Shown: one piece after another, positions 1-64,000 of the stretch
How positions within the stretch are numbered: position 1 is the stretch's first letter
Layout of the letters: every line of letters begins with the position of its first letter
DNA from: Thermobifida fusca NBRC 14071 = JCM 3263
Lineage (GTDB): Bacteria > Actinomycetota > Actinomycetes > Streptosporangiales > Streptosporangiaceae
DNA: 64,000 bases
Direction: 5' to 3'
Assembly (NCBI RefSeq): GCF_001592045.1
Contig: NZ_BCWB01000021.1
Coordinates: 1-64,000, forward strand
Program-made: the position numbers and the translations under genes
Notes under the pieces: model-generated
Seen by the model: the letters and a program-made list of their open reading frames with translations, nothing else
Database searches by the model: none
What the model was told of the DNA's origin: nothing

Positions 1-553
1 TGTCGGCGGGGGTGGGGGGTTCGCCGGGCAGGGGGGCGAGTTGGAGGGTGCCGGCAAGCTCGTGGTCTGCGCTGAGGCGGATGACGATGACGTTGTCGGC
101 GCGGGAGGCGAAGACGTCGTGGCGGATTCCGTTGGGGAGTTCTTCGCGGACGACGCCGGTGGTGTAGTCGCAGGTGCGGTGGATGGGTCCCCAGGCGGGG
201 GCGTCGGGGATGAAGGTGAGGGTGCCGGCTCCGGTGAGCGGGTCGATCCAGCGGGTGTGGGCGTAGCCGGGGTGTTCGGTTCGGGCGAGTTCGGTGACGT
301 GTTCGGCTGCGGCGCGGGGGCGTCCAGCGCGGATGAGGGAGCGGAGTTCGTCGAGGGCGGGGGCGGTGTGGGGGGCGGGCAGGGGTTCTTCGCGGGGCCA
401 GAACAGGCGTTCGTGGCTGAGGGTGAGGCGGATCTGGGTTTGCATGCTGTGGGCGAGGACGCCTTGGCGGCCGTTGCCGGTGATGAGGGCTTCTTCCCAG
501 GAGGCGGCGGGGAGGCGGGTGGCGGTGCCCTGCGTCGGGGTGGAGTAGGTCAT
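1..553 (-). CDS. GH95-like alpha-L-fucosidase, 3' part beyond window edge
   Basis: The N-terminal 184 residues of a minus-strand gene that runs off the left edge. It starts at an ATG (551-553) behind a GGAG ribosome site. The opening reads PAASWEEALITGNGRQGVLA, followed by LTLSHERLFWPREE. This is the family-95 N-terminal pattern: a Trp-x-x-Ala-Leu-x-x-Gly-Asn-Gly signature, then the LNHDxLW-like strand of the beta-sandwich domain. GH95 enzymes remove alpha-1,2-L-fucose (some L-galactose) from xyloglucan or other glycans. The catalytic domain is outside the window, so substrate cannot be judged. The codons are strongly GC3-biased. The gene is divergent from the GH42 beta-galactosidase with a 74-bp shared promoter region, suggesting joint control. 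No signal peptide is visible, so a cytoplasmic role on imported oligosaccharides is likely. Confidence 0.72.
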   Translation of the reverse strand, partial: MTYSTPTQGTATRLPAASWEEALITGNGRQGVLAHSMQTQIRLTLSHERLFWPREEPLPAPHTAPALDELRSLIRAGRPRAAAEHVTELARTEHPGYAHTRWIDPLTGAGTLTFIPDAPAWGPIHRTCDYTTGVVREELPNGIRHDVFASRADNVIVIRLSADHELAGTLQLAPLPGEPPTPAD

Positions 554-592
554 GGGGTTACTCCCTGGTGTGGGGTGGGCACAGTACCGTAT

Positions 593-606
593 TAGTTTGT
601 TTACTA
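593..606. promoter_or_regulatory. Candidate operator in the GH95/GH42 divergent promoter
   Basis: TAGTTTGTTTACTA is an imperfect inverted repeat (TAGT...ACTA) in the AT-rich 74-bp gap between the two start codons. It differs from both the CelR box and the CGAAANNTTTCG boxes found elsewhere in the window, so a separate regulator is implied. The match is short and only suggestive. Confidence 0.3.
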
Positions 607-627
607 GCCAAAATAAGGAGGGGTGGT

Positions 628-2619
628 ATGCCGAGTCCAGCGTCTCTGTGGTTCGGCGGCGACTACAACCCTGACCAGTGGCCGGAACCGGTCTGGGACG
701 AGGACATGCGGCTCATGCGGCAGGCCGGAGTCACCCTGGCCACGGTCGGCGTGTTCTCCTGGAGCCTGCTGGAACCCGAAGAAGACCGCTACACCTTCGA
801 CTGGCTGGACCGGGTCCTGGACCTGCTGCACGCCAACGGGATCAGTGCCTGCCTCGCCACCCCGACCGCGTCCCCGCCTCCGTGGTTCACCCTCGCCCAC
901 CCCGACGCTCTGCCGGTGACTGCCGACGGGGTGCGGCTGACCCACGGCAGCCGCGACACCTACGACGTGTGCGCCCCCGCCTACCGGGAGGCGTCTTTAC
1001 GCATCACCCGGGCGCTCGCGGAACGCTATGCCCACCACCCCGCGCTGGCGCTGTGGCATGTGCACAACGAGTACGGCACCCACACCTACGGGGAGCACGC
1101 TGCCCGCGCCTTCCGCACCTGGCTGCGCGGCCGCTACGGCAGCCTGGCCACGCTCAACGACGCGTGGACCACGGCGTTTTGGGGGCAGCGCTATTCGGAC
1201 TGGGAGCAGATCCACCCGCCGCGCGCCACCCAGTACCTGCCCAACCCGGCACACCTGTTGGACTTCCGCCGTTTCCTCTCCGACGCCATGCGCGGCCACT
1301 ACTGCGCCCAGCGCGACATCCTGCGGGCCGCCAACCCGGATGTCCCCGTCACCACCAACTTCGCGTTCGGCTCCTGGGTTCCGGTCGACCCGTGGCGGTG
1401 GGCTGCCGACCTGGATCTCGTAGCGGTTGACGTCTACCCGGACGCCACCGGGGAGGCTGCGGCCCACCAGCACGCGTTCGCCGCTGACCTGGCCCGCTCC
1501 TGGGGAGGGGGCCGGCCGTGGCTGCTCATGGAGCAGGCCACCGGCTATCTCGGGGCTCGGGTGCGGCCCAAAGCTCCCGGGGAGATCATCCGGCACAGTC
1601 TGAGCCACGTGGCCCGCGGCTCCCGGGGGGCGATGTTCTTCCAATGGCGGGCCTCCGTGGGCGGAGCCGAACAGTGGCATCCCGCGATGTTGCCGCACAC
1701 CGGCGCGGACTCCCCCGTCTTTGCGGAAGTGTGTGAGCTGGGAGCACTGTTGGGCCGCCTTGCGGAAGTCCAGGACACCCGGGTTGTGGAGGACGCGGCC
1801 GTGGTGTGGGATCCCGAGTCCTGGTGGGCGCTGCAGTCGCCGTCACTCCCCTCCCCCGACCTGGACTATCTCGCCGCAGTCCGGCAAGTGCACCGGGTGC
1901 TGTGGCGGCAGGGACGCACGGTCGCGTTCGTCTCCCCCCACTCCCCTATGCCGGATCTTCCCCTGCTCGTCGTGCCGCTGCTGTACTTGACCTCCGCGGC
2001 GACTGCGCGTTTCCTCGCCGACTATGCGGAGCAAGGCGGCATTCTCGTGGTCACCTACGGCAGTGGGACCGCAGACGAGCATGCGCGGGTGTGGCCTGGA
2101 GGCTACCCGGGGGCGCTCCGCGACCTGCTGGGAGTGCGTGCTCTGCAGCACTATCCGCTCGATCCGTCGGTCGACGCGGTCACGGTGTGCGGGGAGGACG
2201 GTGAATACTGGGGGCGGGCGCGCCGGTGGAGTGAAGAGCTCGACGTGGCCGACGCTAAGGTGGTAGCACGCTATGCGGACGGCCCGTTCGCGGGGCGTGC
2301 CGCGGTCACGCGGGTGGGGCGCGGCGCGGGACAGGCGTGGTACGTCTCCTGCGATCTGGAGGACGCTGGGTTGGGGAAGGTCCTGTCCCGCGCCGGCCTG
2401 TCCGGGGGCACCGCTACTCCCCCCGCGGTGGAAGTGGTACACCGGGATTCCCGGGACGAGCAGTGGGTGTTCGTGCTCAACCACGGCAACGGCCCGGTGA
2501 CAGGCGCCGACCTGGGGCTGGCTGTGGAGAGCCGCGAGGTGCTCTCCGGGGTTTCTGGAGCGGCGCTGGTCGTCCCCGCGGGAGGAGTGGCGGTGCTGCG
2601 GGGGCCGCGTCGGCCGTGA
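628..2619 (+). CDS. GH42 beta-galactosidase
   Basis: 663-residue glycoside hydrolase family 42 enzyme that hydrolyses terminal beta-D-galactosides. The start ATG at 628 is chosen because AAGGAGG lies 6 nt upstream; an upstream in-frame ATG at 568 has no ribosome site. The opening FGGDYNPDQWPEPVWDEDMRLM is the family hallmark. The acid/base Glu is about residue 148 in HVHNEYGTH, and the nucleophile Glu is about residue 302 in LLMEQATGYL. The C-terminal part holds the glutamine-amidotransferase-like trimerisation domain and a small beta domain. There is no signal peptide, so it is cytoplasmic. The divergent GH95 partner suggests removal of Fuc-Gal side chains from imported xyloglucan or arabinogalactan fragments; this is inference. 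A strong hairpin begins inside the last codons. Confidence 0.93.
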   Translation: MPSPASLWFGGDYNPDQWPEPVWDEDMRLMRQAGVTLATVGVFSWSLLEPEEDRYTFDWLDRVLDLLHANGISACLATPTASPPPWFTLAHPDALPVTADGVRLTHGSRDTYDVCAPAYREASLRITRALAERYAHHPALALWHVHNEYGTHTYGEHAARAFRTWLRGRYGSLATLNDAWTTAFWGQRYSDWEQIHPPRATQYLPNPAHLLDFRRFLSDAMRGHYCAQRDILRAANPDVPVTTNFAFGSWVPVDPWRWAADLDLVAVDVYPDATGEAAAHQHAFAADLARSWGGGRPWLLMEQATGYLGARVRPKAPGEIIRHSLSHVARGSRGAMFFQWRASVGGAEQWHPAMLPHTGADSPVFAEVCELGALLGRLAEVQDTRVVEDAAVVWDPESWWALQSPSLPSPDLDYLAAVRQVHRVLWRQGRTVAFVSPHSPMPDLPLLVVPLLYLTSAATARFLADYAEQGGILVVTYGSGTADEHARVWPGGYPGALRDLLGVRALQHYPLDPSVDAVTVCGEDGEYWGRARRWSEELDVADAKVVARYADGPFAGRAAVTRVGRGAGQAWYVSCDLEDAGLGKVLSRAGLSGGTATPPAVEVVHRDSRDEQWVFVLNHGNGPVTGADLGLAVESREVLSGVSGAALVVPAGGVAVLRGPRRP

Positions 2620-2655
2620 CCCGGAGGGGAAGGCCGCGGCCGACGCGGCTTTCTC
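2604..2655 (+). terminator. Intrinsic terminator of the GH42 gene
   Basis: A perfect 12-bp stem (GCCGCGTCGGCC at 2604-2615, complement at 2638-2649) is followed by TTTCTCG. It overlaps the GH42 stop codon. Confidence 0.65.
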
Positions 2656-2846
2656 GTATGGCCTTGGGAGGATGAAGGCCATGCGAGGGGTGGAGGACTG
2701 CCCTCACACCAGTGCGGCGAGGGGTCGGCGCGGCCGGGAGGAGGAAACCGCGCCGACCCTCACCTTCGTGCCCCGGCCGGGAGGGAAGCCGGGGTTTCTT
2801 GGCGGGGAGCACAGTGAGGGCTGGTCCGGGTTGCCGTCCGTGGGCC

Positions 2847-2988
2847 GCGTCGGCCGCGGCGAGCCACGGCCGACGCTCTCCCGTTCCCGGGAGGGGGACC
2901 GGGGGTGTGGGAGGGACCACGGACGGTCCGGCCCGGCACGCCACGAGTGGCGTGCCGGCCCCCGGCCTCAGGAGGGGGACTGAGGCCG
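2847..2988. repeat. Three successive hairpins between convergent GH42 and GH43 genes
   Basis: Three perfect stems occur in about 140 bp. GCGTCGGCCG pairs 2847-2856 with 2867-2876. CCGGCACGCCA pairs 2933-2943 with 2948-2958 around a CGAG tetraloop. CGGCCTCA pairs 2963-2970 with 2981-2988 and includes the GH43 stop codon. They probably stop convergent transcription. The remaining part of the 348-bp gap (2620-2967) shows no coding signal. Confidence 0.55.
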
Positions 2989-4620
2989 GTAGGTGCAGAA
3001 GTCGAAGTCGGCAGGGAGCCCTGCCCCGGTCATGTCGTGGGCCCACAGGCCGAGGAACGCCCCCGTGAAACCCCACATGATGGGGTCGTTGCCGAACCGT
3101 TCCTCGGCGTACTCGTCGGACAGGATGCTCATGTCCAGACGCACCCCCATGTCAGCCCACGTGCTGCCGTCGGAGGAGACGGCGAAGCGCAGGTCGTTCC
3201 GGTCGATTTCGGCGCGCAGGAAGACCTTCGGCCAGCCGGTGACGCTGATCCGCCGTCCCACTTCGCGGATGATGCCGCGGTCGCTGGTGAGCACGCCCGC
3301 GAACACGCCGCCCCGGTCGTCGCGGTTGATCCGCAGGTAGTGCCATTGGCGGGTGTTGTAGTAGGCGGTGATGCCTGCCATCTGCCGGAAGTCTTCCGGC
3401 TTGAACTCCAGGCAGGCTTCGAAGATGCAGGCGCGGTGCTGCAGTCGGCGTGCCACCAGGCTGGGCTCGTGCAGGCCAGCAGGCGACTGCCCGCCGCGGA
3501 TCCGCAGGTAGCCGGGCCGTTCGGTGAGGGAGACCCAGGAGGAGTCGAAAGGCCGGCGCAGCGTGCTCCACTCGGGCCGCGGCGTGGGGTCGTCGAAGTG
3601 GTCGGTCTCCGACGGCTGCGGCCACGGGTGCGGGGCCAGGCCGCGCGGTCCCGGCACTTCCAGCAGCGGTTCCGCGTTGCGGACGCGGGGCCACCCGTCT
3701 GAAGACCATTCGATCTTCTGCAACGCGGTCTCCCGACCGAGGACGCACCGGCCGCTGGGCGGCATCGGGCGTCCGGTCAGGTGCGCGAAATACCATTCGC
3801 CGTGCTGGGTTTCGACCATGCTCGCGTGCCCGGCCTTCTGCAGCGGCGCTTCGGGAACGTGCCGCGAGGTGAGGGCTGGCCCGGCCGGGTCGACCTCGTA
3901 GGGTCCGGTGACCGAGCGGGAGCGGGCCACGGTGACCTGGTGCTCCCACTGGGTGCCGCCTTCGGCGGTGACCAGGTAGTACCAGCCGTCGCGCTTGTAG
4001 ATGTGGGGCGCCTCGGTCACGCCGGCTTCGGTGCCGGTGAAGATGATCACCGGTTCACCGACGAGTTTCATGTCGCGCACCGAGAACTCTTGGGCGACGA
4101 TGCCACCGAACGCGTCCCGTCCCGGCCGCCAGTCCATGGAGGTGCTGAGCAGCCAGCTCCGTCCGTCGTCGTCGTGGAACAGCGACGGGTCGAAGCCGAG
4201 GGAGTGGAGCGGCACCGGGTCGGACCAGGGGCCGGTGATGTCGGGAGCGGTGGTGACGTAGTTGGGCGCGTCCCAGAAGTTGCCGCTGTAGCTTGCGACG
4301 TTCGTGAAGACGAGGAAGAACAGTCCGTCCCGGTAGGACAGGGCGGGTGCCCACACCCCTGCGCCGTCCCGCCGTCCAGCCAGGTCCAGCAGTCGAGTCT
4401 CGGTGAGTGCACCGCCCAGGGGGCGCCAGTGCACCAAGTCCCGGGAATGGTGCAGGGTCACTCCGGGATACCACTCGAATGTGGAGGTCGCCATGTAGTA
4501 GTCGTCGCCCACTCGCAGGATGGAAGGGTCGGGGTAGAAGCCGGTGAGTACCGGGTTGCGAATCGTGCCCGCCCTCGGTTCCTCACGAGACGGGGAGGAC
4601 GTGACTTGGGGAGACGTCAT
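2968..4620 (-). CDS. GH43 beta-xylosidase (family 43, C-terminal beta-sandwich type)
   Basis: 550-residue intracellular beta-xylosidase/alpha-arabinofuranosidase-type enzyme. The five-blade propeller spans about residues 20-330. The catalytic base is Asp31 in FYPDPSILRVGDDYY, the pKa-modulating Asp is Asp144 in LGFDPSLFHDDDG, and the general acid is Glu203 in VTEAPHIYKRDGWYYL. Residues about 350-545 form the C-terminal beta-sandwich typical of beta-xylosidases that release xylose from xylo-oligosaccharides. The start ATG at 4620 has AAAGG 6 nt upstream. No signal peptide. It is the last gene of the ABC-importer operon, 56 nt after the MalG-type permease, so it should hydrolyse the imported xylo-oligosaccharides. 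From memory it corresponds to the characterised T. fusca Xyl43; the identity is not checked here. Confidence 0.93.
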   Translation of the reverse strand: MTSPQVTSSPSREEPRAGTIRNPVLTGFYPDPSILRVGDDYYMATSTFEWYPGVTLHHSRDLVHWRPLGGALTETRLLDLAGRRDGAGVWAPALSYRDGLFFLVFTNVASYSGNFWDAPNYVTTAPDITGPWSDPVPLHSLGFDPSLFHDDDGRSWLLSTSMDWRPGRDAFGGIVAQEFSVRDMKLVGEPVIIFTGTEAGVTEAPHIYKRDGWYYLVTAEGGTQWEHQVTVARSRSVTGPYEVDPAGPALTSRHVPEAPLQKAGHASMVETQHGEWYFAHLTGRPMPPSGRCVLGRETALQKIEWSSDGWPRVRNAEPLLEVPGPRGLAPHPWPQPSETDHFDDPTPRPEWSTLRRPFDSSWVSLTERPGYLRIRGGQSPAGLHEPSLVARRLQHRACIFEACLEFKPEDFRQMAGITAYYNTRQWHYLRINRDDRGGVFAGVLTSDRGIIREVGRRISVTGWPKVFLRAEIDRNDLRFAVSSDGSTWADMGVRLDMSILSDEYAEERFGNDPIMWGFTGAFLGLWAHDMTGAGLPADFDFCTYRPQSPS

Positions 4621-4676
4621 GACTGCCTTTCTGGCTCGGGCCGGAGTCTCCGGCAGACGCGAGGGTCAGTGGTGGC

Positions 4677-5591
4677 TTATTTGCCGATGCCGGCGGCCAG
4701 ACCACTGAGCAGTTGTCTTCGACCGAACAGGTAGAGGGCCAGCACGGGGAGCGCCGACAGCACCACGGCCGCCATGAGGCCGGGGACGTCGGTGCCGTAC
4801 TGGGTCTGGAACTCCCACAGGCCCAGGGGGAGTACTCGGGTGTCCATGCTCTGGGTCAGCACGAGGGGGAACAGGAAGTTGTTCCAGGCGTTGAGACCCA
4901 CGAAGATCGTCACGGTGACCACCCCGGAGCGGGACAGGGGCAACACCAGGTTCCAGAAGATCTGGAAGTTGCTTGCACCGTCCAGGGACATGGCCTCGTA
5001 CAGCGAACTGGGGACATCCCGCAGCGAGCTGGTGAGGACGACGATGGACACGGGCAGCGCGAACGCGGCGGTCGGCAGGATGACCGCGGTGAGCGAGTCG
5101 TAGAGGTGCAGCCGGGTGATGAGCAGGTAGATCGGGATGATCACTGCCTGGGCGGGGACGGCGAGTCCCAGCAGGAACAGGGTGAACCCGATGCGGACCA
5201 CGCGGCTCTTGCTGCGCACGATGGCGAAAGCGGCAGGCAGGGCCACAGCGAGGACCAGGATGATCGCGCCGAACGCCACGATGAGGCTGTTGGTGAGGAA
5301 TTTAAGGAACCCCACCTCGAAGGCGCGCCGGTAGGCGTCGAGCGTGATCTCTTCGGGGATCGACAGTGGTCCAGCGCTGAGGTAGTCGCCGGAGCCGCGC
5401 AGGCTCGTAGCGATGAGGAAGTACAGCGGGACCACGACGAGGACCAGCCAGATGGCCGCGCCGATGCCGGCACCGTAGGCGGGACGGCTCACTCTCCTGC
5501 TGCCGGCGCGCGCCGCAGAGCGCTTGGCGGAGCGGGCAGGCGTGACCGATTCTGCCTGCTCTCCCGCGGGGCGGGCGGTGATGGTCGACAT
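4677..5591 (-). CDS. Sugar ABC transporter permease, MalG type
   Basis: 304-residue inner-membrane permease of the carbohydrate-uptake-1 family. After a 25-30 residue basic cytoplasmic tail come six hydrophobic segments. The EAA loop that docks the ATPase reads YEAMSLDGASNFQIFWNLVLP. The ATG at 5591 follows AAGGAG and lies 2 nt after the MalF-type stop, so the two are translated together. No ATPase gene is in the operon. As is usual for actinobacterial CUT1 importers, a shared MsiK-type ATPase encoded elsewhere probably energises it. Context (GH43, LacI) points to xylobiose or xylo-oligosaccharides. Confidence 0.92.
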   Translation of the reverse strand: MSTITARPAGEQAESVTPARSAKRSAARAGSRRVSRPAYGAGIGAAIWLVLVVVPLYFLIATSLRGSGDYLSAGPLSIPEEITLDAYRRAFEVGFLKFLTNSLIVAFGAIILVLAVALPAAFAIVRSKSRVVRIGFTLFLLGLAVPAQAVIIPIYLLITRLHLYDSLTAVILPTAAFALPVSIVVLTSSLRDVPSSLYEAMSLDGASNFQIFWNLVLPLSRSGVVTVTIFVGLNAWNNFLFPLVLTQSMDTRVLPLGLWEFQTQYGTDVPGLMAAVVLSALPVLALYLFGRRQLLSGLAAGIGK

Positions 5592-5593
5592 CG

Positions 5594-6484
5594 TCAGACT
5601 CCTTCTCGCTCGCTGGTCATCTGCGAGTAGCCGCTGACCCGCACCACCAGCAGCGACAATCCGGTACCGACCGCGACCAGCAGGACCGCGATGGCGCTGG
5701 CGTAGCCCATTTCGAAGGCGGAGAAGCCCTTGAGGTACATGTGCAGCGGCAGGATGCGGGTGGCTGTGCCGGGACCGCCTCCAGTCAGCAGCAGCACGGT
5801 CTCGAAGTAGGTCATGGACCCGACGATCATGAGCACTGAGGAGGCGATGATGGTGTGCCGCAGTTGCGGCACGGTGATGCGCCAGAAGCGCTGCAGCGGG
5901 CTGGCTCCGTCGATTTCGGCTGCCTCATACAGCGACGCGGGGATCTGCTTGGCGGCCGCCTGGTAGAGCAGCATGTGGAAGGGGAGGAACTGCCAGAGGA
6001 GGACGAACACGATCGCCCACAGCGCCAGGTCGGGGTCGCCCAGCACGTTGGCGCTCAGTCCGGTCAGTTCCGACCATTGGGCGGGGAGCCCGAAGGTGGG
6101 GTCCAGCAGGGCCTGCCAGATCAGCGCGATCGCAGCGGTGGACAGCAGCAGCGGGAGGAAGAAGATGGTGCTGACCACGGCGCGGATGCGCTGAGGGCCG
6201 GCTGCCCACGCCCCGAACGCCAGGGCGAGCGGGGTCTGGGTGGCCCAGGTCAGGACGGTCAGGGTCAGCGTGATCATCAGGCCGGAGCCGACGAGTTTGT
6301 CGGACGGCAGCGTCCGCCAGTTGTGCAGTCCGGCCCACTCGGGGTTGCCGAGCCCGTCCCACGTGGTGAAGCTGAGCCCCGCCACGATGACGATCGGGGC
6401 AAGTCCGAAGATCCCGAAGAAGATAAGGGCGGGAGCGGCCCAGAGGGCTCCGGGCCGCTGCACTCGGGTGGTAGCCGAGGTCAC
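5594..6484 (-). CDS. Sugar ABC transporter permease, MalF type
   Basis: 296-residue CUT1 permease with six predicted membrane segments and the EAA loop YEAAEIDGASPLQRFWRITVPQL near residue 190. It starts with GTG at 6484, overlapping the stop of the binding-protein gene by four bases (GTGA), so translation is coupled. It pairs with the MalG-type permease immediately downstream to form the transmembrane channel. Confidence 0.92.
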   Translation of the reverse strand: MTSATTRVQRPGALWAAPALIFFGIFGLAPIVIVAGLSFTTWDGLGNPEWAGLHNWRTLPSDKLVGSGLMITLTLTVLTWATQTPLALAFGAWAAGPQRIRAVVSTIFFLPLLLSTAAIALIWQALLDPTFGLPAQWSELTGLSANVLGDPDLALWAIVFVLLWQFLPFHMLLYQAAAKQIPASLYEAAEIDGASPLQRFWRITVPQLRHTIIASSVLMIVGSMTYFETVLLLTGGGPGTATRILPLHMYLKGFSAFEMGYASAIAVLLVAVGTGLSLLVVRVSGYSQMTSEREGV

Positions 6485-7785
6485 TGGGTGGCCTCCATGG
6501 CCTCAGCGAACTCTTCAGGAGTCATGTCACCCAGGAAGACCAACTGCAGGTTGGTCAGCATCGTCTCGGCCGCCGCCGGCGGGATCGCCTGGTCCCAGGA
6601 CTGGGTGAAGCTGGGCGCCTCGGCGACGAGCTGGTAGGTGAAGGTGGTGAACTCGGAGTGCTCGGTCTCGGCGAGCTTGTCTTCGATGCCGGCGACCGCG
6701 GGCACGTGGCCGATCTCGATGAGGTCCTCGACGTAGGCGTCGGAGGCCATGGTCTCGACGAGGAAGTCAATCGCCTCGTCCACGTTGTCGCTGTCCGAGT
6801 TCACGGAGAAGTAGTTGCTGGGGTTGCCGACGATCGCGGCGGGGTCACCCTTGCCGTCTTCCAGGGCGGGGAAGGCGATGAAGCCGAGGTTTCCGTCGGC
6901 CAGGAAGTCGGGGTTGTGCTCCTGCTGGTTGGAGATCTCCCAGGTACCCATCAGGTACATGGCACCCTTGCCGCTGGCGAGCACGGTGGAGGCGCTGCCG
7001 TTGTCGGAGGTGAGGGAGGAGAAGTTGTCACCGAAGGCGCCGCGCTCCACCAGGTCCTGGCACATTTCGAGGGCCTTGATGATGGCCGGGTCCTTCCAGG
7101 CGCCTTCCTTGCCTTCGGCGATGGCCTGGAACACTTCGGCACCGCCGATGCGGTCCGTGAGGTACTCCAGCCACATCAGCTCGGTCCACGCCTGGGCACC
7201 GGGCAGGACGATGGGGGTGATGCCTTCCTTCTTGAAGGTGTCGACCAGGTCGAGCAGCTCGCTGTAGGTGGTGGGCGGTTCGACGCCGACTTCCTTGAAG
7301 ACCTTCTTGTTGTAGAAGAGCACCACCGGCAGCACGCCCTGCATCGGAACGCCGTAGTAGCTGCCGTCGATCTTGGCCACGTCCAGGACGCTGGGCAGGA
7401 AGGCGTCGCGGAACTCGGGGTTGGCCTCCATCGCCTCGGTCAGGTCAACCACCTGGTTGGCCTTGACGTACTGGGCGAGGTTTCCACCACCCCAGTTGAA
7501 GAAGACGTCGGGAGACTCGGGCGAGCCGAGCGCCACCTGGATGCGCTGCTTGTAAGCGTCGTTGACGTAGGTGACGAGCTCGCCGTCGATTCCGGCGTTC
7601 TTGCTGTAGGTGTCGATGGCGCTCTGCACGACCTCGTTGACCGAGGCGTCCTCGACCATCCACACTTCGACTCCGGCCTTGTCGCTATCAGCGCCGGGTC
7701 CGGAGGTCCCGCACGCGGTCGTGAGGCCGAGCGCGAGCGCCGCCAGGGCGCTGCCGAGCATGTGGGTCCGGGTTATGCGTCTCAT
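6481..7785 (-). CDS. Sugar ABC transporter substrate-binding lipoprotein
   Basis: 434-residue family-1 extracellular solute-binding protein. A short signal peptide ends at lipobox LTTAC with Cys25, so it is anchored to the outer face of the membrane. The body has the usual hallmarks (VALGSPESPDVFFNWGGGN, YYGVPMQGVLPVVLFYNKKVF, and MYLMGTWEIS). It is the first gene of the importer operon, preceded by a 295-bp region shared with the divergent LacI gene. The operon order (binding protein, two permeases, beta-xylosidase, divergent regulator) is like bxlEFGA/bxlR of Streptomyces, known to take up xylobiose. Substrate assignment here is by that analogy. Confidence 0.92.
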   Translation of the reverse strand: MRRITRTHMLGSALAALALGLTTACGTSGPGADSDKAGVEVWMVEDASVNEVVQSAIDTYSKNAGIDGELVTYVNDAYKQRIQVALGSPESPDVFFNWGGGNLAQYVKANQVVDLTEAMEANPEFRDAFLPSVLDVAKIDGSYYGVPMQGVLPVVLFYNKKVFKEVGVEPPTTYSELLDLVDTFKKEGITPIVLPGAQAWTELMWLEYLTDRIGGAEVFQAIAEGKEGAWKDPAIIKALEMCQDLVERGAFGDNFSSLTSDNGSASTVLASGKGAMYLMGTWEISNQQEHNPDFLADGNLGFIAFPALEDGKGDPAAIVGNPSNYFSVNSDSDNVDEAIDFLVETMASDAYVEDLIEIGHVPAVAGIEDKLAETEHSEFTTFTYQLVAEAPSFTQSWDQAIPPAAAETMLTNLQLVFLGDMTPEEFAEAMEATQ

Positions 7786-7844
7786 GAACGGGACACCGTC
7801 CTCGGGTTAGTTTCAGGGGGATTTCGACGACAGCAGCCGAACTC

Positions 7845-7856
7845 CGAAATTTTTCG
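7845..7856. promoter_or_regulatory. Operator box CGAAANNTTTCG, importer side
   Basis: A perfect 12-bp inverted repeat with arms CGAAA/TTTCG and spacer TT, 60 bp upstream of the binding-protein start codon. An imperfect copy follows at about 7857-7868. The Streptomyces xylobiose regulator BxlR is reported to bind CGAA-N-TTCG, so the divergent LacI protein is the likely binder. Confidence 0.65.
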
Positions 7857-8009
7857 AGAGTTTTCGGGATAAAGACGCTAGGTGTGTCGAAAATCTCCGT
7901 CAACCCCCCAGACGTCTCATTCAGGTAACAGCACTCACATCCCTGAGAGAGCCCCCAGCTCAGACGAGTACGATCTGCTACAGAGAAGGACAAAGCTCCA
8001 CACTCCACC

Positions 8010-8035
8010 CCGAAAGATTTGTCGAAACCTTTCGG
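8010..8035. promoter_or_regulatory. Operator box CGAAANNTTTCG, lacI side, nested in a wider repeat
   Basis: The perfect box (8023-8034, spacer CC) lies about 46 bp upstream of the LacI start, suggesting autorepression. Its right arm also pairs with a second left arm CCGAAAG at 8010, giving two overlapping inverted repeats that share one half-site. Confidence 0.6.
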
Positions 8036-8080
8036 TCTAGGATGGTGGGGTAACCGCGTTCCACTGCCCTGAGGAGGCCC

Positions 8081-9094
8081 GTGTCCAGACGACGCCCCAC
8101 CCTGGCCGAGGTGGCCCGTCAGGCCGGTGTCTCGGTTTCGACCGTCTCCAAGGTGGTCAACGGCCATCTCGATGTGGCGGCCGAAACCCGACGCCACATT
8201 GAGCAACTTCTGGAGCAGCACCAGTACCGGCAGCGCCGCTCACCTGGCCGCCAAGCCGTGGGTCTTATCGACCTGGTCTTCCACGACCTGGATAACTCCT
8301 GGGCGATGCAGATCCTGGCCGGGGTGGAGCAGGCTGCCCACGAGCACGGTGTTGGCGTAGTGGTTTCCGCGGTGCGCAACGACAACGACCGTCCGGGGCG
8401 CCGTTGGCTGGACAATGTGCGCGCCCGGGGAACCGACGGCGTCGTGCTGGTGCTGTCGGAACTGTCGCCTGAGCAGCGGTCCCAGTTGAAAGCGCTGGGA
8501 GTTCCCGTGGCCGTGGTCGACCCGGTCGGTGACCTTTCCCACGAGGTCCCCGCGGTGGGCACTACGAACTGGGCTGGCGGCCTGGCCGCCACCCAGCATC
8601 TCATCGAACTGGGCCACACGCGTATCGCCACCATCAGCGGGCCCACACACATGTTGTGCAGCCGGGCCCGGGTGGACGGATACCGCAGTGCGCTTGACGC
8701 GGCAGGGTTGACCGTACCCGACGAGTACATCGGCTACGGCGACTTCACGATCCCCGGCGGGCACGCGGAGACCCACCGGTTGATGGAGCTCCCTGAACCG
8801 CCCACGGCGATCTTCGCCGGGTCCGACATGATGGCCCGGGGTGCCTACGAGGCCCTGTTCGAACGCGGCCTGCGGGTCCCGCAGGATGTGAGTGTGGTCG
8901 GTTTCGACGACCTTCCCGAAGCTGCCTGGGCGGCGCCGCCGCTGACCACGGTGCGTCAGCCGCTCAGTGAGATGGGACAGATGGCGGCCCGCACCCTGCT
9001 GCGCATGGTCGCCGGGGAAAAGCCTCACCCTCGCCGCGTGGAACTCGCTACCGAACTGGTGAAACGCGCGAGCACCGGTCCCCCGCCCAGTTAA
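8081..9094 (+). CDS. LacI-family transcriptional repressor, probable xylo-oligosaccharide regulator
   Basis: 337 residues. The N-terminal helix-turn-helix is LAEVARQAGVSVSTVSKVVN (about residues 7-26) with the hinge helix after it. The periplasmic-binding-protein-like sensor domain covers about 60-330. The C-terminal motif DVSVVGFDDLPEAAWAAPPLTTV is standard for the family. Starts at GTG 8081 with GAGGAGG just upstream (3-nt spacer, short). It is divergent from the importer/GH43 operon with two matching palindromes between them, so it most likely represses both directions until a xylan-derived sugar binds. It is distinct from CelR, whose box occurs elsewhere in the window. Confidence 0.92.
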   Translation: MSRRRPTLAEVARQAGVSVSTVSKVVNGHLDVAAETRRHIEQLLEQHQYRQRRSPGRQAVGLIDLVFHDLDNSWAMQILAGVEQAAHEHGVGVVVSAVRNDNDRPGRRWLDNVRARGTDGVVLVLSELSPEQRSQLKALGVPVAVVDPVGDLSHEVPAVGTTNWAGGLAATQHLIELGHTRIATISGPTHMLCSRARVDGYRSALDAAGLTVPDEYIGYGDFTIPGGHAETHRLMELPEPPTAIFAGSDMMARGAYEALFERGLRVPQDVSVVGFDDLPEAAWAAPPLTTVRQPLSEMGQMAARTLLRMVAGEKPHPRRVELATELVKRASTGPPPS

Positions 9095-9309
9095 TAAAAC
9101 ATGCCGCCGGGAAAGCGCTCACATGCGGACGTCCACGGGGGTACGCCCGCAACCGCCTTGCCCGCCGGTGCAGCGCCGCGGCGCGGTGCCCTTTGGCTTG
9201 AGCGAACCCGCTGCTGACCGGGCCTGCGGTGCGGGCGGCTGGGTGGCTCGCTCCACAGCTTTCCCCCACTGCGATGCGGGTCGGACGAACGTGTCTACCC
9301 CGTGCGGGT

Positions 9310-9341
9310 GAGGGGGCGACAGCTCGAGCTGTCGCCCCCTC
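9310..9341. terminator. 32-nt perfect palindrome, bidirectional terminator
   Basis: A perfectly self-complementary sequence, GAGGGGGCGACAGCTC followed by its complement, between the convergent lacI and deacetylase genes. No other coding signal appears in the 285-bp gap. Confidence 0.6.
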
Positions 9342-9379
9342 TGCCTGTCCAGTGGGTTTTCTGGCAGGCGCTGTGGCGG

Positions 9380-10846
9380 TCAGTCGCGCCGAGTGTAAGC
9401 CACGCCGGGTTCGAGAGTCCGACCACCGAAGAGCTCGGTGACCGTCACAAAGTGGTACCCCTTGGCGTGCAGCTGGCTGAGCACTTCGGGGATGGCGTCC
9501 ACCGTGGGCCGGTGGATGTCGTGGAAGAGCACGATGCTGCCGGGCCGGGTGCCGGACACGGCCGCTTCGATGGTCTTCTCGGTGTCCCGGTGCTGCCAGT
9601 CCAGGGTGTCGACGTCCCACAGGATCAGCGGGTAGTCGATGCTGGCCTGGGTGGTTTCGTTGTACGAACCGTAGGGCGGGCGGACCGTGGTCCGCGTCAC
9701 CCCGGTCGCCTCCTCGATCGCCTTCCACGTCTTCTCAATGTCGTCCTGCACGGCGTTCCCGCTCTTGGTGGCGAGGTTGTCGTGCTTCCAGGAGTGGTTG
9801 GCGATCTCGTGCCCGGCTTCCATCGCGGCCCGTACCGTGTCCGGGTCGCCTTCGGTGAGCTGGCCCAGCACGTAGAAGGTGGCCTTCGCCGAGTAGGCCT
9901 CCAAGTGCTTCAGCAGGAGCGGGGTGTCCGCTCCTGGCCCGTCGTCGAACGTCAAAGCCACGCACGGCACCCGGTCGCAGTCGATGGTGTAGGTGGGGAC
10001 GGTGTTCGAGGGCAGCTCCAGGCTCTCCTCCCCGTCCCGGACGGCTTGCCGGGCGCTGCGCCCGAACCGGGACAGCAGCGGTTCACTGTCGGCCACGGTC
10101 ACCTGGACCTCGTTGTCGGCGACTTCGCCAGGGCTGAAGCTCACCACGAGATCCCCCGCAGCGTCGAAGCCGAGGTCTGCGAGCGGCGAGTCTTCGTGCT
10201 TTTCCGCGCTCTTCCACACTGCTTCGGGGTCGACCAGCGCGGGCTCGGTGTCTTCCGCGTCCGGCAGTTCGTCTTGCGGGGTGGGCAGCCCGTCGGGCAT
10301 GGCGTCAGCGGCCACATCGTGGTCCTTGTGCAGCGCTAGCGCGACCCGGGCGGCGAGCTGGTCGACCGCTTGGTCTCCGTTGAGGAGCGCAGTCCACGGC
10401 AGTGCCTCTCCGGAGGCCACGTCGTACCAGTGGGTGGAGGCGTCGACCCGGTCTTCGTACTGGGAGATCACCCGGGCACCCAGCACTCCGTTCGAGGCGA
10501 CGAGGAACTCGGCGTGCTGGGTCAATTCCCCGCCGCCCCCTTGGGTGATGAATTCGGTCTCCCGCTCGGCCATCGTGGTGCGGATGTCGACGGTGAAGTC
10601 GGTGGCTCCTGGAACCACCGGATATTTGCTGGTGATCGTCGTACCGTCGACGGACACGGAGTGTTCGGCAACGGTCAATCCGTCGATCCACGTGGGTTCG
10701 ATCGTGTGCAAGCCGTCAGCGAGTCTTTCGCGTCCTCCTTTGAGGGCGCCGAGTTCTTCCCACGACGTACAAGCAGTGAGCGGCGCTGTGACCGCCATGA
10801 CCGCGCACCAGCTGACCAGTTGCCTTTTCCAGGTTTTCCACACCAC
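9380..10846 (-). CDS. Lipoprotein polysaccharide deacetylase (NodB domain)
   Basis: 488-residue cell-surface carbohydrate esterase family 4 protein. The signal peptide ends in lipobox LTAC (Cys26). Residues about 40-280 form an RsiV/DUF3298-like domain. The NodB deacetylase domain begins near 294. Metal-binding motif 1 is TFDDGPG (about 298-304), motif 2 is NHSWKHDN with the H-x3-H pair, and motif 3 is RPPYGSYN. Further on are LWDVDTLDWQ and the catalytic His in LFHDIH. It probably deacetylates peptidoglycan or another wall glycan. The start is GTG at 10846; the ribosome site is weak. It stands alone, convergent with the lacI gene. Confidence 0.85.
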   Translation of the reverse strand: MVWKTWKRQLVSWCAVMAVTAPLTACTSWEELGALKGGRERLADGLHTIEPTWIDGLTVAEHSVSVDGTTITSKYPVVPGATDFTVDIRTTMAERETEFITQGGGGELTQHAEFLVASNGVLGARVISQYEDRVDASTHWYDVASGEALPWTALLNGDQAVDQLAARVALALHKDHDVAADAMPDGLPTPQDELPDAEDTEPALVDPEAVWKSAEKHEDSPLADLGFDAAGDLVVSFSPGEVADNEVQVTVADSEPLLSRFGRSARQAVRDGEESLELPSNTVPTYTIDCDRVPCVALTFDDGPGADTPLLLKHLEAYSAKATFYVLGQLTEGDPDTVRAAMEAGHEIANHSWKHDNLATKSGNAVQDDIEKTWKAIEEATGVTRTTVRPPYGSYNETTQASIDYPLILWDVDTLDWQHRDTEKTIEAAVSGTRPGSIVLFHDIHRPTVDAIPEVLSQLHAKGYHFVTVTELFGGRTLEPGVAYTRRD

Positions 10847-11188
10847 TGCGACCCGACCTAACCGACGAAGAAGGGCATGCGGGAGTTGAGACGATCCGGG
10901 ATCAGGGATCGGTTCGGCGCCGTTGACACCGTTGACTGTACGTTATGTCCCACCACCGAACCACAGGGGAAATAAACGCGCGGTCCAGTGACAGACTTGG
11001 GTTTTTCCATGGCTGGACACAACCATTCTGGCGGTAACTGTTGGTGGGGGGAGACAGATCGTGTCACCTGGGTGCGTCTTCCACCAATGGTCGGGACACA
11101 CCTGCCTGCCTCTCTGCAACTATCGCTCTGTGTAGTTATATGAGCATTGACAGTGGTGGCGGCGAATACGCCTCGGTGGGTGATCGTT
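10847..11188. other. Intergenic region between divergent deacetylase and SDR genes
   Basis: 342 bp with no convincing coding frame. It must hold both promoters, but no clear -35/-10 pair or inverted repeat stands out. Confidence 0.5.
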
Positions 11189-12190
11189 ATGCGGGCTCTA
11201 GTGACCGGAGGAGCCGGATTTATCGGTTCCCACCTGGTTGACTTCCTGCTTACCCACGGCCACGACGTGGTAGTCCTCGACGATCTGTCGACTGGGTCAC
11301 GCACCAACCTGGTCTCCGCACTGCGGGACCCCCGGATGCGGTTTATTCACGGGTCGGTGCTCGACGATCGGGCGCTGCGCACCGCGATGGCCGGCCGGGA
11401 CACGGTCTTCCACCTGGCTGCGCTCGTAGGCGCCCGGGTGGTGGGGGTCGACCCGGTGCGTGCCATCCACGTCAACATCACGGGCACGGAGCGGGTCTTG
11501 GCTGCCGCTTTGGAACAGGGGTGCCGTTTCCTGTTCGCTTCGGGAGGCGAGGTGTACGGCCGCTGCGACGGGGAGGCGCTCCGGGAGAACGACGACCGTC
11601 TCTTGGGCTCGGCCCAGGAAGGGCGCTGGTGTACCGCGGCGAGTAAAGGGCTGGGCGAGTACTTGGTCACCCGCTATGCCCGGGAGTATGGGATGCCCGC
11701 GGTGATCGTCCGCCTGTTCGACGTGACGGGGCCGCGGCAGAGCGCTGATCAGGGACATGTGGTGCCCACTTTCGTGGAGCAGGCCTTGCACGGGCGTCCG
11801 CTCACCGTGCACGGGGACGGGTCGCAGACGCGCTGCTTCTGCTCGGTGCGCGAGGTGGTGGCGGCGCTCCTCGCCCTCATCGAACAGCCTTTGGCGTACG
11901 GGCGTGCCGTCAACATTGGTGCGACCCGGCCGGTGAGCATCCGGGATCTGGCGGTACGGGTCCGGGATCTCACCGGTTCGACCAGTCCGATTGTGAGCAT
12001 TGACCATCGCGTGGCCCGCGGGCCGCACTACGATCTGACCCGCCACCGCACCCCGGATACGACGTTGGCTGCAGCGTTGATTGACTGGCGGGCCACTGTC
12101 GACGTGGACACGATCATCACGGAGATGATCGCCGACTATTCCACGCCCGCGTCCTTGTTTCCGCTGCTGGACGGCGACGTGACGGTCTAA
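11189..12190 (+). CDS. NAD-dependent epimerase/dehydratase-like extended SDR lacking the catalytic Tyr
   Basis: 333 residues from the ATG at 11189. An upstream in-frame start at 11147 would precede the Rossmann strand by 14 unconserved residues. The cofactor loop is TGGAGFIGSHL (residues 6-16), with the acidic NAD-selective DDLSTG at 31-36. Substrate-side features include FASGGEVYG with Ser118, and RLFDVTGPRQ. The active-site YxxxK should lie in RWCTAASKGLGEY, but Thr149 sits where Tyr is expected, before Lys153. The closest recognised class is the GalE/UDP-glucuronate-decarboxylase type of nucleotide-sugar enzymes. Without the Tyr proton donor it may be inactive, binding-only, or use another residue. 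No operon partner. Confidence 0.8.
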   Translation: MRALVTGGAGFIGSHLVDFLLTHGHDVVVLDDLSTGSRTNLVSALRDPRMRFIHGSVLDDRALRTAMAGRDTVFHLAALVGARVVGVDPVRAIHVNITGTERVLAAALEQGCRFLFASGGEVYGRCDGEALRENDDRLLGSAQEGRWCTAASKGLGEYLVTRYAREYGMPAVIVRLFDVTGPRQSADQGHVVPTFVEQALHGRPLTVHGDGSQTRCFCSVREVVAALLALIEQPLAYGRAVNIGATRPVSIRDLAVRVRDLTGSTSPIVSIDHRVARGPHYDLTRHRTPDTTLAAALIDWRATVDVDTIITEMIADYSTPASLFPLLDGDVTV

Positions 12191-12368
12191 GGTCCGCAGG
12201 TTTCCCGCGGGGGGCGGTTGCGGGTTCGGGCACGCTCCAGGGAACCGGGTGCGGTCCACGGCTTTCCGGTGTCGCTGGGCCCGAGTGCCAGGTTGCTGTG
12301 CCGGGCGCGGTTGTCGGTCTACTGCGGGGCCTGTGTTCGCGGGCAGCACTGTTTTCGGGAGTGCCCGC

Positions 12369-13469
12369 TCAGATTCGCGGGGCGCGGGTGAGTGTCGGCA
12401 GCCCCTCGGGGAAGAGCACAGCGGCCGGGTCGGGGAGTTCCACTCCCGCCAGTTCTGCGGCAGCGCGGCTCAGTTCCGGGTTGTTGAGGTGTCCTGCCAC
12501 AGTCGTGATGATCTCCCGTAGCGCTGCCACCACGTCTGCTCCGCGGTATGCGGAAGCGTAGCGGGCGGCCACGGCCGGGGTCCGCGACTGGCATGCCGCG
12601 CAGTGCAGCAGCACCCGCTTGTTCTCGTCGCGCAGCTGCGCGACCATACGGGCTGCTTCGTCCAGCACGAAATGCAGGTTGGGGTTGGCTCCGGGTAGGT
12701 CGTGCAGCCACACTTCCACGATGTCGCGGCGTGGCAGATGCGGTGGGTGGTCGCGAGTGCCCATCCGGCACAGCGACACTACTGCGTCCGCGTCAGTGCT
12801 GTCACGGACGTATTCCATGGTGCACAGCACGACCCCCGGGTCGTGAGGGTGAGGGATCGCGAAGGGTTGGCGGTGTTCCCGGTCAAGACCGGGCACCACT
12901 TGGGTGTCGCGTTGCGGCCAGGCTGCGGGGTCCGGGCCGCGGGCGGCGACGAGCGCGGCGGTGACGAGGACGCGCTGCGGTGTGGCTGCGGCGAGTTCCC
13001 GCTGCACGGACAGCGGGATAGCGGAGACTCCCCAGCGGGCGCCGGCGAGTACGCCCGCGTACTGGGCGGCGGCGAGCCCGCCTTGGGTGTAGGCCCGCTG
13101 GACTGCGGCGGTGAGCTGAGTGCAGGGGAAGAGGCCGCGTGCGAGGTCCAAAGGCGGTGTCGGAGTTTCTGCTGCCGCCCGCCAGCCCACGGCTGCCGGG
13201 TGTGCGCTGTCCGGGAAGACAGGGTCGGGGAGGATGCCGTCGACTACTCCGCGTTGCACTGCTGCGGCCCAGTGGCGGGCAAGAGGAGTGCCGGGCAGTT
13301 CGCGAGGCCCGGCGGTGAGGTCCCGGATCGCTTCCCTGGCCTGGCCGCCGATTCCTGCCAGGTATTCCTCGGCTGGCTGGGGGTCTTCCCCCAGCAGCAG
13401 GCGGGCTGCTGCCCCGCCGACCATTGCTCCGGCGGCCCGGTCCCAGACCACGTGCCATTCGTCCCACAC
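12369..13469 (-). CDS. Degenerate ADP-ribosylglycohydrolase fused to a Cys-phosphatase domain
   Basis: 366 residues in two parts. Residues 8-170 resemble an ADP-ribosylglycohydrolase (DraG/ARH): [18 protein letters not shown] matches the first helix, and [20 protein letters not shown] matches the C-terminal GALxGARxGxxxIP helix. The metal-binding Asp motifs (TDDT near the start, DTD before the last helix) are absent. Residues about 210-340 resemble a dual-specificity phosphatase. The P-loop is HCAACQSR, with Cys290 and Arg296 in Cx5R spacing and Thr after it. It could be a phosphatase guided by a dead ARH domain. Starts at GTG 13469. Its 5' end is 150 bp from fdhD, which is divergent. Confidence 0.7.
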
Positions 13470-13618
13470 GGCCGTACGTGCTCACCCCCCGAGTATCCGT
13501 AGTGTGCCGCACCGTTTTTCTCTTCCGTGCTGGCCGGTGCTCTTTGCGGAAGCTCGGCGCGGGGAGAAGAGGTAGTTTTGGGGCCGTCCCACCGGTGCGA
13601 GGAGCGGGAGGAGTGGGT

Positions 13619-14446
13619 ATGGGGCGGGTCACCACCCGGGTACGGGTGCGGCGGATCAGCGGTTCCGTGGCGCGTGACCGCATGGACACCCTCGTGGTGG
13701 AAGAACCATTGGAGATGCGGCTCGGCGGTCAAGTATTGACCGTCACCATGCGCACTCCCGGACACGATTTTGAGATGGTGACCGGGTTCCTCATCGGTGA
13801 GGGCGTGATCGCTGATGCTTCCGACATCCACTCCCTGCGCTATTGCGCGGGCGCGACCGAGGACGGCGTCAATACGTACAACGTTATCGACGTCGTCTTA
13901 GCTCCCGGTGTTCCGGAACCGAATGTCGCTGCGGCACGGAACTTCACCACTACCTCGTCGTGCGGGGTGTGCGGGAAGACCAGTCTGGAAGCGGTGCGGA
14001 CGAAGAGCCGTTTCGTGGTAGCTGACGACGGGGTGTGTTTCTCCACGGCTGTCTTGTCTGCTCTGCCGGACCGGTTGCGGGAAGCACAGAAAGTGTTTGC
14101 GCGCACGGGCGGGCTGCACGCTGCTGCGCTCGTCACCCCCGGCGGGGAGCTGCTGTGTGTCCGGGAGGACATCGGTCGGCACAACGCGGTGGACAAGGTG
14201 ATCGGGTATGCCGCTGGCCGGTACGGGCTGCCGTTGCGGGGCATGGGGCTGCTGGTGTCGAGCCGGGCTTCGTTCGAGTTGACGCAGAAAGCCTTGATGG
14301 CGGGGATTCCGGTGCTGGCCGCGGTCTCCGCGCCGTCGTCGCTGGCGGTGGAGCTGGCCGACCAGTCGGGGATGACCCTCATCGGGTTCCTGCGCGGTCC
14401 TTCGATGAACGTCTACGCCGGGGGGCACCGCGTGGTCGAGGATTGA
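13619..14446 (+). CDS. fdhD: FdhD sulfurtransferase for formate dehydrogenase maturation
   Basis: 275-residue cytoplasmic sulfur carrier that moves sulfur from IscS to the molybdenum cofactor of formate dehydrogenase. The ATG at 13619 is preceded by GGGAGGAG; upstream in-frame codons are poor. The functional cysteines are in SSCGVCGK (Cys115 and Cys118). Other family blocks are [17 protein letters not shown] and [15 protein letters not shown], then [11 protein letters not shown]. No formate dehydrogenase or Mo-cofactor gene is in this window, so its target is encoded elsewhere. Confidence 0.95.
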
Positions 14447-14452
14447 CTGCTC

Positions 14453-14509
14453 CCCCGCCTGAGGGCCGGGACGCCTCTGGTGCTCTCGGTGACCGGGCCC
14501 TCGGCGGGG
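14453..14509. terminator. Hairpin between convergent fdhD and EamA genes
   Basis: CCCCGCC-T-GAGGGCC pairs with GGCCCTCGGCGGGG (14496-14509), with a single bulged T. It starts 7 nt after the fdhD stop and probably works for both convergent genes. Confidence 0.55.
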
Positions 14510-14523
14510 TGTTTGGGGGATGG

Positions 14524-15498
14524 TCAGCGGGCGGAACCGGTCTGCGGGGCCGGGTCCTGGGCGGTGGGCAGCGTCTCCGGGCCTTGCGCGGCACTGGTGT
14601 CGGGGACCGCGGTCTGGGCGAGGAACGCACCGGTCACCACGGCGGCCGCCCCGACAAGCTGGGCGACGCTCAACGCTTCCCCGAGCAGCAGCCAGGCCAG
14701 GACGATAGAGGTTACGACCTCCAGGTAGGCCACTCCCCCGGCGACGACAGGGGACAGCCGCCGTACCGCGGCCACCCCGGTGAGGTAGGCGATGGTGGTG
14801 GCGACCAGGGCAAGCCACACCAGGAGGATGAGGGCGGGGATGTCCAGCCCGCCGAACCCGACATTCTGGGCCAGGATGCCCCACGGCAGGGTCCACGGGC
14901 GGGCGAGGAGGCTCAGGAGTGCGGTGGCGATGAGCGCGCCGTAGGAGATGACAGCGAGAGGGTCGACGTCGTCGCGGGCCGTGTCCGACAGCAGGAAGTA
15001 GGTGGCCTGGCAGACCGCTGCAGCCAGCGCGAGGATCAGGCCGACCGCGTCCAGGCGGATGCCTGCCCAGACTTCGACGAGGCAGCCCAGGCCGATGACT
15101 GCCAGGGCCACGCCGAGGGATGCGGCGCGGGACACGGGGATGCGCCGCACGAGGCGGGTCCACAGCAGGACGAGGACGGGGCCGAGGAATTCGATGAGGA
15201 GCGCCACCCCCACGGGGATCCGGGAAATGGCTGCGAAGTAGAAGGCTTGGACTCCCGCCATCGGGAAGACGCCGTAGGCGAGGAGAAGGGCGGGGCGGGT
15301 ACGCAGGGTGCGGTGGTGGCGGAAAGCGACGGGAAGCAGGAGTAGAGCTGCTCCGGCTACCCGGAGCCACGTGACGTGCAGGGGGTCGAGTCCGGCGTCG
15401 ATGAGCGGCCGGGCCACGGGGCCGGAGCCGCCGAAGGCAAGTGCAGAGGCGATCGCGAATGCCAACCCGGAGGACCGGTTTCTGGTGATGTCGGCCAT
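14524..15498 (-). CDS. EamA/RhaT-family (DMT) transporter
   Basis: 324-residue inner-membrane protein with about ten hydrophobic segments arranged as two five-helix EamA repeats, the drug/metabolite-transporter pattern. Landmarks are SALAFGGSGPVARPLIDAG near the N-terminus, and LAVIGLGCLVEVW at mid-protein. The second repeat has LLLVWLALVATTIAYL and EVVTSIVLAWLLLGE. Members export amino acids, purines or other small metabolites; the substrate cannot be read from sequence. An ATG five codons upstream (15513) is also possible, but AGGGGG precedes the one chosen. It lies 127 bp downstream of the FadR-type regulator on the same strand, so it may be its target. Confidence 0.88.
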   Translation of the reverse strand: MADITRNRSSGLAFAIASALAFGGSGPVARPLIDAGLDPLHVTWLRVAGAALLLLPVAFRHHRTLRTRPALLLAYGVFPMAGVQAFYFAAISRIPVGVALLIEFLGPVLVLLWTRLVRRIPVSRAASLGVALAVIGLGCLVEVWAGIRLDAVGLILALAAAVCQATYFLLSDTARDDVDPLAVISYGALIATALLSLLARPWTLPWGILAQNVGFGGLDIPALILLVWLALVATTIAYLTGVAAVRRLSPVVAGGVAYLEVVTSIVLAWLLLGEALSVAQLVGAAAVVTGAFLAQTAVPDTSAAQGPETLPTAQDPAPQTGSAR

Positions 15499-15625
15499 GA
15501 CTCCCCCTGACATCGAAATTGTCCGCTGATAGGACCTTGACGGCCGCGTTGATCCTAGGCCATCCGGAGACAGTCGGATCCGGGGGTGTCGTGCCGGTGC
15601 GGGGCATGGGGCAGCGGACGTCGTG

Positions 15626-16351
15626 TTAGACGGCGATGCGGTCGCGGAACCGCTCTTCCAGGCGGAGGAGATGGAGGGTGGTTGCGGCCTGCGCTGCCTC
15701 CGGGTCCCGGTTCTGCAGGGCGCGGTAGATGATGTGGTGGTCGCCGCGGAGCTGTGCCGCCCATTCTTCCTCGTCGGCTGCCGGGTCGCGGTGGATCCGC
15801 GCTCCCAGCGCGGGTGAGGCCAGCCCGTCGATGAGTGCCGCCAGGGTCGCGTTTCCCGCGAGTTCGGCGAGGGTGCGGTGGAAGGCGGTGCCTGCCTCGG
15901 TCGCGGCCAGGCCGCAGGCGTGGTCTTCTGCGTCCAGGAGGGCGGCCAGGGTGCTCAGGTGTGTGTCGCTGGCGCGGACCGCAGCGAGTGCTGCGGCGGC
16001 CGGTTCCACGATGCGGCGCACGTGGAGCATTTCCAGCAGGGTGGTGCCGCGGCCGACCTCGGCGAGGACGGAGAAGGGTTCGAGCAGTCTGCGGGGGTGG
16101 AGTTCGGTGACGTAGACGCCTGCGCCGTGCCGCGCTTCCAGTACCCCCAGGGTGGTCAGGACCCGGATCGCTTCCCGCATGGAGCTGCGGGAGAGTCCCA
16201 TTTTCGCGGCGAGTTCCCGCTCGGTGGGGAGCCGCTGGCCGGGGTGGAGTGTTCCGTCGGCGATCATCGCCTTGATCTGTTCGACTGCTCGGCGGGTCAC
16301 CGTCATCCGTCCGACACGGGGGGCCGCGCGCACGGGGCTCTCGGAGGTCAC
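15626..16351 (-). CDS. FadR-subfamily GntR transcriptional regulator
   Basis: 241 residues. The N-terminal winged helix (about 14-80) reads AVEQIKAMIADGTLHPGQRLPTERELA, with recognition helix LSRSSMREAIRVL. The C-terminal all-helical FCD domain (about 95-220) senses an organic acid, often with a metal. Start is GTG 16351 with AGGAAGG 8 nt upstream. An operator-like TGGTAAGACGA immediately upstream fits the TNGTNNNACNA consensus of this subfamily, suggesting autoregulation. The transporter downstream on the same strand is a plausible co-regulated gene. Confidence 0.9.
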   Translation of the reverse strand: MTSESPVRAAPRVGRMTVTRRAVEQIKAMIADGTLHPGQRLPTERELAAKMGLSRSSMREAIRVLTTLGVLEARHGAGVYVTELHPRRLLEPFSVLAEVGRGTTLLEMLHVRRIVEPAAAALAAVRASDTHLSTLAALLDAEDHACGLAATEAGTAFHRTLAELAGNATLAALIDGLASPALGARIHRDPAADEEEWAAQLRGDHHIIYRALQNRDPEAAQAATTLHLLRLEERFRDRIAV

Positions 16352-16364
16352 GTTGGCGCCTTCC

Positions 16365-16375
16365 TCGTCTTACCA
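16365..16375 (-). promoter_or_regulatory. FadR-type operator upstream of the GntR gene
   Basis: TGGTAAGACGA on the minus strand matches TNGTNNNACNA exactly. It lies 14 nt before the GTG start and overlaps the leader. Confidence 0.5.
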
Positions 16376-16389
16376 GACCAATGAGGGGA

Positions 16390-16458
16390 GCACCATCCCC
16401 GCACAGGGGGTGTGCGGGGATGGTGCCGGGTGTGGCCCCCGCCGATGACGGGGGCCAC
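16390..16458. terminator. Twin hairpins after cel9B
   Basis: There are two perfect stems: a 16-bp arm (GCACCATCCCCGCACA, 16390-16405 with 16411-16426) and a 10-bp arm (GTGGCCCCCG, 16432-16441 with 16449-16458). They lie between the cel9B stop and the GntR promoter. No T-tract is present, typical of high-GC actinobacterial terminators. Confidence 0.65.
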
Positions 16459-16488
16459 GGCGGCTTACATCCGAATCCAGGGCGAGGT

Positions 16489-19410
16489 TCAGCCGATGGA
16501 GCAGACCGCGCCGTTGACGGTGAACTTCTCAGGTTTGGTGTTCGAACCGCCCCAGGTTCCGTTGAAGCCGATGTTGACTGAGCCGCCCGGCGGAACTGAT
16601 CCGTTCCACGGCAAGGAGGTGGCGGTCACGTCACTGCCGCTCTGCTGCCAGTTGGCGCTCCAGCCGTGGCTGACAGTCTGTCCCGACGGGAAGGTGAAGC
16701 GCAGTTCCCAGGAGTCCCACGGGGTGCTGCCGGTGTTGGTCAGCGTCACCGAGGCGGTGAAGCCGCCCGGCCAGTCGTTGGTCTGGTACGTCACCGCGCA
16801 GGAGGCGCTGGGCGTGGGAGTCTCGTCCTCCTTCTCGGTGGTGAAGGTGACGGTGGCTGGCGTGGAGAGGTTGCCTGCCGCGTCGTAGGCGACCACCTGG
16901 ACGGTGTACTCCTGGTCCGCGCTCAGCCCGGTGAGCGTGTAGCTGGTCTGCGCGGTGGTGCCCACCTCTTCAGCGTCACCGTCGCGGACCAGGGAGACCT
17001 TGTAGCCGACCACTCCGACGTTGTCGGTGGAGGCGTCCCAGGTCAGGGTGGCGCTGGTCGCGGTGATGTCGCTGGCCTTCAGGTTCCCAGGCTTGCTCGG
17101 CGGGGTCTCGTCGTCGCCCGGTCCGGGCTCTTCTCCGCCGGGCTCGCCGGCGTCGTCCTGGTCGGCGATGAAGGACGCGATCCACGACAGGGGGGCGTTC
17201 CAGTTGATGGTCAGCTCGTTGGTGGACCACGACTCGATGTGGTCGATGTAGCACATCTGGGGGGCGCACCCGGTCAGCTTGGACTGGGCCACCGGGTCCC
17301 AGGTGGTGGAGTCGGAGTTGGGTCCACCGGCCAGCGTGCCCTTGGGCGGGTTGGGCAGCCGGGGGTCGAGCTGGTGGGCGTACCAGCGGCTGTGCTGGTT
17401 GCGGGAGTCCTTGTCGCCGTAGCCGGTGACGTAGGACTGGTTCAGCGCGTTGCGGCCGAAGATGTAGTCCATGCCTTCCAGCACGCCGTCGCGGTATTTG
17501 GTGTCACCGGTGAGGTCGAAGGCGACCGCCAGGATCACCATGTTGTTGAGGACAGCGCTGTTGGAGCCCCAGACGAACACACCGTTGTTCGGCTTGTAGG
17601 CCAGGCCCCACGGGCTGGTCTCGACGTTGGCGAGGTACATGTCGGCGGCATCGACCACGGACTGGCGCACCCGGTCGCGGTCGGCGAGGTCGTTGGGGAT
17701 CGTGGCCAGCTGGAGGCGGGCCAGCGCAGCAGTCCATCCCCAGTCGAAGGCGCCGTCGCGGAAGACCTCTTCGTCGTCGGTGTGCAGCGGCGACGAGGTC
17801 ACCGCGTCGCGGTACTCCTCCTTGCCGGTGGTGAGGAACAGTTCGGCCGCGGCCCAGTAGAACTCGTCGGTGACGTTGTTGTCGTTGTACGGGCCGCCGC
17901 CTTCACCGAAGGCAGGCGCGTAGATGTTCGGGTTGGCCTTGGCGGCGTCCCACGCGGTTTCCGCGGCAGCCAGGCACTCGGCGGCGAAATCCTCGTCGAA
18001 GGGTTCGAACACGCGAGCGCACTGGGCGGCGGTGGCGGCCAGGTTCAGCGTGGCCGCGGTGGACGGCGGCTGCAGGTAGCGCGGCTGCGGGTCAGCGGAG
18101 GGCAGCAGCGGCAGCCCGGTCCACTGTTCGTCGTGGATCTTGTGGTGCGCCATGCCGGCGAGCGGTTCGCCTTCGGGCACCTGCATCTTGAGGAGGAACT
18201 CCATCTCCCAGCGTGCTTCGTCGAGCACGTCGGGCACGCCGTTGCCGGTTTCGGGCAGGCGCAGGGTGGAGTCGGCCAGCTTGTCGGGCTGGGCGGTGTC
18301 GGCGAGCTGGGAGCGCTCGTAGATGCTCATGATCTGGTGCACCGAGATACCGCCGTTGACCACGTATTTGCCGTGGTCGCCCGCGTCGTACCAGCCGCCG
18401 GAGACGTCCAGGGAGTAGTCGCAGGTGCCGGGCGCGCACGGCACGTCGGTATCGCCCTGGTTGGGGGGCACGCCGATGTGGCCGGCCGGGCGTCCGTAGC
18501 CGGGGGCGATGGAGTCGAGGATCTCGATGCCGCTGCGCTGCGGGTAGTAGAACGACAGCGCGTCGACGCGCAGTTCCTCGTAGACGCTTTCGTCGATGTC
18601 GAAGGGGTAGCTGGTTTCACCGTCGACGGTGAGCGTGTAGTCGCTTCCCTTCGTGGTGTAGGAGCTGAAGTCGACGGTGTGGACGTTGAGCCCGGAGCTG
18701 GAGTCCGCGCCGTGCGGCTTGGTCTGGCCGCTGGCGACCACGTTACCGTCGGCGTCGGCAAGCTCCCAGGTGAGCGCGCTGGTGGCGTCGGTGACCACGG
18801 TCGCCTTCTTGGGACCGTGCGGGAGGTAGCCGACCTGGTTGACGCGGACCCGCGGTCCGGTGTCGGGTTCGTAGACCGGGGGTTCGGCGCCGCCGAGCAG
18901 GGCGACGTCGTCGAGGCAGAAGGTCCACGGTTCGTCGGAGCCGCCGATCTGGAAGGCGACTTGGGCGTCGTCCCAGTCGACGTTGGAGGTGAAGACGAAT
19001 TCGTAGGTTTCTGCCTCGGGGCCGAGCAGGGCACGCTCGTCCATCTGGGTGGTCCACGGCTCCACGGGCTCTTGCACCAGGGCGCGGATGGAGACGGGGA
19101 CGGTGCTGGAGGCAGTGAAGGAGAAGGCGTAGGACTCACCTTCGATGAGGGGGATGTCGTCCTGGCCGATGATCACGTCCCACGGGTTGACGGTGCCGCC
19201 GGGGACGTCGACGCACAGCATCCCGTCGGTGACGTTGAGTTGGATGTTCTCGGTTCCCCACCAGGGTGCGGTGCCGGAGCTGAAGTCGCCGTTGCGAATC
19301 TGGTTGACTTCGTCTGCCTGGGCGGGAACCGCCGTACCCCCGAGCGCGACTGCGCAAGTCGCCGCGGTGAGGGCGACAAGGGGGGATCGAGATCTGGGTC
19401 TCCTAAGCAC
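16489..19410 (-). CDS. cel9B: Secreted GH9 endoglucanase Cel9B (E1)
   Basis: 973-residue secreted cellulase. GTG at 19410 is chosen because GGAAGGA lies 5 nt upstream and a signal peptide (RRPRSRSPL, hydrophobic core, PAQA about residues 29-32) follows; longer frames would run through the operator. Domain order: CBM4 (about 36-185), Ig-like linker domain (about 195-285), GH9 catalytic domain (about 290-750), fibronectin III (about 765-855), and C-terminal CBM2 (about 873-973) with flanking cysteines. Catalytic residues are Asp342 and Asp345 in [12 protein letters not shown] and the acid Glu732 in [17 protein letters not shown] follows [14 protein letters not shown]. It cleaves internal beta-1,4 bonds of cellulose outside the cell. 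A perfect CelR box lies 60 bp upstream. The architecture fits T. fusca Cel9B. Confidence 0.95.
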
Positions 19411-19470
19411 GGAAGTCCTTCCGTAGGGGGATTCGAACTGGGAGGATGACCTCACAGCGGAGGCCCACCA

Positions 19471-19484
19471 TGGGAGCGCTCCCA
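19471..19484. promoter_or_regulatory. CelR operator upstream of cel9B
   Basis: TGGGAGCGCTCCCA is a perfect 14-bp palindrome, identical to the site bound by the LacI-family repressor CelR at T. fusca cellulase genes (established knowledge; cellobiose is the inducer). It lies 61 bp upstream of the cel9B start. No second copy was seen in this window. Confidence 0.93.
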
Positions 19485-19582
19485 TTTCATGTGACCTATG
19501 ACATAAAAACAGGATCACTCAGCGGTGTCAATAGGTTACGCTCGGATCAGGACTTTCCGGCTGCTCTTTCCTCCCGCAGAAC

Positions 19583-19651
19583 AAAAAGGGCCCCGCTACC
19601 CGCGGGGTTATTCTCTGCTCGTCCAGCGTTCTCCCCGGGGCAGCGGGCCCT
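19583..19651 (-). terminator. Rho-independent terminator of the YeiH-type exporter gene
   Basis: On the minus strand, AGGGCCCGCT pairs with AGCGGGGCCCT (one bulge) and is followed by TTTTGTT. It lies just after the exporter stop codon. Confidence 0.75.
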
Positions 19652-19663
19652 ATTCCCGCCGTT

Positions 19664-20803
19664 TTACACACTGAATCCGCGGAACAGCAGGCTGGCCAGA
19701 ATCAGGCCTACGACCAGGTTGAACAGCGTGGCGAGCGCGAAGACTCCGATCGGCCGCCAGCCGACCTCCTTGAGCGAATTGACGCTGAATTCCAGGCCAA
19801 TACTGGTGAACGCCGCAATGAGGAACCAGTCACGCAGGGCTTTGGCCGTGTCGAGCCCGGCCGCTCCCGCTTCGCCCATGGCACTGGCCCACAGGGTGGC
19901 GATGATGGACGCGGCGAGGAAGCCCAGCACGAACTTGGGGAATCGGTCCCAGAGAGTGCGTGCCCAGGTGCCGATGCCGACCGTCGCCCCGCCTGCCGGA
20001 GCCACCCGGAAGGTGAAGTAGGCGGTGAGCAGGACGGCGGCCACGCCCATGAGGATGTTCTGCGTGGACTTGACGATAGAGGCGATCTGCAGCGCCCCCT
20101 CACCGACGATGGCGCCTGAGGCGGCCACCGCCGCTGTCGTGTCGATGTTGCCGCCGATCCAGGCCCCTGCCTGGGCCGCGTTGAGACCGATGATCTCCAC
20201 GAGCCAGGGCAGCAGGAAGATGGACGGCAGCGCGAACAGGATCACCAGGCTCGCGGTGTAGGCGAGCTGTTCCTTACGGGCCTGCACGGCTCCGGCTGCA
20301 GCGATCGCGGCGCTCACCCCGCAGATCGACACGGAGGAGGCCAGCAGGGCGCGCAACCGGTCGTCCAGTCCGAAGCGGCCGCCCAGCCACCAGGTGAAGA
20401 GGAAGACCGCGCTGACCAAGAGGATCGCCTGGAGGATGGCCGGTCCTGCGGCTTTGATGATCACGTCGAACAGGACTGTGGAGCCGAGGAGGACCAGACC
20501 GGTCTTGATGAAGAACTCGGTGCGGAATCCTCCGGCGAGCCGACGGCGGATTCCCAGGGCGCTGAGCACGGCGTTGGCCGCCAGTCCCAGCAGGATCGCG
20601 TAGACGGGATATTCGACGGCTTTGGCGACTCCGGCGAAACCAGTGCCTTCGGCGGCCGCGGGGACAGCGGACTCCAGGAACCGGGTCACTGCGGCAAGGA
20701 GGACGACGACGGCGACTCCGAGCAGCGCCCAGTACCAGGGGCGGGCGGGGTCGGCGCCGTCAGGTGCTGCAACGTCGGGGGGTGTCGTAGTGCTCTCGCT
20801 CAT
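19664..20803 (-). CDS. YeiH/UPF0324-type putative sulfate exporter family membrane protein
   Basis: 379-residue polytopic membrane protein with about ten hydrophobic segments. Family landmarks include FFIKTGLVLLGSTVLFDVI, SSVSICGVSAAIAAAGAV (the conserved SxCGxSAxxA block) and GAWIGGNIDTTAAVAASGA. The C-terminal part has DWFLIAAFTSIGLEFSVNSL. The function of the family is poorly established; some members are implicated in sulfite, sulfonate or cysteine export. The ATG at 20803 shares its A with the stop of a 44-codon gene upstream (TGATG), so translation of the two is coupled. Confidence 0.87.
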   Translation of the reverse strand: MSESTTTPPDVAAPDGADPARPWYWALLGVAVVVLLAAVTRFLESAVPAAAEGTGFAGVAKAVEYPVYAILLGLAANAVLSALGIRRRLAGGFRTEFFIKTGLVLLGSTVLFDVIIKAAGPAILQAILLVSAVFLFTWWLGGRFGLDDRLRALLASSVSICGVSAAIAAAGAVQARKEQLAYTASLVILFALPSIFLLPWLVEIIGLNAAQAGAWIGGNIDTTAAVAASGAIVGEGALQIASIVKSTQNILMGVAAVLLTAYFTFRVAPAGGATVGIGTWARTLWDRFPKFVLGFLAASIIATLWASAMGEAGAAGLDTAKALRDWFLIAAFTSIGLEFSVNSLKEVGWRPIGVFALATLFNLVVGLILASLLFRGFSV

Positions 20804-20937
20804 CAGGGCACCAGTCCCGTGGGGATAATCCCGATCAGGGCAGCGGCCAACAGGACGAGGCCGAGGACGGTCGCGGCCCAGTCTTCGCTGAGTCGGAAGC
20901 GAGGTGCACCGGTGGGATGGGATGCTCTGTCGTTCAT
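20803..20937 (-). CDS. 44-residue membrane protein coupled to the YeiH-type exporter
   Basis: A small gene read from the sequence: ATG at 20935-20937, TAAGGA seven nt upstream, stop TGA at 20803-20805 overlapping the exporter ATG. The product starts with a polar, basic segment (MNDRASHPTGAPRFR), then LSEDWAATVLGLVLLAAALI, one membrane helix, and ends IGIIPTGLVP. The LSEDW-hydrophobic motif resembles the extra N-terminal helix of longer YeiH relatives, as I recall them. It may therefore be a split-off subunit that packs against the exporter. Coupling and ribosome site make it likely real. Confidence 0.72.
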   Translation of the reverse strand: MNDRASHPTGAPRFRLSEDWAATVLGLVLLAAALIGIIPTGLVP

Positions 20938-21090
20938 GGCGTGTCCTTACCGGCAGACGAGTGTGCAGGGTGCGGGAGTACCGCGCGCCCACCTTAACTC
21001 AAGTAATCCTACCTATTTAGTATAGATATGGGCTACTTTTCCGAAAAGACCGCCTCGCTCCCCTGCCTGCGACGCACTACCCTGGGCTCC

Positions 21091-21102
21091 TGAACCGGTT
21101 CA
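21091..21102. promoter_or_regulatory. Palindrome TGAACCGGTTCA upstream of the GH1 gene
   Basis: A perfect 12-bp inverted repeat with a central CCGG, the shape of LacI-family operators, 34 bp upstream of the GTG start. It is unrelated to the CelR box, so this beta-glucosidase appears to be under another regulator. Confidence 0.5.
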
Positions 21103-21135
21103 CATGCGAGCATGCACCAGCTACCAGGAGCGCTA

Positions 21136-22527
21136 GTGAGCAACGACCACCTCCCCGAGTTCCCGGCCGGATTCTGGTTCGGCGCGGCTACGGCCAGCTA
21201 CCAGATCGAGGGTGCGGTCCACGCGGACGGACGCGGCCCGTCCATCTGGGACACCTACAGCCACACACCGGGCCTGGTCCTCAACGGCGACACCGGCGAC
21301 GTGGCCTGCGACCACTACCACCGCTACCCCGAGGACGTGGAGCTCCTGCGCCGCCTGGGGGTGGACGCCTACCGCTTCTCCATCGCCTGGCCGCGCGTCA
21401 TGCCCACGGGATCAGGCGACGTCAACCAGCGCGGCCTGGACTTCTACGACCGTCTCGTCGATGCGCTGCTCGAAGCGGGGATCACCCCGGTGCCCACCCT
21501 CTACCACTGGGACCTGCCGCAGGCCCTGGAGGATGCCGGCGGCTGGCGTTCCCGCAGCACCGCGGAGCACTTCGCCGCCTACACCCGGGCGGTCGTTGCC
21601 CGTCTCGGCGACCGGATCCGCCACTGGATCACGCTCAACGAGCCGTTCTGCAGCGCTTTCCTGGGCTATGCCGTGGGCCGGCACGCCCCCGGGGCCCGGG
21701 AAGGCACGCCTGCGCTCGCCGCCGCGCACCACCTGCTCCTCGCCCACGGCCTGGCAGTGCAGGAACTGCGCGCTGCCGATGCGGGCGAGGTCGGCATCAC
21801 CCTCAACCCCGACCGGATCCTGCCCGCCTCCGACAGTGCGGCCGACCGCGCGGCTGCCGACCGCGCGGAAACCCTGCACAACCGGGTCTGGTTCGACCCG
21901 CTGTTCGCCGGCCGCTACCCCGCGAACGAAGCCGACGTGTGGGGAGAGCTCGCGGACGGCTCGTACCGGCGCGACGGCGACCTGGAGATCATCGGCCAGC
22001 CGCTGGACTTCCTCGGCATCAACTACTACCGGCCGCTCAAAGTCGCCGACGGCCCGCTGACCGAAGCCGACCCGGCACGCCGCACCGCCGTAGACATCCG
22101 CGCCCACCAGCAGCGTTTCGATGGAGTGCGGCACACAGCCATGGACTGGCCGGTCGTCCCCGAATCCTTCACGGACCTGCTGCTGGACCTCACGGAGCGC
22201 TACCCGAACCTTCCGCCCATCTACATCACAGAGAACGGCTCAGCCGAGCACGACGTCGTCTCCCCTGACGGACGGGTGCACGACACGGACCGCATCGCCT
22301 ATCTCAACGACCACCTGCATGCCCTGGCCGCGGCGATCCGCGCCGGGGTGGACGTGCGCGGCTACTTCGTCTGGTCGCTGCTCGACAACTTCGAGTGGGC
22401 GTTCGGATACGAGCGGCGTTTCGGCATCGTCCGGGTGGACTACGACACCTTGGAACGGCTTCCGAAGGACAGCTACTTCTGGTATCAGCGGCTCATCGAG
22501 CACCACCGCGCCCGCCACCGCGGCTGA
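21136..22527 (+). CDS. GH1 beta-glucosidase
   Basis: 463-residue cytoplasmic family-1 beta-glucosidase/beta-galactosidase-type enzyme. GTG 21136 is preferred because GGAG lies 6 nt upstream; the upstream ATG at 21112 lacks one. The N-terminal signature is FPAGFWFGAATASYQIEGA. The acid/base Glu is about 169 in TLNEPFCSAF. The nucleophile Glu is about 366 in YITENGSAEHD. The aglycone-side block is WSLLDNFEWAFGYERRFG. There is no signal peptide. It most likely splits cellobiose and short cello-oligosaccharides after import, completing the work begun by Cel9B, though GH1 enzymes are often promiscuous. Confidence 0.94.
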   Translation: MSNDHLPEFPAGFWFGAATASYQIEGAVHADGRGPSIWDTYSHTPGLVLNGDTGDVACDHYHRYPEDVELLRRLGVDAYRFSIAWPRVMPTGSGDVNQRGLDFYDRLVDALLEAGITPVPTLYHWDLPQALEDAGGWRSRSTAEHFAAYTRAVVARLGDRIRHWITLNEPFCSAFLGYAVGRHAPGAREGTPALAAAHHLLLAHGLAVQELRAADAGEVGITLNPDRILPASDSAADRAAADRAETLHNRVWFDPLFAGRYPANEADVWGELADGSYRRDGDLEIIGQPLDFLGINYYRPLKVADGPLTEADPARRTAVDIRAHQQRFDGVRHTAMDWPVVPESFTDLLLDLTERYPNLPPIYITENGSAEHDVVSPDGRVHDTDRIAYLNDHLHALAAAIRAGVDVRGYFVWSLLDNFEWAFGYERRFGIVRVDYDTLERLPKDSYFWYQRLIEHHRARHRG

Positions 22528-22549
22528 CCCCTCGTCTGCGGGCTGCCTG

Positions 22550-22575
22550 GGGCAGCGGCTGCACAGCCGCTGCCC
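22550..22575 (+). terminator. Hairpin after the GH1 gene
   Basis: A perfect 12-bp stem (GGGCAGCGGCTG, 22550-22561, complement at 22564-22575) with a 2-nt nominal loop, 23 nt after the stop codon. No T-tract. Confidence 0.6.
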
Positions 22576-23174
22576 GGACTGGCCACGATCCGCTCTGCCG
22601 TAACGTGCGCACCACGGTGTCGATACTCTCCAGGGCCGCACAGCATCGACAGTCCGGCCTCTCCCCTACATACGCCCCTCCGGTTCGCCCCACAGGACCA
22701 TCTCGATCTTTCAACCTCGGTGGAGCGTGGACCGGGCGTGGACGAATCGGTGGAGGTCTGCCGGGAACACGACGCGGTCTCCTGCGGTGCGAGCGGGAAC
22801 GGCTTGGTGGCCTGGCTCGTCGGCTCCGCCCCGCTGCCCACTCCTCCGCCTGGGCCGCTGACCCCGGGCACTTTCGGGTTGCCGGGCAGCAGGCACGGCT
22901 CGTCCCTGCTGCCGGTCCGCGGCCGGGTGACGTCAACATTGGGAGCTCCTCACCCAGGAGACCGCCGCTCCCGATGGTCCTGATGCCCCTTGTGCACAGC
23001 AGCGGCCCACGCTGGGGCCGTGCGCACTGCGGCGGCTCCGGCTTCGGCGCTGCAATGCACGGCCATCGTGCTCTCTTTTCTCGTCACGCTGGGGAGAGTG
23101 CCCGCTCCGCCTCACGTTACGGCCATGACTTGCCGAGACAACGGACCCTAATCCCGACCCTCATGTCTGGTTTT
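22576..23174. other. 600-bp gap with no convincing gene
   Basis: All frames in this stretch have weak codon bias and no ribosome site, including overlapping open frames on both strands. It separates the GH1 gene from the end of the peptide-transport operon. No RNA gene or mobile-element trace was recognised. Confidence 0.5.
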
Positions 23175-25313
23175 TCACGGTGTGCGGTGGGGTGGGAAAG
23201 CGTCGCCGAGCGGGGAGCGGGGGACGGCGTAGTGGCATGCCACAGCGTGGTCGTTGCCGTGGTCGGCCAGGGTCGGCACCTCTGTTGCGCAGCGGGCCTG
23301 CTCTGCTTCCGTGAGACGGGCGAACACGGGACAGCGGGTGCGGAACCGGCAGCCCGAGGGGGGATGCATCGGGCTGGGCACGTCGCCGCGGAGCACAATC
23401 CGCTGCCGGGCACGCTCCCGGCGCGGGTCCGGGATCGGCACCGCGGAGATCAGCGCCTGGGTATAGGGGTGGGCTGCCGCGGTGAACAGGCGTTCCACGG
23501 GTGCGGTCTCCACGATCCGCCCCAGGTACATCACCGCGACCTGGTCAGCGAGGTGCCGGACCACGGCCAGGTCGTGGGAGACGAAGAGGTAGGAAAGCCC
23601 CAGCCGCTCCTGGAGTTCCTCGAGGAGGTTGATCACCCCGGCTTGGACGGACACGTCCAGCGCGGAGACCGGCTCGTCCAAGACGAGCACTTCAGGTTCT
23701 AAGGCGAGGGCGCGTGCAATCCCGACGCGCTGCCGTTGGCCGCCAGAGAACTCGTGCGGGTACCGGTTGCCGTGGGCCGGGTCCAAACCGACGAGCCGGA
23801 ACAGCTCCCGGACCCGTTCTGCTCCCCCGTTGCGGAACTGGCCGTGGACGCGCAGCGGTTCAGCGACCGCATCGAACACGGTCATCCGCGGGTCCAGGGA
23901 GGCGAACGGGTCTTGGAACACGATCTGCATGCTGCGACGCAACGGCCGCATCCGGGACGAGGACAGTCCGGTGAGAGTCTGCCCGCGGTAGGACACCCGG
24001 CCGCGGGTCGGAGGGATGAGGTTGAGCAGCATCCGGGCCGTGGTGGACTTCCCGCACCCGGATTCGCCTACCAGCGCCAAGGTCTGGTGGGCGTGCAGGG
24101 TGAGAGAGACGTCGCATACCGCGTGGATCTCCCCGCTGCGGCGCCGGATCAGCCCTTTGGAGCGCACCGGGAAGTGTTTGACGAGGCCTTCGGCGACGAG
24201 CACGGGCTCGCCGCGGCTGCGGGTGCGCTCCACCGCCTCTGGAAGCGGGTTCGCACTCGGAGCCGTATTAGAGGCGAACAACTCTTCCGGTCGGATACCG
24301 GCCAGTTGGTCAGCGAAGTGGCAGGCTGCGGCATGGGTGTCGCTGACCGCAGTGAGCTGCGGGGTGCTGGTACGGCACACCGGTTTCGCGAGCGGGCAGC
24401 GGGGCGCGAACGCGCATCCGGAGAGCTGGTGGTCCGGGGAGGGCGGGGCGCCGGGGATGGGGACGAGCCTGCTGTGGGGTGCGGCGTCCATGCGTGGCTG
24501 GCTGCCCAGCAGGCCGAGAGTGTAGGGCATTTGCGGGGAGGAGAAGACCTCGTCCACGCTTCCGGTTTCCACGATGCGTCCCGCATACATCACCGCGACC
24601 CGGTCGACGTGTCCGGCGGCGATGCCCAGGTCGTGGGTGATGAGCACGAGCGCGGCACCGGTAGCGCGGCGTGCGGCCTGCAGTGCGTCGAGGACTTGTG
24701 CTTGGACGGTCACGTCCAGGGCGGTGGTGGGCTCGTCGGCGATGATCACGTCGGGGTCGTTGGCCATGGCGATGGCGAGCACAACCCGCTGGCGCATGCC
24801 GCCGGAGAGTTCATGCGGGTAAGCGTCGATACGCTGCTCCGGTTGGGGGATGCCGACGGTCCGCAGGAGTTCCACGGCGCGTTCGCGGGCGGCAGCGCGG
24901 GACACGTCCCGGTGGGCGTGGATCGCCTCGGTGATCTGCGTGCCGATCGGGTGGACGGGGTTGAGCGAGGTCAGCGGGTCTTGGAAGACCATGGCGACGC
25001 GGGCGCCGCGGATCCGGGTCAGTTCTGCGTCTTTGCGGCCGACGACTTCGTAGCCGGCGACCTGGATCGAACCGGAGACGCGGGCCGTGCGGGGCAGGAG
25101 TCCCAGGACAGCGAGTGCGGACACGGACTTGCCGGATCCGGATTCGCCCACGATGCCGAGGGCTTCGCCGCGGCGCAGGTGGTAGGAGATGCCGCGCACG
25201 GCGTGGACGTCCCCTTCGCTGGTGGGGATCCGGACGTGTAGGTCGGTGACGCTGAGCACGGGGGCGTCTGCGGCAGCGGTTGCAGGGTTCGGGGCGTGGT
25301 TGGTCGAAGTCAT
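23175..25313 (-). CDS. Oligopeptide ABC transporter, fused double ATPase (DppD-DppF type)
   Basis: 712-residue cytoplasmic ATPase carrying two nucleotide-binding domains in one chain. Domain 1 (about 20-275) has Walker A GESGSGKS, signature LSGGMRQR and Walker B VIIADEP. Domain 2 (about 385-640) has Walker A GESGCGKS, signature FSGGQRQR and Walker B VLVLDEP. After each domain is the oligopeptide-type C-terminal extension with a Cys-rich patch (CAFAPRCPLAKPVC and CRFRTRCPVFARL), which in relatives can bind an Fe-S cluster. In most bacteria the two are separate genes. The ATG at 25313 overlaps the permease stop by four bases. It powers the importer encoded just upstream. Confidence 0.93.
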   Translation of the reverse strand: MTSTNHAPNPATAAADAPVLSVTDLHVRIPTSEGDVHAVRGISYHLRRGEALGIVGESGSGKSVSALAVLGLLPRTARVSGSIQVAGYEVVGRKDAELTRIRGARVAMVFQDPLTSLNPVHPIGTQITEAIHAHRDVSRAAARERAVELLRTVGIPQPEQRIDAYPHELSGGMRQRVVLAIAMANDPDVIIADEPTTALDVTVQAQVLDALQAARRATGAALVLITHDLGIAAGHVDRVAVMYAGRIVETGSVDEVFSSPQMPYTLGLLGSQPRMDAAPHSRLVPIPGAPPSPDHQLSGCAFAPRCPLAKPVCRTSTPQLTAVSDTHAAACHFADQLAGIRPEELFASNTAPSANPLPEAVERTRSRGEPVLVAEGLVKHFPVRSKGLIRRRSGEIHAVCDVSLTLHAHQTLALVGESGCGKSTTARMLLNLIPPTRGRVSYRGQTLTGLSSSRMRPLRRSMQIVFQDPFASLDPRMTVFDAVAEPLRVHGQFRNGGAERVRELFRLVGLDPAHGNRYPHEFSGGQRQRVGIARALALEPEVLVLDEPVSALDVSVQAGVINLLEELQERLGLSYLFVSHDLAVVRHLADQVAVMYLGRIVETAPVERLFTAAAHPYTQALISAVPIPDPRRERARQRIVLRGDVPSPMHPPSGCRFRTRCPVFARLTEAEQARCATEVPTLADHGNDHAVACHYAVPRSPLGDAFPPHRTP

Positions 25314-26248
25314 CGGCGTGTGATGGTTTGTCGAGGGTCGAGGGCGTCGCGCAGGCCGTCACCGATGAAGTTAATCGTCAGGCAGATCATCACGATGAAC
25401 AAGCCCGGCGGGTAGAAGAGCCACGGCCGGGTGAAGGCGGCGGTGCGCGCGTTGTCGATCATCAGGCCGAGGGAGATGTCGGGTGCCTGGATGCCGAAAC
25501 CGAGGAAGGACATGCTCGCTTCGAGCAGGATCGACGTGGCAATGAGGAGGGTGGCGGCGACGATCGTGGGACCGGCCGCGTTGGGGAGCAGGTGGTGGAG
25601 GACGATGCGGGCGTCAGAGGCGCCGGCAGCGCGGGCCGCTTCCACGAACTCCTGTTCCCGCAGGGAGAGCACTACGCCGCGGACGACGCGTGCGATCGTG
25701 GTCCACGAGAACAGCGCGATGATGAGCGCGACCGCCCACCAGGTGGTGCCGCCGCGCACGTTGCCGCTGATGGCGGCGACAGCGACGAGGAGGGGGACCA
25801 CCATGAGCACGTCGACGATACGCATCATCACCGCGTCGATCCAGCCCCGGTAGTAGCCGGCGACCGCGCCCCACAGCGCACCGAAGGCGGTGGCCAGCAC
25901 GGAGACGGTGAGCGCGACTTTGAGGGTCTGCTGGGTGCCGCGCATGAGCTGGCCGAGCACGTCGTGTCCGGCGTTGGTGGTGCCGAAGGGGTGGGCCCAG
26001 CTGGGTGGCTGGTTGGGCAGGATTTCCCGGTGCACGGTGTGGTCCCACGGCCACAGGAGGGGGCCGAGGAACGCGAACAGCACGGTGAGGACGAGCACGG
26101 TGAGGCTGGCCATGGCCATGCGGTGGCGGAGAAACCGGGTGGCGACCATGCGGAGTTGCCCGTGCTCGGCACTGCGGTCGACAGGATCAGGTGATGCCGC
26201 GCTCGCAGACGGGGCGGGGGTGCTGGCGGGCGGGTGGAGGTCACTCAT
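25310..26248 (-). CDS. Oligopeptide ABC transporter permease, DppC type
   Basis: 312-residue inner-membrane permease with a soluble Pro/Ser/Ala-rich N-terminal tail and six helices. The EAA motif is FVEAARAAGASDARIVLHHLLP. The ATG at 26248 (AGGA 7 nt upstream) overlaps the DppB stop; an in-frame ATG at 26290 would lie far inside that gene. It ends with four bases shared with the ATPase start. It pairs with the DppB-type permease. Confidence 0.92.
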   Translation of the reverse strand: MSDLHPPASTPAPSASAASPDPVDRSAEHGQLRMVATRFLRHRMAMASLTVLVLTVLFAFLGPLLWPWDHTVHREILPNQPPSWAHPFGTTNAGHDVLGQLMRGTQQTLKVALTVSVLATAFGALWGAVAGYYRGWIDAVMMRIVDVLMVVPLLVAVAAISGNVRGGTTWWAVALIIALFSWTTIARVVRGVVLSLREQEFVEAARAAGASDARIVLHHLLPNAAGPTIVAATLLIATSILLEASMSFLGFGIQAPDISLGLMIDNARTAAFTRPWLFYPPGLFIVMICLTINFIGDGLRDALDPRQTITRR

Positions 26249-27251
26249 AGCGGATCCTCGGGTCGAGTACGCCGTAGAGCAGGTCGGCAATGAGGTTGGC
26301 GATGATGACCGCGGTCCCGCTGAGCATCAGCCAGCCCATGAGGGCATAAGAGTCGTTGCGTTTGATCGCTTCCACGAAGAAGTCGCCAAGGCCGCGCCAT
26401 TGGAAGACGGTTTCGATGAGGATGACTCCGTCCACGGTTCCGGCGACGGTGACGGCGACGACGGTGGTCAGCGGGATGAGGGCGGTGCGCAGGGCGTGTC
26501 TGCGCAGGACGACGCGGTTGGGCAGGCCTTTGGCTCGGGCGAGGCGCACGTAGTCGCTGTTGAGGACTTCCAGCATGGAGGTGCGCTGGTAGCGGCTCCA
26601 GGCGGCGTATCCGGTGAGCATCAGGGTGAGGGTGGGGAGGACGAGGTGGCCAAGGTGGTCGGCGAGGAGTTGTGCGGTGGTGAAGCCGCGAGTGTCGGCG
26701 GAGGTTGCGCCGACGGTGTAGAAGATCGTGTAGCCGGTCTGCTGGTTGACCCACACTCCGGCTTCCTTGATGAGCGCGCCCAGCCAGAAGGTGGGCATGG
26801 CGAGGGCGAGGAAGCCGATGAGGGTGAGGGTGTAGTCGACCATCGAGTATTGGCGGAGTGCGCTGATGACTCCGCTGAGGATCGCTAGTCCGAGTGCCAA
26901 CAGCAGGGCGGCACTGACCAGGCGCAGGGTGGTGCCGAGTCGTTCGGCGAGGGCGTGTCCGATGTCGTAGTCGGCTCCTTGGACGGAGGGGCCGAATTTG
27001 CCGCGGAGCAGGCCGATGTCGCCGTTGCCTCCGATGCCGGTCAGCCACAGCACGTACCGTTCCGGCAGGGAGCGGTCCAGGTAGAGCCGGGCTTCTTCGG
27101 CTTTGATCACTTCTTCGGGAACGGGGGGCTGCTGGACGCGCAGGTCAGCGAGCGGGTCTCCGGACAGGTCGATGAGGAGGAAGGTGAGGATGGAGGCCGC
27201 GAGCAGCAGCGGGATGGTGCCGAGCAGGCGGCGGACGGTGTAGGCGAGCAT
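26241..27251 (-). CDS. Oligopeptide ABC transporter permease, DppB type
   Basis: 336-residue permease starting MLAYTVRRLLGTIPLLLAASILTF, the usual DppB N-terminal helix. A long outer loop follows that holds the dipeptide-family region (about 40-110), then five more helices. The EAA motif is YVRLARAKGLPNRVVLRRHAL. The ATG at 27251 is preceded by GAGGA. It lies 68 nt after the binding-protein gene, as the second cistron of the operon. Confidence 0.92.
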   Translation of the reverse strand: MLAYTVRRLLGTIPLLLAASILTFLLIDLSGDPLADLRVQQPPVPEEVIKAEEARLYLDRSLPERYVLWLTGIGGNGDIGLLRGKFGPSVQGADYDIGHALAERLGTTLRLVSAALLLALGLAILSGVISALRQYSMVDYTLTLIGFLALAMPTFWLGALIKEAGVWVNQQTGYTIFYTVGATSADTRGFTTAQLLADHLGHLVLPTLTLMLTGYAAWSRYQRTSMLEVLNSDYVRLARAKGLPNRVVLRRHALRTALIPLTTVVAVTVAGTVDGVILIETVFQWRGLGDFFVEAIKRNDSYALMGWLMLSGTAVIIANLIADLLYGVLDPRIRYE

Positions 27252-27319
27252 GGGGGTCCTCGGGGTGCGGCGCGGTCCTGGGCGAAGGGGTGATCCCCTC
27301 CGCCCAGGCTCGGGGGTCA

Positions 27320-29077
27320 CTATTGGGCGACCAGGCCCCACTCGTGGTGCTGGTAGAGGGCGCGCAGGCTGGATGAGGGGTTGTCGCGGACGTTGACGTA
27401 GTCGTCGGTCACGAGGATGTAGACGGGCATGTTGAACAGCGGCAGGACGTAGGCGTCCTGGGCGACGATGCGGGCCGCTTCGTTGGCGTATTCGGCGGCT
27501 TCGTCGAGGGAGGAGGCGTTGCGGGCGCGTTCGACGAGTTCGTCGACTTCCTCGTTGTGGTAGCGGCCGAAGTTGCTGTCGCTAGTGCTGCTCCAGTACT
27601 GGCTGGGCGCGGTGGCGAAGGACGGGGTGCTGCTCCAGCCGTACTGCATGATGTCGTAGTCCTGAGCGGCGAGGGTGCCGCCGAGGTCGTCGGTGGGTTC
27701 GATGGTGACCTCGATGCCGATCTCCGCCAGGTAGGACTGGATGAGTTCTGTCGAGGTGTCGCGCACCGTGTTGCTGGTGGAGCGCAGCCGGAACGGGCCG
27801 ACTTTCTCCCCGTCGCGGGTCAGGGTGTCGCCTTCGTAGGTGTATCCGGCGTCGAGGAGGATCTGGCGGGCGGCGTCGATGTCTCCGCTGCCTTGACCGG
27901 TCTCGGTGATGACGTCGGTGTGGTAGGGGCTGTCGTTGGAGAAGACGTGGTTGGTGCGGGGTTCTGCCTCGGGGTAGAGCTGGGCGATGGTGCGCTGCGT
28001 GATGTCTTCGACGTCGATGGCGGTGAAGATGGCGCGGCGGAGCTCAACGTCTTTGAGCCACTCGTTGTCGAGGTTGAAGTCGATGTGCTCCCAACTGGGC
28101 CCTTCGGTGATGCTCACGTTGAGGTTGGGGCGCTGCCGGGCTTGTTCCACGGTGTCTTGGCCGAAGGCGACGGGTGAGGTGCCGTGGGCTTCACCATTGT
28201 CGAGGGCGCTGATCCAGGTGCCTTCGTCGGTGAGGAAGCGGATGACGACGGTGTCGAGCGTGGGCTGGACTTCGCCGTACCACTGTGGGTTGGGTTCTTT
28301 GATGACCTGGGTTTTGAGGTCGCCTTCGACGAGGCGGTAGGGGCCGCCGGAGAAGGTGGGCATGGTGGTGTGCAGCCATTGGAAGTATTCGCCCACACCT
28401 TCGGGGGTGGTGATGTCGAATCCTTGCTCTTCGGCGATGTGGGCGGGGTAGATGCCTCCGGCGATGTTGTCTGCGCTGAACCGGTCCCGCCATTCGGGGT
28501 CGGCGACACCGTCGACGAGGGTCACGGTGACGGTGGAGCCGCCGTCGCTTCCTTCAACGCTGGCGATCTGGTTGTAGGTGTCGGAGCGCGGCTGGCATCC
28601 CTTGCAGTGGCCGGCTTCTTCGGTAGTGCTGAGTTTCCAGGTGATTTCGAAGTCGGCGGCGGTGATGGGGGTGCCGTCGTCCCAGACGGCTTCGGGGCGG
28701 ATCTTGAACTGGTAGGTGAAGGGGTCTTCGTCGATGAGTTGGGGTTCCTCGGCAAGGAGGTCCAGGTTGGTGGTGAAGGTGGCGCCGTCAGGCTCCCAGT
28801 AGCCGGTGTTCGGCAGGATGCCGTGGAGCATTTGGAGGGTGTAGACGCTTCCCCCTTTTGGTGAGAGGGAGGCCCAGGCTCCGGGGAGGGAGTCGACGAT
28901 CCAGGTGATGCTTCCGCCTTCAGCGCGTTCTCCGCTGTTGCACGTGTTGGGGTTGTCTGCACAGTCCGCGAAGGCATCCGTGTTTTCGCTGCCTTCGTGG
29001 GGTGCGCAGGCGGTGAATGCAAAGAGCGCCGCGATGAGCAGCGCGGCGCCTACGGTTGGTCTACTTTTTTCACGCAT
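27320..29077 (-). CDS. Oligopeptide-type ABC transporter substrate-binding lipoprotein
   Basis: 585-residue family-5 solute-binding protein. The signal peptide ends at lipobox FTAC (Cys24 of the precursor), so it is membrane-anchored outside the cell. Typical blocks are FTYQFKIRPEAVWDDGTPITAADF near residue 120-145, and LRRAIFTAIDVEDI in the middle. Two cysteines (ADCADNPNTCNSG) just after the lipid anchor could form a disulfide. ATG 29077 follows GGGGAGAGG. As the first gene of the four-cistron operon it fixes substrate choice. Peptides are most likely, but family-5 proteins also bind oligosaccharides and metals, and in cellulolytic bacteria cello-oligosaccharides too. Confidence 0.9.
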   Translation of the reverse strand: MREKSRPTVGAALLIAALFAFTACAPHEGSENTDAFADCADNPNTCNSGERAEGGSITWIVDSLPGAWASLSPKGGSVYTLQMLHGILPNTGYWEPDGATFTTNLDLLAEEPQLIDEDPFTYQFKIRPEAVWDDGTPITAADFEITWKLSTTEEAGHCKGCQPRSDTYNQIASVEGSDGGSTVTVTLVDGVADPEWRDRFSADNIAGGIYPAHIAEEQGFDITTPEGVGEYFQWLHTTMPTFSGGPYRLVEGDLKTQVIKEPNPQWYGEVQPTLDTVVIRFLTDEGTWISALDNGEAHGTSPVAFGQDTVEQARQRPNLNVSITEGPSWEHIDFNLDNEWLKDVELRRAIFTAIDVEDITQRTIAQLYPEAEPRTNHVFSNDSPYHTDVITETGQGSGDIDAARQILLDAGYTYEGDTLTRDGEKVGPFRLRSTSNTVRDTSTELIQSYLAEIGIEVTIEPTDDLGGTLAAQDYDIMQYGWSSTPSFATAPSQYWSSTSDSNFGRYHNEEVDELVERARNASSLDEAAEYANEAARIVAQDAYVLPLFNMPVYILVTDDYVNVRDNPSSSLRALYQHHEWGLVAQ

Positions 29078-29470
29078 GGCCTCTCCCCTGGGCTGTTCGT
29101 GTCCGTGGCAACGAACCCCGAAAAACCGAACAAGCTGGGAGTAATAAGACCATTACTCTCAATTAGTGCAAAGATTTATCTGAGTTTTGTGATGCAGTCG
29201 CAATCTTCCCTTTGCCCCGCCGCTAGCAGGACATTGTGACCGAAAGAATCGCAGCGTGGAAGGGTGTATCGCAAGGTGTGACTCTTCACCGGAGCTTCCT
29301 TGCGTCACACGAGAAAACAGCGTCACCTAAAGCGACATTCTTCACAAAAAATAAGAAAATGAATTTATGCTTTATGTCAGAAATAACCACTTTGTCGCAG
29401 TATGGCAGACATATCGGAGTTCTACCGCTGGGGTTCCGCTGCGACTCCCCCATGCGCTCCTGCGGCGGGC
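29078..29470. other. AT-rich promoter region of the peptide-transport operon
   Basis: About 390 bp with clearly lower GC than its surroundings and no supported gene. It holds an inverted repeat GTGTGAC (29276-29282) / GTCACAC (29304-29310) and several A/T-rich tracts. An open frame starting at 29236 reads into the antisense of the next gene and was not accepted. Confidence 0.45.
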
Positions 29471-30325
29471 TCACCGGCGCCGGTACACCGACAGCCGGAA
29501 GACCGCGGTCACCTCGACCGGTTCGGGCAGCCGGGCCAGGCGGGAGCGCACCGCCTCAGAGGTGGTGTGGCGGGCGTTCGGCGTCATCCCCACCAGGGTT
29601 GCTGCCTCGGCGTGGGAGAGCCGCAGAGGCAGCGTGAACTGCTCGTCGGCTTCCTGGGTGAAGCTGCGGTGCAACTGCGCGGCCAGCCGTTCCTCTTTGC
29701 GAGGGTCCACGGCGATCAGCTCCACGTGCGACCGCAGCTCAGCGAGGTGACGGCGGCCCGGGGTGACGACCAGCAGTGTTCCCCCGCGCTGCACGACCCG
29801 AGCAAACTCCGCCCCGTTCCGAGGTGCGAACACGTTGAGCAGCACTCCCACGGAGTCTGCCGCCAGCGGTAGGCCCCGCCACACGTCACAGCCCACCGCT
29901 CCCGCCCGAGGATGGGCGCGGGCGGCCCGCCGTAGCGCATATCGGGACACGTCCACGGCCAAGCCGTACGCCTTCGGCAGGGCATCCAGCACAGCGGCCA
30001 GGTGGTGTCCGGTACCCGCACCGATATCCGCTACCAGTCCCCCAGTCCACCGCTGCGCAGCGTGGTCGGCCAGTACCGCCGACAGCGGGGCGTAGTGCCC
30101 CGCGTCGAAGAATGCGCTGCGGGCCTGCACCATGTCCCGGTCGTCCCCCGTGGTCGCCGGGCGTCCCACGGTGAGGTTCACGTAGCCTTGGCGGGCAGCG
30201 TCGAAAGAGTGCCCCGTCCTGCAGGCCAGCGCAGTCCCCTGCTGCTGCATCCCGTTCCCGCAGTGCGGGCAGGCCAGCGCCGCCGCCACGGGATCGGGGA
30301 TCCGCAGCCGTTGCCTCTCCCCCAT
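29471..30325 (-). CDS. RlmA-like 23S rRNA (guanine-N1)-methyltransferase
   Basis: 284-residue cytoplasmic SAM-dependent methyltransferase. An N-terminal zinc site is CPHCG...ACRTGHSFD (Cys19, Cys22, Cys35, His39), followed by the family string ARQGYVNLTVGRP. SAM-binding motif I is VADIGAGTGHHLAAVLD, and later NVFAPRNGAEFARVVQRGG matches the RlmA acceptor-side block. RlmA(I) methylates G745 and RlmA(II)/TlrB methylates G748 of 23S rRNA; actinobacterial members can confer tylosin or mycinamicin resistance. Which base is used here cannot be told from sequence. Monocistronic. Confidence 0.85.
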   Translation of the reverse strand: MGERQRLRIPDPVAAALACPHCGNGMQQQGTALACRTGHSFDAARQGYVNLTVGRPATTGDDRDMVQARSAFFDAGHYAPLSAVLADHAAQRWTGGLVADIGAGTGHHLAAVLDALPKAYGLAVDVSRYALRRAARAHPRAGAVGCDVWRGLPLAADSVGVLLNVFAPRNGAEFARVVQRGGTLLVVTPGRRHLAELRSHVELIAVDPRKEERLAAQLHRSFTQEADEQFTLPLRLSHAEAATLVGMTPNARHTTSEAVRSRLARLPEPVEVTAVFRLSVYRRR

Positions 30326-30524
30326 GACCGTCCAGGCTACTGGCGCCTGGCCCTTCTAGCCTCCGAGCATCTCGCCTCGCGCACCATGGTCCGCGGCCAG
30401 CGCACTCCCGGCACCGGGTCCTCGCGGGCGGCCCTCCGCTCACGCTACCGGTGTGCTCAGGGCTGGCGCAGGTCAATAGGCTGGTGCCGCTTGCTGCTCA
30501 GCCTGGACGAAAGGTTGTGATCCT

Positions 30525-30974
30525 ATGGCGTCCCGTCCCACCGTGCTGCTGCTCAACGGCCCCAACCTCAACCTGCTGGGTTTGCGCGACCCCGCCCAGT
30601 ACGGCACCACCACGCTCGCCGAGATCGAAAAACGGGTCGTGTCGCTCGGTGCCGAGCTGGGAGTGGACGTGGTGTGCGCGCAGAGCAACCACGAAGGCGA
30701 GCTGATCGACCGCATCCACGCCGCCCGCGAGCTGGACGGCATCGTGTTCAACCCGGGCGCTTACGCCCACACCAGCGTTGCACTGCGCGACGCTATCGAC
30801 GCGGTCCCCACCCCGTGTGTGGAAGTCCACATCTCCAACATCTACGCCCGGGAACCGTTCCGGCACACGTCGATGACCGCCCCGGTCGTCAACGGCATCA
30901 TCGGCGGCTGCGGGGTGCACGGCTACGAACTGGCGCTGCGGCACATCGTCTGGCTGATCACCCAGGGCAGGTGA
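30525..30974 (+). CDS. aroQ: Type II 3-dehydroquinate dehydratase
   Basis: 149-residue enzyme of the shikimate pathway that converts 3-dehydroquinate to 3-dehydroshikimate, acting as a dodecamer. Motifs: LNGPNLNLLGLRDPAQYG (flexible lid with the catalytic Arg and Tyr), QSNHEGELIDRIH, NPGAYAHTSVALRDA, and EVHISNIYAREPFRHTS with the catalytic His. Full length. No other shikimate genes are nearby. Confidence 0.96.
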   Translation: MASRPTVLLLNGPNLNLLGLRDPAQYGTTTLAEIEKRVVSLGAELGVDVVCAQSNHEGELIDRIHAARELDGIVFNPGAYAHTSVALRDAIDAVPTPCVEVHISNIYAREPFRHTSMTAPVVNGIIGGCGVHGYELALRHIVWLITQGR

Positions 30975-31008
30975 ACCGGCCGCACACCCCCTCCCGACGC
31001 CACGGGTC

Positions 31009-31030
31009 GTTCACCTCTGGTTAAATTCTT
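31009..31030 (+). promoter_or_regulatory. Probable PHO box upstream of the PstS-like gene
   Basis: Two 11-nt direct units, GTTCACCTCTG and GTTAAATTCTT, fit the actinobacterial PhoP site (GTTCACC-type repeats spaced 11 nt). It lies 47 bp before the GTG start. This suggests induction under phosphate limitation. Confidence 0.6.
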
Positions 31031-31076
31031 CGACGGCAGAGAACCACTGTGTGTTCAGTCGGGGGATGAGGCAACC

Positions 31077-32183
31077 GTGTCGAGGGCAAAGCGCCGCGCA
31101 GGGACCGTAATCGCGCTGCTGGGCGCGTTGACACTGGTAGCCGGGTGCGGCAGCGACAACGCGGTACGCGGCGGCGCGCAGATCCCGGTGCCCGAAGACC
31201 TGGAGTGTTTCGACGGCGCCATTCGCGGCGCCGGCTCCAGTGCCCAGGAACTGGCCATGCAGGTGTGGATCTCCGCACTCCAGACCGCCTGCGACGATGC
31301 GCGGATCTACTACGACGCGATCGGCTCAGGCGGCGGACGGAACCAGTTCATCGACGGCGCGGTGGACTTCGCCGGGTCCGACGCGGCCATGGACGAAGGC
31401 GAACAGGAGGAGGCCCGCCAGCGCTGCGACTCCGACGTCATCCACCTGCCCGCCTACGTGGTACCGATCGCGGTGGCCTTCAACCTGGAGGGCATCGACT
31501 CGCTCAACCTGACCCCCGACACGCTTGCCCGCCTGTTCAGCGGCGACATCACCCGGTGGAACGACCCGGCGATCGCGGAGACCAACCCCGACGTCGACCT
31601 CCCCGACCTTCCCGTGGTCCCGGTCAGCCGTTCAGACGAGTCCGGCACTACGGAGAACTTCACGGCCTACCTGGCGGCTGCTGCTCCTGACGCATGGCCT
31701 CACGACCCTGACGGGCAGTGGCCCTTTCCCCCGGTGGAAGCCGGGCAGGGCAACAGCGGCGTGGCCCAGGCGATCCGTGGCGGTCAGGGCACGATCGGCT
31801 ACCTGGAGGCGTCCCACGCTGAAGGCATGGCCACGGTCCGCGTGGGCTCGGGGGACAGCTTCGTCGCCCCGTCGCCGGAGTCTGCGGCACGGATCGTATC
31901 GGTCTCCCCGCGGCGGGACAGCACCACCCCGCACGACCACGCCATGGAGTTGGACTACTCCGCTACCGAAGCCGACGCCTACCCCATCGTGCTGGTCAGC
32001 TACGAGATCGCCTGCCTGTCGTACGCGGACGCCGCCACCGCGGAGGGAGTGCGCACCTTCCTGTCCTACCTGCTCAGCGCGGAAGGCCAGGAAGCAGCGT
32101 CTCAGGAATCCGGGTCGGCTCCGCTCGACGCGGAACTGCGCGCAGAGCTGCTGGAGTCCGTGGCGGCGATCGGCACCCACTGA
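31077..32183 (+). CDS. PstS-like phosphate-binding lipoprotein
   Basis: 368-residue cell-surface phosphate-binding protein. The signal peptide has lipobox LVAGC (Cys24). Phosphate-site motifs are present: GAGSSAQELAMQVWI early, GSGGGRNQFIDGAVDFAGSDAAM, and VVPVSRSDESGTTENF near residue 190. The GTG start at 31077 is preceded by GATGAGG. There is no pstCAB beside it, so it either serves a transporter encoded elsewhere or acts as a surface scavenger. A PHO-box-like repeat upstream supports a role in phosphate starvation. Confidence 0.88.
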   Translation: MSRAKRRAGTVIALLGALTLVAGCGSDNAVRGGAQIPVPEDLECFDGAIRGAGSSAQELAMQVWISALQTACDDARIYYDAIGSGGGRNQFIDGAVDFAGSDAAMDEGEQEEARQRCDSDVIHLPAYVVPIAVAFNLEGIDSLNLTPDTLARLFSGDITRWNDPAIAETNPDVDLPDLPVVPVSRSDESGTTENFTAYLAAAAPDAWPHDPDGQWPFPPVEAGQGNSGVAQAIRGGQGTIGYLEASHAEGMATVRVGSGDSFVAPSPESAARIVSVSPRRDSTTPHDHAMELDYSATEADAYPIVLVSYEIACLSYADAATAEGVRTFLSYLLSAEGQEAASQESGSAPLDAELRAELLESVAAIGTH

Positions 32184-32269
32184 CCGCTCCCCTGCACTGC
32201 CAGGGCTGCGGACTGGTGCCAGGAGGGTGGGCCGCTGCGGCCGTGACTGGAGGCCGAACGGGGGTATCG

Positions 32270-33061
32270 GTGATCGACACAGAGTTTGTCGACCATGTTG
32301 CTGACCGGCTGGCCGCCCTGCCCGGGGTGACCGCGGTGAGCCTGGGTGGCTCCCGGGCCGTGGGCACGCACCGCGCCGACAGCGACTGGGACCTGGCCAT
32401 CTACTACCGGGACCGGTTCGACCCGCAAGACTTGCGGGACCTCGGCTGGCCCGGTGAAGTCTCGGAGATCGGCGGTTGGGGCGGCGGGGTGTTCAACGGG
32501 GGTGCGTGGCTGACCATCGACGGCCGCCGGGTGGACGTGCACTACCGGGACCTGGCCGTGGTGGAGCACCAGATCACCGAGGCGGAGCACGGCCGGTTCG
32601 AGGTTGAGCCGCTCTTGTTCCATCTCGCGGGGATCCCCACCTACCTGGTGGTGGCGGAGCTCGCGCTCAACCGGGTGCTGCGCGGCAGCCTGCCGCGGCC
32701 GGTGTTTCCGGAAGCGCTCCGCGCCAGTGCCCCGCCCCGCTGGTGGGGCACGGCGCGTATGACGTTGGACTATGCGCGCAGCAACCACGCACCCCGCGCC
32801 CAGGTTGCGCAGGTGGCCGCGGGAATCACGGTAGCTGCCTGCCAGGCCGCGCACGCGGTGCTCGCCGCCCGCGGCGAATGGGTCACCAACGAGAAAACCC
32901 TGCTGGACCGGGCGAACGTGCGCGGTATCGACGGGATTGTTGCCGGGCTGCGCGCTGATCCGCACGCACTGGCCGAGGCAGTGGATGCGGCTCGCGCGCT
33001 GTTGACCGAGCGGGTCGACGCCGCTCTCAACCAGCGGCCTGGCCCAAGCCCGAGCCGTTAA
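32270..33061 (+). CDS. MNT/aminoglycoside-type nucleotidyltransferase domain protein
   Basis: 263 residues from GTG 32270 (GGGGG five nt upstream); earlier in-frame GTGs are possible. The nucleotidyltransferase motif is GGSRAVGTHRADSDWDLAIYY: Gly-Ser, then Asp39 and Asp41 in the DWD metal pair. A third carboxylate is in RRVDVHYRDL. The C-terminal half is helical, with ARMTLDYARSN and TNEKTLLDRA, as in streptomycin/kanamycin nucleotidyltransferase relatives. It could transfer AMP or another NMP to a small molecule or protein. The acceptor is unknown, and no HEPN partner is adjacent. Confidence 0.75.
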   Translation: MIDTEFVDHVADRLAALPGVTAVSLGGSRAVGTHRADSDWDLAIYYRDRFDPQDLRDLGWPGEVSEIGGWGGGVFNGGAWLTIDGRRVDVHYRDLAVVEHQITEAEHGRFEVEPLLFHLAGIPTYLVVAELALNRVLRGSLPRPVFPEALRASAPPRWWGTARMTLDYARSNHAPRAQVAQVAAGITVAACQAAHAVLAARGEWVTNEKTLLDRANVRGIDGIVAGLRADPHALAEAVDAARALLTERVDAALNQRPGPSPSR

Positions 33062-33069
33062 CCGTCCTG

Positions 33070-33882
33070 TCAGTGCGGTTCAGGCTGGGGCGGGCGCGGC
33101 TTCCAACGGAGGCGGGTCAGCGTGCGGGCTTCCCACAGCACGACCACGGCTCCCGCGGCGAGTGCGGTGAGCACCGCGCTGGTCGCATGCGCCGCCACCG
33201 TGTGATATGTCGGGGTGAGCGTGCCCCACAGGTTGATCAGCATGTGGCTGACCACGACCGCGGCGACACTTGCCCCCGTGTTGACGTAGACCCACGTCCA
33301 TAGCACGCGTAGGGCGACCGTGGCGAGGAACTGCCAGGCCACCCAGTCGGGCGGGTGGACCTGGCTCCACGGCACGACATGCCAGGCCGCGCTGACGACA
33401 CCGATGACAAGGGCTGTGGTCAGCGCACCGTGGCGGGCACGCAGCGCGTCGGTGGCGTACGCCGTCCAGCCCACTTCCTCGGCTGCAGCCGCGCCGAGGT
33501 AGACGCAGACCAAGGCGAGCACCCCGGGCAGGGTCGGCTGCGGCATACTGACCGGCTCCCCGGCAAAGCGCAGGAGGAGGTGGGTCAGCACGGGCCCCGC
33601 GGAGACCAGGGGTATCGCGGCATACCAGACCCACCGGCGCGGGCGGGGCGGGACCAGCAGCCGCCCCCACAGGGCACGGACCGCGGCGGACCTCCCCTCC
33701 TGCCAGGCCAGCAGGGTAGCGGCGATGGCCGGGCAGACGAACATGAGCGCGCTGACCGGCATCGCCATGGGAACCGCGTCGGGACTCTCGACGAGAAACC
33801 CGAGGATCCAGAAGGGAACCGCGAACAGGAACGTCAGCAGGAAGAGGCGGAGCGGCGCCACCAGTGTCGGCGTGTCGGTCAC
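33070..33882 (-). CDS. CPBP-family intramembrane metalloprotease-like protein
   Basis: 270-residue membrane protein with about eight hydrophobic segments. The Abi/CPBP motifs are EEVGWTAYATDALRARHG (motif 1), AAWHVVPW (motif 2), and NTGASVAAVVVSHMLIN (motif 3 His). GTG 33882 with GGAG upstream is preferred. An open frame continues to 34332, but it lies inside the glycosyltransferase gene in another frame and reads as low-complexity Pro/Arg. The gene starts about 130 bp after the glycosyltransferase stop on the same strand. Relatives process membrane peptides or provide bacteriocin immunity; no peptide precursor was seen. Confidence 0.82.
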   Translation of the reverse strand: MTDTPTLVAPLRLFLLTFLFAVPFWILGFLVESPDAVPMAMPVSALMFVCPAIAATLLAWQEGRSAAVRALWGRLLVPPRPRRWVWYAAIPLVSAGPVLTHLLLRFAGEPVSMPQPTLPGVLALVCVYLGAAAAEEVGWTAYATDALRARHGALTTALVIGVVSAAWHVVPWSQVHPPDWVAWQFLATVALRVLWTWVYVNTGASVAAVVVSHMLINLWGTLTPTYHTVAAHATSAVLTALAAGAVVVLWEARTLTRLRWKPRPPQPEPH

Positions 33883-34016
33883 GGCTACGGACTCCGTGGT
33901 TGCTGGTGCAGAAGGCCCCGGCGCTTTGTCGGGTGCTGTCCGGTTCGACGGGGCTGCGGGGACCGCGGTTCCCTGTGCTGCGGGCCTGGGAGGGCCGGGT
34001 GTGGTGGATGGAGTGC

Positions 34017-35555
34017 TCAGTGTTCCCGAGGACGGCGTCGGACAGCGTCCCGGCTCCGGTGCCACACGGCGGCGAGCCGGTTCCAGCCGTGGCGGAGCAG
34101 GGTCAGCGGCCGCGGGCGGCGGGCCCCGATCCCCCAGTCGTGGGGGACGGCGATCGCGGACAGGTCCACCGTGTCGGCTCTGCCCTGCATCCGGTAGCGG
34201 CCGTGGATCGCGGCTACTGCCGTGCTCAGGTCGTCTGGTTCGGCGGCGGTTCGGGCGAGGGCCCGGGTGCGCCACAGGGTGAGCTGCTGGGGCGTGTCGT
34301 GGACGAGTTCCACGACCCCGGCGTTCGCCCATTCAGCGCGGTCCACGAGCTGGGCCACGGTCCGCGGCGCCACCCCGCAGGTCACTGGCACGCGGAGCAG
34401 GTAGGGTGCGGGGAATCCGGTGCGGGGTGGGTGCGATGCGAACCGGACGCGGGGTTCGGCGAGATAGTGGGCTTGGATCAGGCGGGCTTCCACCCACCAG
34501 TCGGCCTCGGTGTCCCAGTCGGCGACGAGGACCACGTCCACCTCCACGCCTGTGCTGGCGAGGAGCCGGTCCACGCAGGCGCGCACGAGTTCGTAGGGGT
34601 GCTGGGCCGCGTCGACGACGGCGAGCACCATCGGCACCCGGTGTTCTCCACGACGCCGCGGCCGGTAGGCGGGGCGGGCGTAGGGCACGAGGGTGCTGAG
34701 TGCGTCGCTGCGCAGTCCGGGCACACGGGTGCGGGTGGCGGTGGCGCTGCCTACGTGCCAGGCGCGTGCCTCCCGGTCGGGGATGAAAATCGCCCCGTGC
34801 TGCCACAGCCGGTAGCCGAGTTCGGTGTCGTGGCCCAGGGTGAGCGCGGGGTTGACTCCGCCAGCGGATTCGTAGAGGGCGCGGCTCATGGTCACGCATG
34901 CGCCGACGAAGGCCTGGTAGCTCAGGCTGTCGGCGTCGCGGAGGTCGTTGGTGCGGGCGAGCAGCCGGGCGATGCGGGGATGGGGTGGGGCGTCGGGGAA
35001 GCGACGGCGGAGGGTGCGGGCCACGACAGGGTCGGCAGCGTCCACCGGGTCGGGATCGTGGTCGAGCGCGTAGCGGAGGTCGGCGAAGGACACCGCGTGG
35101 GAGTGCGTGTGCTGCCAGCGGACCAGGGTTTCGATGAGGGTGGCTTCGACTAACAGGTCGGGGTCGAGCCAGCACAGGACTTCCCCGCTGCTGATGCGGG
35201 ATCCGTGGGCGCGGGCATGTCCAGGCCCCCAGCCGTCGGGCGGGGCGGGTTCGATCCGGCACCGGTGGGGCCGCCGGTCGGGAAGGCGCAGCCGGGGTGT
35301 GGAGTGGTCGTCGACGACCACGACTTCCATCAGGTGCGCGGGGTAGGTCTGGTGGGTGAGGCAGGCGAGGAGCCGGTCGAGCTGCCGCTGGTTGTTGCGG
35401 GCGGGGATGACGATGCTGACGGTGGGGCCGGGTGTCCAGGAGCCCACGGTGGGCGGGGTGAGGGTGCTCCAGTCGTTGCGGAATACTCGCGGATCAGTGG
35501 GTTCGGGCGGTGACACACCCTCGATTGACAACTCTGTGTAACTAAATAGATTCAC
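34017..35555 (-). CDS. Family 2 glycosyltransferase
   Basis: 512 residues from GTG 35555. The catalytic domain (about 45-290) has VSIVIPARNNQRQLDRLL, MEVVVVDDHST, and metal-site LDPD in GEVLCWLDPDLLVEATLIE. The acceptor-side block is GHDTELGYRLWQHGA. The remaining about 220 residues resemble no domain I can name and include HGRYRMQGRADTVDLSA near the end. No signal peptide or membrane helix is evident, so it is cytoplasmic. No ribosome site precedes the GTG, but TATAGT ends 6 nt upstream, so the mRNA may be leaderless. Donor and acceptor sugars are unknown. Confidence 0.82.
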   Translation of the reverse strand: MNLFSYTELSIEGVSPPEPTDPRVFRNDWSTLTPPTVGSWTPGPTVSIVIPARNNQRQLDRLLACLTHQTYPAHLMEVVVVDDHSTPRLRLPDRRPHRCRIEPAPPDGWGPGHARAHGSRISSGEVLCWLDPDLLVEATLIETLVRWQHTHSHAVSFADLRYALDHDPDPVDAADPVVARTLRRRFPDAPPHPRIARLLARTNDLRDADSLSYQAFVGACVTMSRALYESAGGVNPALTLGHDTELGYRLWQHGAIFIPDREARAWHVGSATATRTRVPGLRSDALSTLVPYARPAYRPRRRGEHRVPMVLAVVDAAQHPYELVRACVDRLLASTGVEVDVVLVADWDTEADWWVEARLIQAHYLAEPRVRFASHPPRTGFPAPYLLRVPVTCGVAPRTVAQLVDRAEWANAGVVELVHDTPQQLTLWRTRALARTAAEPDDLSTAVAAIHGRYRMQGRADTVDLSAIAVPHDWGIGARRPRPLTLLRHGWNRLAAVWHRSRDAVRRRPREH

Positions 35556-35898
35556 ACGGTCACTATAGGGGGCAAGCGGGCAGGGTTCTGGGAATGGCCT
35601 GCTCTGCAGCCGGGGGCGTCGCCGAGTCCGTCCTCCTCGGCGACGCCCCCATGACCGCACGGTCACCGTCGCGGCATTCCGACGCTATCCGCAACCAGAG
35701 ACACTTTTCAGTTTCCCCCGCCGGCCACGGCTTTACTCTCCCACCAGGACCAACGCTTCGTGACTAAGATCACTTACCATAGTGATCTCGGTAACGAAAA
35801 ATTGGTGCGGGGTGGCGGCACGGCTATTCCCCTTCCCGTGCACCGGTCCCCCCGGAAGAGAGCCGCGCACCAGCGGTGCCCGCCTCCTGTCTTGCGGC
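35556..35898. other. Intergenic region with a strong hairpin and a 20-bp inverted repeat
   Basis: 343 bp between the glycosyltransferase and the ddl-like gene, both on the minus strand. GGGGGCGTCGCCGAG (35612-35626) pairs perfectly with 35636-35650, probably the terminator for the ddl/aminotransferase unit. GATCACT (35768-35774) pairs with AGTGATC (35781-35787), either an operator or a second hairpin. No gene is supported. Confidence 0.5.
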
Positions 35899-36849
35899 TC
35901 AGCCCCGCAGCAGGGCGCGGTGGGCCAGTTCACGGCAGACCACCGCGAAGTCCATTCCCGCGGCCTCCACAGCCAGCGGCAGCGTGGACGTGTCGGTCAT
36001 TCCCGGAGAGACGTTGACCTCGAGGAAGTAGACGCGCCCAGTCTCATCGATGATGAGGTCGGTGCGGGAAACGTCCCGCAGCCCAAGGGCGCGGTGCGCG
36101 GTGACCGCCGCATCCGCGGCAGCGCGCGCCACCTCGTCGGAGAGCCGGGCCGGGCTGAAGAACTCGGTGCGTCCCGCGGTGTAGCGGGCCGCGTAGTCGT
36201 AGACACCTCCGTCCGGCACGATCTCCACGGCGGGCAGCGCCACCGGGCCGTCCCCCAGGTCAAGCACGCCAACCGCGACTTCGACCCCCGTCACCTGCTG
36301 TTCGATCAGCGCGGTGTCGCTGTAGGCAAAGCAGCTCACCAGGGCCGCGGGCAGCGCGGACGCTTCCGTGACGGCCGTCGCCCCGAACGCGGAACCGCCC
36401 TGGGCGGGTTTCACAAACAGCGGCAGCCCCAGCATCGCCACGATGCGCTCCAAGACCGCGTGGGCACCCAGGTCGTGGAAGAGCGACTTGGGGAGCGCCA
36501 GTCCACGCGGCACGGCAATCCCCTGCTCGGCGACGAGGGTCTTCGCGATCGGTTTAGCGTAGGCGGCCCGGCAGGCATCGGGACGGGCACCCACATAGGG
36601 GACCCCGGCCAGCTCCAGGACTTCGCGGATCGCCCCATCCTCCCCGGACGTGCCGTGGAGCACCGGGAACACCACCTGCGGCGGATCATCCGTCAGCAGA
36701 TTGAGCAGCTCAGGACCGACATCGCAGGTCTGCACCTCCACGTCGAGACGGCGCAGCGCCTCAGCGACACGCCGACCGGAGCGCACCGACACCTCGTGTT
36801 CGGGTGACAACCCTCCGGCTAGCACGAGCACCCGGTTCAGGTCGGCCAC
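35899..36849 (-). CDS. D-alanine--D-alanine ligase family protein
   Basis: About 316-residue ATP-grasp ligase from GTG 36849; a GTG at 36888 with a poorer ribosome site is the alternative. N-terminal domain: RVLVLAGGLSPEHEVSVRSGRRV and HGTSGEDGAIREVLELAGVPYVG, both standard Ddl blocks. The central domain has KPIAKTLVAEQGIAVP and LFVKPAQGGSAFGATAV. The C-terminal metal site is VYFLEVNVSPGMTDTSTLP; Ddl enzymes normally have the string E-x-N-T-x-P-G-M-T, here ENVSPGMT-like. It joins two D-alanines for peptidoglycan precursors, or is a paralogue making another dipeptide. It lies 53 nt downstream of the aminotransferase stop on the same strand. Confidence 0.85.
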   Translation of the reverse strand: MADLNRVLVLAGGLSPEHEVSVRSGRRVAEALRRLDVEVQTCDVGPELLNLLTDDPPQVVFPVLHGTSGEDGAIREVLELAGVPYVGARPDACRAAYAKPIAKTLVAEQGIAVPRGLALPKSLFHDLGAHAVLERIVAMLGLPLFVKPAQGGSAFGATAVTEASALPAALVSCFAYSDTALIEQQVTGVEVAVGVLDLGDGPVALPAVEIVPDGGVYDYAARYTAGRTEFFSPARLSDEVARAAADAAVTAHRALGLRDVSRTDLIIDETGRVYFLEVNVSPGMTDTSTLPLAVEAAGMDFAVVCRELAHRALLRG

Positions 36850-36902
36850 GGTCCTGCCCTCTCTTCGTCCCTGTTCTGCTGTGGTCACGACTGCTCGGTC
36901 TC

Positions 36903-38225
36903 CTACGGCAGGTCAGGCGCTGGCGCCTCGCCGCCCCGCCCGGTGGAGGAGGGGACACCACCGAAGGTGTCACGCAGCTCGATCTCGCTCTCCAGGACAC
37001 TCACCAGGCGGCGCACTCCCTCGCGGATCTGTTCGGGAGTGGGATAGCAGAACGACAACCGCATGTTGCGTTCTCCGCCGCCACCGTAGTAGAAGCCGGT
37101 TCCCGGAACGTAGGCGACCCGTTCGTTGACGGCGCGGGGCAGCATCGCCTTGGAATTGATCCCTTCGGGGAGGGTCGCCCACACGAAGAAGCCGCCGCTG
37201 GGCCGGGTCCACGAGCATTCCGGCGGCATGAGCGCGTCCAGGCTCGACAGCATGGCGTCGCGGCGGGCCCGGTACATTTCGTTGAACTCTTTGATCTGTT
37301 CCGGCCACGGCTGGGTGGCCAGGTAGCGGCCCACAATCGCCTGGTTGAAGTTGGAGTGGCTGAGCATCGCCGACTCGACGGCCAAGATGAGCTTGTCACG
37401 CACCGCTGCCGGAGCCAGCGCCCAGCCGATCCGGAACCCGGGGGACAGCGTCTTCGAAAAAGACCCCAGGTAGATGACGTTGCGTTCCGACTCGGCGCGG
37501 AGCGGACGCACCGGATCGCCTTCATACCGCAGCAGGCCGTACGGGTTGTCTTCGACGACCAGCAGGTTGAACCGCTCGCAGATCTCCAGGACGCGGTGGC
37601 GCCGCTCCGGGGCCAGGGTGACCCCGGCAGGGTTATTGAAGGTCGGCACCGTGTAGAAGAACTTGACCCGTTTTCCTTGACGGGTCAGGGCGGCGAGACG
37701 TTCCTCGAGCGCTTCGGGGATGACCCCGTCGTCGTCCATGGGGATGTGCTCGATGTGGGCCTGGTAGGCGGCGAAGGTGTTGATCGCGGTCACGTACGTG
37801 GGCCCCTCGGTCAGCACCACGTCGCCGGGGTCGACGAAGACTTTGGTGACGAGGTCCAGTGCCTGCTGGGAACCGACGGTGACGATCACGTCGTCCGGAC
37901 TGGCGTCGATCTCCTCGAGGGCCATAACCTCGCAGATCTGCTGGCGCAGCACCGGGTCGCCTTGGGCTGAGCCGTACTGCAGGGCGGTGCGGCCCTGTTC
38001 GACGACGACCTGCTGAGCGAGTTCCCCGAGAGCGTCCAGCGGCAGGGCGCTGATGTTGGGCATTCCCCCGGCGAGGGAGACCACTTCGGGTCGGGAAGCG
38101 ACGGCGAACAGTGCGCGGACTTCCGAGGCCACCATCCCTGCGGCGCGTGCCGCGTAAGCGTCGACGTAGGGGTCGATACGTGAACCCTGCGGGTTGGGTT
38201 GGGACTCTCGGGGATCAACGGACAC
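36903..38225 (-). CDS. PLP-dependent aminotransferase, class I (LysN/MocR-like)
   Basis: 440-residue fold-type-I aminotransferase. GTG 38225 is chosen because GGAGGTG lies 5 nt upstream. PLP contacts: Lys258 in GSFSKTLSPGFRIGW forms the Schiff base; upstream are TVGSQQALDLVTKVF and YTVPTFNNPAGVTLAPERR. The C-terminal Arg is in MRLSFCYPTPEQIREGVRRL. The pattern fits alpha-aminoadipate or branched/aromatic aminotransferases. There is no GntR domain, so it is an enzyme and not a MocR regulator. It may form an operon with the ddl-like gene downstream; why is unclear unless it supplies a D- or L-amino acid precursor. Confidence 0.9.
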   Translation of the reverse strand: MSVDPRESQPNPQGSRIDPYVDAYAARAAGMVASEVRALFAVASRPEVVSLAGGMPNISALPLDALGELAQQVVVEQGRTALQYGSAQGDPVLRQQICEVMALEEIDASPDDVIVTVGSQQALDLVTKVFVDPGDVVLTEGPTYVTAINTFAAYQAHIEHIPMDDDGVIPEALEERLAALTRQGKRVKFFYTVPTFNNPAGVTLAPERRHRVLEICERFNLLVVEDNPYGLLRYEGDPVRPLRAESERNVIYLGSFSKTLSPGFRIGWALAPAAVRDKLILAVESAMLSHSNFNQAIVGRYLATQPWPEQIKEFNEMYRARRDAMLSSLDALMPPECSWTRPSGGFFVWATLPEGINSKAMLPRAVNERVAYVPGTGFYYGGGGERNMRLSFCYPTPEQIREGVRRLVSVLESEIELRDTFGGVPSSTGRGGEAPAPDLP

Positions 38226-38606
38226 GATCCACCTCCGCTTGTGAAGGACCCGTACGGACCGGAACCGCCGACAGGCGGGGCCGCGTACGCGGTCCATATC
38301 TGGAGGACGGCGGGCAAAGCGGTCATCCCCCTCTTTTTCCGCCGTCGACGCCCCGGTTAATGAGGCAAGTGTACGCACTTGTCAACCTCAGCACCCCCAA
38401 TGGCCGCATCCGCAGCGGTGTAAACCTCCTCACGGCCGCTAAGTTGGGAGGCGCCCGCGGGCGAGCGGGCACGGCGCCCTACTCGGGGAACGTCGGCAGG
38501 AAAGCGGTAAGCCGCTGGGCGGAGACGCGCTCCGCCTGGCGCGTGGTTCGCGTCGTCCCGTGGACAGCCCAGCGGACCGGGGGACGCGTAGGGGGGACGG
38601 TTCCGG
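38226..38606. other. Promoter region of the aminotransferase unit
   Basis: 381 bp without a supported gene. CAAGTG (38366-38371) and CACTTG (38376-38381) form an inverted repeat with 4-nt spacer, 140 bp upstream of the aminotransferase start, a possible operator. Confidence 0.45.
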
Positions 38607-39050
38607 TCAGCGGGTGAAGCCCCGCAGCCGGTCAAGCTGGCGACGTTCACGCTTGGTGGGGCGTCCCGCACCGCGGGGGCGGCGGGCCACCGGAACGGCG
38701 AGCTCGGGCGGCACCACAGGAGTGTGGTCGATGTAGCAGCGGGTCGCGATCGGCGCACCCACGCGTTTTTCGATGATGTGGGTGACCTCGACGATCCGGG
38801 TGACTCCGTTGACGCGAGCCCGCACCCGGTCGCCTACCTTGACCGAGGTGGCGGGTTTAGCGGGCTTGTCGTTGACCCGAACGTGCCCGGCCCGGCATGC
38901 CTGGGCCGCGTCCGAGCGGGTCTTGGTGAGGCGTACCGCCCACAGCCACCGGTCCACGCGCGTAGCGGGGGGACCGGGCGGGAGCGGAGGAGCCGTTTTC
39001 TGCGGTTCTTCCGAACGGGCCGGTTCCTGCCTGGGATCGTGGTCGTGCAC
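38607..39050 (-). CDS. S4-domain RNA-binding protein, Hsp15-like
   Basis: 147 residues. The S4 domain (about residues 32-95) reads RVDRWLWAVRLTKTRSDAAQACRAGHV, then VNDKPAKPATSVKVGDRV, the pattern of heat-shock protein 15, which rescues 50S subunits that carry a stalled peptidyl-tRNA. The C-terminal tail is very basic (PRGAGRPTKRERRQLDRL). The Pro/Glu-rich N-terminal 30 residues are not conserved. GTG start at 39050. Confidence 0.87.
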   Translation of the reverse strand: MHDHDPRQEPARSEEPQKTAPPLPPGPPATRVDRWLWAVRLTKTRSDAAQACRAGHVRVNDKPAKPATSVKVGDRVRARVNGVTRIVEVTHIIEKRVGAPIATRCYIDHTPVVPPELAVPVARRPRGAGRPTKRERRQLDRLRGFTR

Positions 39051-39138
39051 GGTCCCCAGGGTAGCGTCGGCTCCCTGGGTTTCGAAGGGGCCGGGGCGGC
39101 CCCGGTACGGTACGGCGCCGCCCCGAGTCAGGCACCGG

Positions 39139-40776
39139 TCAGCAGACGTTGTAGCTGCTGTTGATCCGGGTGATGTTGCGGAAGGTGATGTTGATACCGC
39201 AGGGGTTCTCCCGGATACCGGTGTTGGTCACCGTGAGGTTCTGGATGGTGACGTTGGCGGTGTTGGGGAACTCCGACCGCGCAGCGATACGGATCTCCCC
39301 GGAGTCGCGCACCGTTCCGGACTGTCCGGCCACGGTGACGTTGTAGCAGTTCTCGATGAGGATGGCGTTGTTTCCGGTGTTGGCCAAGTCGATCCGGTCG
39401 ATGACCGCACCGCCGCTTTCGGAGACGCAGAAGACGCCGCGTCCGCCGCCGCGGGCCCGCACTTCACCCACGCGGATGTTGACGGGGTAGCTGTCGCCGA
39501 TCCGTCCGTTGCGGTTGGCCATGCGGAACGCCGCGTACCCGGTGCCGGTTCCCGCGTTCTCCGCGTCCACCAGGCCCACGTTCGCGTTGATGGTGTCGTT
39601 GAGCAGCAGTCCGGAGTAGGCGACGTTGCGTGCCACGACAGTGCCGATCGTGATGCCGTCCACGCCGTAGGTTTCCACGCCGTGATTCCCCGTGCCCGAC
39701 ACGTAGACGTGGTCGATGCTGACGTTGCGGGTGCGGACACTCCGGTTGTCATGGTTGTCGATGCGCATGCCCAAGCCGCCGGAGAGCCGCAGGTCCACCT
39801 GGCCGAAGTGGACGTTGGACGCGTTGCGCACAAAGATGCCGAAGTAGGGGTTGCCGGTGACGCTGATGTTGGGGACCTCAACGTCGTGGGCGTTGCGGAT
39901 CCGCACTGCCGCGTGGTTGGCTGACGGGCTGCCGGTCACGTTGATCGTGCCGCACACGTCCAGCACAGTGTAGCTGGGCAGGTCGAGCGAGCTTCCCGCG
40001 CTCATCGAACCGGAGCCGCGCACCACCACCCGCTCCTTGTGAGTGCGTCCGGGGGTGAGGCTGTTGACCGCTGCCCGCATCGCCTGGAGCATGTCGCTTC
40101 CGGTGTAGAGGGTGCTGCCGCCTTTGCGCGCGGTCCACGTGGTGCCGTTCTTCGTGACTTCGGCGTGGTAGGAGCCGCTACCGCAGGTGTCGGAGCCGCC
40201 GCCGTTGTCGGTGACTTTGATGAGCTGCCAGCGCTGGTTGGCGCCGTCGTGGTCGGTGTACTGGGAGATGCGGGCACCGTTGGCGGTGGACCATTCCCAG
40301 ACCTCCAGGGCTTTGCCGCTGTTGCGGTTGATCAGCCGGATGTCGCCGCCCGCGGAGTCGACGACCCGGAACTGCTGGTTGTACCCGCCGTGGTGGTCGT
40401 ACTGGCGGATTTCTGCGCCATCGGCGGTGGAGCGTTCCCACACGTCGACGGCTTTGCCGCTGTGCCGGTTGACCAGCGCATAGTAGCCGTCGCCGGCGGG
40501 GACGAACCGGAACTGCTGGTTGTACCCGCCCAGGTTGTCGTATTGGCGGATCTCGCCGCCGTTGGCGGTGGACCATTCCCACACGTCCATGGCTTTGCCG
40601 CTGTGCCGGTTGACCAGCACATAGTAGGCGCCGGTGTCGATCGTCGCTGCCATAGCCGGGCGGGCGACAACCGTGAGCAGCGCGGCGAGGAGCGCAACAA
40701 CGCCGCCGCAGGTCATCACGAGTCGCACCGATGAGGGCCATTCTCTCCGGTGGACTAGGGAGGGGGTGAGGGACAC
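39139..40776 (-). CDS. Secreted ricin-B-lectin plus parallel beta-helix protein, probable polysaccharide-active enzyme
   Basis: 545-residue exported protein. GTG 40776 is chosen for GGAGG 5 nt upstream. A signal peptide with hydrophobic core VVALLAALLTVV is followed by an AMA cleavage motif. Next comes a CBM13-type ricin lectin of three near-identical beta/gamma repeats, each with VNRHSGKA(M/V)DVWE...GGYNQQFRF (third copy LINRNSGKALEVWE). From about residue 195 there is a right-handed parallel beta-helix, seen as repeated INVTG / VRIRNAHDVEV / VFVRNASNV turns. It has Cys residues near the start (DTCGSGS) and the end (SSYNVC). Beta-helix proteins of this kind are pectin or other polysaccharide lyases or glycosidases. 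I cannot place it in a known family or name catalytic residues. Confidence 0.8.
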   Translation of the reverse strand: MSLTPSLVHRREWPSSVRLVMTCGGVVALLAALLTVVARPAMAATIDTGAYYVLVNRHSGKAMDVWEWSTANGGEIRQYDNLGGYNQQFRFVPAGDGYYALVNRHSGKAVDVWERSTADGAEIRQYDHHGGYNQQFRVVDSAGGDIRLINRNSGKALEVWEWSTANGARISQYTDHDGANQRWQLIKVTDNGGGSDTCGSGSYHAEVTKNGTTWTARKGGSTLYTGSDMLQAMRAAVNSLTPGRTHKERVVVRGSGSMSAGSSLDLPSYTVLDVCGTINVTGSPSANHAAVRIRNAHDVEVPNISVTGNPYFGIFVRNASNVHFGQVDLRLSGGLGMRIDNHDNRSVRTRNVSIDHVYVSGTGNHGVETYGVDGITIGTVVARNVAYSGLLLNDTINANVGLVDAENAGTGTGYAAFRMANRNGRIGDSYPVNIRVGEVRARGGGRGVFCVSESGGAVIDRIDLANTGNNAILIENCYNVTVAGQSGTVRDSGEIRIAARSEFPNTANVTIQNLTVTNTGIRENPCGINITFRNITRINSSYNVC

Positions 40777-41030
40777 GTGTACCTCCGTGGGGATCATGTC
40801 CGGCACTGCGCCGGACGGGAGGGGCCGCATGTGCGTCCCAAGTGACGCGCTCGCCGAAGCGAAAGCGTTGTCCGAATAGCTAAGGAAATATCACTGAGCG
40901 CGTCAATACCCCTACGTTCCGCAGCGGCGCCATTGTACCCCGGTGAGGCCCGCCCACCAGCGCAACCGGCGTTGCGGAAGCGATATGAAGAATGCGCCAG
41001 AGTGCACACCCCCATTCATAGAGTCATCCC

Positions 41031-43595
41031 ATGTCTGTTTCCGTCCCTCGTGTACGGCGGTGGCTGCTCGGCATCCTCGCCGCCGTCCTCGCTGTCGCTC
41101 TCATCACTGCTGGGCTCGCGGTCTGGACAGTGCGGCGTTCTTTCCCCCAGGTTTCCGGGGAACTGGAGCTTCCCGCGCTGAGTGCACCCGTCACCGTGTA
41201 CCGCGACGAGTACGGCATCACCCACCTGTATGCCGACACCCCGGAGGACCTGTTCACCGCCCAGGGCTATGTCCATGCCCAGGACCGCTTCTGGTCCATG
41301 GACTTCAACCGCCACGTCACCGCGGGACGTCTTGCCGAACTGTTCGGTGCCGACCAGGTCCCCACCGACGCCTACCTGCGCACCATGGGCTGGCGCCGCG
41401 TTGCCGAAGCCGAATACGACCTCCTGGCGGAGGAGACCCGGCGCTACCTGGACGCCTACGCCGAAGGCGTCAACGCCTACCTCGAGGGAAAATCCGCCAC
41501 CGAGGTGAGCTTGGAATACGCGGTGCTGGCGGCCACTAACAGCGAGTACGAGATTGAGCCGTGGAGCGCCGTCGACAGCCTGGCCTGGCTCAAAGCGATG
41601 GCGTGGGACCTTGCAGGCAACATGCACGACGAGATCGCCCGTGCCTCGCTGCTGGCTCGCGGCCTGCCCCGGGAACAGGTCGAGGAGCTCTACCCGGCCT
41701 ACCCGGAGGAGCAGCACGCCCCCATCCTCGCCGGCGGCCGGGTCCGCGACGGAAAGTTCGTCCTCGACTCCGACGAGGCGGAGCAGCGCGACGAGGACGC
41801 TGCCGACATCCCCGCCACCGCTGCGGTGCGCGCGCTGGCCGGGCTGCAGGAACCGCTGGAAGCGATCCCGCGCACTTTCGGTCCTGCCTCCTCCGACCTG
41901 GGCTCCAACTCTTGGGTGGTGTCCGGCGAGCACACTGCCTCAGGGCTGCCGCTGCTCGCCAACGACCCCCACTTGGGCGCGGTGATGCCGTCCATCTGGT
42001 ACCAGATGGGCTTGCACTGCACCACCGTCGACGAATCCTGTCCGTTCGACGTCACCGGGTTCACCTTTCCCGGCCTGACGGGGGTGGTCATCGGCGCGAA
42101 CGACACGATCGCCTGGGGGTTCACCAACCTCGGCCCCGACGTGATCGACCTGTACCTGGAGAAGCTCGACGGAGACTCCGCGATCGTCGACGGCGCCCCC
42201 GAACCGTTGGAGACCCGCACCGAGACCATTCGGGTTGCGGGCGGCGACGATGTCGAGATCACCGTCCGGTCGTCCCGCCACGGTCCGCTGCTGTCCGACC
42301 CGGAGCTCGGCGCGCAACTACGCACGTTCGCCGCCAAGGCGCCGGTCACTCCCGAAGGGGAGCCTGCCGAGACCGCCCAGGACGGCGACTATGCGGTCGC
42401 CATCAGTTGGACCGCGCTCACCCCGGGGCGGACCGCAGACGCGATCTTCCTACTCAACCGGGCCCGCACGTTCGACGAGTTCCGGGAGGCGGCGCGCACT
42501 TTCGAGGTTCCCGCCCAGAACCTCATTTACGCGGATACTTCCGGGAACATCGGCTACCAGGCCCCGGGGAAGATCCCGGTGCGGGGGAAGGGTGACGGCC
42601 GCTGGCCGGCACCGGGGTGGGACTCCGACTACGACTGGAAGGAGTATCTGCCTTTCGAGGAGCTGCCCACCGTCGTCAACCCTGATTCGGGGTTCATTGT
42701 CACCGCCAACCAGGCGGTGGTGGACTCCGGGTACCCGCACCTGCTCACCACGGACTGGGACTACGGCTACCGTTCCCAGCGGGTCGTCACGCTGCTGGAA
42801 GCTGCGATCGCAGACGGCGGCCTGACCGTCGAGGACATGGTGGACATCCAGTTGGACAACGAGAACAGCGGGGCGCGGGCCCTCGTCCCCTACTTGGTAG
42901 AAGTGGACGTGGAGGGGGCTGCCGCGCAGGCCCAGGAGCTGCTCGCCGGCTGGGACTTCCAGCAGGACGCTGACTCGGCTGCCGCGGCGTTCTACAACGC
43001 CACCTACCGCCACCTGCTGCCGCTGGTCTTCGACGAACTGGGCGCCAACCCGAAGATCGAGGCGTCACAGGCCTGGCTGCTCTTGACTTCCCTCGTGGAG
43101 TCTCCCGAATCCGAGTGGTGGCGCGGCGAGGAGGTCTCCAGCCGGGATGAAGCGCTGCGCGTGGCGATGGAGCGGGCCGCCGCGGAGCTGACTGAGCTGC
43201 TCGGCGAGGACGTGGCTGCCTGGCGGTGGGGTGACCTGCACACGCTCACCGTCCGCAACGCGTCCTTCGGGGAATCCGGTATCGCCGCGGTGGAGTGGTT
43301 GTTCAACCGGGGCCCGGTCGCGACGGGCGGGGGTTCCAGTGTCGTCAACGCCACCGGCTGGGACCCGGCCCAGGGGTACGAGGTCACCACGGTGCCGTCG
43401 ATGCGCATGGTGGTGGACTTGGCGGACGTGGACAACTCCCAGTGGATCAACCTGACCGGCAACTCGGGGCATGCGTTCCACCCCCACTATGCCGACCAGC
43501 TCGAGCTGTGGGCTGCGGGGACGATGCTTCCCATGCGGATGACCCGGAGCGCCGTGGAGGAGGCGGCTGAGCACACCCTCGTCTTGCGTCCCTGA
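41031..43595 (+). CDS. Penicillin acylase family Ntn-hydrolase
   Basis: 854-residue precursor of an N-terminal-nucleophile amidase. A basic N-terminus and one hydrophobic stretch (LLGILAAVLAVALITAGLAVW) give a signal anchor. The alpha part starts PVTVYRDEYGITHLYADTPEDLFTAQGYVHAQDRFWSMD, typical of the family. Self-cleavage should occur before Ser292 in DLGSNSWVV, freeing the Ser nucleophile of the beta chain. Later blocks include ANDPHLGAVMPSIWYQMG, GFTFPGLTGVVIGANDTIAWG and ASFGESGIAAVEWLFNRG. Such enzymes hydrolyse acyl-homoserine lactones, penicillins or lipopeptides; the substrate is unknown here. Isolated gene, divergent from the beta-helix protein. Confidence 0.92.
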   Translation: MSVSVPRVRRWLLGILAAVLAVALITAGLAVWTVRRSFPQVSGELELPALSAPVTVYRDEYGITHLYADTPEDLFTAQGYVHAQDRFWSMDFNRHVTAGRLAELFGADQVPTDAYLRTMGWRRVAEAEYDLLAEETRRYLDAYAEGVNAYLEGKSATEVSLEYAVLAATNSEYEIEPWSAVDSLAWLKAMAWDLAGNMHDEIARASLLARGLPREQVEELYPAYPEEQHAPILAGGRVRDGKFVLDSDEAEQRDEDAADIPATAAVRALAGLQEPLEAIPRTFGPASSDLGSNSWVVSGEHTASGLPLLANDPHLGAVMPSIWYQMGLHCTTVDESCPFDVTGFTFPGLTGVVIGANDTIAWGFTNLGPDVIDLYLEKLDGDSAIVDGAPEPLETRTETIRVAGGDDVEITVRSSRHGPLLSDPELGAQLRTFAAKAPVTPEGEPAETAQDGDYAVAISWTALTPGRTADAIFLLNRARTFDEFREAARTFEVPAQNLIYADTSGNIGYQAPGKIPVRGKGDGRWPAPGWDSDYDWKEYLPFEELPTVVNPDSGFIVTANQAVVDSGYPHLLTTDWDYGYRSQRVVTLLEAAIADGGLTVEDMVDIQLDNENSGARALVPYLVEVDVEGAAAQAQELLAGWDFQQDADSAAAAFYNATYRHLLPLVFDELGANPKIEASQAWLLLTSLVESPESEWWRGEEVSSRDEALRVAMERAAAELTELLGEDVAAWRWGDLHTLTVRNASFGESGIAAVEWLFNRGPVATGGGSSVVNATGWDPAQGYEVTTVPSMRMVVDLADVDNSQWINLTGNSGHAFHPHYADQLELWAAGTMLPMRMTRSAVEEAAEHTLVLRP

Positions 43596-43615
43596 TCCAC
43601 CATCGGTTGTGGCGA

Positions 43616-43653
43616 GGCGGGGTGCCGCGCGGAGCAGGCAGCGGCACCCCGCC
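43616..43653. terminator. Hairpin between convergent acylase and methyltransferase genes
   Basis: A perfect 13-bp stem (GGCGGGGTGCCGC, 43616-43628, complement at 43641-43653), beginning 21 nt after the acylase stop codon. It can serve both strands. Confidence 0.65.
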
Positions 43654-43705
43654 CGGTACGGGCCGGGGTTCTACCCTGGTCGGAGGTCCGAGGACGGCCG
43701 GGAAC

Positions 43706-44539
43706 CTACGGTTTGCGGGCCAGTCCTCCGGCGAGCAGGTGGTGGGTGGTGCTGTCGGTGGGGGTTTCGGCGTCCGGACGCCACTCGTTGGCGGCGACCA
43801 CCCCCGGTTCGAGCACGTCCATTCCTTCGAAGAACCGCTCGATCTGCTCCTTGGTGCGGAACCAGCCGCTGCCCAGGCCACCTTCGAGCAGCGCCTGTTC
43901 GACTTCGCGGCAGACCGGGTCACCGGAGTCGTAGAAGTGGGTGATCAGCATGTAGCTGCCAGAGCTGATGCGGTCCCGAATCTTCCGGGACAGCGCCCAC
44001 GGGTCGTCGGAGTCGTCGAAGTGATGCAGGATCGACGCCAGGAACACCGCGACCGGCTGGTCGAAGTCCAGCAGGGCACGCACTTCGGGGTTGTCGAAGA
44101 TTCCGTCCGGGTGGCGCAGGTCTGCTTGGACAACAGTGGTGGTGACTTCGTCGGCGAGCAGGGCACGGCCGTGGGCGAGGACCACCGGGTCGTTGTCGAT
44201 GTAGACGACGCGCACTTCCGGGTCGATCTCGTGCGCGATTTCGTGCACATTTCCGGCGGTGGGCAGGCCGGAGCCGATGTCGAGGAACTGGCGGACACCG
44301 GCACGGACCAATTCCCGGGTGGCACGGCGCAGCAGCATGCGGCTTTCCCGGCCCAATTGTTTGCCCTGGGGGAAGACCTTCTCCACGGCGGCCGCAGCGG
44401 CCCGGTCGGCGGGGAAGTTGTCCTTCCCGCCGAGGAAGTAGTCGTAGACGCGGGCGATGCTGGGGACTTCGGGGTTGATCTCAGCGGGGAGGTTGGTGGG
44501 ATCGGGTGCCTGCGTTTTCATCCAGGATTCACTGGCCAT
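43706..44539 (-). CDS. DUF574-type SAM-dependent methyltransferase
   Basis: 277 residues, member of the actinobacteria-specific Methyltransf_19 (DUF574) family. The N-terminal block PSIARVYDYFLGGKDNFPADR is diagnostic. The SAM site is QFLDIGSGLPTAGNVHEIAHE with the acidic VVYIDNDPVVLAH. Further blocks are PVAVFLASILHHFDDSDDP and YMLITHFYDSG. Substrates of the family are unknown; genomes of Streptomyces and relatives hold many paralogues, several near conservons. ATG 44539. Confidence 0.9.
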   Translation of the reverse strand: MASESWMKTQAPDPTNLPAEINPEVPSIARVYDYFLGGKDNFPADRAAAAAVEKVFPQGKQLGRESRMLLRRATRELVRAGVRQFLDIGSGLPTAGNVHEIAHEIDPEVRVVYIDNDPVVLAHGRALLADEVTTTVVQADLRHPDGIFDNPEVRALLDFDQPVAVFLASILHHFDDSDDPWALSRKIRDRISSGSYMLITHFYDSGDPVCREVEQALLEGGLGSGWFRTKEQIERFFEGMDVLEPGVVAANEWRPDAETPTDSTTHHLLAGGLARKP

Positions 44540-44695
44540 GGAACCGCTCTTTCACCTGAGGGAACCGCTGGGTAACAAGGGTTGTCGAGATCATCAAACC
44601 ACAGGAATGGCCAGGTAATGTCCGTGTTTCCCGAAATTGATCCCCGCCAGACAATAAAAGCGACAAATGCCCTGTTTTAGGACAATTTCTCGGGG

Positions 44696-45397
44696 TTAGT
44701 TCCGCGGTGATTCCAAGGCCGCGCGGACCCGTGCCAGCACTTCTTCGTGGGACGCCCCCGCTGGGTAGACCGCCACAAGCACCGCACGGTCCCCCCGCTC
44801 ATCCGACCGCTGCTCACCGCTGCGGCGTAGTGCGGGCGCCATCATGTCCACGACGAACGCCAAGGCCTGGTCGAGCCGCTCCAGCGGCGAAGGCGACGTG
44901 ACTTCCGGAGCGCGCAGCCACATCCGTAGCACATGGTTGTGCGCGGCAATTACTGCCGCAGCCACTACTTCCGCGGCGAGCACCCGCGACTCGTCACTGT
45001 GCCCGCCGGTCAGGTGCTGGGTGAAGAGCGACTGGTAGCGCGCCGTCATTGCGATTTCGCGGTCCCGTAGCGCAGGACGGGTCCGCACCAGGCGATAGCG
45101 GCGCACGGCCAGGTCGGGCTGGCTGGTGTAGGAGCGGAGCACCATGCGCGCCGCCGAGCACACGGCGCTCACTGGGTCTTCGGGCGAGGAGGCGAGATGG
45201 GTGCGCACCGCCTCCACCAGCTCTTCTTGGTCAGCGAAGAGCAGGTCGTCTTTAGACCCGAAGCGCCGAAACAGGGTGCTGCGGCTCACTCCGGCGGCGA
45301 CCGCGACGTCGTCCATCGTGGTCGCTTCGAAGCCTTTCTCGTCGAATAGTCGCAGCGCCGCGGCAACAACCCCGCGGCCCTCCGTACGCCCCGCCAT
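44696..45397 (-). CDS. TetR-family transcriptional regulator
   Basis: 233 residues from ATG 45397, preceded by AGGAGAGGTG; the frame is open further upstream but without a ribosome site. The helix-turn-helix is in TTMDDVAVAAGVSRSTLFRRFGSKDDL (about residues 25-51), after ALRLFDEKGFEA. The C-terminal ligand domain is helical. It is divergent from the acyl-CoA dehydrogenase, with a palindrome between them that covers a -35 hexamer, so it most likely represses that gene in response to an acyl-CoA or related ligand. Confidence 0.9.
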   Translation of the reverse strand: MAGRTEGRGVVAAALRLFDEKGFEATTMDDVAVAAGVSRSTLFRRFGSKDDLLFADQEELVEAVRTHLASSPEDPVSAVCSAARMVLRSYTSQPDLAVRRYRLVRTRPALRDREIAMTARYQSLFTQHLTGGHSDESRVLAAEVVAAAVIAAHNHVLRMWLRAPEVTSPSPLERLDQALAFVVDMMAPALRRSGEQRSDERGDRAVLVAVYPAGASHEEVLARVRAALESPRN

Positions 45398-45472
45398 CAC
45401 CTCTCCTCGCACTCGTTCGACCCCTGGGAACCGCCGCCCCATTCTGCCCGCATGACTACCTATCCCCCATAC

Positions 45473-45507
45473 TGACACTTAGTTCCGTTTATTGACACTT
45501 AGTGTCA
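45473..45507. promoter_or_regulatory. TetR operator over the acyl-CoA dehydrogenase promoter
   Basis: TGACACT-T-AGTGTCA (45493-45507) is a perfect 7-1-7 inverted repeat, preceded 20 nt upstream by a half-site TGACACTTAG (45473). TTGACA at 45492 is a consensus -35 element inside the operator. The 20-nt spacing puts both sites on one helix face. Confidence 0.7.
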
Positions 45508-45539
45508 TACTGGGGATGTTCGCGACGCTAGGAGACCCC

Positions 45540-46697
45540 ATGAGTGACTTCGACCTCTACCGGCCCACCGAGGAGCACGAAGCCCTCCGCGAAGCCATCC
45601 GCTCCGTCGCTGAAGACAAGATCGCCCCGCACGCGGCCGACGTCGACGAGCAGTCCCGCTTCCCGCAGGAGGCCTACGAGGCGCTGCGCGCCAGCGACTT
45701 CCACGCTCCCCACGTCGCGGAGGAGTACGGCGGTGTTGGCGCAGACGCGCTGGCGACCTGCATCGTCATTGAGGAGATCGCCCGGGTGTGCGCCTCCTCT
45801 TCCCTCATCCCCGCGGTCAACAAGCTCGGCTCGATGCCGCTGATCCTCTCCGGATCTGACGAGGTGAAGCAGCGCTACCTGCCCGAACTGGCATCTGGCG
45901 AGGCGATGTTCTCCTACGGGCTCTCCGAGCGCGAGGCGGGATCCGACACCGCGAGCATGCGCACCCGTGCCGTCCGCGACGGCGACGACTGGATCCTCAA
46001 CGGCCAGAAGTCGTGGATCACGAACGCCGGAATCTCCAAGTACTACACGGTGATGGCGGTCACCGACCCGGACGGGCCGCGCGGACGCAACATCAGCGCT
46101 TTCGTCGTCCACATCGACGATCCCGGGTTCTCTTTTGGAGAACCGGAACGCAAGCTCGGCATCAAAGGTTCGCCCACGCGCGAACTGATCTTCGACAATG
46201 TCCGTATCCCCGGCGACCGCCTGGTGGGCAAGGTCGGGGAAGGACTGCGTACCGCGCTGCGCACCCTCGACCACACCCGCGTCACCATTGGCGCCCAGGC
46301 TGTGGGCATCGCCCAGGGGGCGCTCGACTACGCCCTGGGCTATGTCAAGGAGCGCAAGCAGTTCGGCAAGGCCATCGCCGACTTCCAAGGCATCCAGTTC
46401 ATGCTCGCCGACATGGCCATGAAGCTGGAAGCGGCCCGCCAGATGGTTTACGTCGCTGCCGCCAAGTCCGAGCGCGACGACGCCGACCTCTCCTTCTACG
46501 GTGCCGCCGCTAAATGCTTCGCCTCGGATGTGGCAATGGAGATCACCACTGACGCGGTGCAACTACTCGGCGGCTACGGCTACACCCGGGACTACCCGGT
46601 CGAGCGGATGATGCGCGACGCCAAGATCACCCAGATCTACGAGGGCACCAACCAGATCCAGCGGGTGGTCATGGCCCGGCAGCTCTTGAAGAAGTGA
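45540..46697 (+). CDS. Acyl-CoA dehydrogenase
   Basis: 385-residue FAD-dependent dehydrogenase of beta-oxidation or branched-chain acyl-CoA breakdown, introducing a 2,3-double bond and passing electrons to ETF. ATG 45540 has AGGAG 5 nt upstream. N-terminal helical domain; middle domain YGLSEREAGSDTASMRTRAV and WILNGQKSWITNAG, both family signatures. The C-terminal domain has QLLGGYGYTRDYPVERMMRDAKI and the catalytic Glu in IYEGTNQIQR. The chain-length class cannot be fixed by eye. Regulated by the divergent TetR protein, judging from the operator between them. Confidence 0.94.
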   Translation: MSDFDLYRPTEEHEALREAIRSVAEDKIAPHAADVDEQSRFPQEAYEALRASDFHAPHVAEEYGGVGADALATCIVIEEIARVCASSSLIPAVNKLGSMPLILSGSDEVKQRYLPELASGEAMFSYGLSEREAGSDTASMRTRAVRDGDDWILNGQKSWITNAGISKYYTVMAVTDPDGPRGRNISAFVVHIDDPGFSFGEPERKLGIKGSPTRELIFDNVRIPGDRLVGKVGEGLRTALRTLDHTRVTIGAQAVGIAQGALDYALGYVKERKQFGKAIADFQGIQFMLADMAMKLEAARQMVYVAAAKSERDDADLSFYGAAAKCFASDVAMEITTDAVQLLGGYGYTRDYPVERMMRDAKITQIYEGTNQIQRVVMARQLLKK

Positions 46698-46745
46698 GCG
46701 AGCAGCGCTGGCGAGGCCAGTGCTGCTGACCGGAGGATCCGTTTG

Positions 46746-46781
46746 CGCCCCTCGGAGCCCAGCTCCGAGGGGCGTTTCCTT
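46746..46781 (+). terminator. Terminator of the acyl-CoA dehydrogenase gene
   Basis: A perfect 13-bp stem (CGCCCCTCGGAGC, 46746-46758, complement at 46762-46774) with a 3-nt loop, then TTTCCTT. Confidence 0.75.
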
Positions 46782-46950
46782 GGCACGGCCCGCCCGCGGT
46801 CCCCGGTCCCCGAGGCCGTCTCTTACCGATGGTCGAGCGTGCCTGGCTCTCGAGACGGTGAGCTGCCGCTGACCTTGCGGTGAGTTTTCCGATTATCAGC
46901 CGACATTGTCGGGGCGGATTATTCACAATAGAGAATTCCGTCCCTTTTTT

Positions 46951-47146
46951 ATGTCGTGTGAGGTGCGCATGCCCAGCGGTGAGCGGTACTGGGTCCGCGG
47001 CTATCGGCGCAGAGACGGAAGCTATGTCCGAGGGCACTACCGCAGGTATCCACGGTCGCGTTCGACATCCGATCCGGGGAAGGCTGTCTTTGGGCCGTGG
47101 TTGTTCTGCTGATCCTTGTGGGGCTAGGGATTATGACGCTCGTCTA
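46951..47146 (+). pseudogene. Small membrane protein gene apparently broken by a frameshift
   Basis: The frame from ATG 46951 (or 46969) encodes MPSGERYWVRGYRRRDGSYV followed by RGHYRR. The RRDG(S/T)YVRGHxR motif is common in small actinobacterial proteins. That frame ends at TGA 47110-47112 after an unremarkable tail. In the -1 frame, from about 47080, the sequence encodes a clear membrane helix (CLWAVVVLLILVGLGIMTLV) ending at TAG 47144-47146. Joining the two would give a normal small protein with a basic head and a membrane tail. A one-base change around the GGGGAAGG run (about 47077) would explain it. It may instead be chance, or a sequencing error. Confidence 0.4.
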
Positions 47147-48035
47147 GCCCGCAAAACTCACCCCGGATGGAATGGTGATCGAAACCCCTTGGGGCGACCT
47201 ACTCCTGTCAGCCTGCTCGACAAACGGTGGAGAGAACAGCAACATCCGCCCTTCGGAGCATTGTTTCCGAAGGGCTTTTCCGTTGCATCCTCGCAGCGAC
47301 ACCCTGCGGACCATCCGGTGCATGGGCAGCGTATTCACTGTTCAGGACGAGTGGTAGGAGAGATGCTCCTGTCGCACCGGGCTGCGCGTATGCTCTCCTC
47401 CCGTGCACTCCCCTGGCTCCAGCACAGTACGGCGATCGGGAGAGGAATCGCGATGACGCGGCTGCGCGAACCGCTTCTCTCACCGATGTGCTTCCCCCAC
47501 CAGAACCACTCTCTTCTCTCCTGCAGAGCAGCCCGGAAATCTGCAGCAGAATCCTCATACTCTCCTTTCCCGCCGACCGAAATCCGTTATCACCAACTCC
47601 AGCAGTTCCACATTTCCATAAAAGGAAACCCATCACTAGTGATGTGGTATTGGCGCTGGCGAATAATCTTTTCCCCGGCTCTCTCCTGCAGCAGTGTTAC
47701 AGGAAATCCAGAGATCTTGCTGGGCGAGCGGAAAATCCGGTTTTGCTCTCCTCTGCACTTCAGCGGTGTCGGTGCACTCCGGCGACGGAAACGCGGCTCT
47801 CTGTCAGAATTGCCCGGCGGCTGGGGGTGCTTCGCTGCCGGAAGCGTCGATGCTCCACGCTCGTCGACCCATGGGAAAGACTGGCTGTAGCACGGGACGA
47901 ATGCGGGGCAGAAGTAGGGTCAGACCACCGTCCCGCATCTCTCGTGCGTCGTGCAGCCGCGAACTGGGCGCTCCGCTCCACATCCGCCCACTAAAGTGGC
48001 ATAGGTCACACCACCCAAGAGACTTGAGTCCCTAG
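47147..48035. other. 890-bp lower-GC stretch without a recognised gene
   Basis: GC is visibly below the flanks and no frame has convincing codon bias or a ribosome site. It contains a terminator-like hairpin (GCCCTTCGG, 47248-47256, with CCGAAGGGC, 47267-47275, then TTTTCC) and a perfect 14-bp palindrome CATCACTAGTGATG (47631-47644). It could hold remnants of genes or an unrecognised RNA. Confidence 0.45.
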
Positions 48036-48058
48036 TTTTCTGGAATGATTCCAGAAAA
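48036..48058. promoter_or_regulatory. 23-bp perfect palindrome upstream of catalase (Fur/PerR-type box)
   Basis: Arms TTTTCTGGAAT and ATTCCAGAAAA flank a single G. The core AATnATT with 7-1-7 symmetry is the pattern of Fur-family boxes, including PerR and the Streptomyces catalase regulator CatR. It lies 187 bp before the chosen start codon. No Fur-family gene is in the window. Confidence 0.7.
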
Positions 48059-48244
48059 GATATGTTGGGAAGAGGTGGGCGCCTCCCTCCGGGGAAGTGT
48101 CGGGTTGGCCCCGCACATTGGCCCAGCCGACTCTCGTCCGCTGAGGTGAGCCCCACCACGCGGGCACTGTCGCGCCACACCGGAACTTCCGGGCCGGCGC
48201 CGTCCCGATCTCTACCAGCCATATCCACGATCAAGGAGACCGAC

Positions 48245-49729
48245 TTGACCGAGACCAACGAGGCACTGTCCACTGCGAGCAACGCCACGGGCTCCACGCT
48301 CGACTCTGGTGCGCCTGCGGCTAGCGACCGCAACTCGCTGAGCGTGGGCAGCAACGGCCCGCTGCTGCTGCACGACGTACGGCTCGTTGAGACGCTCGCC
48401 CACTTCAACCGTGAGCGGGTCCCCGAGCGCAACCCGCACGCCAAGGGCGCCGGTGCCTTCGGTGTCTTCGAAACCACGGAGGACGTCTCCCAGTACACCA
48501 AGGCTGCCCTGTTCCAGAAGGGTGCCCGTACCGAGATGCTCGCCCGGTTCTCCACGGTCGCTGGTGAGCAGGGCTCCCCGGACACCTGGCGGGACGTGCG
48601 CGGTTTCGCTCTGAAGTTCTACACCTCTGAGGGCAACTACGACCTGGTCGGCAACAACACGCCGATCTTCTTCGTCCGCGACCCGATGAAGTTCCCGCAC
48701 TTCATCCGCTCCCAGAAGCGGATGCCGGACACGGGTCTGCGCGACAACAACATGCAGTGGGACTTCTGGACCCTCAACCCGGAGACCGCCCACCAGGTCA
48801 CCTACCTCATGGGTGACCGCGGCCTGCCGCGGACCTGGCGCCACATGAACGGCTACGGTTCGCACACCTACATGTGGATCAACGCCAAGGGCGAGAAGTT
48901 CTGGGTCAAGTACCACTTCAAAACCGACCAGGGCATCGAGAACATGACCAACGAGGAAGCCGAGCGTCTCGCCGGTGTGGACGCCGACTTCCACCGTCGT
49001 GACCTGGTCGAGGCCATCGAACGCGGGGACTACCCGAGCTGGACCCTCTACGTGCAGGTCATGCCGTACGAGGACGCCAAGACCTACCGGTTCAACCCGT
49101 TCGACCTGACCAAGGTCTGGCCGCACAGCGACTACCCGCTCATCAAGGTCGGCAAGATGACCTTGAACCGCAACCCGGAGAACTTCTTCGCCGAGATCGA
49201 GCAGGCCGCGTTCGCGCCGTCGAACCTGGTCCCGGGTATCGGCGTCTCCCCGGACAAGATGCTGCTGGGCCGCGTCTTCGCCTACGCGGACGCCCACCGG
49301 GCCCGGATCGGCACCAACTACTTCCAGCTGCCGGTGAACAAGCCGCGGGTGAAGGTCAACTCCTACACCTTCGACGGGCACATGACCTACGAGCACTCCG
49401 GCAAGGCCCCGGTGTACGCGCCCAACTCCTACGGCCGTCCCTGGTCTGACCAGACCGGCCCGGTCGAGGACAGCTGGGAGGCCGACGGCGAGCTGGTGCG
49501 CAGCGCCTACGAGCTGCACGCTGAGGACGACGACTTCTCGCAGGCCGGCACCCTGGTCCGCGAGGTCTTCGACGACGCCCAGCGGGACCGGCTCGTGGAG
49601 ACGGTCGCCGACCACCTGTCCAAGGGTGTCGTCGAGCCGGTGCTCTCCCGGGCCTTCCAGTACTGGAAGAACATCGACGAGACCATCGGCGAGCGGATCG
49701 AGAAGCGGTACCACGAGATCGCTCGGTGA
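48245..49729 (+). CDS. Monofunctional heme catalase
   Basis: 494-residue catalase that splits H2O2 to water and O2. A TTG start at 48245 is chosen because AAGGAG lies 8 nt upstream and the family N-terminus follows. The longer frame to 48062 has no ribosome site and runs into the operator. The distal heme His is about residue 65 in [14 protein letters not shown]. The NADPH/heme-pocket block is [20 protein letters not shown], and Asn is in [15 protein letters not shown]. The proximal heme-ligand Tyr is about 347 in [14 protein letters not shown]. Length fits small-subunit catalases. A peroxide-responsive Fur-family box upstream suggests induction by oxidative stress. Confidence 0.94.
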
Positions 49730-49770
49730 TACGCTGCTGACCAGGTGACCAGCACAGGTCAGTAGTTTCC

Positions 49771-49813
49771 GCGGTGGTGCGGGCCCCTCCCCCGTGCCAC
49801 CGCTTTTCTTGTT
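49771..49813 (+). terminator. Rho-independent terminator of catalase
   Basis: GCGGTGGTGCGGG (49771-49783) pairs with CCCGTGCCACCGC (49791-49803) with one mismatch, then TTTTCTTGTT. Confidence 0.8.
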
Positions 49814-49872
49814 CCGGCTCCAAGGGCTCTGTTTCCCGCGGAGCGGGCATGGTCTGCGGCTGCCCGGCAGGG

Positions 49873-50343
49873 TCACTCCCCCAGAGGGCTGGTGGGCGCT
49901 TTCCGTTTCGGCAGGATGCTGATCGTGCCCGACTCCTCCAAAATGGCGTAGTCGATCTGCTCCATCCGCGAAATCCCCTGGCTGCTGCGGGCGACTTCGA
50001 GGATCTCGCTTTCGTCGATGTGGTTCCTGGCCAACTGCTCGGCCAGCACCTTCCCCTGGGCGACGAGCACCACCGGCACACTCTGCGTCAGCCGGGCGAA
50101 CCAGGGGAACCGCCACCTCAGAAAGTCGGCGGTGCGTCCCACGGCGACCAGGGTGAGGATCGCCAGGGCGGCGTTGGTGACCGAATAGTCGTTGCCGAGC
50201 AGTGCCTGCTGGGTGGCTTCGGAAATCACCAACAGCAGGAGCAGATCGAATGTGGTGAGCTGCGCCATGCTGCGTTTCCCGGCGAGCCGGAAGACCACCA
50301 CCAGAATGACGTAGATCGCGACCGCACGCAGCACCGAGTCCAC
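49873..50343 (-). CDS. YetF/DUF421-family membrane protein
   Basis: 156 residues from GTG 50343 (GAGGGAG upstream). Two or three N-terminal helices include VDSVLRAVAIYVILVVVFRLAGKRSMAQLTTFDLLLLLVISEATQQALL, which covers the family signature RxxGKRxxxxLTxFDxxxxLxxG-like stretch. A small cytoplasmic alpha/beta domain then has the DUF421 strand VVLVAQGKVLAEQLARNHIDESEILEVAR. Function is not established; Bacillus relatives are spore or membrane proteins. It follows the 167-residue membrane-anchored protein by 13 nt, forming a two-gene operon. Confidence 0.85.
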   Translation of the reverse strand: MDSVLRAVAIYVILVVVFRLAGKRSMAQLTTFDLLLLLVISEATQQALLGNDYSVTNAALAILTLVAVGRTADFLRWRFPWFARLTQSVPVVLVAQGKVLAEQLARNHIDESEILEVARSSQGISRMEQIDYAILEESGTISILPKRKAPTSPLGE

Positions 50344-50356
50344 AAGCTTCTCCCTC

Positions 50357-50860
50357 TTACGGGTAGATGAACTGCCACCACCGCGCTGGCACCGCCCCTT
50401 CGACACCGATCCGCGCCCAGTGCAGTCCGGAGTGCTCGGTGCGGAGGTCGAAGGTGACTTTCACCGGTTCCCCCTCGTGGGGGGCAGTGAACCGGTAGAC
50501 CACCCGGTCGGCTCTGCTGGCCACGGCAGCCGGCACCGGAGTGATACCTTGAACCGTGACCGCTTCCAGGAACTCGTGGGACAGCCCGAGTGCGACCTCC
50601 CCCTCCCGCACCGCCCGGGGAGCAATGACGACCTTCAGGGTGGTGGAGGTGGCGACCCGCACAAACCGCTCGTAGTCGACCTGCACGGTCTGGTCGCTGC
50701 TTCCGGCACTGGCCCGGCTCAGCGGCCCTCCCCCGAACACACCCAGCAGCGCGAGGGCGAACAGGAGTGCGGCCAGCACCCACGCAATCCGCTCCACCCG
50801 CCATTCGAACCGTTGGGACGCCTCGCTGCTGGAAATCACCTCCTGCTCGCTGTCCCCCAT
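50357..50860 (-). CDS. Membrane-anchored hypothetical protein paired with the YetF-like gene
   Basis: 167 residues from ATG 50860, with AGGGGAGGA directly upstream. A polar N-terminal tail of about 25 residues is followed by one membrane helix (RIAWVLAALLFALALLGVFGGGPLS). The outside domain of about 115 residues is rich in beta strands (VDYERFVRVATSTTLKVVI, VVYRFTAPHEGEPVKVTFDLR). I do not recognise a named domain. The tight spacing before the YetF-like gene suggests the two products act as a complex at the membrane. Confidence 0.8.
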   Translation of the reverse strand: MGDSEQEVISSSEASQRFEWRVERIAWVLAALLFALALLGVFGGGPLSRASAGSSDQTVQVDYERFVRVATSTTLKVVIAPRAVREGEVALGLSHEFLEAVTVQGITPVPAAVASRADRVVYRFTAPHEGEPVKVTFDLRTEHSGLHWARIGVEGAVPARWWQFIYP

Positions 50861-50978
50861 TCCTCCCCTTCCCGCGCAGCCAGGGCAGCCCGGTATCGGC
50901 CGCCCCTGCCCGCCGCGTTCGCGGCCGCCCCGCCCCACCAGCGTCGCAGCGCACCGCAGTGAGACCCCTGGCACGGCG

Positions 50979-51746
50979 CTATCCCGCACCTACCCGTTCC
51001 GCAAGGAAGTCCTCCCACGTCCTGCTGCCCGTGTCCGCTTCCGGTGCGGCAAGGTTGTCTCCCTGCCGGTAGGCACGGCCGATCTTCCCCGGGATCGGCA
51101 CTGAGAGCAAAGGCCGGTGCGCGCCGCGTTCCCGCAAGTAGCTGCGGATAAGGTCGCCTGTCGCATACACTCGCGGCCCGGCCAGGTCCGGGACCCGCCC
51201 GGCAGGCCCGGCAGCAGCCAGGGCCACCAGCCGGGCAGCGACATCGCCTGCGTCGACAGGTTGCAGACGCAACCCACCGGGGACCGGCACGACCGGCAGC
51301 CTCGCGAGGTTGCGGACCGCATCCAACACCAGGTCGTGGAACTGGGCGGCGCGCAGCGTCGTCCACGGCACACCGGAAGCAGCCACGATCTGCTCGGCAC
51401 GGTGCTTCGTCCGGTAGAACCTGAGCGGCACCCGGTCCACTCCAATGATCGAGATGAACACCAGGTGGCGTACCCCGTGGTGTGCAGCAGCCCGAACAAG
51501 GGCCTGGGTTGCCGTGTCGTCGCCCCGAGGCGCCCCGGCCAGGTGCAGCACCGTGTCGACCCCGGCTACGGCGGGCGCCACCCCGATGTCGCGGCGCAGG
51601 TCGCCGACGACGTATTCGACACCGTCTGCGTCCGGATGCGGGTGGCGGCTGAGCACCCGCACCTTGCGGCCGGACTCGCGCAGCAGCGGCACGACGTGCC
51701 GGCCGAGCGTTCCCGTGCCCCCGGTAACCAAAACAGGTGAAGTCAT
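50979..51746 (-). CDS. NmrA/SDR-type NAD(P)-binding protein
   Basis: 255-residue atypical short-chain dehydrogenase. ATG 51746 has GGGGAGA 7 nt upstream. The nucleotide loop is VLVTGGTGTLGRHVV, with basic SRHPH after strand 2, favouring NADP. Further strands VDTVLHLAGAP and HLVFISIIGVDRVPLRFYRTKHRAEQIV resemble the YwnB/NmrA group, which are mostly oxidoreductases of unknown substrate or redox sensors. The catalytic Tyr-Lys pair may be YRTKH, giving YxxK rather than YxxxK spacing. Confidence 0.83.
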   Translation of the reverse strand: MTSPVLVTGGTGTLGRHVVPLLRESGRKVRVLSRHPHPDADGVEYVVGDLRRDIGVAPAVAGVDTVLHLAGAPRGDDTATQALVRAAAHHGVRHLVFISIIGVDRVPLRFYRTKHRAEQIVAASGVPWTTLRAAQFHDLVLDAVRNLARLPVVPVPGGLRLQPVDAGDVAARLVALAAAGPAGRVPDLAGPRVYATGDLIRSYLRERGAHRPLLSVPIPGKIGRAYRQGDNLAAPEADTGSRTWEDFLAERVGAG

Positions 51747-51993
51747 CGTTGTCTCCCCGTGGTCTTTGGGATCCGCTTCCCCCACTTGCGGGGAGCATGC
51801 GTTCCCGCACGGGACTCACCGTGCATCACTGGCAGGGCGGGACTGCGGTGCCACGGGCAGGGAAACGGCTCCCCGCTACGCGGGCGCGCCCGGTGGCCTG
51901 CTGTTTCCGGGCGCGCCCACCGTCGGCTGCCCGGGCCCGCTCATCCGGCCCGGGACTGTCCTCACCCGGCTGCTTCACCGAGGGGCGCGAATA

Positions 51994-52827
51994 TCATCCC
52001 CGCAGGAAGCCGAGCAGTGCACTGTTGACTTCCTCGGCGTGGGTCCAGTTGATCGCGTGCGGCCCGCCATCCACCACCATGTACTCCACTTCGCCGAGCA
52101 GGTCGGGCAGCCGGTCCGAGGTAGCGCTGATCGGCAGGATGCGGTCGGCTGAGCCGTGCATGACGAGCACGGGAACGTCGATGCGCGGCAGGTCGGGGCG
52201 GAAGTCGGTGAGCCAGGCCTGCACGCAGGCGTAGGTGGCGTATGCGGAGGAGGAAGCGGCGACGTTGAAGCTGTTCTGCCATGCTTCTTTGCTGATCCGC
52301 TTCCCGCCGAAGACGTCGACGTTGTAGAAGTTGTCGAGGAAGTTCTTGAAGTAGGCGAACCGGTCGTCGAGGATCGCCTCTTCGATCTTCTTGAACACTT
52401 CGGCGTCCACGCCCTGGGGGTTGTCGCCGGTTTTGAGAAGGAACGGCTGGAGTGCGCCAAGCAGCACAGCCTTGCTGACCCGGTCAGAACCGTAGCGGCT
52501 CAGATAGCGGACCACCTCACCGGTTCCCATGGAGAAGCCGACGAGGATGACGTCGGAGAGGCTCAGGTGGTCGATGAGAGCTTTCAGGTCGGCGGCAAAC
52601 GTGTCGTAGTCGTAGCCGGTCGTGGTGTGGGTTGACCGGCCGAAGCCGCGCCGATCGTAGGTGATGACCCGGTAGCCCGCTTCGAGCAGTGCCCGCTCCT
52701 GCTTCTCCCAGGAGTGGCCGTTGAGCGGGTATCCGTGAATGAGGATGACCGGTTGCCCGCTGCCGTGGTCTTCGTAGTAGACCCCAATAGCGGAAGAGTT
52801 CTCTGTTCCCACGGTGACAAAAGACAT
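51994..52827 (-). CDS. Alpha/beta hydrolase, non-heme chloroperoxidase-like
   Basis: 277-residue alpha/beta-fold hydrolase of the perhydrolase/haloperoxidase group. Oxyanion-hole motif is ILIHGYPLNGHSW, and the nucleophile elbow is GFSMG with Ser99. The acid Asp is in LVMHGSADRILP and the His in VDGGPHAINW. The strings RVITYDRRGFGRST and VLLGALQPFLLKTGDNP are typical of bacterial non-heme chloroperoxidases, whose halogenation is a side activity; the physiological role is probably esterase or lactonase. ATG 52827 with AAGGCGAG upstream. Monocistronic. Confidence 0.9.
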   Translation of the reverse strand: MSFVTVGTENSSAIGVYYEDHGSGQPVILIHGYPLNGHSWEKQERALLEAGYRVITYDRRGFGRSTHTTTGYDYDTFAADLKALIDHLSLSDVILVGFSMGTGEVVRYLSRYGSDRVSKAVLLGALQPFLLKTGDNPQGVDAEVFKKIEEAILDDRFAYFKNFLDNFYNVDVFGGKRISKEAWQNSFNVAASSSAYATYACVQAWLTDFRPDLPRIDVPVLVMHGSADRILPISATSDRLPDLLGEVEYMVVDGGPHAINWTHAEEVNSALLGFLRG

Positions 52828-53403
52828 ATCGGCTCGCCTTCTTCATTCATCAGACGGTCAAGGCAGTTGCACTCTGCTGGTCCGCCGTGGGGTAACTACC
52901 GGCCACATCCTTCCTTCAACTCTCCGACCGCGGATATTAGGAAGAATCGCCGTACTTTTGACGAAATCCCGGCGTGCCGCTCACCGGTTCTCTACTGAGA
53001 GCTCTGCTCCCTGGTGCCAGGGAGGGGGCATGCCTGTCCGGGACGGGCATGGCCGGCACGCAGCGGGCGGCGACTGCTGCGTGCCCGTCCGTGCTGCTCC
53101 TTACCTTGCGCTGCCCCAGGTTTTCCGCCCTGCAGGGTCTCGCATCGGTTGCGGTACAGTTCTCCGACTCTTTGTTTCGGCTGCTCGGAGGGCTCTTCAG
53201 ACCCGCAGCACCCGGGTACCGGGGAGGCGGTTCCCGTCGCTGAAAGACATCGGCAAGCAGAGACGGGGACCTGGATACGTGGACCGGCTCCGTACGCACG
53301 GGCCGGCAGAGGGGAAGCCGCGCTGCCGCTCGCTGGCCCGGGCCCTGTCCGGGCCCGGGCACGGCACAGGTTTGGCCCCTTTCCTCCCTGGGACGCGGCG
53401 ACG
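52828..53403. other. 576-bp intergenic region
   Basis: No coding signal on either strand. Near its right end a GC-rich hairpin (GCCCGGGCC / GGCCCGGGC, about 53336-53360) lies downstream of the DUF6882-like gene and may terminate it. Confidence 0.45.
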
Positions 53404-54156
53404 CTACTGGCCGGGGTGTGCGGTGAGGTTGAGGTGGGTTATCAGTCCTTGGTCGTTGAAGTCGGCCCTCACGTCGAATCCGGGTCCGGTGAGGATAAGA
53501 CCGTTCCCGTCCGGGGTGGTCTGCTGCTGGAAGCCGCGCAGTGCGGCGTAGCTGGACAGGGCGCGCCTGTGGTTGGACAGGGGAAGATCGGCGAGCGCCT
53601 GCTGGATGACTCGCATGGTCCGCGCCGGCTCGGGGGCGGGGAGCATGAAATCGGGATGTTCCATGAGGAAAGCGACGCGGGTTCCTCCGCTGACCTCACC
53701 GGTGTAGAAGGTCCAGCATCCGCTCAGGGCTTTGGCGGCCTCAGCGAACAGGAACGCGACCTGGACCGGGTGCTCCGGGTTCTTCGGTAGCTCCGCAAAG
53801 GGGATTTCGGCGCGGGTCAGCTCGGGGATGCCGAGCCGTTCACCGTGGGCGCGCAGCTCGGCGGAGAGGCGGGTCAGCTCTTCGGGGAAACCGCTGGGGT
53901 TGGCCCACGCCCACAACCATGACCGGGGGCCGGGGGCAGCGGTGCCTAGCAGGTGGAACCGTTCACAGACCAGGGTCTTCTCCGGGCCAATGAATTCGAG
54001 CCGTGGTGCGCGCAGGTCAGCGTGCCAGTCGTGTTCGCCGAGCACGTCCACGAGGTGGAGCTGGTGTTCCAGGGAGAAGAGGGCGGCGTCGTCGATCAGG
54101 TCTGTCAGTGTCATCGGTGTGGGCATGCTGGGGATGTTAGGGGGAGGTGGTGACAC
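53404..54156 (-). CDS. DUF6882-like protein of unknown function
   Basis: 250 residues from GTG 54156, which has GGAGG 6 nt upstream; internal ATGs at 54126 and 54114 are less likely. The block GPRSWLWAWANPSGFPEE, together with FHLLGTAAPG and the later VQVAFLFAEAAKALSGCWTFYTGEV, matches a family of uncharacterised actinobacterial cytosolic proteins that I recall as DUF6882. The C-terminal 40 residues (GNGLILTGPGFDVRADFNDQG) form a beta-rich tail. No catalytic motif. Codon bias supports a real gene. Confidence 0.72.
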   Translation of the reverse strand: MSPPPPNIPSMPTPMTLTDLIDDAALFSLEHQLHLVDVLGEHDWHADLRAPRLEFIGPEKTLVCERFHLLGTAAPGPRSWLWAWANPSGFPEELTRLSAELRAHGERLGIPELTRAEIPFAELPKNPEHPVQVAFLFAEAAKALSGCWTFYTGEVSGGTRVAFLMEHPDFMLPAPEPARTMRVIQQALADLPLSNHRRALSSYAALRGFQQQTTPDGNGLILTGPGFDVRADFNDQGLITHLNLTAHPGQ

Positions 54157-54567
54157 TTTCCGCCTCCGCCGCTGAGGCCTGCTCCCCCATGGTTGACCGA
54201 CCCGTCACCGTGTCCTGTCGACTGTCCTCGGAGACCGGTGACCGCAGCTCCTGCGGTCTGCCGTGAGCCGGCCTCAGCAGGATCCCCGCACTGCACCGGT
54301 CGGTTCTGGAGCTGTCCAGGGCTGAGGAACCGTGGGCCGCTGCGCAGCTTTCCTGCGCGTTTCCGGAGCGGGGGCCGACTGTTCAGGTTGGCACGGACTG
54401 GGTGAAGCAGTGGCGGCTGGGGGCGCGCCGCGGCAGCGGAGGCTTCAGCTCTTCCCGTAGGAATTCCTGAGCTCGGTGGGATGGCGGCACCGACGAGGAC
54501 AGCCATCCCACCAGCGTGGGACCGCGGTTGGAGCACGGCGTTACCCCGCCCTGGCCGGGACGGGGCG
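54157..54567. other. 411-bp intergenic region with a hairpin
   Basis: No gene supported. GGTGGGATGGC (54475-54485) pairs perfectly with 54502-54512; on the minus strand this lies 56 nt after the ATPase stop and is its likely terminator. Confidence 0.5.
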
Positions 54568-55011
54568 TCACCGGTTCCCCGCCTGATCCTCGGCGAGGCA
54601 GGGATCACCGTCCCAGCGCACGACGGAGTAGACGCCCTCCGTCCAAGGGCCCAGCGTGCCCCACCGGTGGGACCACTGGTCGACCAGGTAGAGGCCGCGT
54701 CCGTGTTCCCGGGACGGGTCGTCGGGTGTGACGACGTGCGGAACCGAGTCCCACTGGCGCGGTGGGAGGGTGTGCACTTCGATCCGCACTCCGTGCTCGT
54801 TCACGTCCACTCGGACGGTGAAGGAGTTTCCGGGGTCGCCAGAGCGGGTGTGCCGGAGGGCGTTGGTGGCGAGTTCAGACACGATCAACGCGGCCCGGTC
54901 AAGCACGTCTGCAGCGGTAGTGATCCACGGGCACGAGCGGACCACCTCGACCACAAAGCGGCGGGCGGCAGCCACGCTGTCGGGGGTTCCAGGTAAGGCG
55001 ATAGAGGTCAT
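54568..55011 (-). CDS. HATPase_c protein, anti-sigma-kinase-like ATP-binding regulator
   Basis: 147 residues from ATG 55011 (GTG 55017 also possible). A stand-alone GHKL ATPase domain: N-box LIVSELATNALRHT, then VRVDVNEHGVRIEV, and G-box DDPSREHGRGLYLVDQWSHRWG. This is the RsbW/SpoIIAB-like family found in many copies in actinobacteria next to XRE/DUF397 genes. Members are thought to act as kinases or partner switches on regulators. It is divergent from exactly such a pair here. Confidence 0.88.
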   Translation of the reverse strand: MTSIALPGTPDSVAAARRFVVEVVRSCPWITTAADVLDRAALIVSELATNALRHTRSGDPGNSFTVRVDVNEHGVRIEVHTLPPRQWDSVPHVVTPDDPSREHGRGLYLVDQWSHRWGTLGPWTEGVYSVVRWDGDPCLAEDQAGNR

Positions 55012-55324
55012 GCTCACCAGGCCGCAGCCTTTCCACAGAAACACAGAAATGGACATTTAGGGCAATAAATAATGAACGAATCCCGTGTTTCGTGGAAAGA
55101 ACGAAGTGGAGGGTGGCGCATAGGCTCTCTCCTCGCCGCTACTCGGGTTCAGTAGGTAAGTACTAACGGAGTGGATGTGATCGCTCCGGGTACTGCCGCC
55201 TGGTCAGAGGCGGTTCAACACTCCAGCACCGAGCAACGGTTTTCCAGCCTTAGCGCTGTTCTTTGAATATTTATGAAGACCTAAACTGAATAGTTCTAGT
55301 CCGGTTCTAAGGAGTCATAGAACT
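55012..55324. other. Divergent promoter region of the HATPase and XRE genes
   Basis: 313 bp, more AT-rich than average, with no gene. The last 70 bp contain GGTTCTAAGGAGTC and TTGAATATTTATGAAG-like AT-rich sequence, where the XRE promoter should lie. Confidence 0.4.
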
Positions 55325-56128
55325 GTGGTGAAACACCCTGCATGGTCCCGCTTCGGCGCCGAGGTCCGCCGGTTACGCGTCCAATCAGGGTATTCACAAG
55401 CCCAGCTCGCCAGAGCGATCCCGCTCAGCCAGAGCATGCTCAGTGGTATCGAACTAGGTCGCAAAGGAGCCAAAAGGGATCATGCGGAGGCACTGGACCG
55501 GGTTCTCAACACTGGTGGAAGGCTCGTCCGCCTTTGGGATTCCTTGAACTCTATCCCCGCTCACCCTTCGTGGTTTCAAAACGTCCTTGCCCTGGAACGC
55601 AAGGCGGTCGAAATCCGCGAGTATCAAATGGTCGTTTTGCCAGGTTTACTGCAAACCGAGGACTATGCACGATCTTTGATTCGCCCTGCTCAGCCATGGG
55701 CTAACGCCGAAAAAGTGGACGAGCTTGTTCACGCCCGCATGAGTAGACGTGAGATCCTGACTGCACCAGACCGACCGCTCTGCTGGTTTGTCGTGGATCA
55801 AGTCGTCATAGATCGTGTCACCGGTAGTCCAACGGTGATGAAAGAGCAATTGACATACCTTCTCAACCTGATCGAGGACCACACGATCAGGTTTCAAGTG
55901 TTCCCGCAAGAAATCCCCCTGCATCCTGGGCTGACAGGGCCGATCAGAATCATGTCCTTTGACGACCGCCCCACCATGGCCTATGTGGAACACACACTCG
56001 GTGGCCTGCTGACCGACCAACAGCAGGAGGTTCGCTACTGCTCAGCGATATTCTCAGCACTACAGTCCGAGGCGTTGTCTTCTCACGCCTCTGCGGACTA
56101 CATCCGCAGAAGAAAGGACCAGCTATGA
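55325..56128 (+). CDS. XRE-family regulator with DUF5753 (Scr1-type) domain
   Basis: 267 residues. The helix-turn-helix (about 12-68) reads VRRLRVQSGYSQAQLARAIPLSQSMLSGIELGRK. The DUF5753 domain (about 85-260) has WFQNVLALERKAVEIREYQMVVLPGLLQTEDYARSLI and GLTGPIRIMSFDDRPTMAYVEH. Such proteins (Scr1, WhiJ-like) are paired with DUF397 proteins and often with an AbaA/HATPase protein to control development and antibiotic production in Streptomyces. It overlaps the DUF397 gene by four bases (ATGA). Base composition is lower in GC than neighbours, suggesting a laterally moved cassette. Confidence 0.92.
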   Translation: MVKHPAWSRFGAEVRRLRVQSGYSQAQLARAIPLSQSMLSGIELGRKGAKRDHAEALDRVLNTGGRLVRLWDSLNSIPAHPSWFQNVLALERKAVEIREYQMVVLPGLLQTEDYARSLIRPAQPWANAEKVDELVHARMSRREILTAPDRPLCWFVVDQVVIDRVTGSPTVMKEQLTYLLNLIEDHTIRFQVFPQEIPLHPGLTGPIRIMSFDDRPTMAYVEHTLGGLLTDQQQEVRYCSAIFSALQSEALSSHASADYIRRRKDQL

Positions 56129-56331
56129 ACTCTGGCTACACGGATCTCAGCAAACTCCGGTGGCACAAATCCAGCTACAGCAGCGGCAATGGTGGCAATT
56201 GCATCGAGGTGGCAGAAACCCCCACAACTATCCTCGTCCGCGACACTCAACACCGTAACCTTGGATACCTCGTTTTCCCTCTCACCGAATGGACTCTTTT
56301 CCTCAGAAACCTCAAAAACGGTTTTTGTTAA
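56125..56331 (+). CDS. DUF397 small protein
   Basis: 68 residues. The family pattern is complete: LRWHKSSYSSGNGGNCIEVA, then ILVRDTQ, and WTLFLRNLKNG at the end. Starts inside the stop of the XRE gene (ATGA overlap), so the two are translated together. DUF397 proteins are thought to antagonise their cognate XRE partner, in a toxin-antitoxin-like or switch arrangement (Scr2/Scr1). Confidence 0.93.
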   Translation: MNSGYTDLSKLRWHKSSYSSGNGGNCIEVAETPTTILVRDTQHRNLGYLVFPLTEWTLFLRNLKNGFC

Positions 56332-56338
56332 CCGTTTT
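56315..56338 (+). terminator. Terminator of the XRE-DUF397 operon
   Basis: AAAACGGTT (56315-56323) pairs with AACCGTTTT (56330-56338). The stem covers the DUF397 stop codon and ends in TTTT. Confidence 0.75.
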
Positions 56339-56542
56339 CTGCCATATTTCCGGGGTCGCGATCAGTGTGTAGCCGTGGCCCCGGTCCTCAGACCCGGTTG
56401 GTACACCGGGCTCCCATCATGGGGTGGAGTGCCCTCGGGCAAGGCTTCGGACTCCCGGGCCTCATGGGGAAAGGACGTCACCCCTGGTCCCAGGCCGTCT
56501 CGGCATCGCGGTGCAGGCGCGACCTTATCGTCCGCCCACGTC

Positions 56543-58252
56543 TTAGCCCATCTGGTTGAGATGGTTCAGGGCGCGGGTGTTGCCGGTCTGGGCGGCCCGC
56601 TGCCACCAGTACTGAGCGCTGCCCATGTCGCCGCGGCCGTGCAGCAGGTTGCCGAGGTTGACCATCGCGTCGATGTCCCCCGCGTCGGCGGCCCGGCGAT
56701 ACCACTGCTCCGCACCGAACGTGTCATGCCGGTTCTCCAATAACACGCCGAGGTTGACCATCGCGTCGAGGTTCCCGGCTTCGGCGGCCCGGCGATACCA
56801 CTGCTCCGCACCGAACGTGTCACCGCGCTGCTCCAGCAGATTGCCGAGCACTCCCATGGCGCGGATGTTTCCGGCTTCGGCGGCCCGGCGCCACCAGGTT
56901 TCGGCTTCTGCGGTGTCGCCTTTGCTGTAGAGCAGGTTGCCGAGAGTGTGCATGGAGGCGATGTGTCCGGCTTCCGCGGCCCGGCGATGCCAGAGTTCAG
57001 CCTCCGCACTCTCCCCCCGCTCCTTGAGCAGGTCCCCGAGGTTGACCATAGCGTCCACGTCGCCTACCTCAGCGGCACGCCGATACCACGATTCGGCTTC
57101 CACCAGGTTGCCGCGTTCCCGGGAGAGGAGGGCGAGGTTGAACATGGAGTCGAGATGTCCGGCTTCCGCGGCCTTCCGGTACCAGGACTCGGCTCCGGCG
57201 ATGTCGCCTTGTTCACGGTGGCGCAGCCCGAGAGTGAACATCGTCTGCGGGTCGCCCTCCGCGGGCGGGTGGGCAGTGGGATGAGGCTGCGGGGCCGCAG
57301 GCATCCACTGGCTGGGTGCGGCATACCCGGTCGCATGAGAGGGCTGCGGCGGTACAGGTGCTGCCGTGGGCGGTGCCGTGGGGAGCGCCTGCGGGGCGAT
57401 CTGCGGGCTAAAGAACGCTGGGGAACCGGACGCCTCGGGTGCGGCAGCCCGGTAGATGAGCTCCCCCAGTTCGTGGCTGTCGGGACGGGCGGCAGGGTCC
57501 TTGGCCATCATCCGGGCGACGAGGTCCGCGAGCTCCAAAGGCACGTCGGGCCGGAACTCGCGGATCGGCGGCGGATCCTGGGTGAGGTGCTGGGCAAGCA
57601 GGGCGGGCAGCGGACCGGTGAACGGGATTCTGCCGGTCAGCATGGTGTGCATGACACCGCCGAGCGCGTAGACGTCGCTGCGGGAGTCGACTTCTTCGCC
57701 TTTCCACTGCTCTGGGGGCATGAACGCGGGGGTGCCAAGCGCGGTACCGACCGCGGTGAGCTGGCTGGTGGCGTCCGCGATGTGGGCGATGCCGAAGTCG
57801 CAGACCTTGACATGGCCGGTGTCGAGGAGGAACAGGTTGCCGGGTTTGAGATCGCGGTGGACGACCCGGTGGGTGTGTGCGGCTCGCAGGGCGTCGGCGG
57901 CCTGCACTGCTACAGACACCACAAGGTCCAGCGGCATGCCTTGCGGATGGTCGGCGAGGACGGCGCCCAGGTCACGGCCGCGCAGCAGCTCCATGACGAG
58001 GAACAGTTGGCCTTCGTGGTGGCCGAAGTCGTGGACAGCGGTGATATTGGGGTGTTGGATGTTGGCGGAGATACGGGCCTCGCGCTGGAAGCGTCGAATG
58101 AGGACACCGTCGTTGTCCCCGCTAAGGATGAGCTTGACGGCAACCTCGCGTTCCAGGTGCGGGTCGAAGGCCCGCCAGACTTCCCCCATGCCGCCTCGGC
58201 CTAGCCGTTCTTCCAGCCGATACCGTCCTGCCAGCACCGCCTCGGACTGCAC
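56543..58252 (-). CDS. Ser/Thr protein kinase with C-terminal Sel1-like repeats
   Basis: 569 residues from GTG 58252, with AAGGGAG 6 nt upstream. The kinase domain (about 8-270) is complete: GRGGMGEVW loop, VAVKLI Lys, VVHRDLKPGN catalytic loop, CDFGIAH, and GTPAFMPPEQWKG. A Pro/Ala/Gln-rich linker (about 275-335) follows. Then come seven Sel1/TPR-like repeats of 33 residues, each AMxNLGxLLxxRGDxxxAExWYRRAAEAG. There is no membrane helix and no PASTA domain, so unlike PknB it is soluble and probably bound to partners through the repeats. Divergent from the SnoaL-like gene. Confidence 0.92.
   Translation of the reverse strand: MQSEAVLAGRYRLEERLGRGGMGEVWRAFDPHLEREVAVKLILSGDNDGVLIRRFQREARISANIQHPNITAVHDFGHHEGQLFLVMELLRGRDLGAVLADHPQGMPLDLVVSVAVQAADALRAAHTHRVVHRDLKPGNLFLLDTGHVKVCDFGIAHIADATSQLTAVGTALGTPAFMPPEQWKGEEVDSRSDVYALGGVMHTMLTGRIPFTGPLPALLAQHLTQDPPPIREFRPDVPLELADLVARMMAKDPAARPDSHELGELIYRAAAPEASGSPAFFSPQIAPQALPTAPPTAAPVPPQPSHATGYAAPSQWMPAAPQPHPTAHPPAEGDPQTMFTLGLRHREQGDIAGAESWYRKAAEAGHLDSMFNLALLSRERGNLVEAESWYRRAAEVGDVDAMVNLGDLLKERGESAEAELWHRRAAEAGHIASMHTLGNLLYSKGDTAEAETWWRRAAEAGNIRAMGVLGNLLEQRGDTFGAEQWYRRAAEAGNLDAMVNLGVLLENRHDTFGAEQWYRRAADAGDIDAMVNLGNLLHGRGDMGSAQYWWQRAAQTGNTRALNHLNQMG
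56570..57240 (-). repeat. Tandem 99-bp repeats encoding the Sel1 units
   Basis: About seven units in register with the 33-residue protein repeat. Two units around 56690-56720 and 56789-56819 are nearly identical in DNA, sharing GATACCACTGCTCCGCACCG and more, which points to recent duplication or gene conversion. Confidence 0.8.
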
Positions 58253-58847
58253 ACGCAACTCCCTTGGACATCTGCCATTGTCTTCCTCATTCTTTACCGC
58301 AGTGGGCGGTGACTCTCGCCACCGTCCGGTAGCAGAACTCATTGCGCCTCTTCACACGGCTTCGGTGTGGTGGACGTCCGGGGCCGGTGCGCAGCGCAGG
58401 GCCGTGGACGCCTCCCGACGGTCGTTGGTTTCCCTTGCTTCTTGCGGGGGCGGTCCGCCGCGGCGCAGGGACGGTCCACCCAGCGGGGCAGACCAGATCC
58501 GATCTGGATAGCGACCAGGAAGAGTCCTTAATGTTTCGGGGTATGGGGTGGTGCTCCCGTCCGCGGAGCGGGAAGACGGTTCTGTCCCCTACCTCGCCCA
58601 GCACGGTATGCGTCCTCCGGGGCAGGCAGTCCAGTGTTGGGGCGGCGCCCTCTACAGCGGAAGGTGTGCGACGACTCTCGATAGTCCTTTCGTCGTAATT
58701 CCTGGTCGGTGCGGGTCCGGTCGCACCGAGGACGGGGTTTCGCTCCGCTCATGGTGGGAATCCCGTCCCCGGTGTTCCTCCGGTGTCCGGGACGTCCTGT
58801 CCTCGGGCACCGGCCAGGCGCTCGGATCCACACGAAAGGTGACGTAC
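58253..58847. other. 595-bp divergent region between kinase and SnoaL-like gene
   Basis: No supported gene. CCAGATC (58493-58499) and GATCTGG (58501-58507) form a perfect 7-1-7 palindrome that could be an operator. An open frame reaching back from the SnoaL-like gene to 58548 lacks family similarity and a ribosome site. Confidence 0.4.
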
Positions 58848-59249
58848 GTGTCGCAGCCCGGCCTCTTCAACGATCTGCTCCGATGGGAACAGCGCGGATG
58901 GGACGCCCTGTGCGCGGGCACGGGAGCGGACTTCTACACCTCACTGATGACTGAAGACGGGGTGATGGTGCTCGCCAACGGGCTGGTGCTGGACCGTGCC
59001 GCCGTGGCTGTCTCCTTGAACGAGACCCCGCCGTGGAGCGGCTATGAGATCAGCGATGCGCGACTGGTCGCTGCCGGTGACGACAGTGCCATCCTCGTCT
59101 ACACCGGGGCCGCATACCGTGCCGGAGAGCCGTCCGTGTTCCGTGCCCTCATGTCGAGTGTCTATGTCCGGCAGCAAGACCGCTGGCGGCTGGCCCTCTA
59201 CCAACAGACTCCGCTTCCCGGCCCGGAGGTGAGGGGAGCCCGCACGTGA
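58848..59249 (+). CDS. SnoaL/DUF4440-like cystatin-fold protein
   Basis: 133 residues from GTG 58848, with AAAGGTGA about 8 nt upstream. The pattern fits small nuclear-transport-factor-2-like proteins: WEQRGWDALCAGTGADFYTSLMTEDGVMVLANG, then ISDARLVAAGDDSAILVYTGAAY, and VYVRQQDRWRLALYQQTPL at the end, which matches the DUF4440 last strands. Family members bind or isomerise small hydrophobic molecules; most are uncharacterised. Monocistronic. Confidence 0.8.
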   Translation: MSQPGLFNDLLRWEQRGWDALCAGTGADFYTSLMTEDGVMVLANGLVLDRAAVAVSLNETPPWSGYEISDARLVAAGDDSAILVYTGAAYRAGEPSVFRALMSSVYVRQQDRWRLALYQQTPLPGPEVRGART

Positions 59250-59638
59250 CCCGCGGCCAGCGACGGCTCTCCTCAGGGTTCTCACCAGAGGCACGAGTTC
59301 GCGCGGGAGCACCCGGCACCGTTCGGCGGGCTGACTATTAAGGTCCCTTCGCGCGTGTAGTCGGCGCGGTCGCCCTCCCCGGACGGGGAGCGCTGAGCCC
59401 CGGTTGACGCCCGCCTCCGTCCCTCAAGGCGATGCACTCCTCGGCTGAACGGGTCACGACAGTGTCCGTTGAACTCCATCCGTTTCCGCACCCCGGGGTT
59501 CAGGGACGGTCCGGGTTGTCTTCTCTTCACATGTGCATCGAGGCGTCCACGGCGGGCAGGCCTTGTCCACTCTCGGGGGCTCGGGATGTGTTTCCGGCAC
59601 GCAACCGGCCGCTGAAGAATTCGGACAGGTTCGGAGGC
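59250..59638. other. 389-bp intergenic region
   Basis: No gene, repeat or clear terminator was recognised between the SnoaL-like and lhgO genes, which converge here. Confidence 0.45.
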
Positions 59639-60844
59639 CTACTGGGATTTTGGGCCGTGAATAACGTCGACCACGTATTCGGCAATAGCCATGCACGACG
59701 TTGCTGCGGGCGATGGCGCGTTGCGGACCGCTGTAATACGCCCCATTTGATTGATGCGGAAATCGTCGACAAGGCTGCCGTCACGGTCGAGCGCCTGGGC
59801 GCGGACCCCGGCCCCGCCGCGGACCACGTCGCCAGGACCAATCTCCGGCACATACCGTTGCGCGGCCTTCATGTAGGCGCGTTGGGACACCGACCCGTAC
59901 ATCTCCTTCAGCCCGGTCACCCAGTGTTTGCGGGCCATCGCCCAGAACCCGGGCCAGGAGGCGATAGCGCCCAGGTCGGCCAGGTTGACCGTGGCGAGCC
60001 GGTAGCCTTCGCGGGCGAACGCAAGCACCGCGTTGGGGCCGACCTCTACTTCCCCGGAGACTCGGCGGGTGAAGTGTACGCCGAGGAACGGGTAGCGGGG
60101 ATCCGGGACCGGGTAGATCAAACCGCGCACCATGTGCGCCTTCTCTGGTTTGACCAGCATGTACTCGCCTCGGAACGGGATGATCCGCGGTTCGGTCCCG
60201 TCGCCGGCGAGGCGCGCAACCCGGTCGGTGTGCAGTCCTGCGCAGATGATGAGGCGGTCCACGGTCACCGGCTGACCGCCGGCGACAACCTCGATCGAGT
60301 CGCTGACTTCCCGGATGCGGGTGACCGGCGCAGTGCAGCGGATCTCCCCGCCTGCCTCGGTGATGTCTTTCGCGAAAGACGCGCAGATGAGCGGATAGTC
60401 GGTGATGGCGGTGTGCGGCGAGTGCAGGGCGACCAGCCCGGTGGCGTGCGGTTCGATTGCGCGGATCTCCTCGGGCCCGATGCGGCGCAGCCCGGGCACC
60501 GCGTTGCTGTCGGCGCGGGCGTAGATGGCGTCGAGCCGCCGCACGTCTTCGGAGTTGACCGCGACCACGAGCTTGCCGCACTCCTCGTAGGGCAGGCCGC
60601 GGTCGGTGCAGTATTCGCGGAGCATCTCCCGACCGCGTGTGCACAGCCGGGCTTTCAGGCTGCCGGGCTTGTAGTAGAGTCCTGCGTGGACGACTCCGGA
60701 GTTGTGGCTGGTCTGGTGGGCAGCGATCCGGTCTTCTTTTTCCAGCACGACCACGCGCGTGCCTGGCCACCGGCGGATGATCTCCCGGCCGATCGCCAGC
60801 CCGATGATGCCGGCGCCGACGATGCCCACAACCTCGTCAGCCAT
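59639..60844 (-). CDS. lhgO: L-2-hydroxyglutarate oxidase
   Basis: 401-residue FAD-dependent oxidoreductase converting L-2-hydroxyglutarate to 2-oxoglutarate, a metabolite-repair reaction, at the inner face of the membrane. ATG 60844 is preceded by AGGGAGACGGGA; the open frame beyond it does not resemble the family. The dinucleotide-binding loop is GIVGAGIIGLAIGREI (residues 7-22), then VLEKEDRIAAHQTSHNSGVVHAGLYY, the LhgO/YgaF signature. Near the C-terminus is YVPEIGPGDVVRGGAGVRAQA. A branch of the DAO family. Isolated gene. Confidence 0.93.
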   Translation of the reverse strand: MADEVVGIVGAGIIGLAIGREIIRRWPGTRVVVLEKEDRIAAHQTSHNSGVVHAGLYYKPGSLKARLCTRGREMLREYCTDRGLPYEECGKLVVAVNSEDVRRLDAIYARADSNAVPGLRRIGPEEIRAIEPHATGLVALHSPHTAITDYPLICASFAKDITEAGGEIRCTAPVTRIREVSDSIEVVAGGQPVTVDRLIICAGLHTDRVARLAGDGTEPRIIPFRGEYMLVKPEKAHMVRGLIYPVPDPRYPFLGVHFTRRVSGEVEVGPNAVLAFAREGYRLATVNLADLGAIASWPGFWAMARKHWVTGLKEMYGSVSQRAYMKAAQRYVPEIGPGDVVRGGAGVRAQALDRDGSLVDDFRINQMGRITAVRNAPSPAATSCMAIAEYVVDVIHGPKSQ

Positions 60845-61166
60845 TCCCGTCTCCCTGTTTCCTGTCCGGTAGGTGTGCGATCCAGGCTCAGCGCCGTTGT
60901 CGACCGCGACCTGACGGTAGTCGACCGCGTCGATGCAGTGGTGCGCAGCCCTGCGGTCGCGGGCGAAGACCACGGCGAACAGCCCGTAGCTGAGCCGGTG
61001 ACAGCCGCTCCCGCCTGGGTGGGTGTCTCCCCGGCGCAGACTGCCTCCGCTGCAGCGGGGCGGGCACGAACGTGTGCTGCGCTGGCCAAGAACGGAGGCC
61101 CGGAACCGGAATCGGAGCAGGGAAAACCCCGGGTTCGGAGGGCGTGTCACTCCCCCCAATCCGGGG
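60845..61166. other. Intergenic region upstream of lhgO
   Basis: 322 bp. A hairpin at 61125-61168 (AACCCCGG / CCGGGGTT on the plus strand) ends in TTTTCCC on the minus strand and overlaps the stop of the decayed gene upstream; it looks like that gene's original terminator. The rest shows no gene. Confidence 0.45.
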
Positions 61167-61516
61167 TTATGGGATGTCGGATCCGAGGACCAGTCGGCCG
61201 ACGGGGTGAAGCCGGGGTTTCCCCTCCAGCTCGCTGCCCCAGCACATGCGGGCAACGGTCTCCACGGGGACCAGCTTACGGCGCTGCTGCTCCTCGTTGA
61301 GCGTGGCCTTGCCAGGGCAGAGAAGCTCGCGCTCGGACTGACCGCCGCTGTCAGCGGTGTCCTTGATCCCTGCTGGGGTGGTCCCTGCGACGGACGATGC
61401 GGAGCACCTCTCCCTCGAGGACCAGACGGTCCAGGACGGGCCTCCCCGATGCCTGCGCGGCCTGCTCTCTTCTCCACCCGGGCGCAGCGAAGGAATCCGT
61501 GGGCATCCTTGGGCAC
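61167..61516 (-). pseudogene. Apparently frameshifted gene downstream of the metal-transport operon
   Basis: A GTG at 61516 with GGAGGAG upstream opens VPKDAHGFLRCARVEKRA. The best codon bias then moves to the next frame, which reads SGRPVLDRLVLEGEVLRIVRRRDH. It moves again to a third frame reading AGIKDTADSGGQSERELLCP and ending HPVGRLVLGSDIP at TAA 61167. The last segment alone has about 80% GC3. Two single-base changes in the same direction would join all three. The segments are not from a family I can name. Its position right after the permease stop suggests it was the fourth cistron. A sequencing or assembly cause cannot be excluded. Confidence 0.4.
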
Positions 61517-61548
61517 GCGGTCGTTCTCCTCCGGGCCGCATGCCCAAG

Positions 61549-62460
61549 CTATCCCTGGACCCGCTCTGCGGAAGCGGTCCCCTGGGCCGCCTCGGCGGTG
61601 TCCAGGACGGCTGCTCTCCGTGCCCCTGCCCGGCGGGCGAGCAAGCCGTAGCGGGGTGCCAGCAGATAGGCGGCAGCGAAGAGCAGCGCCTGCACGAGGA
61701 CGATCATGCCGCCGGGCGCCACATCCAGCAGGAAACTGGCGTAGACCCCCACCACCGAGGCAGCCACTGACGTGGCCACCGCGATGAGCATCATCCGTTC
61801 GAAGCGGTCCGTGAGCAGGTAGGCGGTCGCGCCCGGGATGATCAGCATGGCGACGACCATGATGATGCCGAGCACCTGGAGTGCGATGACCACGGTCACC
61901 GCCAGCAGCCCGAGCAGCAGTGCTTCCAGGCGGCGCGGCCGCAGCCCGATCACGTGCGCGTGGGCCGGGTCGAAAGCGTACAAGGTCAAGTCGCGGTGGG
62001 TGAACGCCACCACGGCCAGCGTGACGACGGTCATCACCACGATCTGCAGGATCTCGACGTCGCTGACGCCGAGCGGGTTACCGAAGAGGATGTGTCGCAG
62101 GTCGGTGTCGCTGGAGATGCGGGAGATGATGACCACGCCGAGCGCGAACATCGCGGTGAACACGATGCCGATCGCGGCGTCCTCTTTGACGCGGGACGTG
62201 CGGTTGACTGTGCCGATCAGCGCCACCGAGCCTACGCCGAAGACCAGTGCTCCCACCGCGAACGGCAGCCCGAGCAGGTAGGACAGCACTACGCCGGGCA
62301 GGACCGCATGCGAGATGGCGTCCCCCATCAGCGACCAGCCGATCAAGGTCACCCAGCAGGACAGCACCGCGCACACTGCGCCCGCGAGCACGCTAGCCAG
62401 GAGTGCCCGCTGCATGAACTCGAACGTGAAGGGGACGGTCAGCCAGTCGATGAGGGTCAT
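61549..62460 (-). CDS. Metal ABC transporter permease (ABC-3 family)
   Basis: 303-residue inner-membrane permease of the manganese/zinc/iron chelate family. Eight or more hydrophobic segments, with family blocks GWSLMGDAISHAVLPGVVLSYLLG and YAFDPAHAHVIGLRPRRLEALLLGLLAVTVV. The run LQVLGIIMVVAMLIIPGATAYLL is also typical. ATG 62460 overlaps the ATPase stop by four bases (ATGA). A longer frame to 62568 lies inside the ATPase gene and was rejected. Confidence 0.93.
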   Translation of the reverse strand: MTLIDWLTVPFTFEFMQRALLASVLAGAVCAVLSCWVTLIGWSLMGDAISHAVLPGVVLSYLLGLPFAVGALVFGVGSVALIGTVNRTSRVKEDAAIGIVFTAMFALGVVIISRISSDTDLRHILFGNPLGVSDVEILQIVVMTVVTLAVVAFTHRDLTLYAFDPAHAHVIGLRPRRLEALLLGLLAVTVVIALQVLGIIMVVAMLIIPGATAYLLTDRFERMMLIAVATSVAASVVGVYASFLLDVAPGGMIVLVQALLFAAAYLLAPRYGLLARRAGARRAAVLDTAEAAQGTASAERVQG

Positions 62461-63188
62461 GCGGGCTCCTCTAGTCCGAAAGCGCGGAGCATCAGCTCGG
62501 GTACGAGGACGCGGTCCGGGCTGCCGTGGGCCAGGACGCGCCGGTGCAGCAGGATGGCTTCGTCGCACAGCTCCCCCACTCCGGCCAGGTCGTGGGTGGA
62601 GACCAGCAGGGTGGCTCCTTCGTCGCGCATCTCCCGCAGCACGCGAACGATGGTGCGTTCTGAGGGCTTGTCTACGCCCGCGAACGGCTCGTCCAGCAGG
62701 AACACGGTGGCGCCTTGGGCGATGCCGCGGGCGATGAACGCGCGTTTCCGCTGGCCGCCGGAGAGGGCTCCGATCTGCCGGTGGGCCAGGTCGGTGAGTC
62801 CGGTGCGTTCGAGGGCTTCGGCTACCGCGTCACGGTCGGACTTGCGGGGTCGGCGGGTAAGGCCCATGTGACCGTAGCGTCCCATCATCACCACGTCGAT
62901 CACCCGCACTGGGAAGGCCCAGTCCACCTGTTCGGACTGGGGGACGTAGCCCAGCAGGCCGTTTTTGCGGGCCTGGGCGGGCGGTAGGCCGTGGATCCGC
63001 ACGTGTCCGCTCTGCGGGGTGACGAGTTCCGCGATGGTTTTCAGCAGGGTGGACTTGCCGGAGCCGTTGGCGCCGAGCAGGCCGCACACGACGCCGCGTC
63101 CAATCTCCACGGTGACGTTGTCGAGTGCCAGGACGTCGCCGTAGCGGACGGTGACCTCGCGGACTTCGAGTGCGGGCGGGGTGGTCAC
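62457..63188 (-). CDS. Metal ABC transporter ATPase
   Basis: 243-residue ABC ATPase with Walker A GANGSGKST, Q-loop LLGYVPQSEQVDWAFP (the PQSxxVDWxFP form typical of Mn/Zn importers), signature LSGGQRKRAFIARGIA, Walker B TVFLLDEPFAGVD and switch His in LLVSTHDLAG. GTG 63188 overlaps the binding-protein stop by four bases. It energises the importer formed with the ABC-3 permease. Confidence 0.94.
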   Translation of the reverse strand: MTTPPALEVREVTVRYGDVLALDNVTVEIGRGVVCGLLGANGSGKSTLLKTIAELVTPQSGHVRIHGLPPAQARKNGLLGYVPQSEQVDWAFPVRVIDVVMMGRYGHMGLTRRPRKSDRDAVAEALERTGLTDLAHRQIGALSGGQRKRAFIARGIAQGATVFLLDEPFAGVDKPSERTIVRVLREMRDEGATLLVSTHDLAGVGELCDEAILLHRRVLAHGSPDRVLVPELMLRAFGLEEPA

Positions 63189-64000
63189 GAGCGGCCTCCC
63201 TGTCCGGTGAGTCCGGCGACGATGGCTTCCGCGTCGTGGCGCAGCAGGTCCAGGTAGGTGGGGACTGGGCCGTTTGCGTCGGAGAGCGAATCCACGTACA
63301 AGGGTTCGCCGAGGACGGCACCGGTCTCGCGGGCGACCTGGCGCTGGGCGCTGTCGTTGACGGTACTTTCACAGAAGACCGCGGGGACGTTGTGCTCACG
63401 GACGAACTCCACCACGGAGGCGATCTGCTGGGGGGTGCCTTCCCCTTCAGCGTTCATCGGCCACAGGTACTTCTCGGTTAGCCCTGTGTCGCGTGCCAGG
63501 TAGGAGAATGCGCCCTCGCAGGTGACCAGGACCCGCTGTTCTTCGGGCACTGTGGCGAGTTCAGCACGGAGGAACTCGCCGATCTCGGTGATCTCAGCCT
63601 GGTAGGCCTCGGCGTTGGCCGCATAGTCGGCGGCATGGTCCGGGTCGAGTTCGCTGAGCGCATCCCGGATGTTGTCGACGTAGACGAGGGCTTCGTCCGG
63701 GGACATCCACGCGTGCGGGTTGGGGTGGCCCGCATAGTCCCCGGAGGCGACAGGGATGGTCTCGACTCCCTCGGTGACCACGCGGGTGGGGACGTCGAGC
63801 GGGTCGGTGAACTGCTCAAACCACAGTTCCAGGTTCATGCCGTTGGCGAGGAGGAGGTCAGCGGCCTGGGCACGGACCAGGTCGCTGGGGGTGGGCTCAT
63901 ATTCGTGGATCTCCGCACCGACCCGGGTGATGGATTCCACGCGGGCGTGCTCCCCGGCGACGTTGCGCGCCATGTCAGCGAGGACGGTGAAGGTGGTGAG
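63185..64000 (-). CDS. Metal-binding lipoprotein of the ABC importer (Mn type), N-terminus beyond window
   Basis: The last 272 residues of a cluster A-I (PsaA/TroA/MntC) binding protein. The frame is open to the window edge; the first visible residues are LTTFTVLADMARNVAG, the first strand of the mature fold, so only the signal/lipobox and a few residues are missing. Metal ligands in order are His in GAEIHEYEPTPSD, His in HPNPHAWMSP, Glu in VTCEGAFSYLA and Asp in YVDSLSDANGPVP. A His-His-Glu-Asp set without a His-rich loop favours manganese over zinc. First gene of the operon binding protein - ATPase - permease, with GTGA/ATGA overlaps. Confidence 0.93.
   Translation of the reverse strand, partial: LTTFTVLADMARNVAGEHARVESITRVGAEIHEYEPTPSDLVRAQAADLLLANGMNLELWFEQFTDPLDVPTRVVTEGVETIPVASGDYAGHPNPHAWMSPDEALVYVDNIRDALSELDPDHAADYAANAEAYQAEITEIGEFLRAELATVPEEQRVLVTCEGAFSYLARDTGLTEKYLWPMNAEGEGTPQQIASVVEFVREHNVPAVFCESTVNDSAQRQVARETGAVLGEPLYVDSLSDANGPVPTYLDLLRHDAEAIVAGLTGQGGRS

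Follow-up and report, generated by a model that had tools for sequence, protein, structure and literature searches.

A secreted modular protein encoded in the analysed window (64,000 nucleotides of the plant-degrading soil bacterium Thermobifida fusca NBRC 14071 = JCM 3263) may well be a lectin-targeted enzyme of an unnamed family acting on rhamnogalacturonan-I (RG-I) or pectin, perhaps as a backbone lyase, a composite reading that is put forward tentatively. That the protein is an enzyme rather than a binder is very likely, and RG-I/pectin is the probable target of its beta-helix family, with fair confidence placed in the substrate; a lyase is weakly favoured over a hydrolase, the choice between the two being essentially even. 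As the haloarchaeal relatives are located in RG-I digestion clusters, the family probably represents a kind of pectin-attacking enzyme yet to be characterised. Few plant polysaccharides match RG-I in complexity, and only a small number of enzyme families are known to attack its backbone. It is conceivable, with less confidence, that this unassigned CAZyme family cleaves the RG-I backbone at a beta-helix active site of a new Arg/Glu type. Alongside GH28 and PL9 it would then be a third beta-helix answer to RG-I, and one common to haloarchaea, actinobacteria, a myxobacterium and a pectinolytic spirochaete. Together, the candidate active site and the synteny with RG-I genes replace the label 'right-handed parallel beta-helix repeat-containing protein' with an enzyme hypothesis that can be tested, and the likely thermophilic T. 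fusca member would be useful for structure work and biomass processing.

The coding sequence, including the stop codon, occupies positions 39139..40776 on the minus strand and codes for 545 amino acids, the reading frame being open from a GTG at 40776 down to the stop at 39139-39141. A Shine-Dalgarno sequence, GGAGGT (40781..40786, minus strand), is read four bases upstream of the GTG, and the start, with its N-terminal VSLT, is retained in two congeneric genomes. On these grounds the GTG start and the coordinates given in the first-pass annotation are upheld, and are preferred over a longer ATG start at 40830. Secretion had also been proposed, and residues 1-43 (40648..40776, minus strand; ..TVVARPAMA/A), as read by eye, have the appearance of a Sec-type signal peptide ending in AMA. 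A CelR-like operator upstream of the gene was considered and discarded, the best match to the motif carrying five mismatches in 14 positions.

The N-terminal region of the protein, residues ~48-187 (40216..40635, minus strand), comprises a single beta-trefoil of the ricin-B/CBM13-like type with three repeats. Pfam matches are obtained for RicinB_lectin_2 (PF14200; 1.6e-34, 118.9 bits versus a cut-off of 25.6) and Ricin_B_lectin (PF00652; 1.8e-14, 54.4 bits versus a cut-off of 29), while the only NCBIfam matches of note for the whole protein are lectin models below threshold. The repeats share 77%, 50% and 47% identity (z = 15-20 versus shuffles), and their earlier description as near-identical fits the first two (77%) but not the other pairs. 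Similarly, the 'triple ricin lectin' does contain three ricin-type repeats, but these are the subdomains of one CBM13-type trefoil, ruling out three separate lectins. While the strong domain match and the three-repeat architecture liken this region to the CBM13/ricin-B trefoils, the QxW-like motif ('QRW') is kept here in the third repeat only. The ricin model matches 17 of 39 family members, indicating that the trefoil is optional, and in the haloarchaeal members it is located at the C-terminal side instead.

The C-terminal domain of ~350 amino acids (39142..40200, minus strand) is predicted to consist of successive PB1-PB2-PB3 coils of a right-handed parallel beta-helix, as had been supposed. 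Its AF2 model, built with 35 homologues, has a mean pLDDT of 95.7 and a pTM of 0.93 and includes about ten PB1 strands. The best PDB folds are generic beta-helices, among them AlgE epimerases, phage proteins, GH110, GH28, RbmB and PfbA, and a fold search against viral proteins gives generic tailspike-like beta-helices and no specific relative. The top PDB fold matches (E ~1e-4) are the AlgE mannuronan C5-epimerases (2pyh, 2pyg and 5lw3), but at 13-14% identity, a TM of ~0.5 and an rmsd of 8-10 A the likeness is at the fold level only, and the loci of the relatives found here are concerned with pectin, not alginate. Sequence searches of the PDB with the beta-helix domain or its profile gave only a chance match (E 0.53 and 0.18), and no Pfam or NCBIfam family is matched above cut-off by this domain. 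The right-handed beta-helix/pectin-lyase-like superfamily model PF13229 (Beta_helix), which shares the predicted fold but is generic rather than an enzyme family, scores 16.7 bits against the window protein, below its curated cut-off of 25.9, and its repeat is matched at E<0.01 by 28 of the 39 family members.

The pectate and RG lyases of PL1 and PL9 are beta-helix pectin lyases with the same kind of PB1 cleft, and the arrangement of acid and arginine residues in the T. fusca protein is no more than loosely comparable. However, the window protein has no match at E<=1 to the PL1 model PF00544, which does detect two PL1 genes elsewhere in the source genome (3.64 Mb in 82 contigs), library-wide Pfam and NCBIfam searches return no match to any lyase family, and there is no invariant lysine in an alignment of 19 homologues. 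The earlier remark that no pectate-lyase motif is recognisable is thus borne out, with neither PF00544 nor any other CAZyme model matching the C-terminal domain above cut-off. No characterised member of the family and no mention of the protein in a T. fusca secretome was found in the open literature. The suggestion of a new lyase or glycosidase family is strengthened by the absence of a curated family match, the invariant PB1 residues and the pectin/RG-I loci described below, and is to be taken provisionally, as the family appears new at the sequence level relative to Pfam, NCBIfam and the PDB, with the CAZy library outside that comparison.

A candidate active-site patch is located on PB1 coils 3-7 (39439..39765, minus strand), as delimited by conservation among the 19 homologues and placement on PB1. 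In domain numbering, where residue n corresponds to protein residue n+192, it consists of R146, E176, N201, Y222, R226, N229 and R254 (R338, E368, N393, Y414, R418, N421 and R446 of the protein). Six of these polar residues, R146, E176, Y222, R226, N229 and R254, are invariant in all 19 homologues, which represent four phyla, and N201 is kept in 18. All six invariant residues map to PB1 strands of consecutive coils in the AF2 model, using windows placed from the model strands with a width of eight residues chosen by us. Beta-helix pectinases carry their active site on PB1, and strand register suggests that the invariant side chains of the T. fusca protein point into one cleft. The abundance of arginines in the patch suggests a uronate or other acidic polymer as the substrate.

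The nature of these residues bears on whether the protein instead resembles the GH28 polygalacturonases and rhamnogalacturonases, beta-helix pectinases that occur among the fold matches (1bhe and 1rmg). An inverting RG-I/pectin hydrolase of this kind, in which E176 and D/E148 on adjacent coils serve as acid and base and the arginines bind uronates, is a possible but rather unlikely alternative. Position 148 is acidic in 17 of the 19 homologues, and two archaeal relatives score 19.9 and 18.7 bits against the GH28 model, below its cut-off of 22.9. The window protein itself, however, has no Pfam match to GH28 (PF00295), and the alignment offers no invariant acid pair, D/E148 being missing from the two most divergent homologues and E176 being the sole invariant acid. 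A non-catalytic carbohydrate-binding or adhesin-type beta-helix, comparable to PfbA, would agree with the presence of PfbA among the fold matches and with the lectin fusions in 17 of the 39 members. It is nonetheless a very improbable reading, as the strict retention of R, E, R, N and R on a single face in both bacteria and archaea appears to exceed what binding usually needs.

The scan of genome contigs identified 58 relatives (44-75% identity), nearly all of them actinobacterial apart from one myxobacterial MAG; the gene is carried by three of the four genomes of the genus and by 23 of 395 sampled genomes of the class. Plasmid records add relatives from haloarchaea and Treponema saccharophilum with about 30-46% identity. 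Ten archaeal loci were inspected, from Halomontanus, Halostagnicola (two), Halocatena, Haloterrigena (three), Halopiger and Natrinema (two), and in nine of these the beta-helix gene is found within a pectin/RG-I locus. Its neighbours include, in varying combinations, rhamnogalacturonan lyase (PL11), GH78, PL22/oligogalacturonate lyase, GDSL esterase, GH4, GH28 and L-rhamnonate dehydratase genes. Several Natrialbaceae share the order GH4, beta-helix gene, GDSL esterase, GH78, a paralogue combining RICIN and beta-helix domains, and PL22. As the hosts are related and the synteny is shared, the ten loci do not represent ten independent events. In T. saccharophilum the beta-helix gene likewise adjoins a GDSL esterase gene. 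A second RICIN-domain protein is encoded in three haloarchaeal RG-I loci (L071, 17259-19454; L080, 13234-15432; L081, 14150-16345), that of L071 being a paralogue in the same beta-helix family with 36% identity. An independent study of haloarchaeal genomes reports that Haloterrigena turkmenica has many pectin-degrading genes, including two for PL11 (Htur_3890 and Htur_3891) (PMC3102087). These are probably the two PL11 genes of L071.

The one exception among the archaeal loci, a divergent second copy in Halostagnicola, adjoins a GH115 gene, and some loci contain GH43, GH30, GH27, GH2 or GH42 genes in place of genes for backbone enzymes. These neighbours would fit an enzyme acting on the side chains of pectin or on a different wall polymer such as arabinogalactan or xylogalacturonan. 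Such an activity is considered improbable, given that synteny is best conserved with the enzymes of the RG-I backbone and that the arginine-rich patch would suit an acidic polymer. The substrates initially listed for screening (pectins, rhamnogalacturonan, arabinan and alginate) are narrowed by the evidence to pectin, and above all RG-I.

Among the actinobacterial copies, PL11-type genes flank the beta-helix gene on both sides in one locus, together with an RG-acetylesterase-like gene (L042), and another contains PL11 (positioned by Pfam), GH42-like and beta-helix genes (L077). PL11 is also found near the gene in L016 and L043, and PL1 in L006, L031, L041 and L057. Overall, PL11 or PL1 occurs within ~6 kb in seven of the 58 sampled loci, two of the seven being near-duplicates. 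The record titled Rhodococcus rhodnii closely resembles the Kibdelosporangium aridum locus (L057 and L041; PL1 neighbours 93% identical) and may be mislabelled. In two genera a secreted C39-like peptidase is encoded close to the beta-helix gene (L016, 1904-3157; L059, 3732-4979). No CAZyme is encoded beside the window gene, and most other actinobacterial copies likewise occur without PL11, RG-acetylesterase-like or PL1 genes. The window copy is surrounded by genes for an S4-domain-like protein, an aminotransferase-like protein and a penicillin amidase, the last at 41031-43592 and divergent from the beta-helix gene.

At the genome level, PL11 is present in 19 of 23 carriers and 37 of 372 non-carriers (p = 2e-14, kinship ignored). 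The xylanase family GH10 co-occurs at least as strongly (23/23 versus 74/372, kinship ignored), suggesting that a plant-degrading lifestyle and common descent account for part of the PL11 association. Within the GH10-positive genomes the association persists, PL11 being found in 19 of 23 carriers and 30 of 74 non-carriers (p = 6e-4, kinship ignored); as these tests disregard phylogeny, the PL11 co-occurrence is supportive only. The source genome encodes one PL11 and two PL1 enzymes. Enzymes of GH88/105 usually process lyase products, and a genome search found none in the source genome or in nearly all carriers, which weakens the case for a lyase and speaks for a GH28-like hydrolase, whose saturated oligosaccharides could be processed by the GH4 and GH78 enzymes encoded next to the archaeal relatives. 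GH88/105 is also rare in the PL11-carrying actinobacteria among the 395 class genomes, raising the question of the fate of unsaturated RG-I oligosaccharides in these organisms.

For a pectin-active enzyme with RG-I or closely linked pectin as its target, the CBM13-like trefoil would tether the protein to wall glycans while the acidic backbone lies in a cleft of the beta-helix along PB1, with the invariant R146, R226 and R254 binding galacturonate carboxylates. Cleavage would then be effected by E176 with R226, Y222 and N201, most likely through beta-elimination by a lyase; hydrolysis, for which E176 and D/E148 would supply the acid and the base, is the less likely chemistry. In T. fusca the protein may serve as a wall-loosening accessory to the PL11 enzyme and the two PL1 enzymes.

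Genes of CAZyme families are found elsewhere in the window. The region 2-9091 contains, by Pfam, a truncated GH65N-type hydrolase, a GH42 beta-galactosidase and a GH43 enzyme, and a sugar ABC transporter and a LacI regulator are read from the sequence of the same cluster. A GH9 cellulase with CBM4_9, CelD_N, fn3 and CBM2 domains is encoded at 16492-19518, and a GH1 beta-glucosidase is encoded nearby at 21112-22524.
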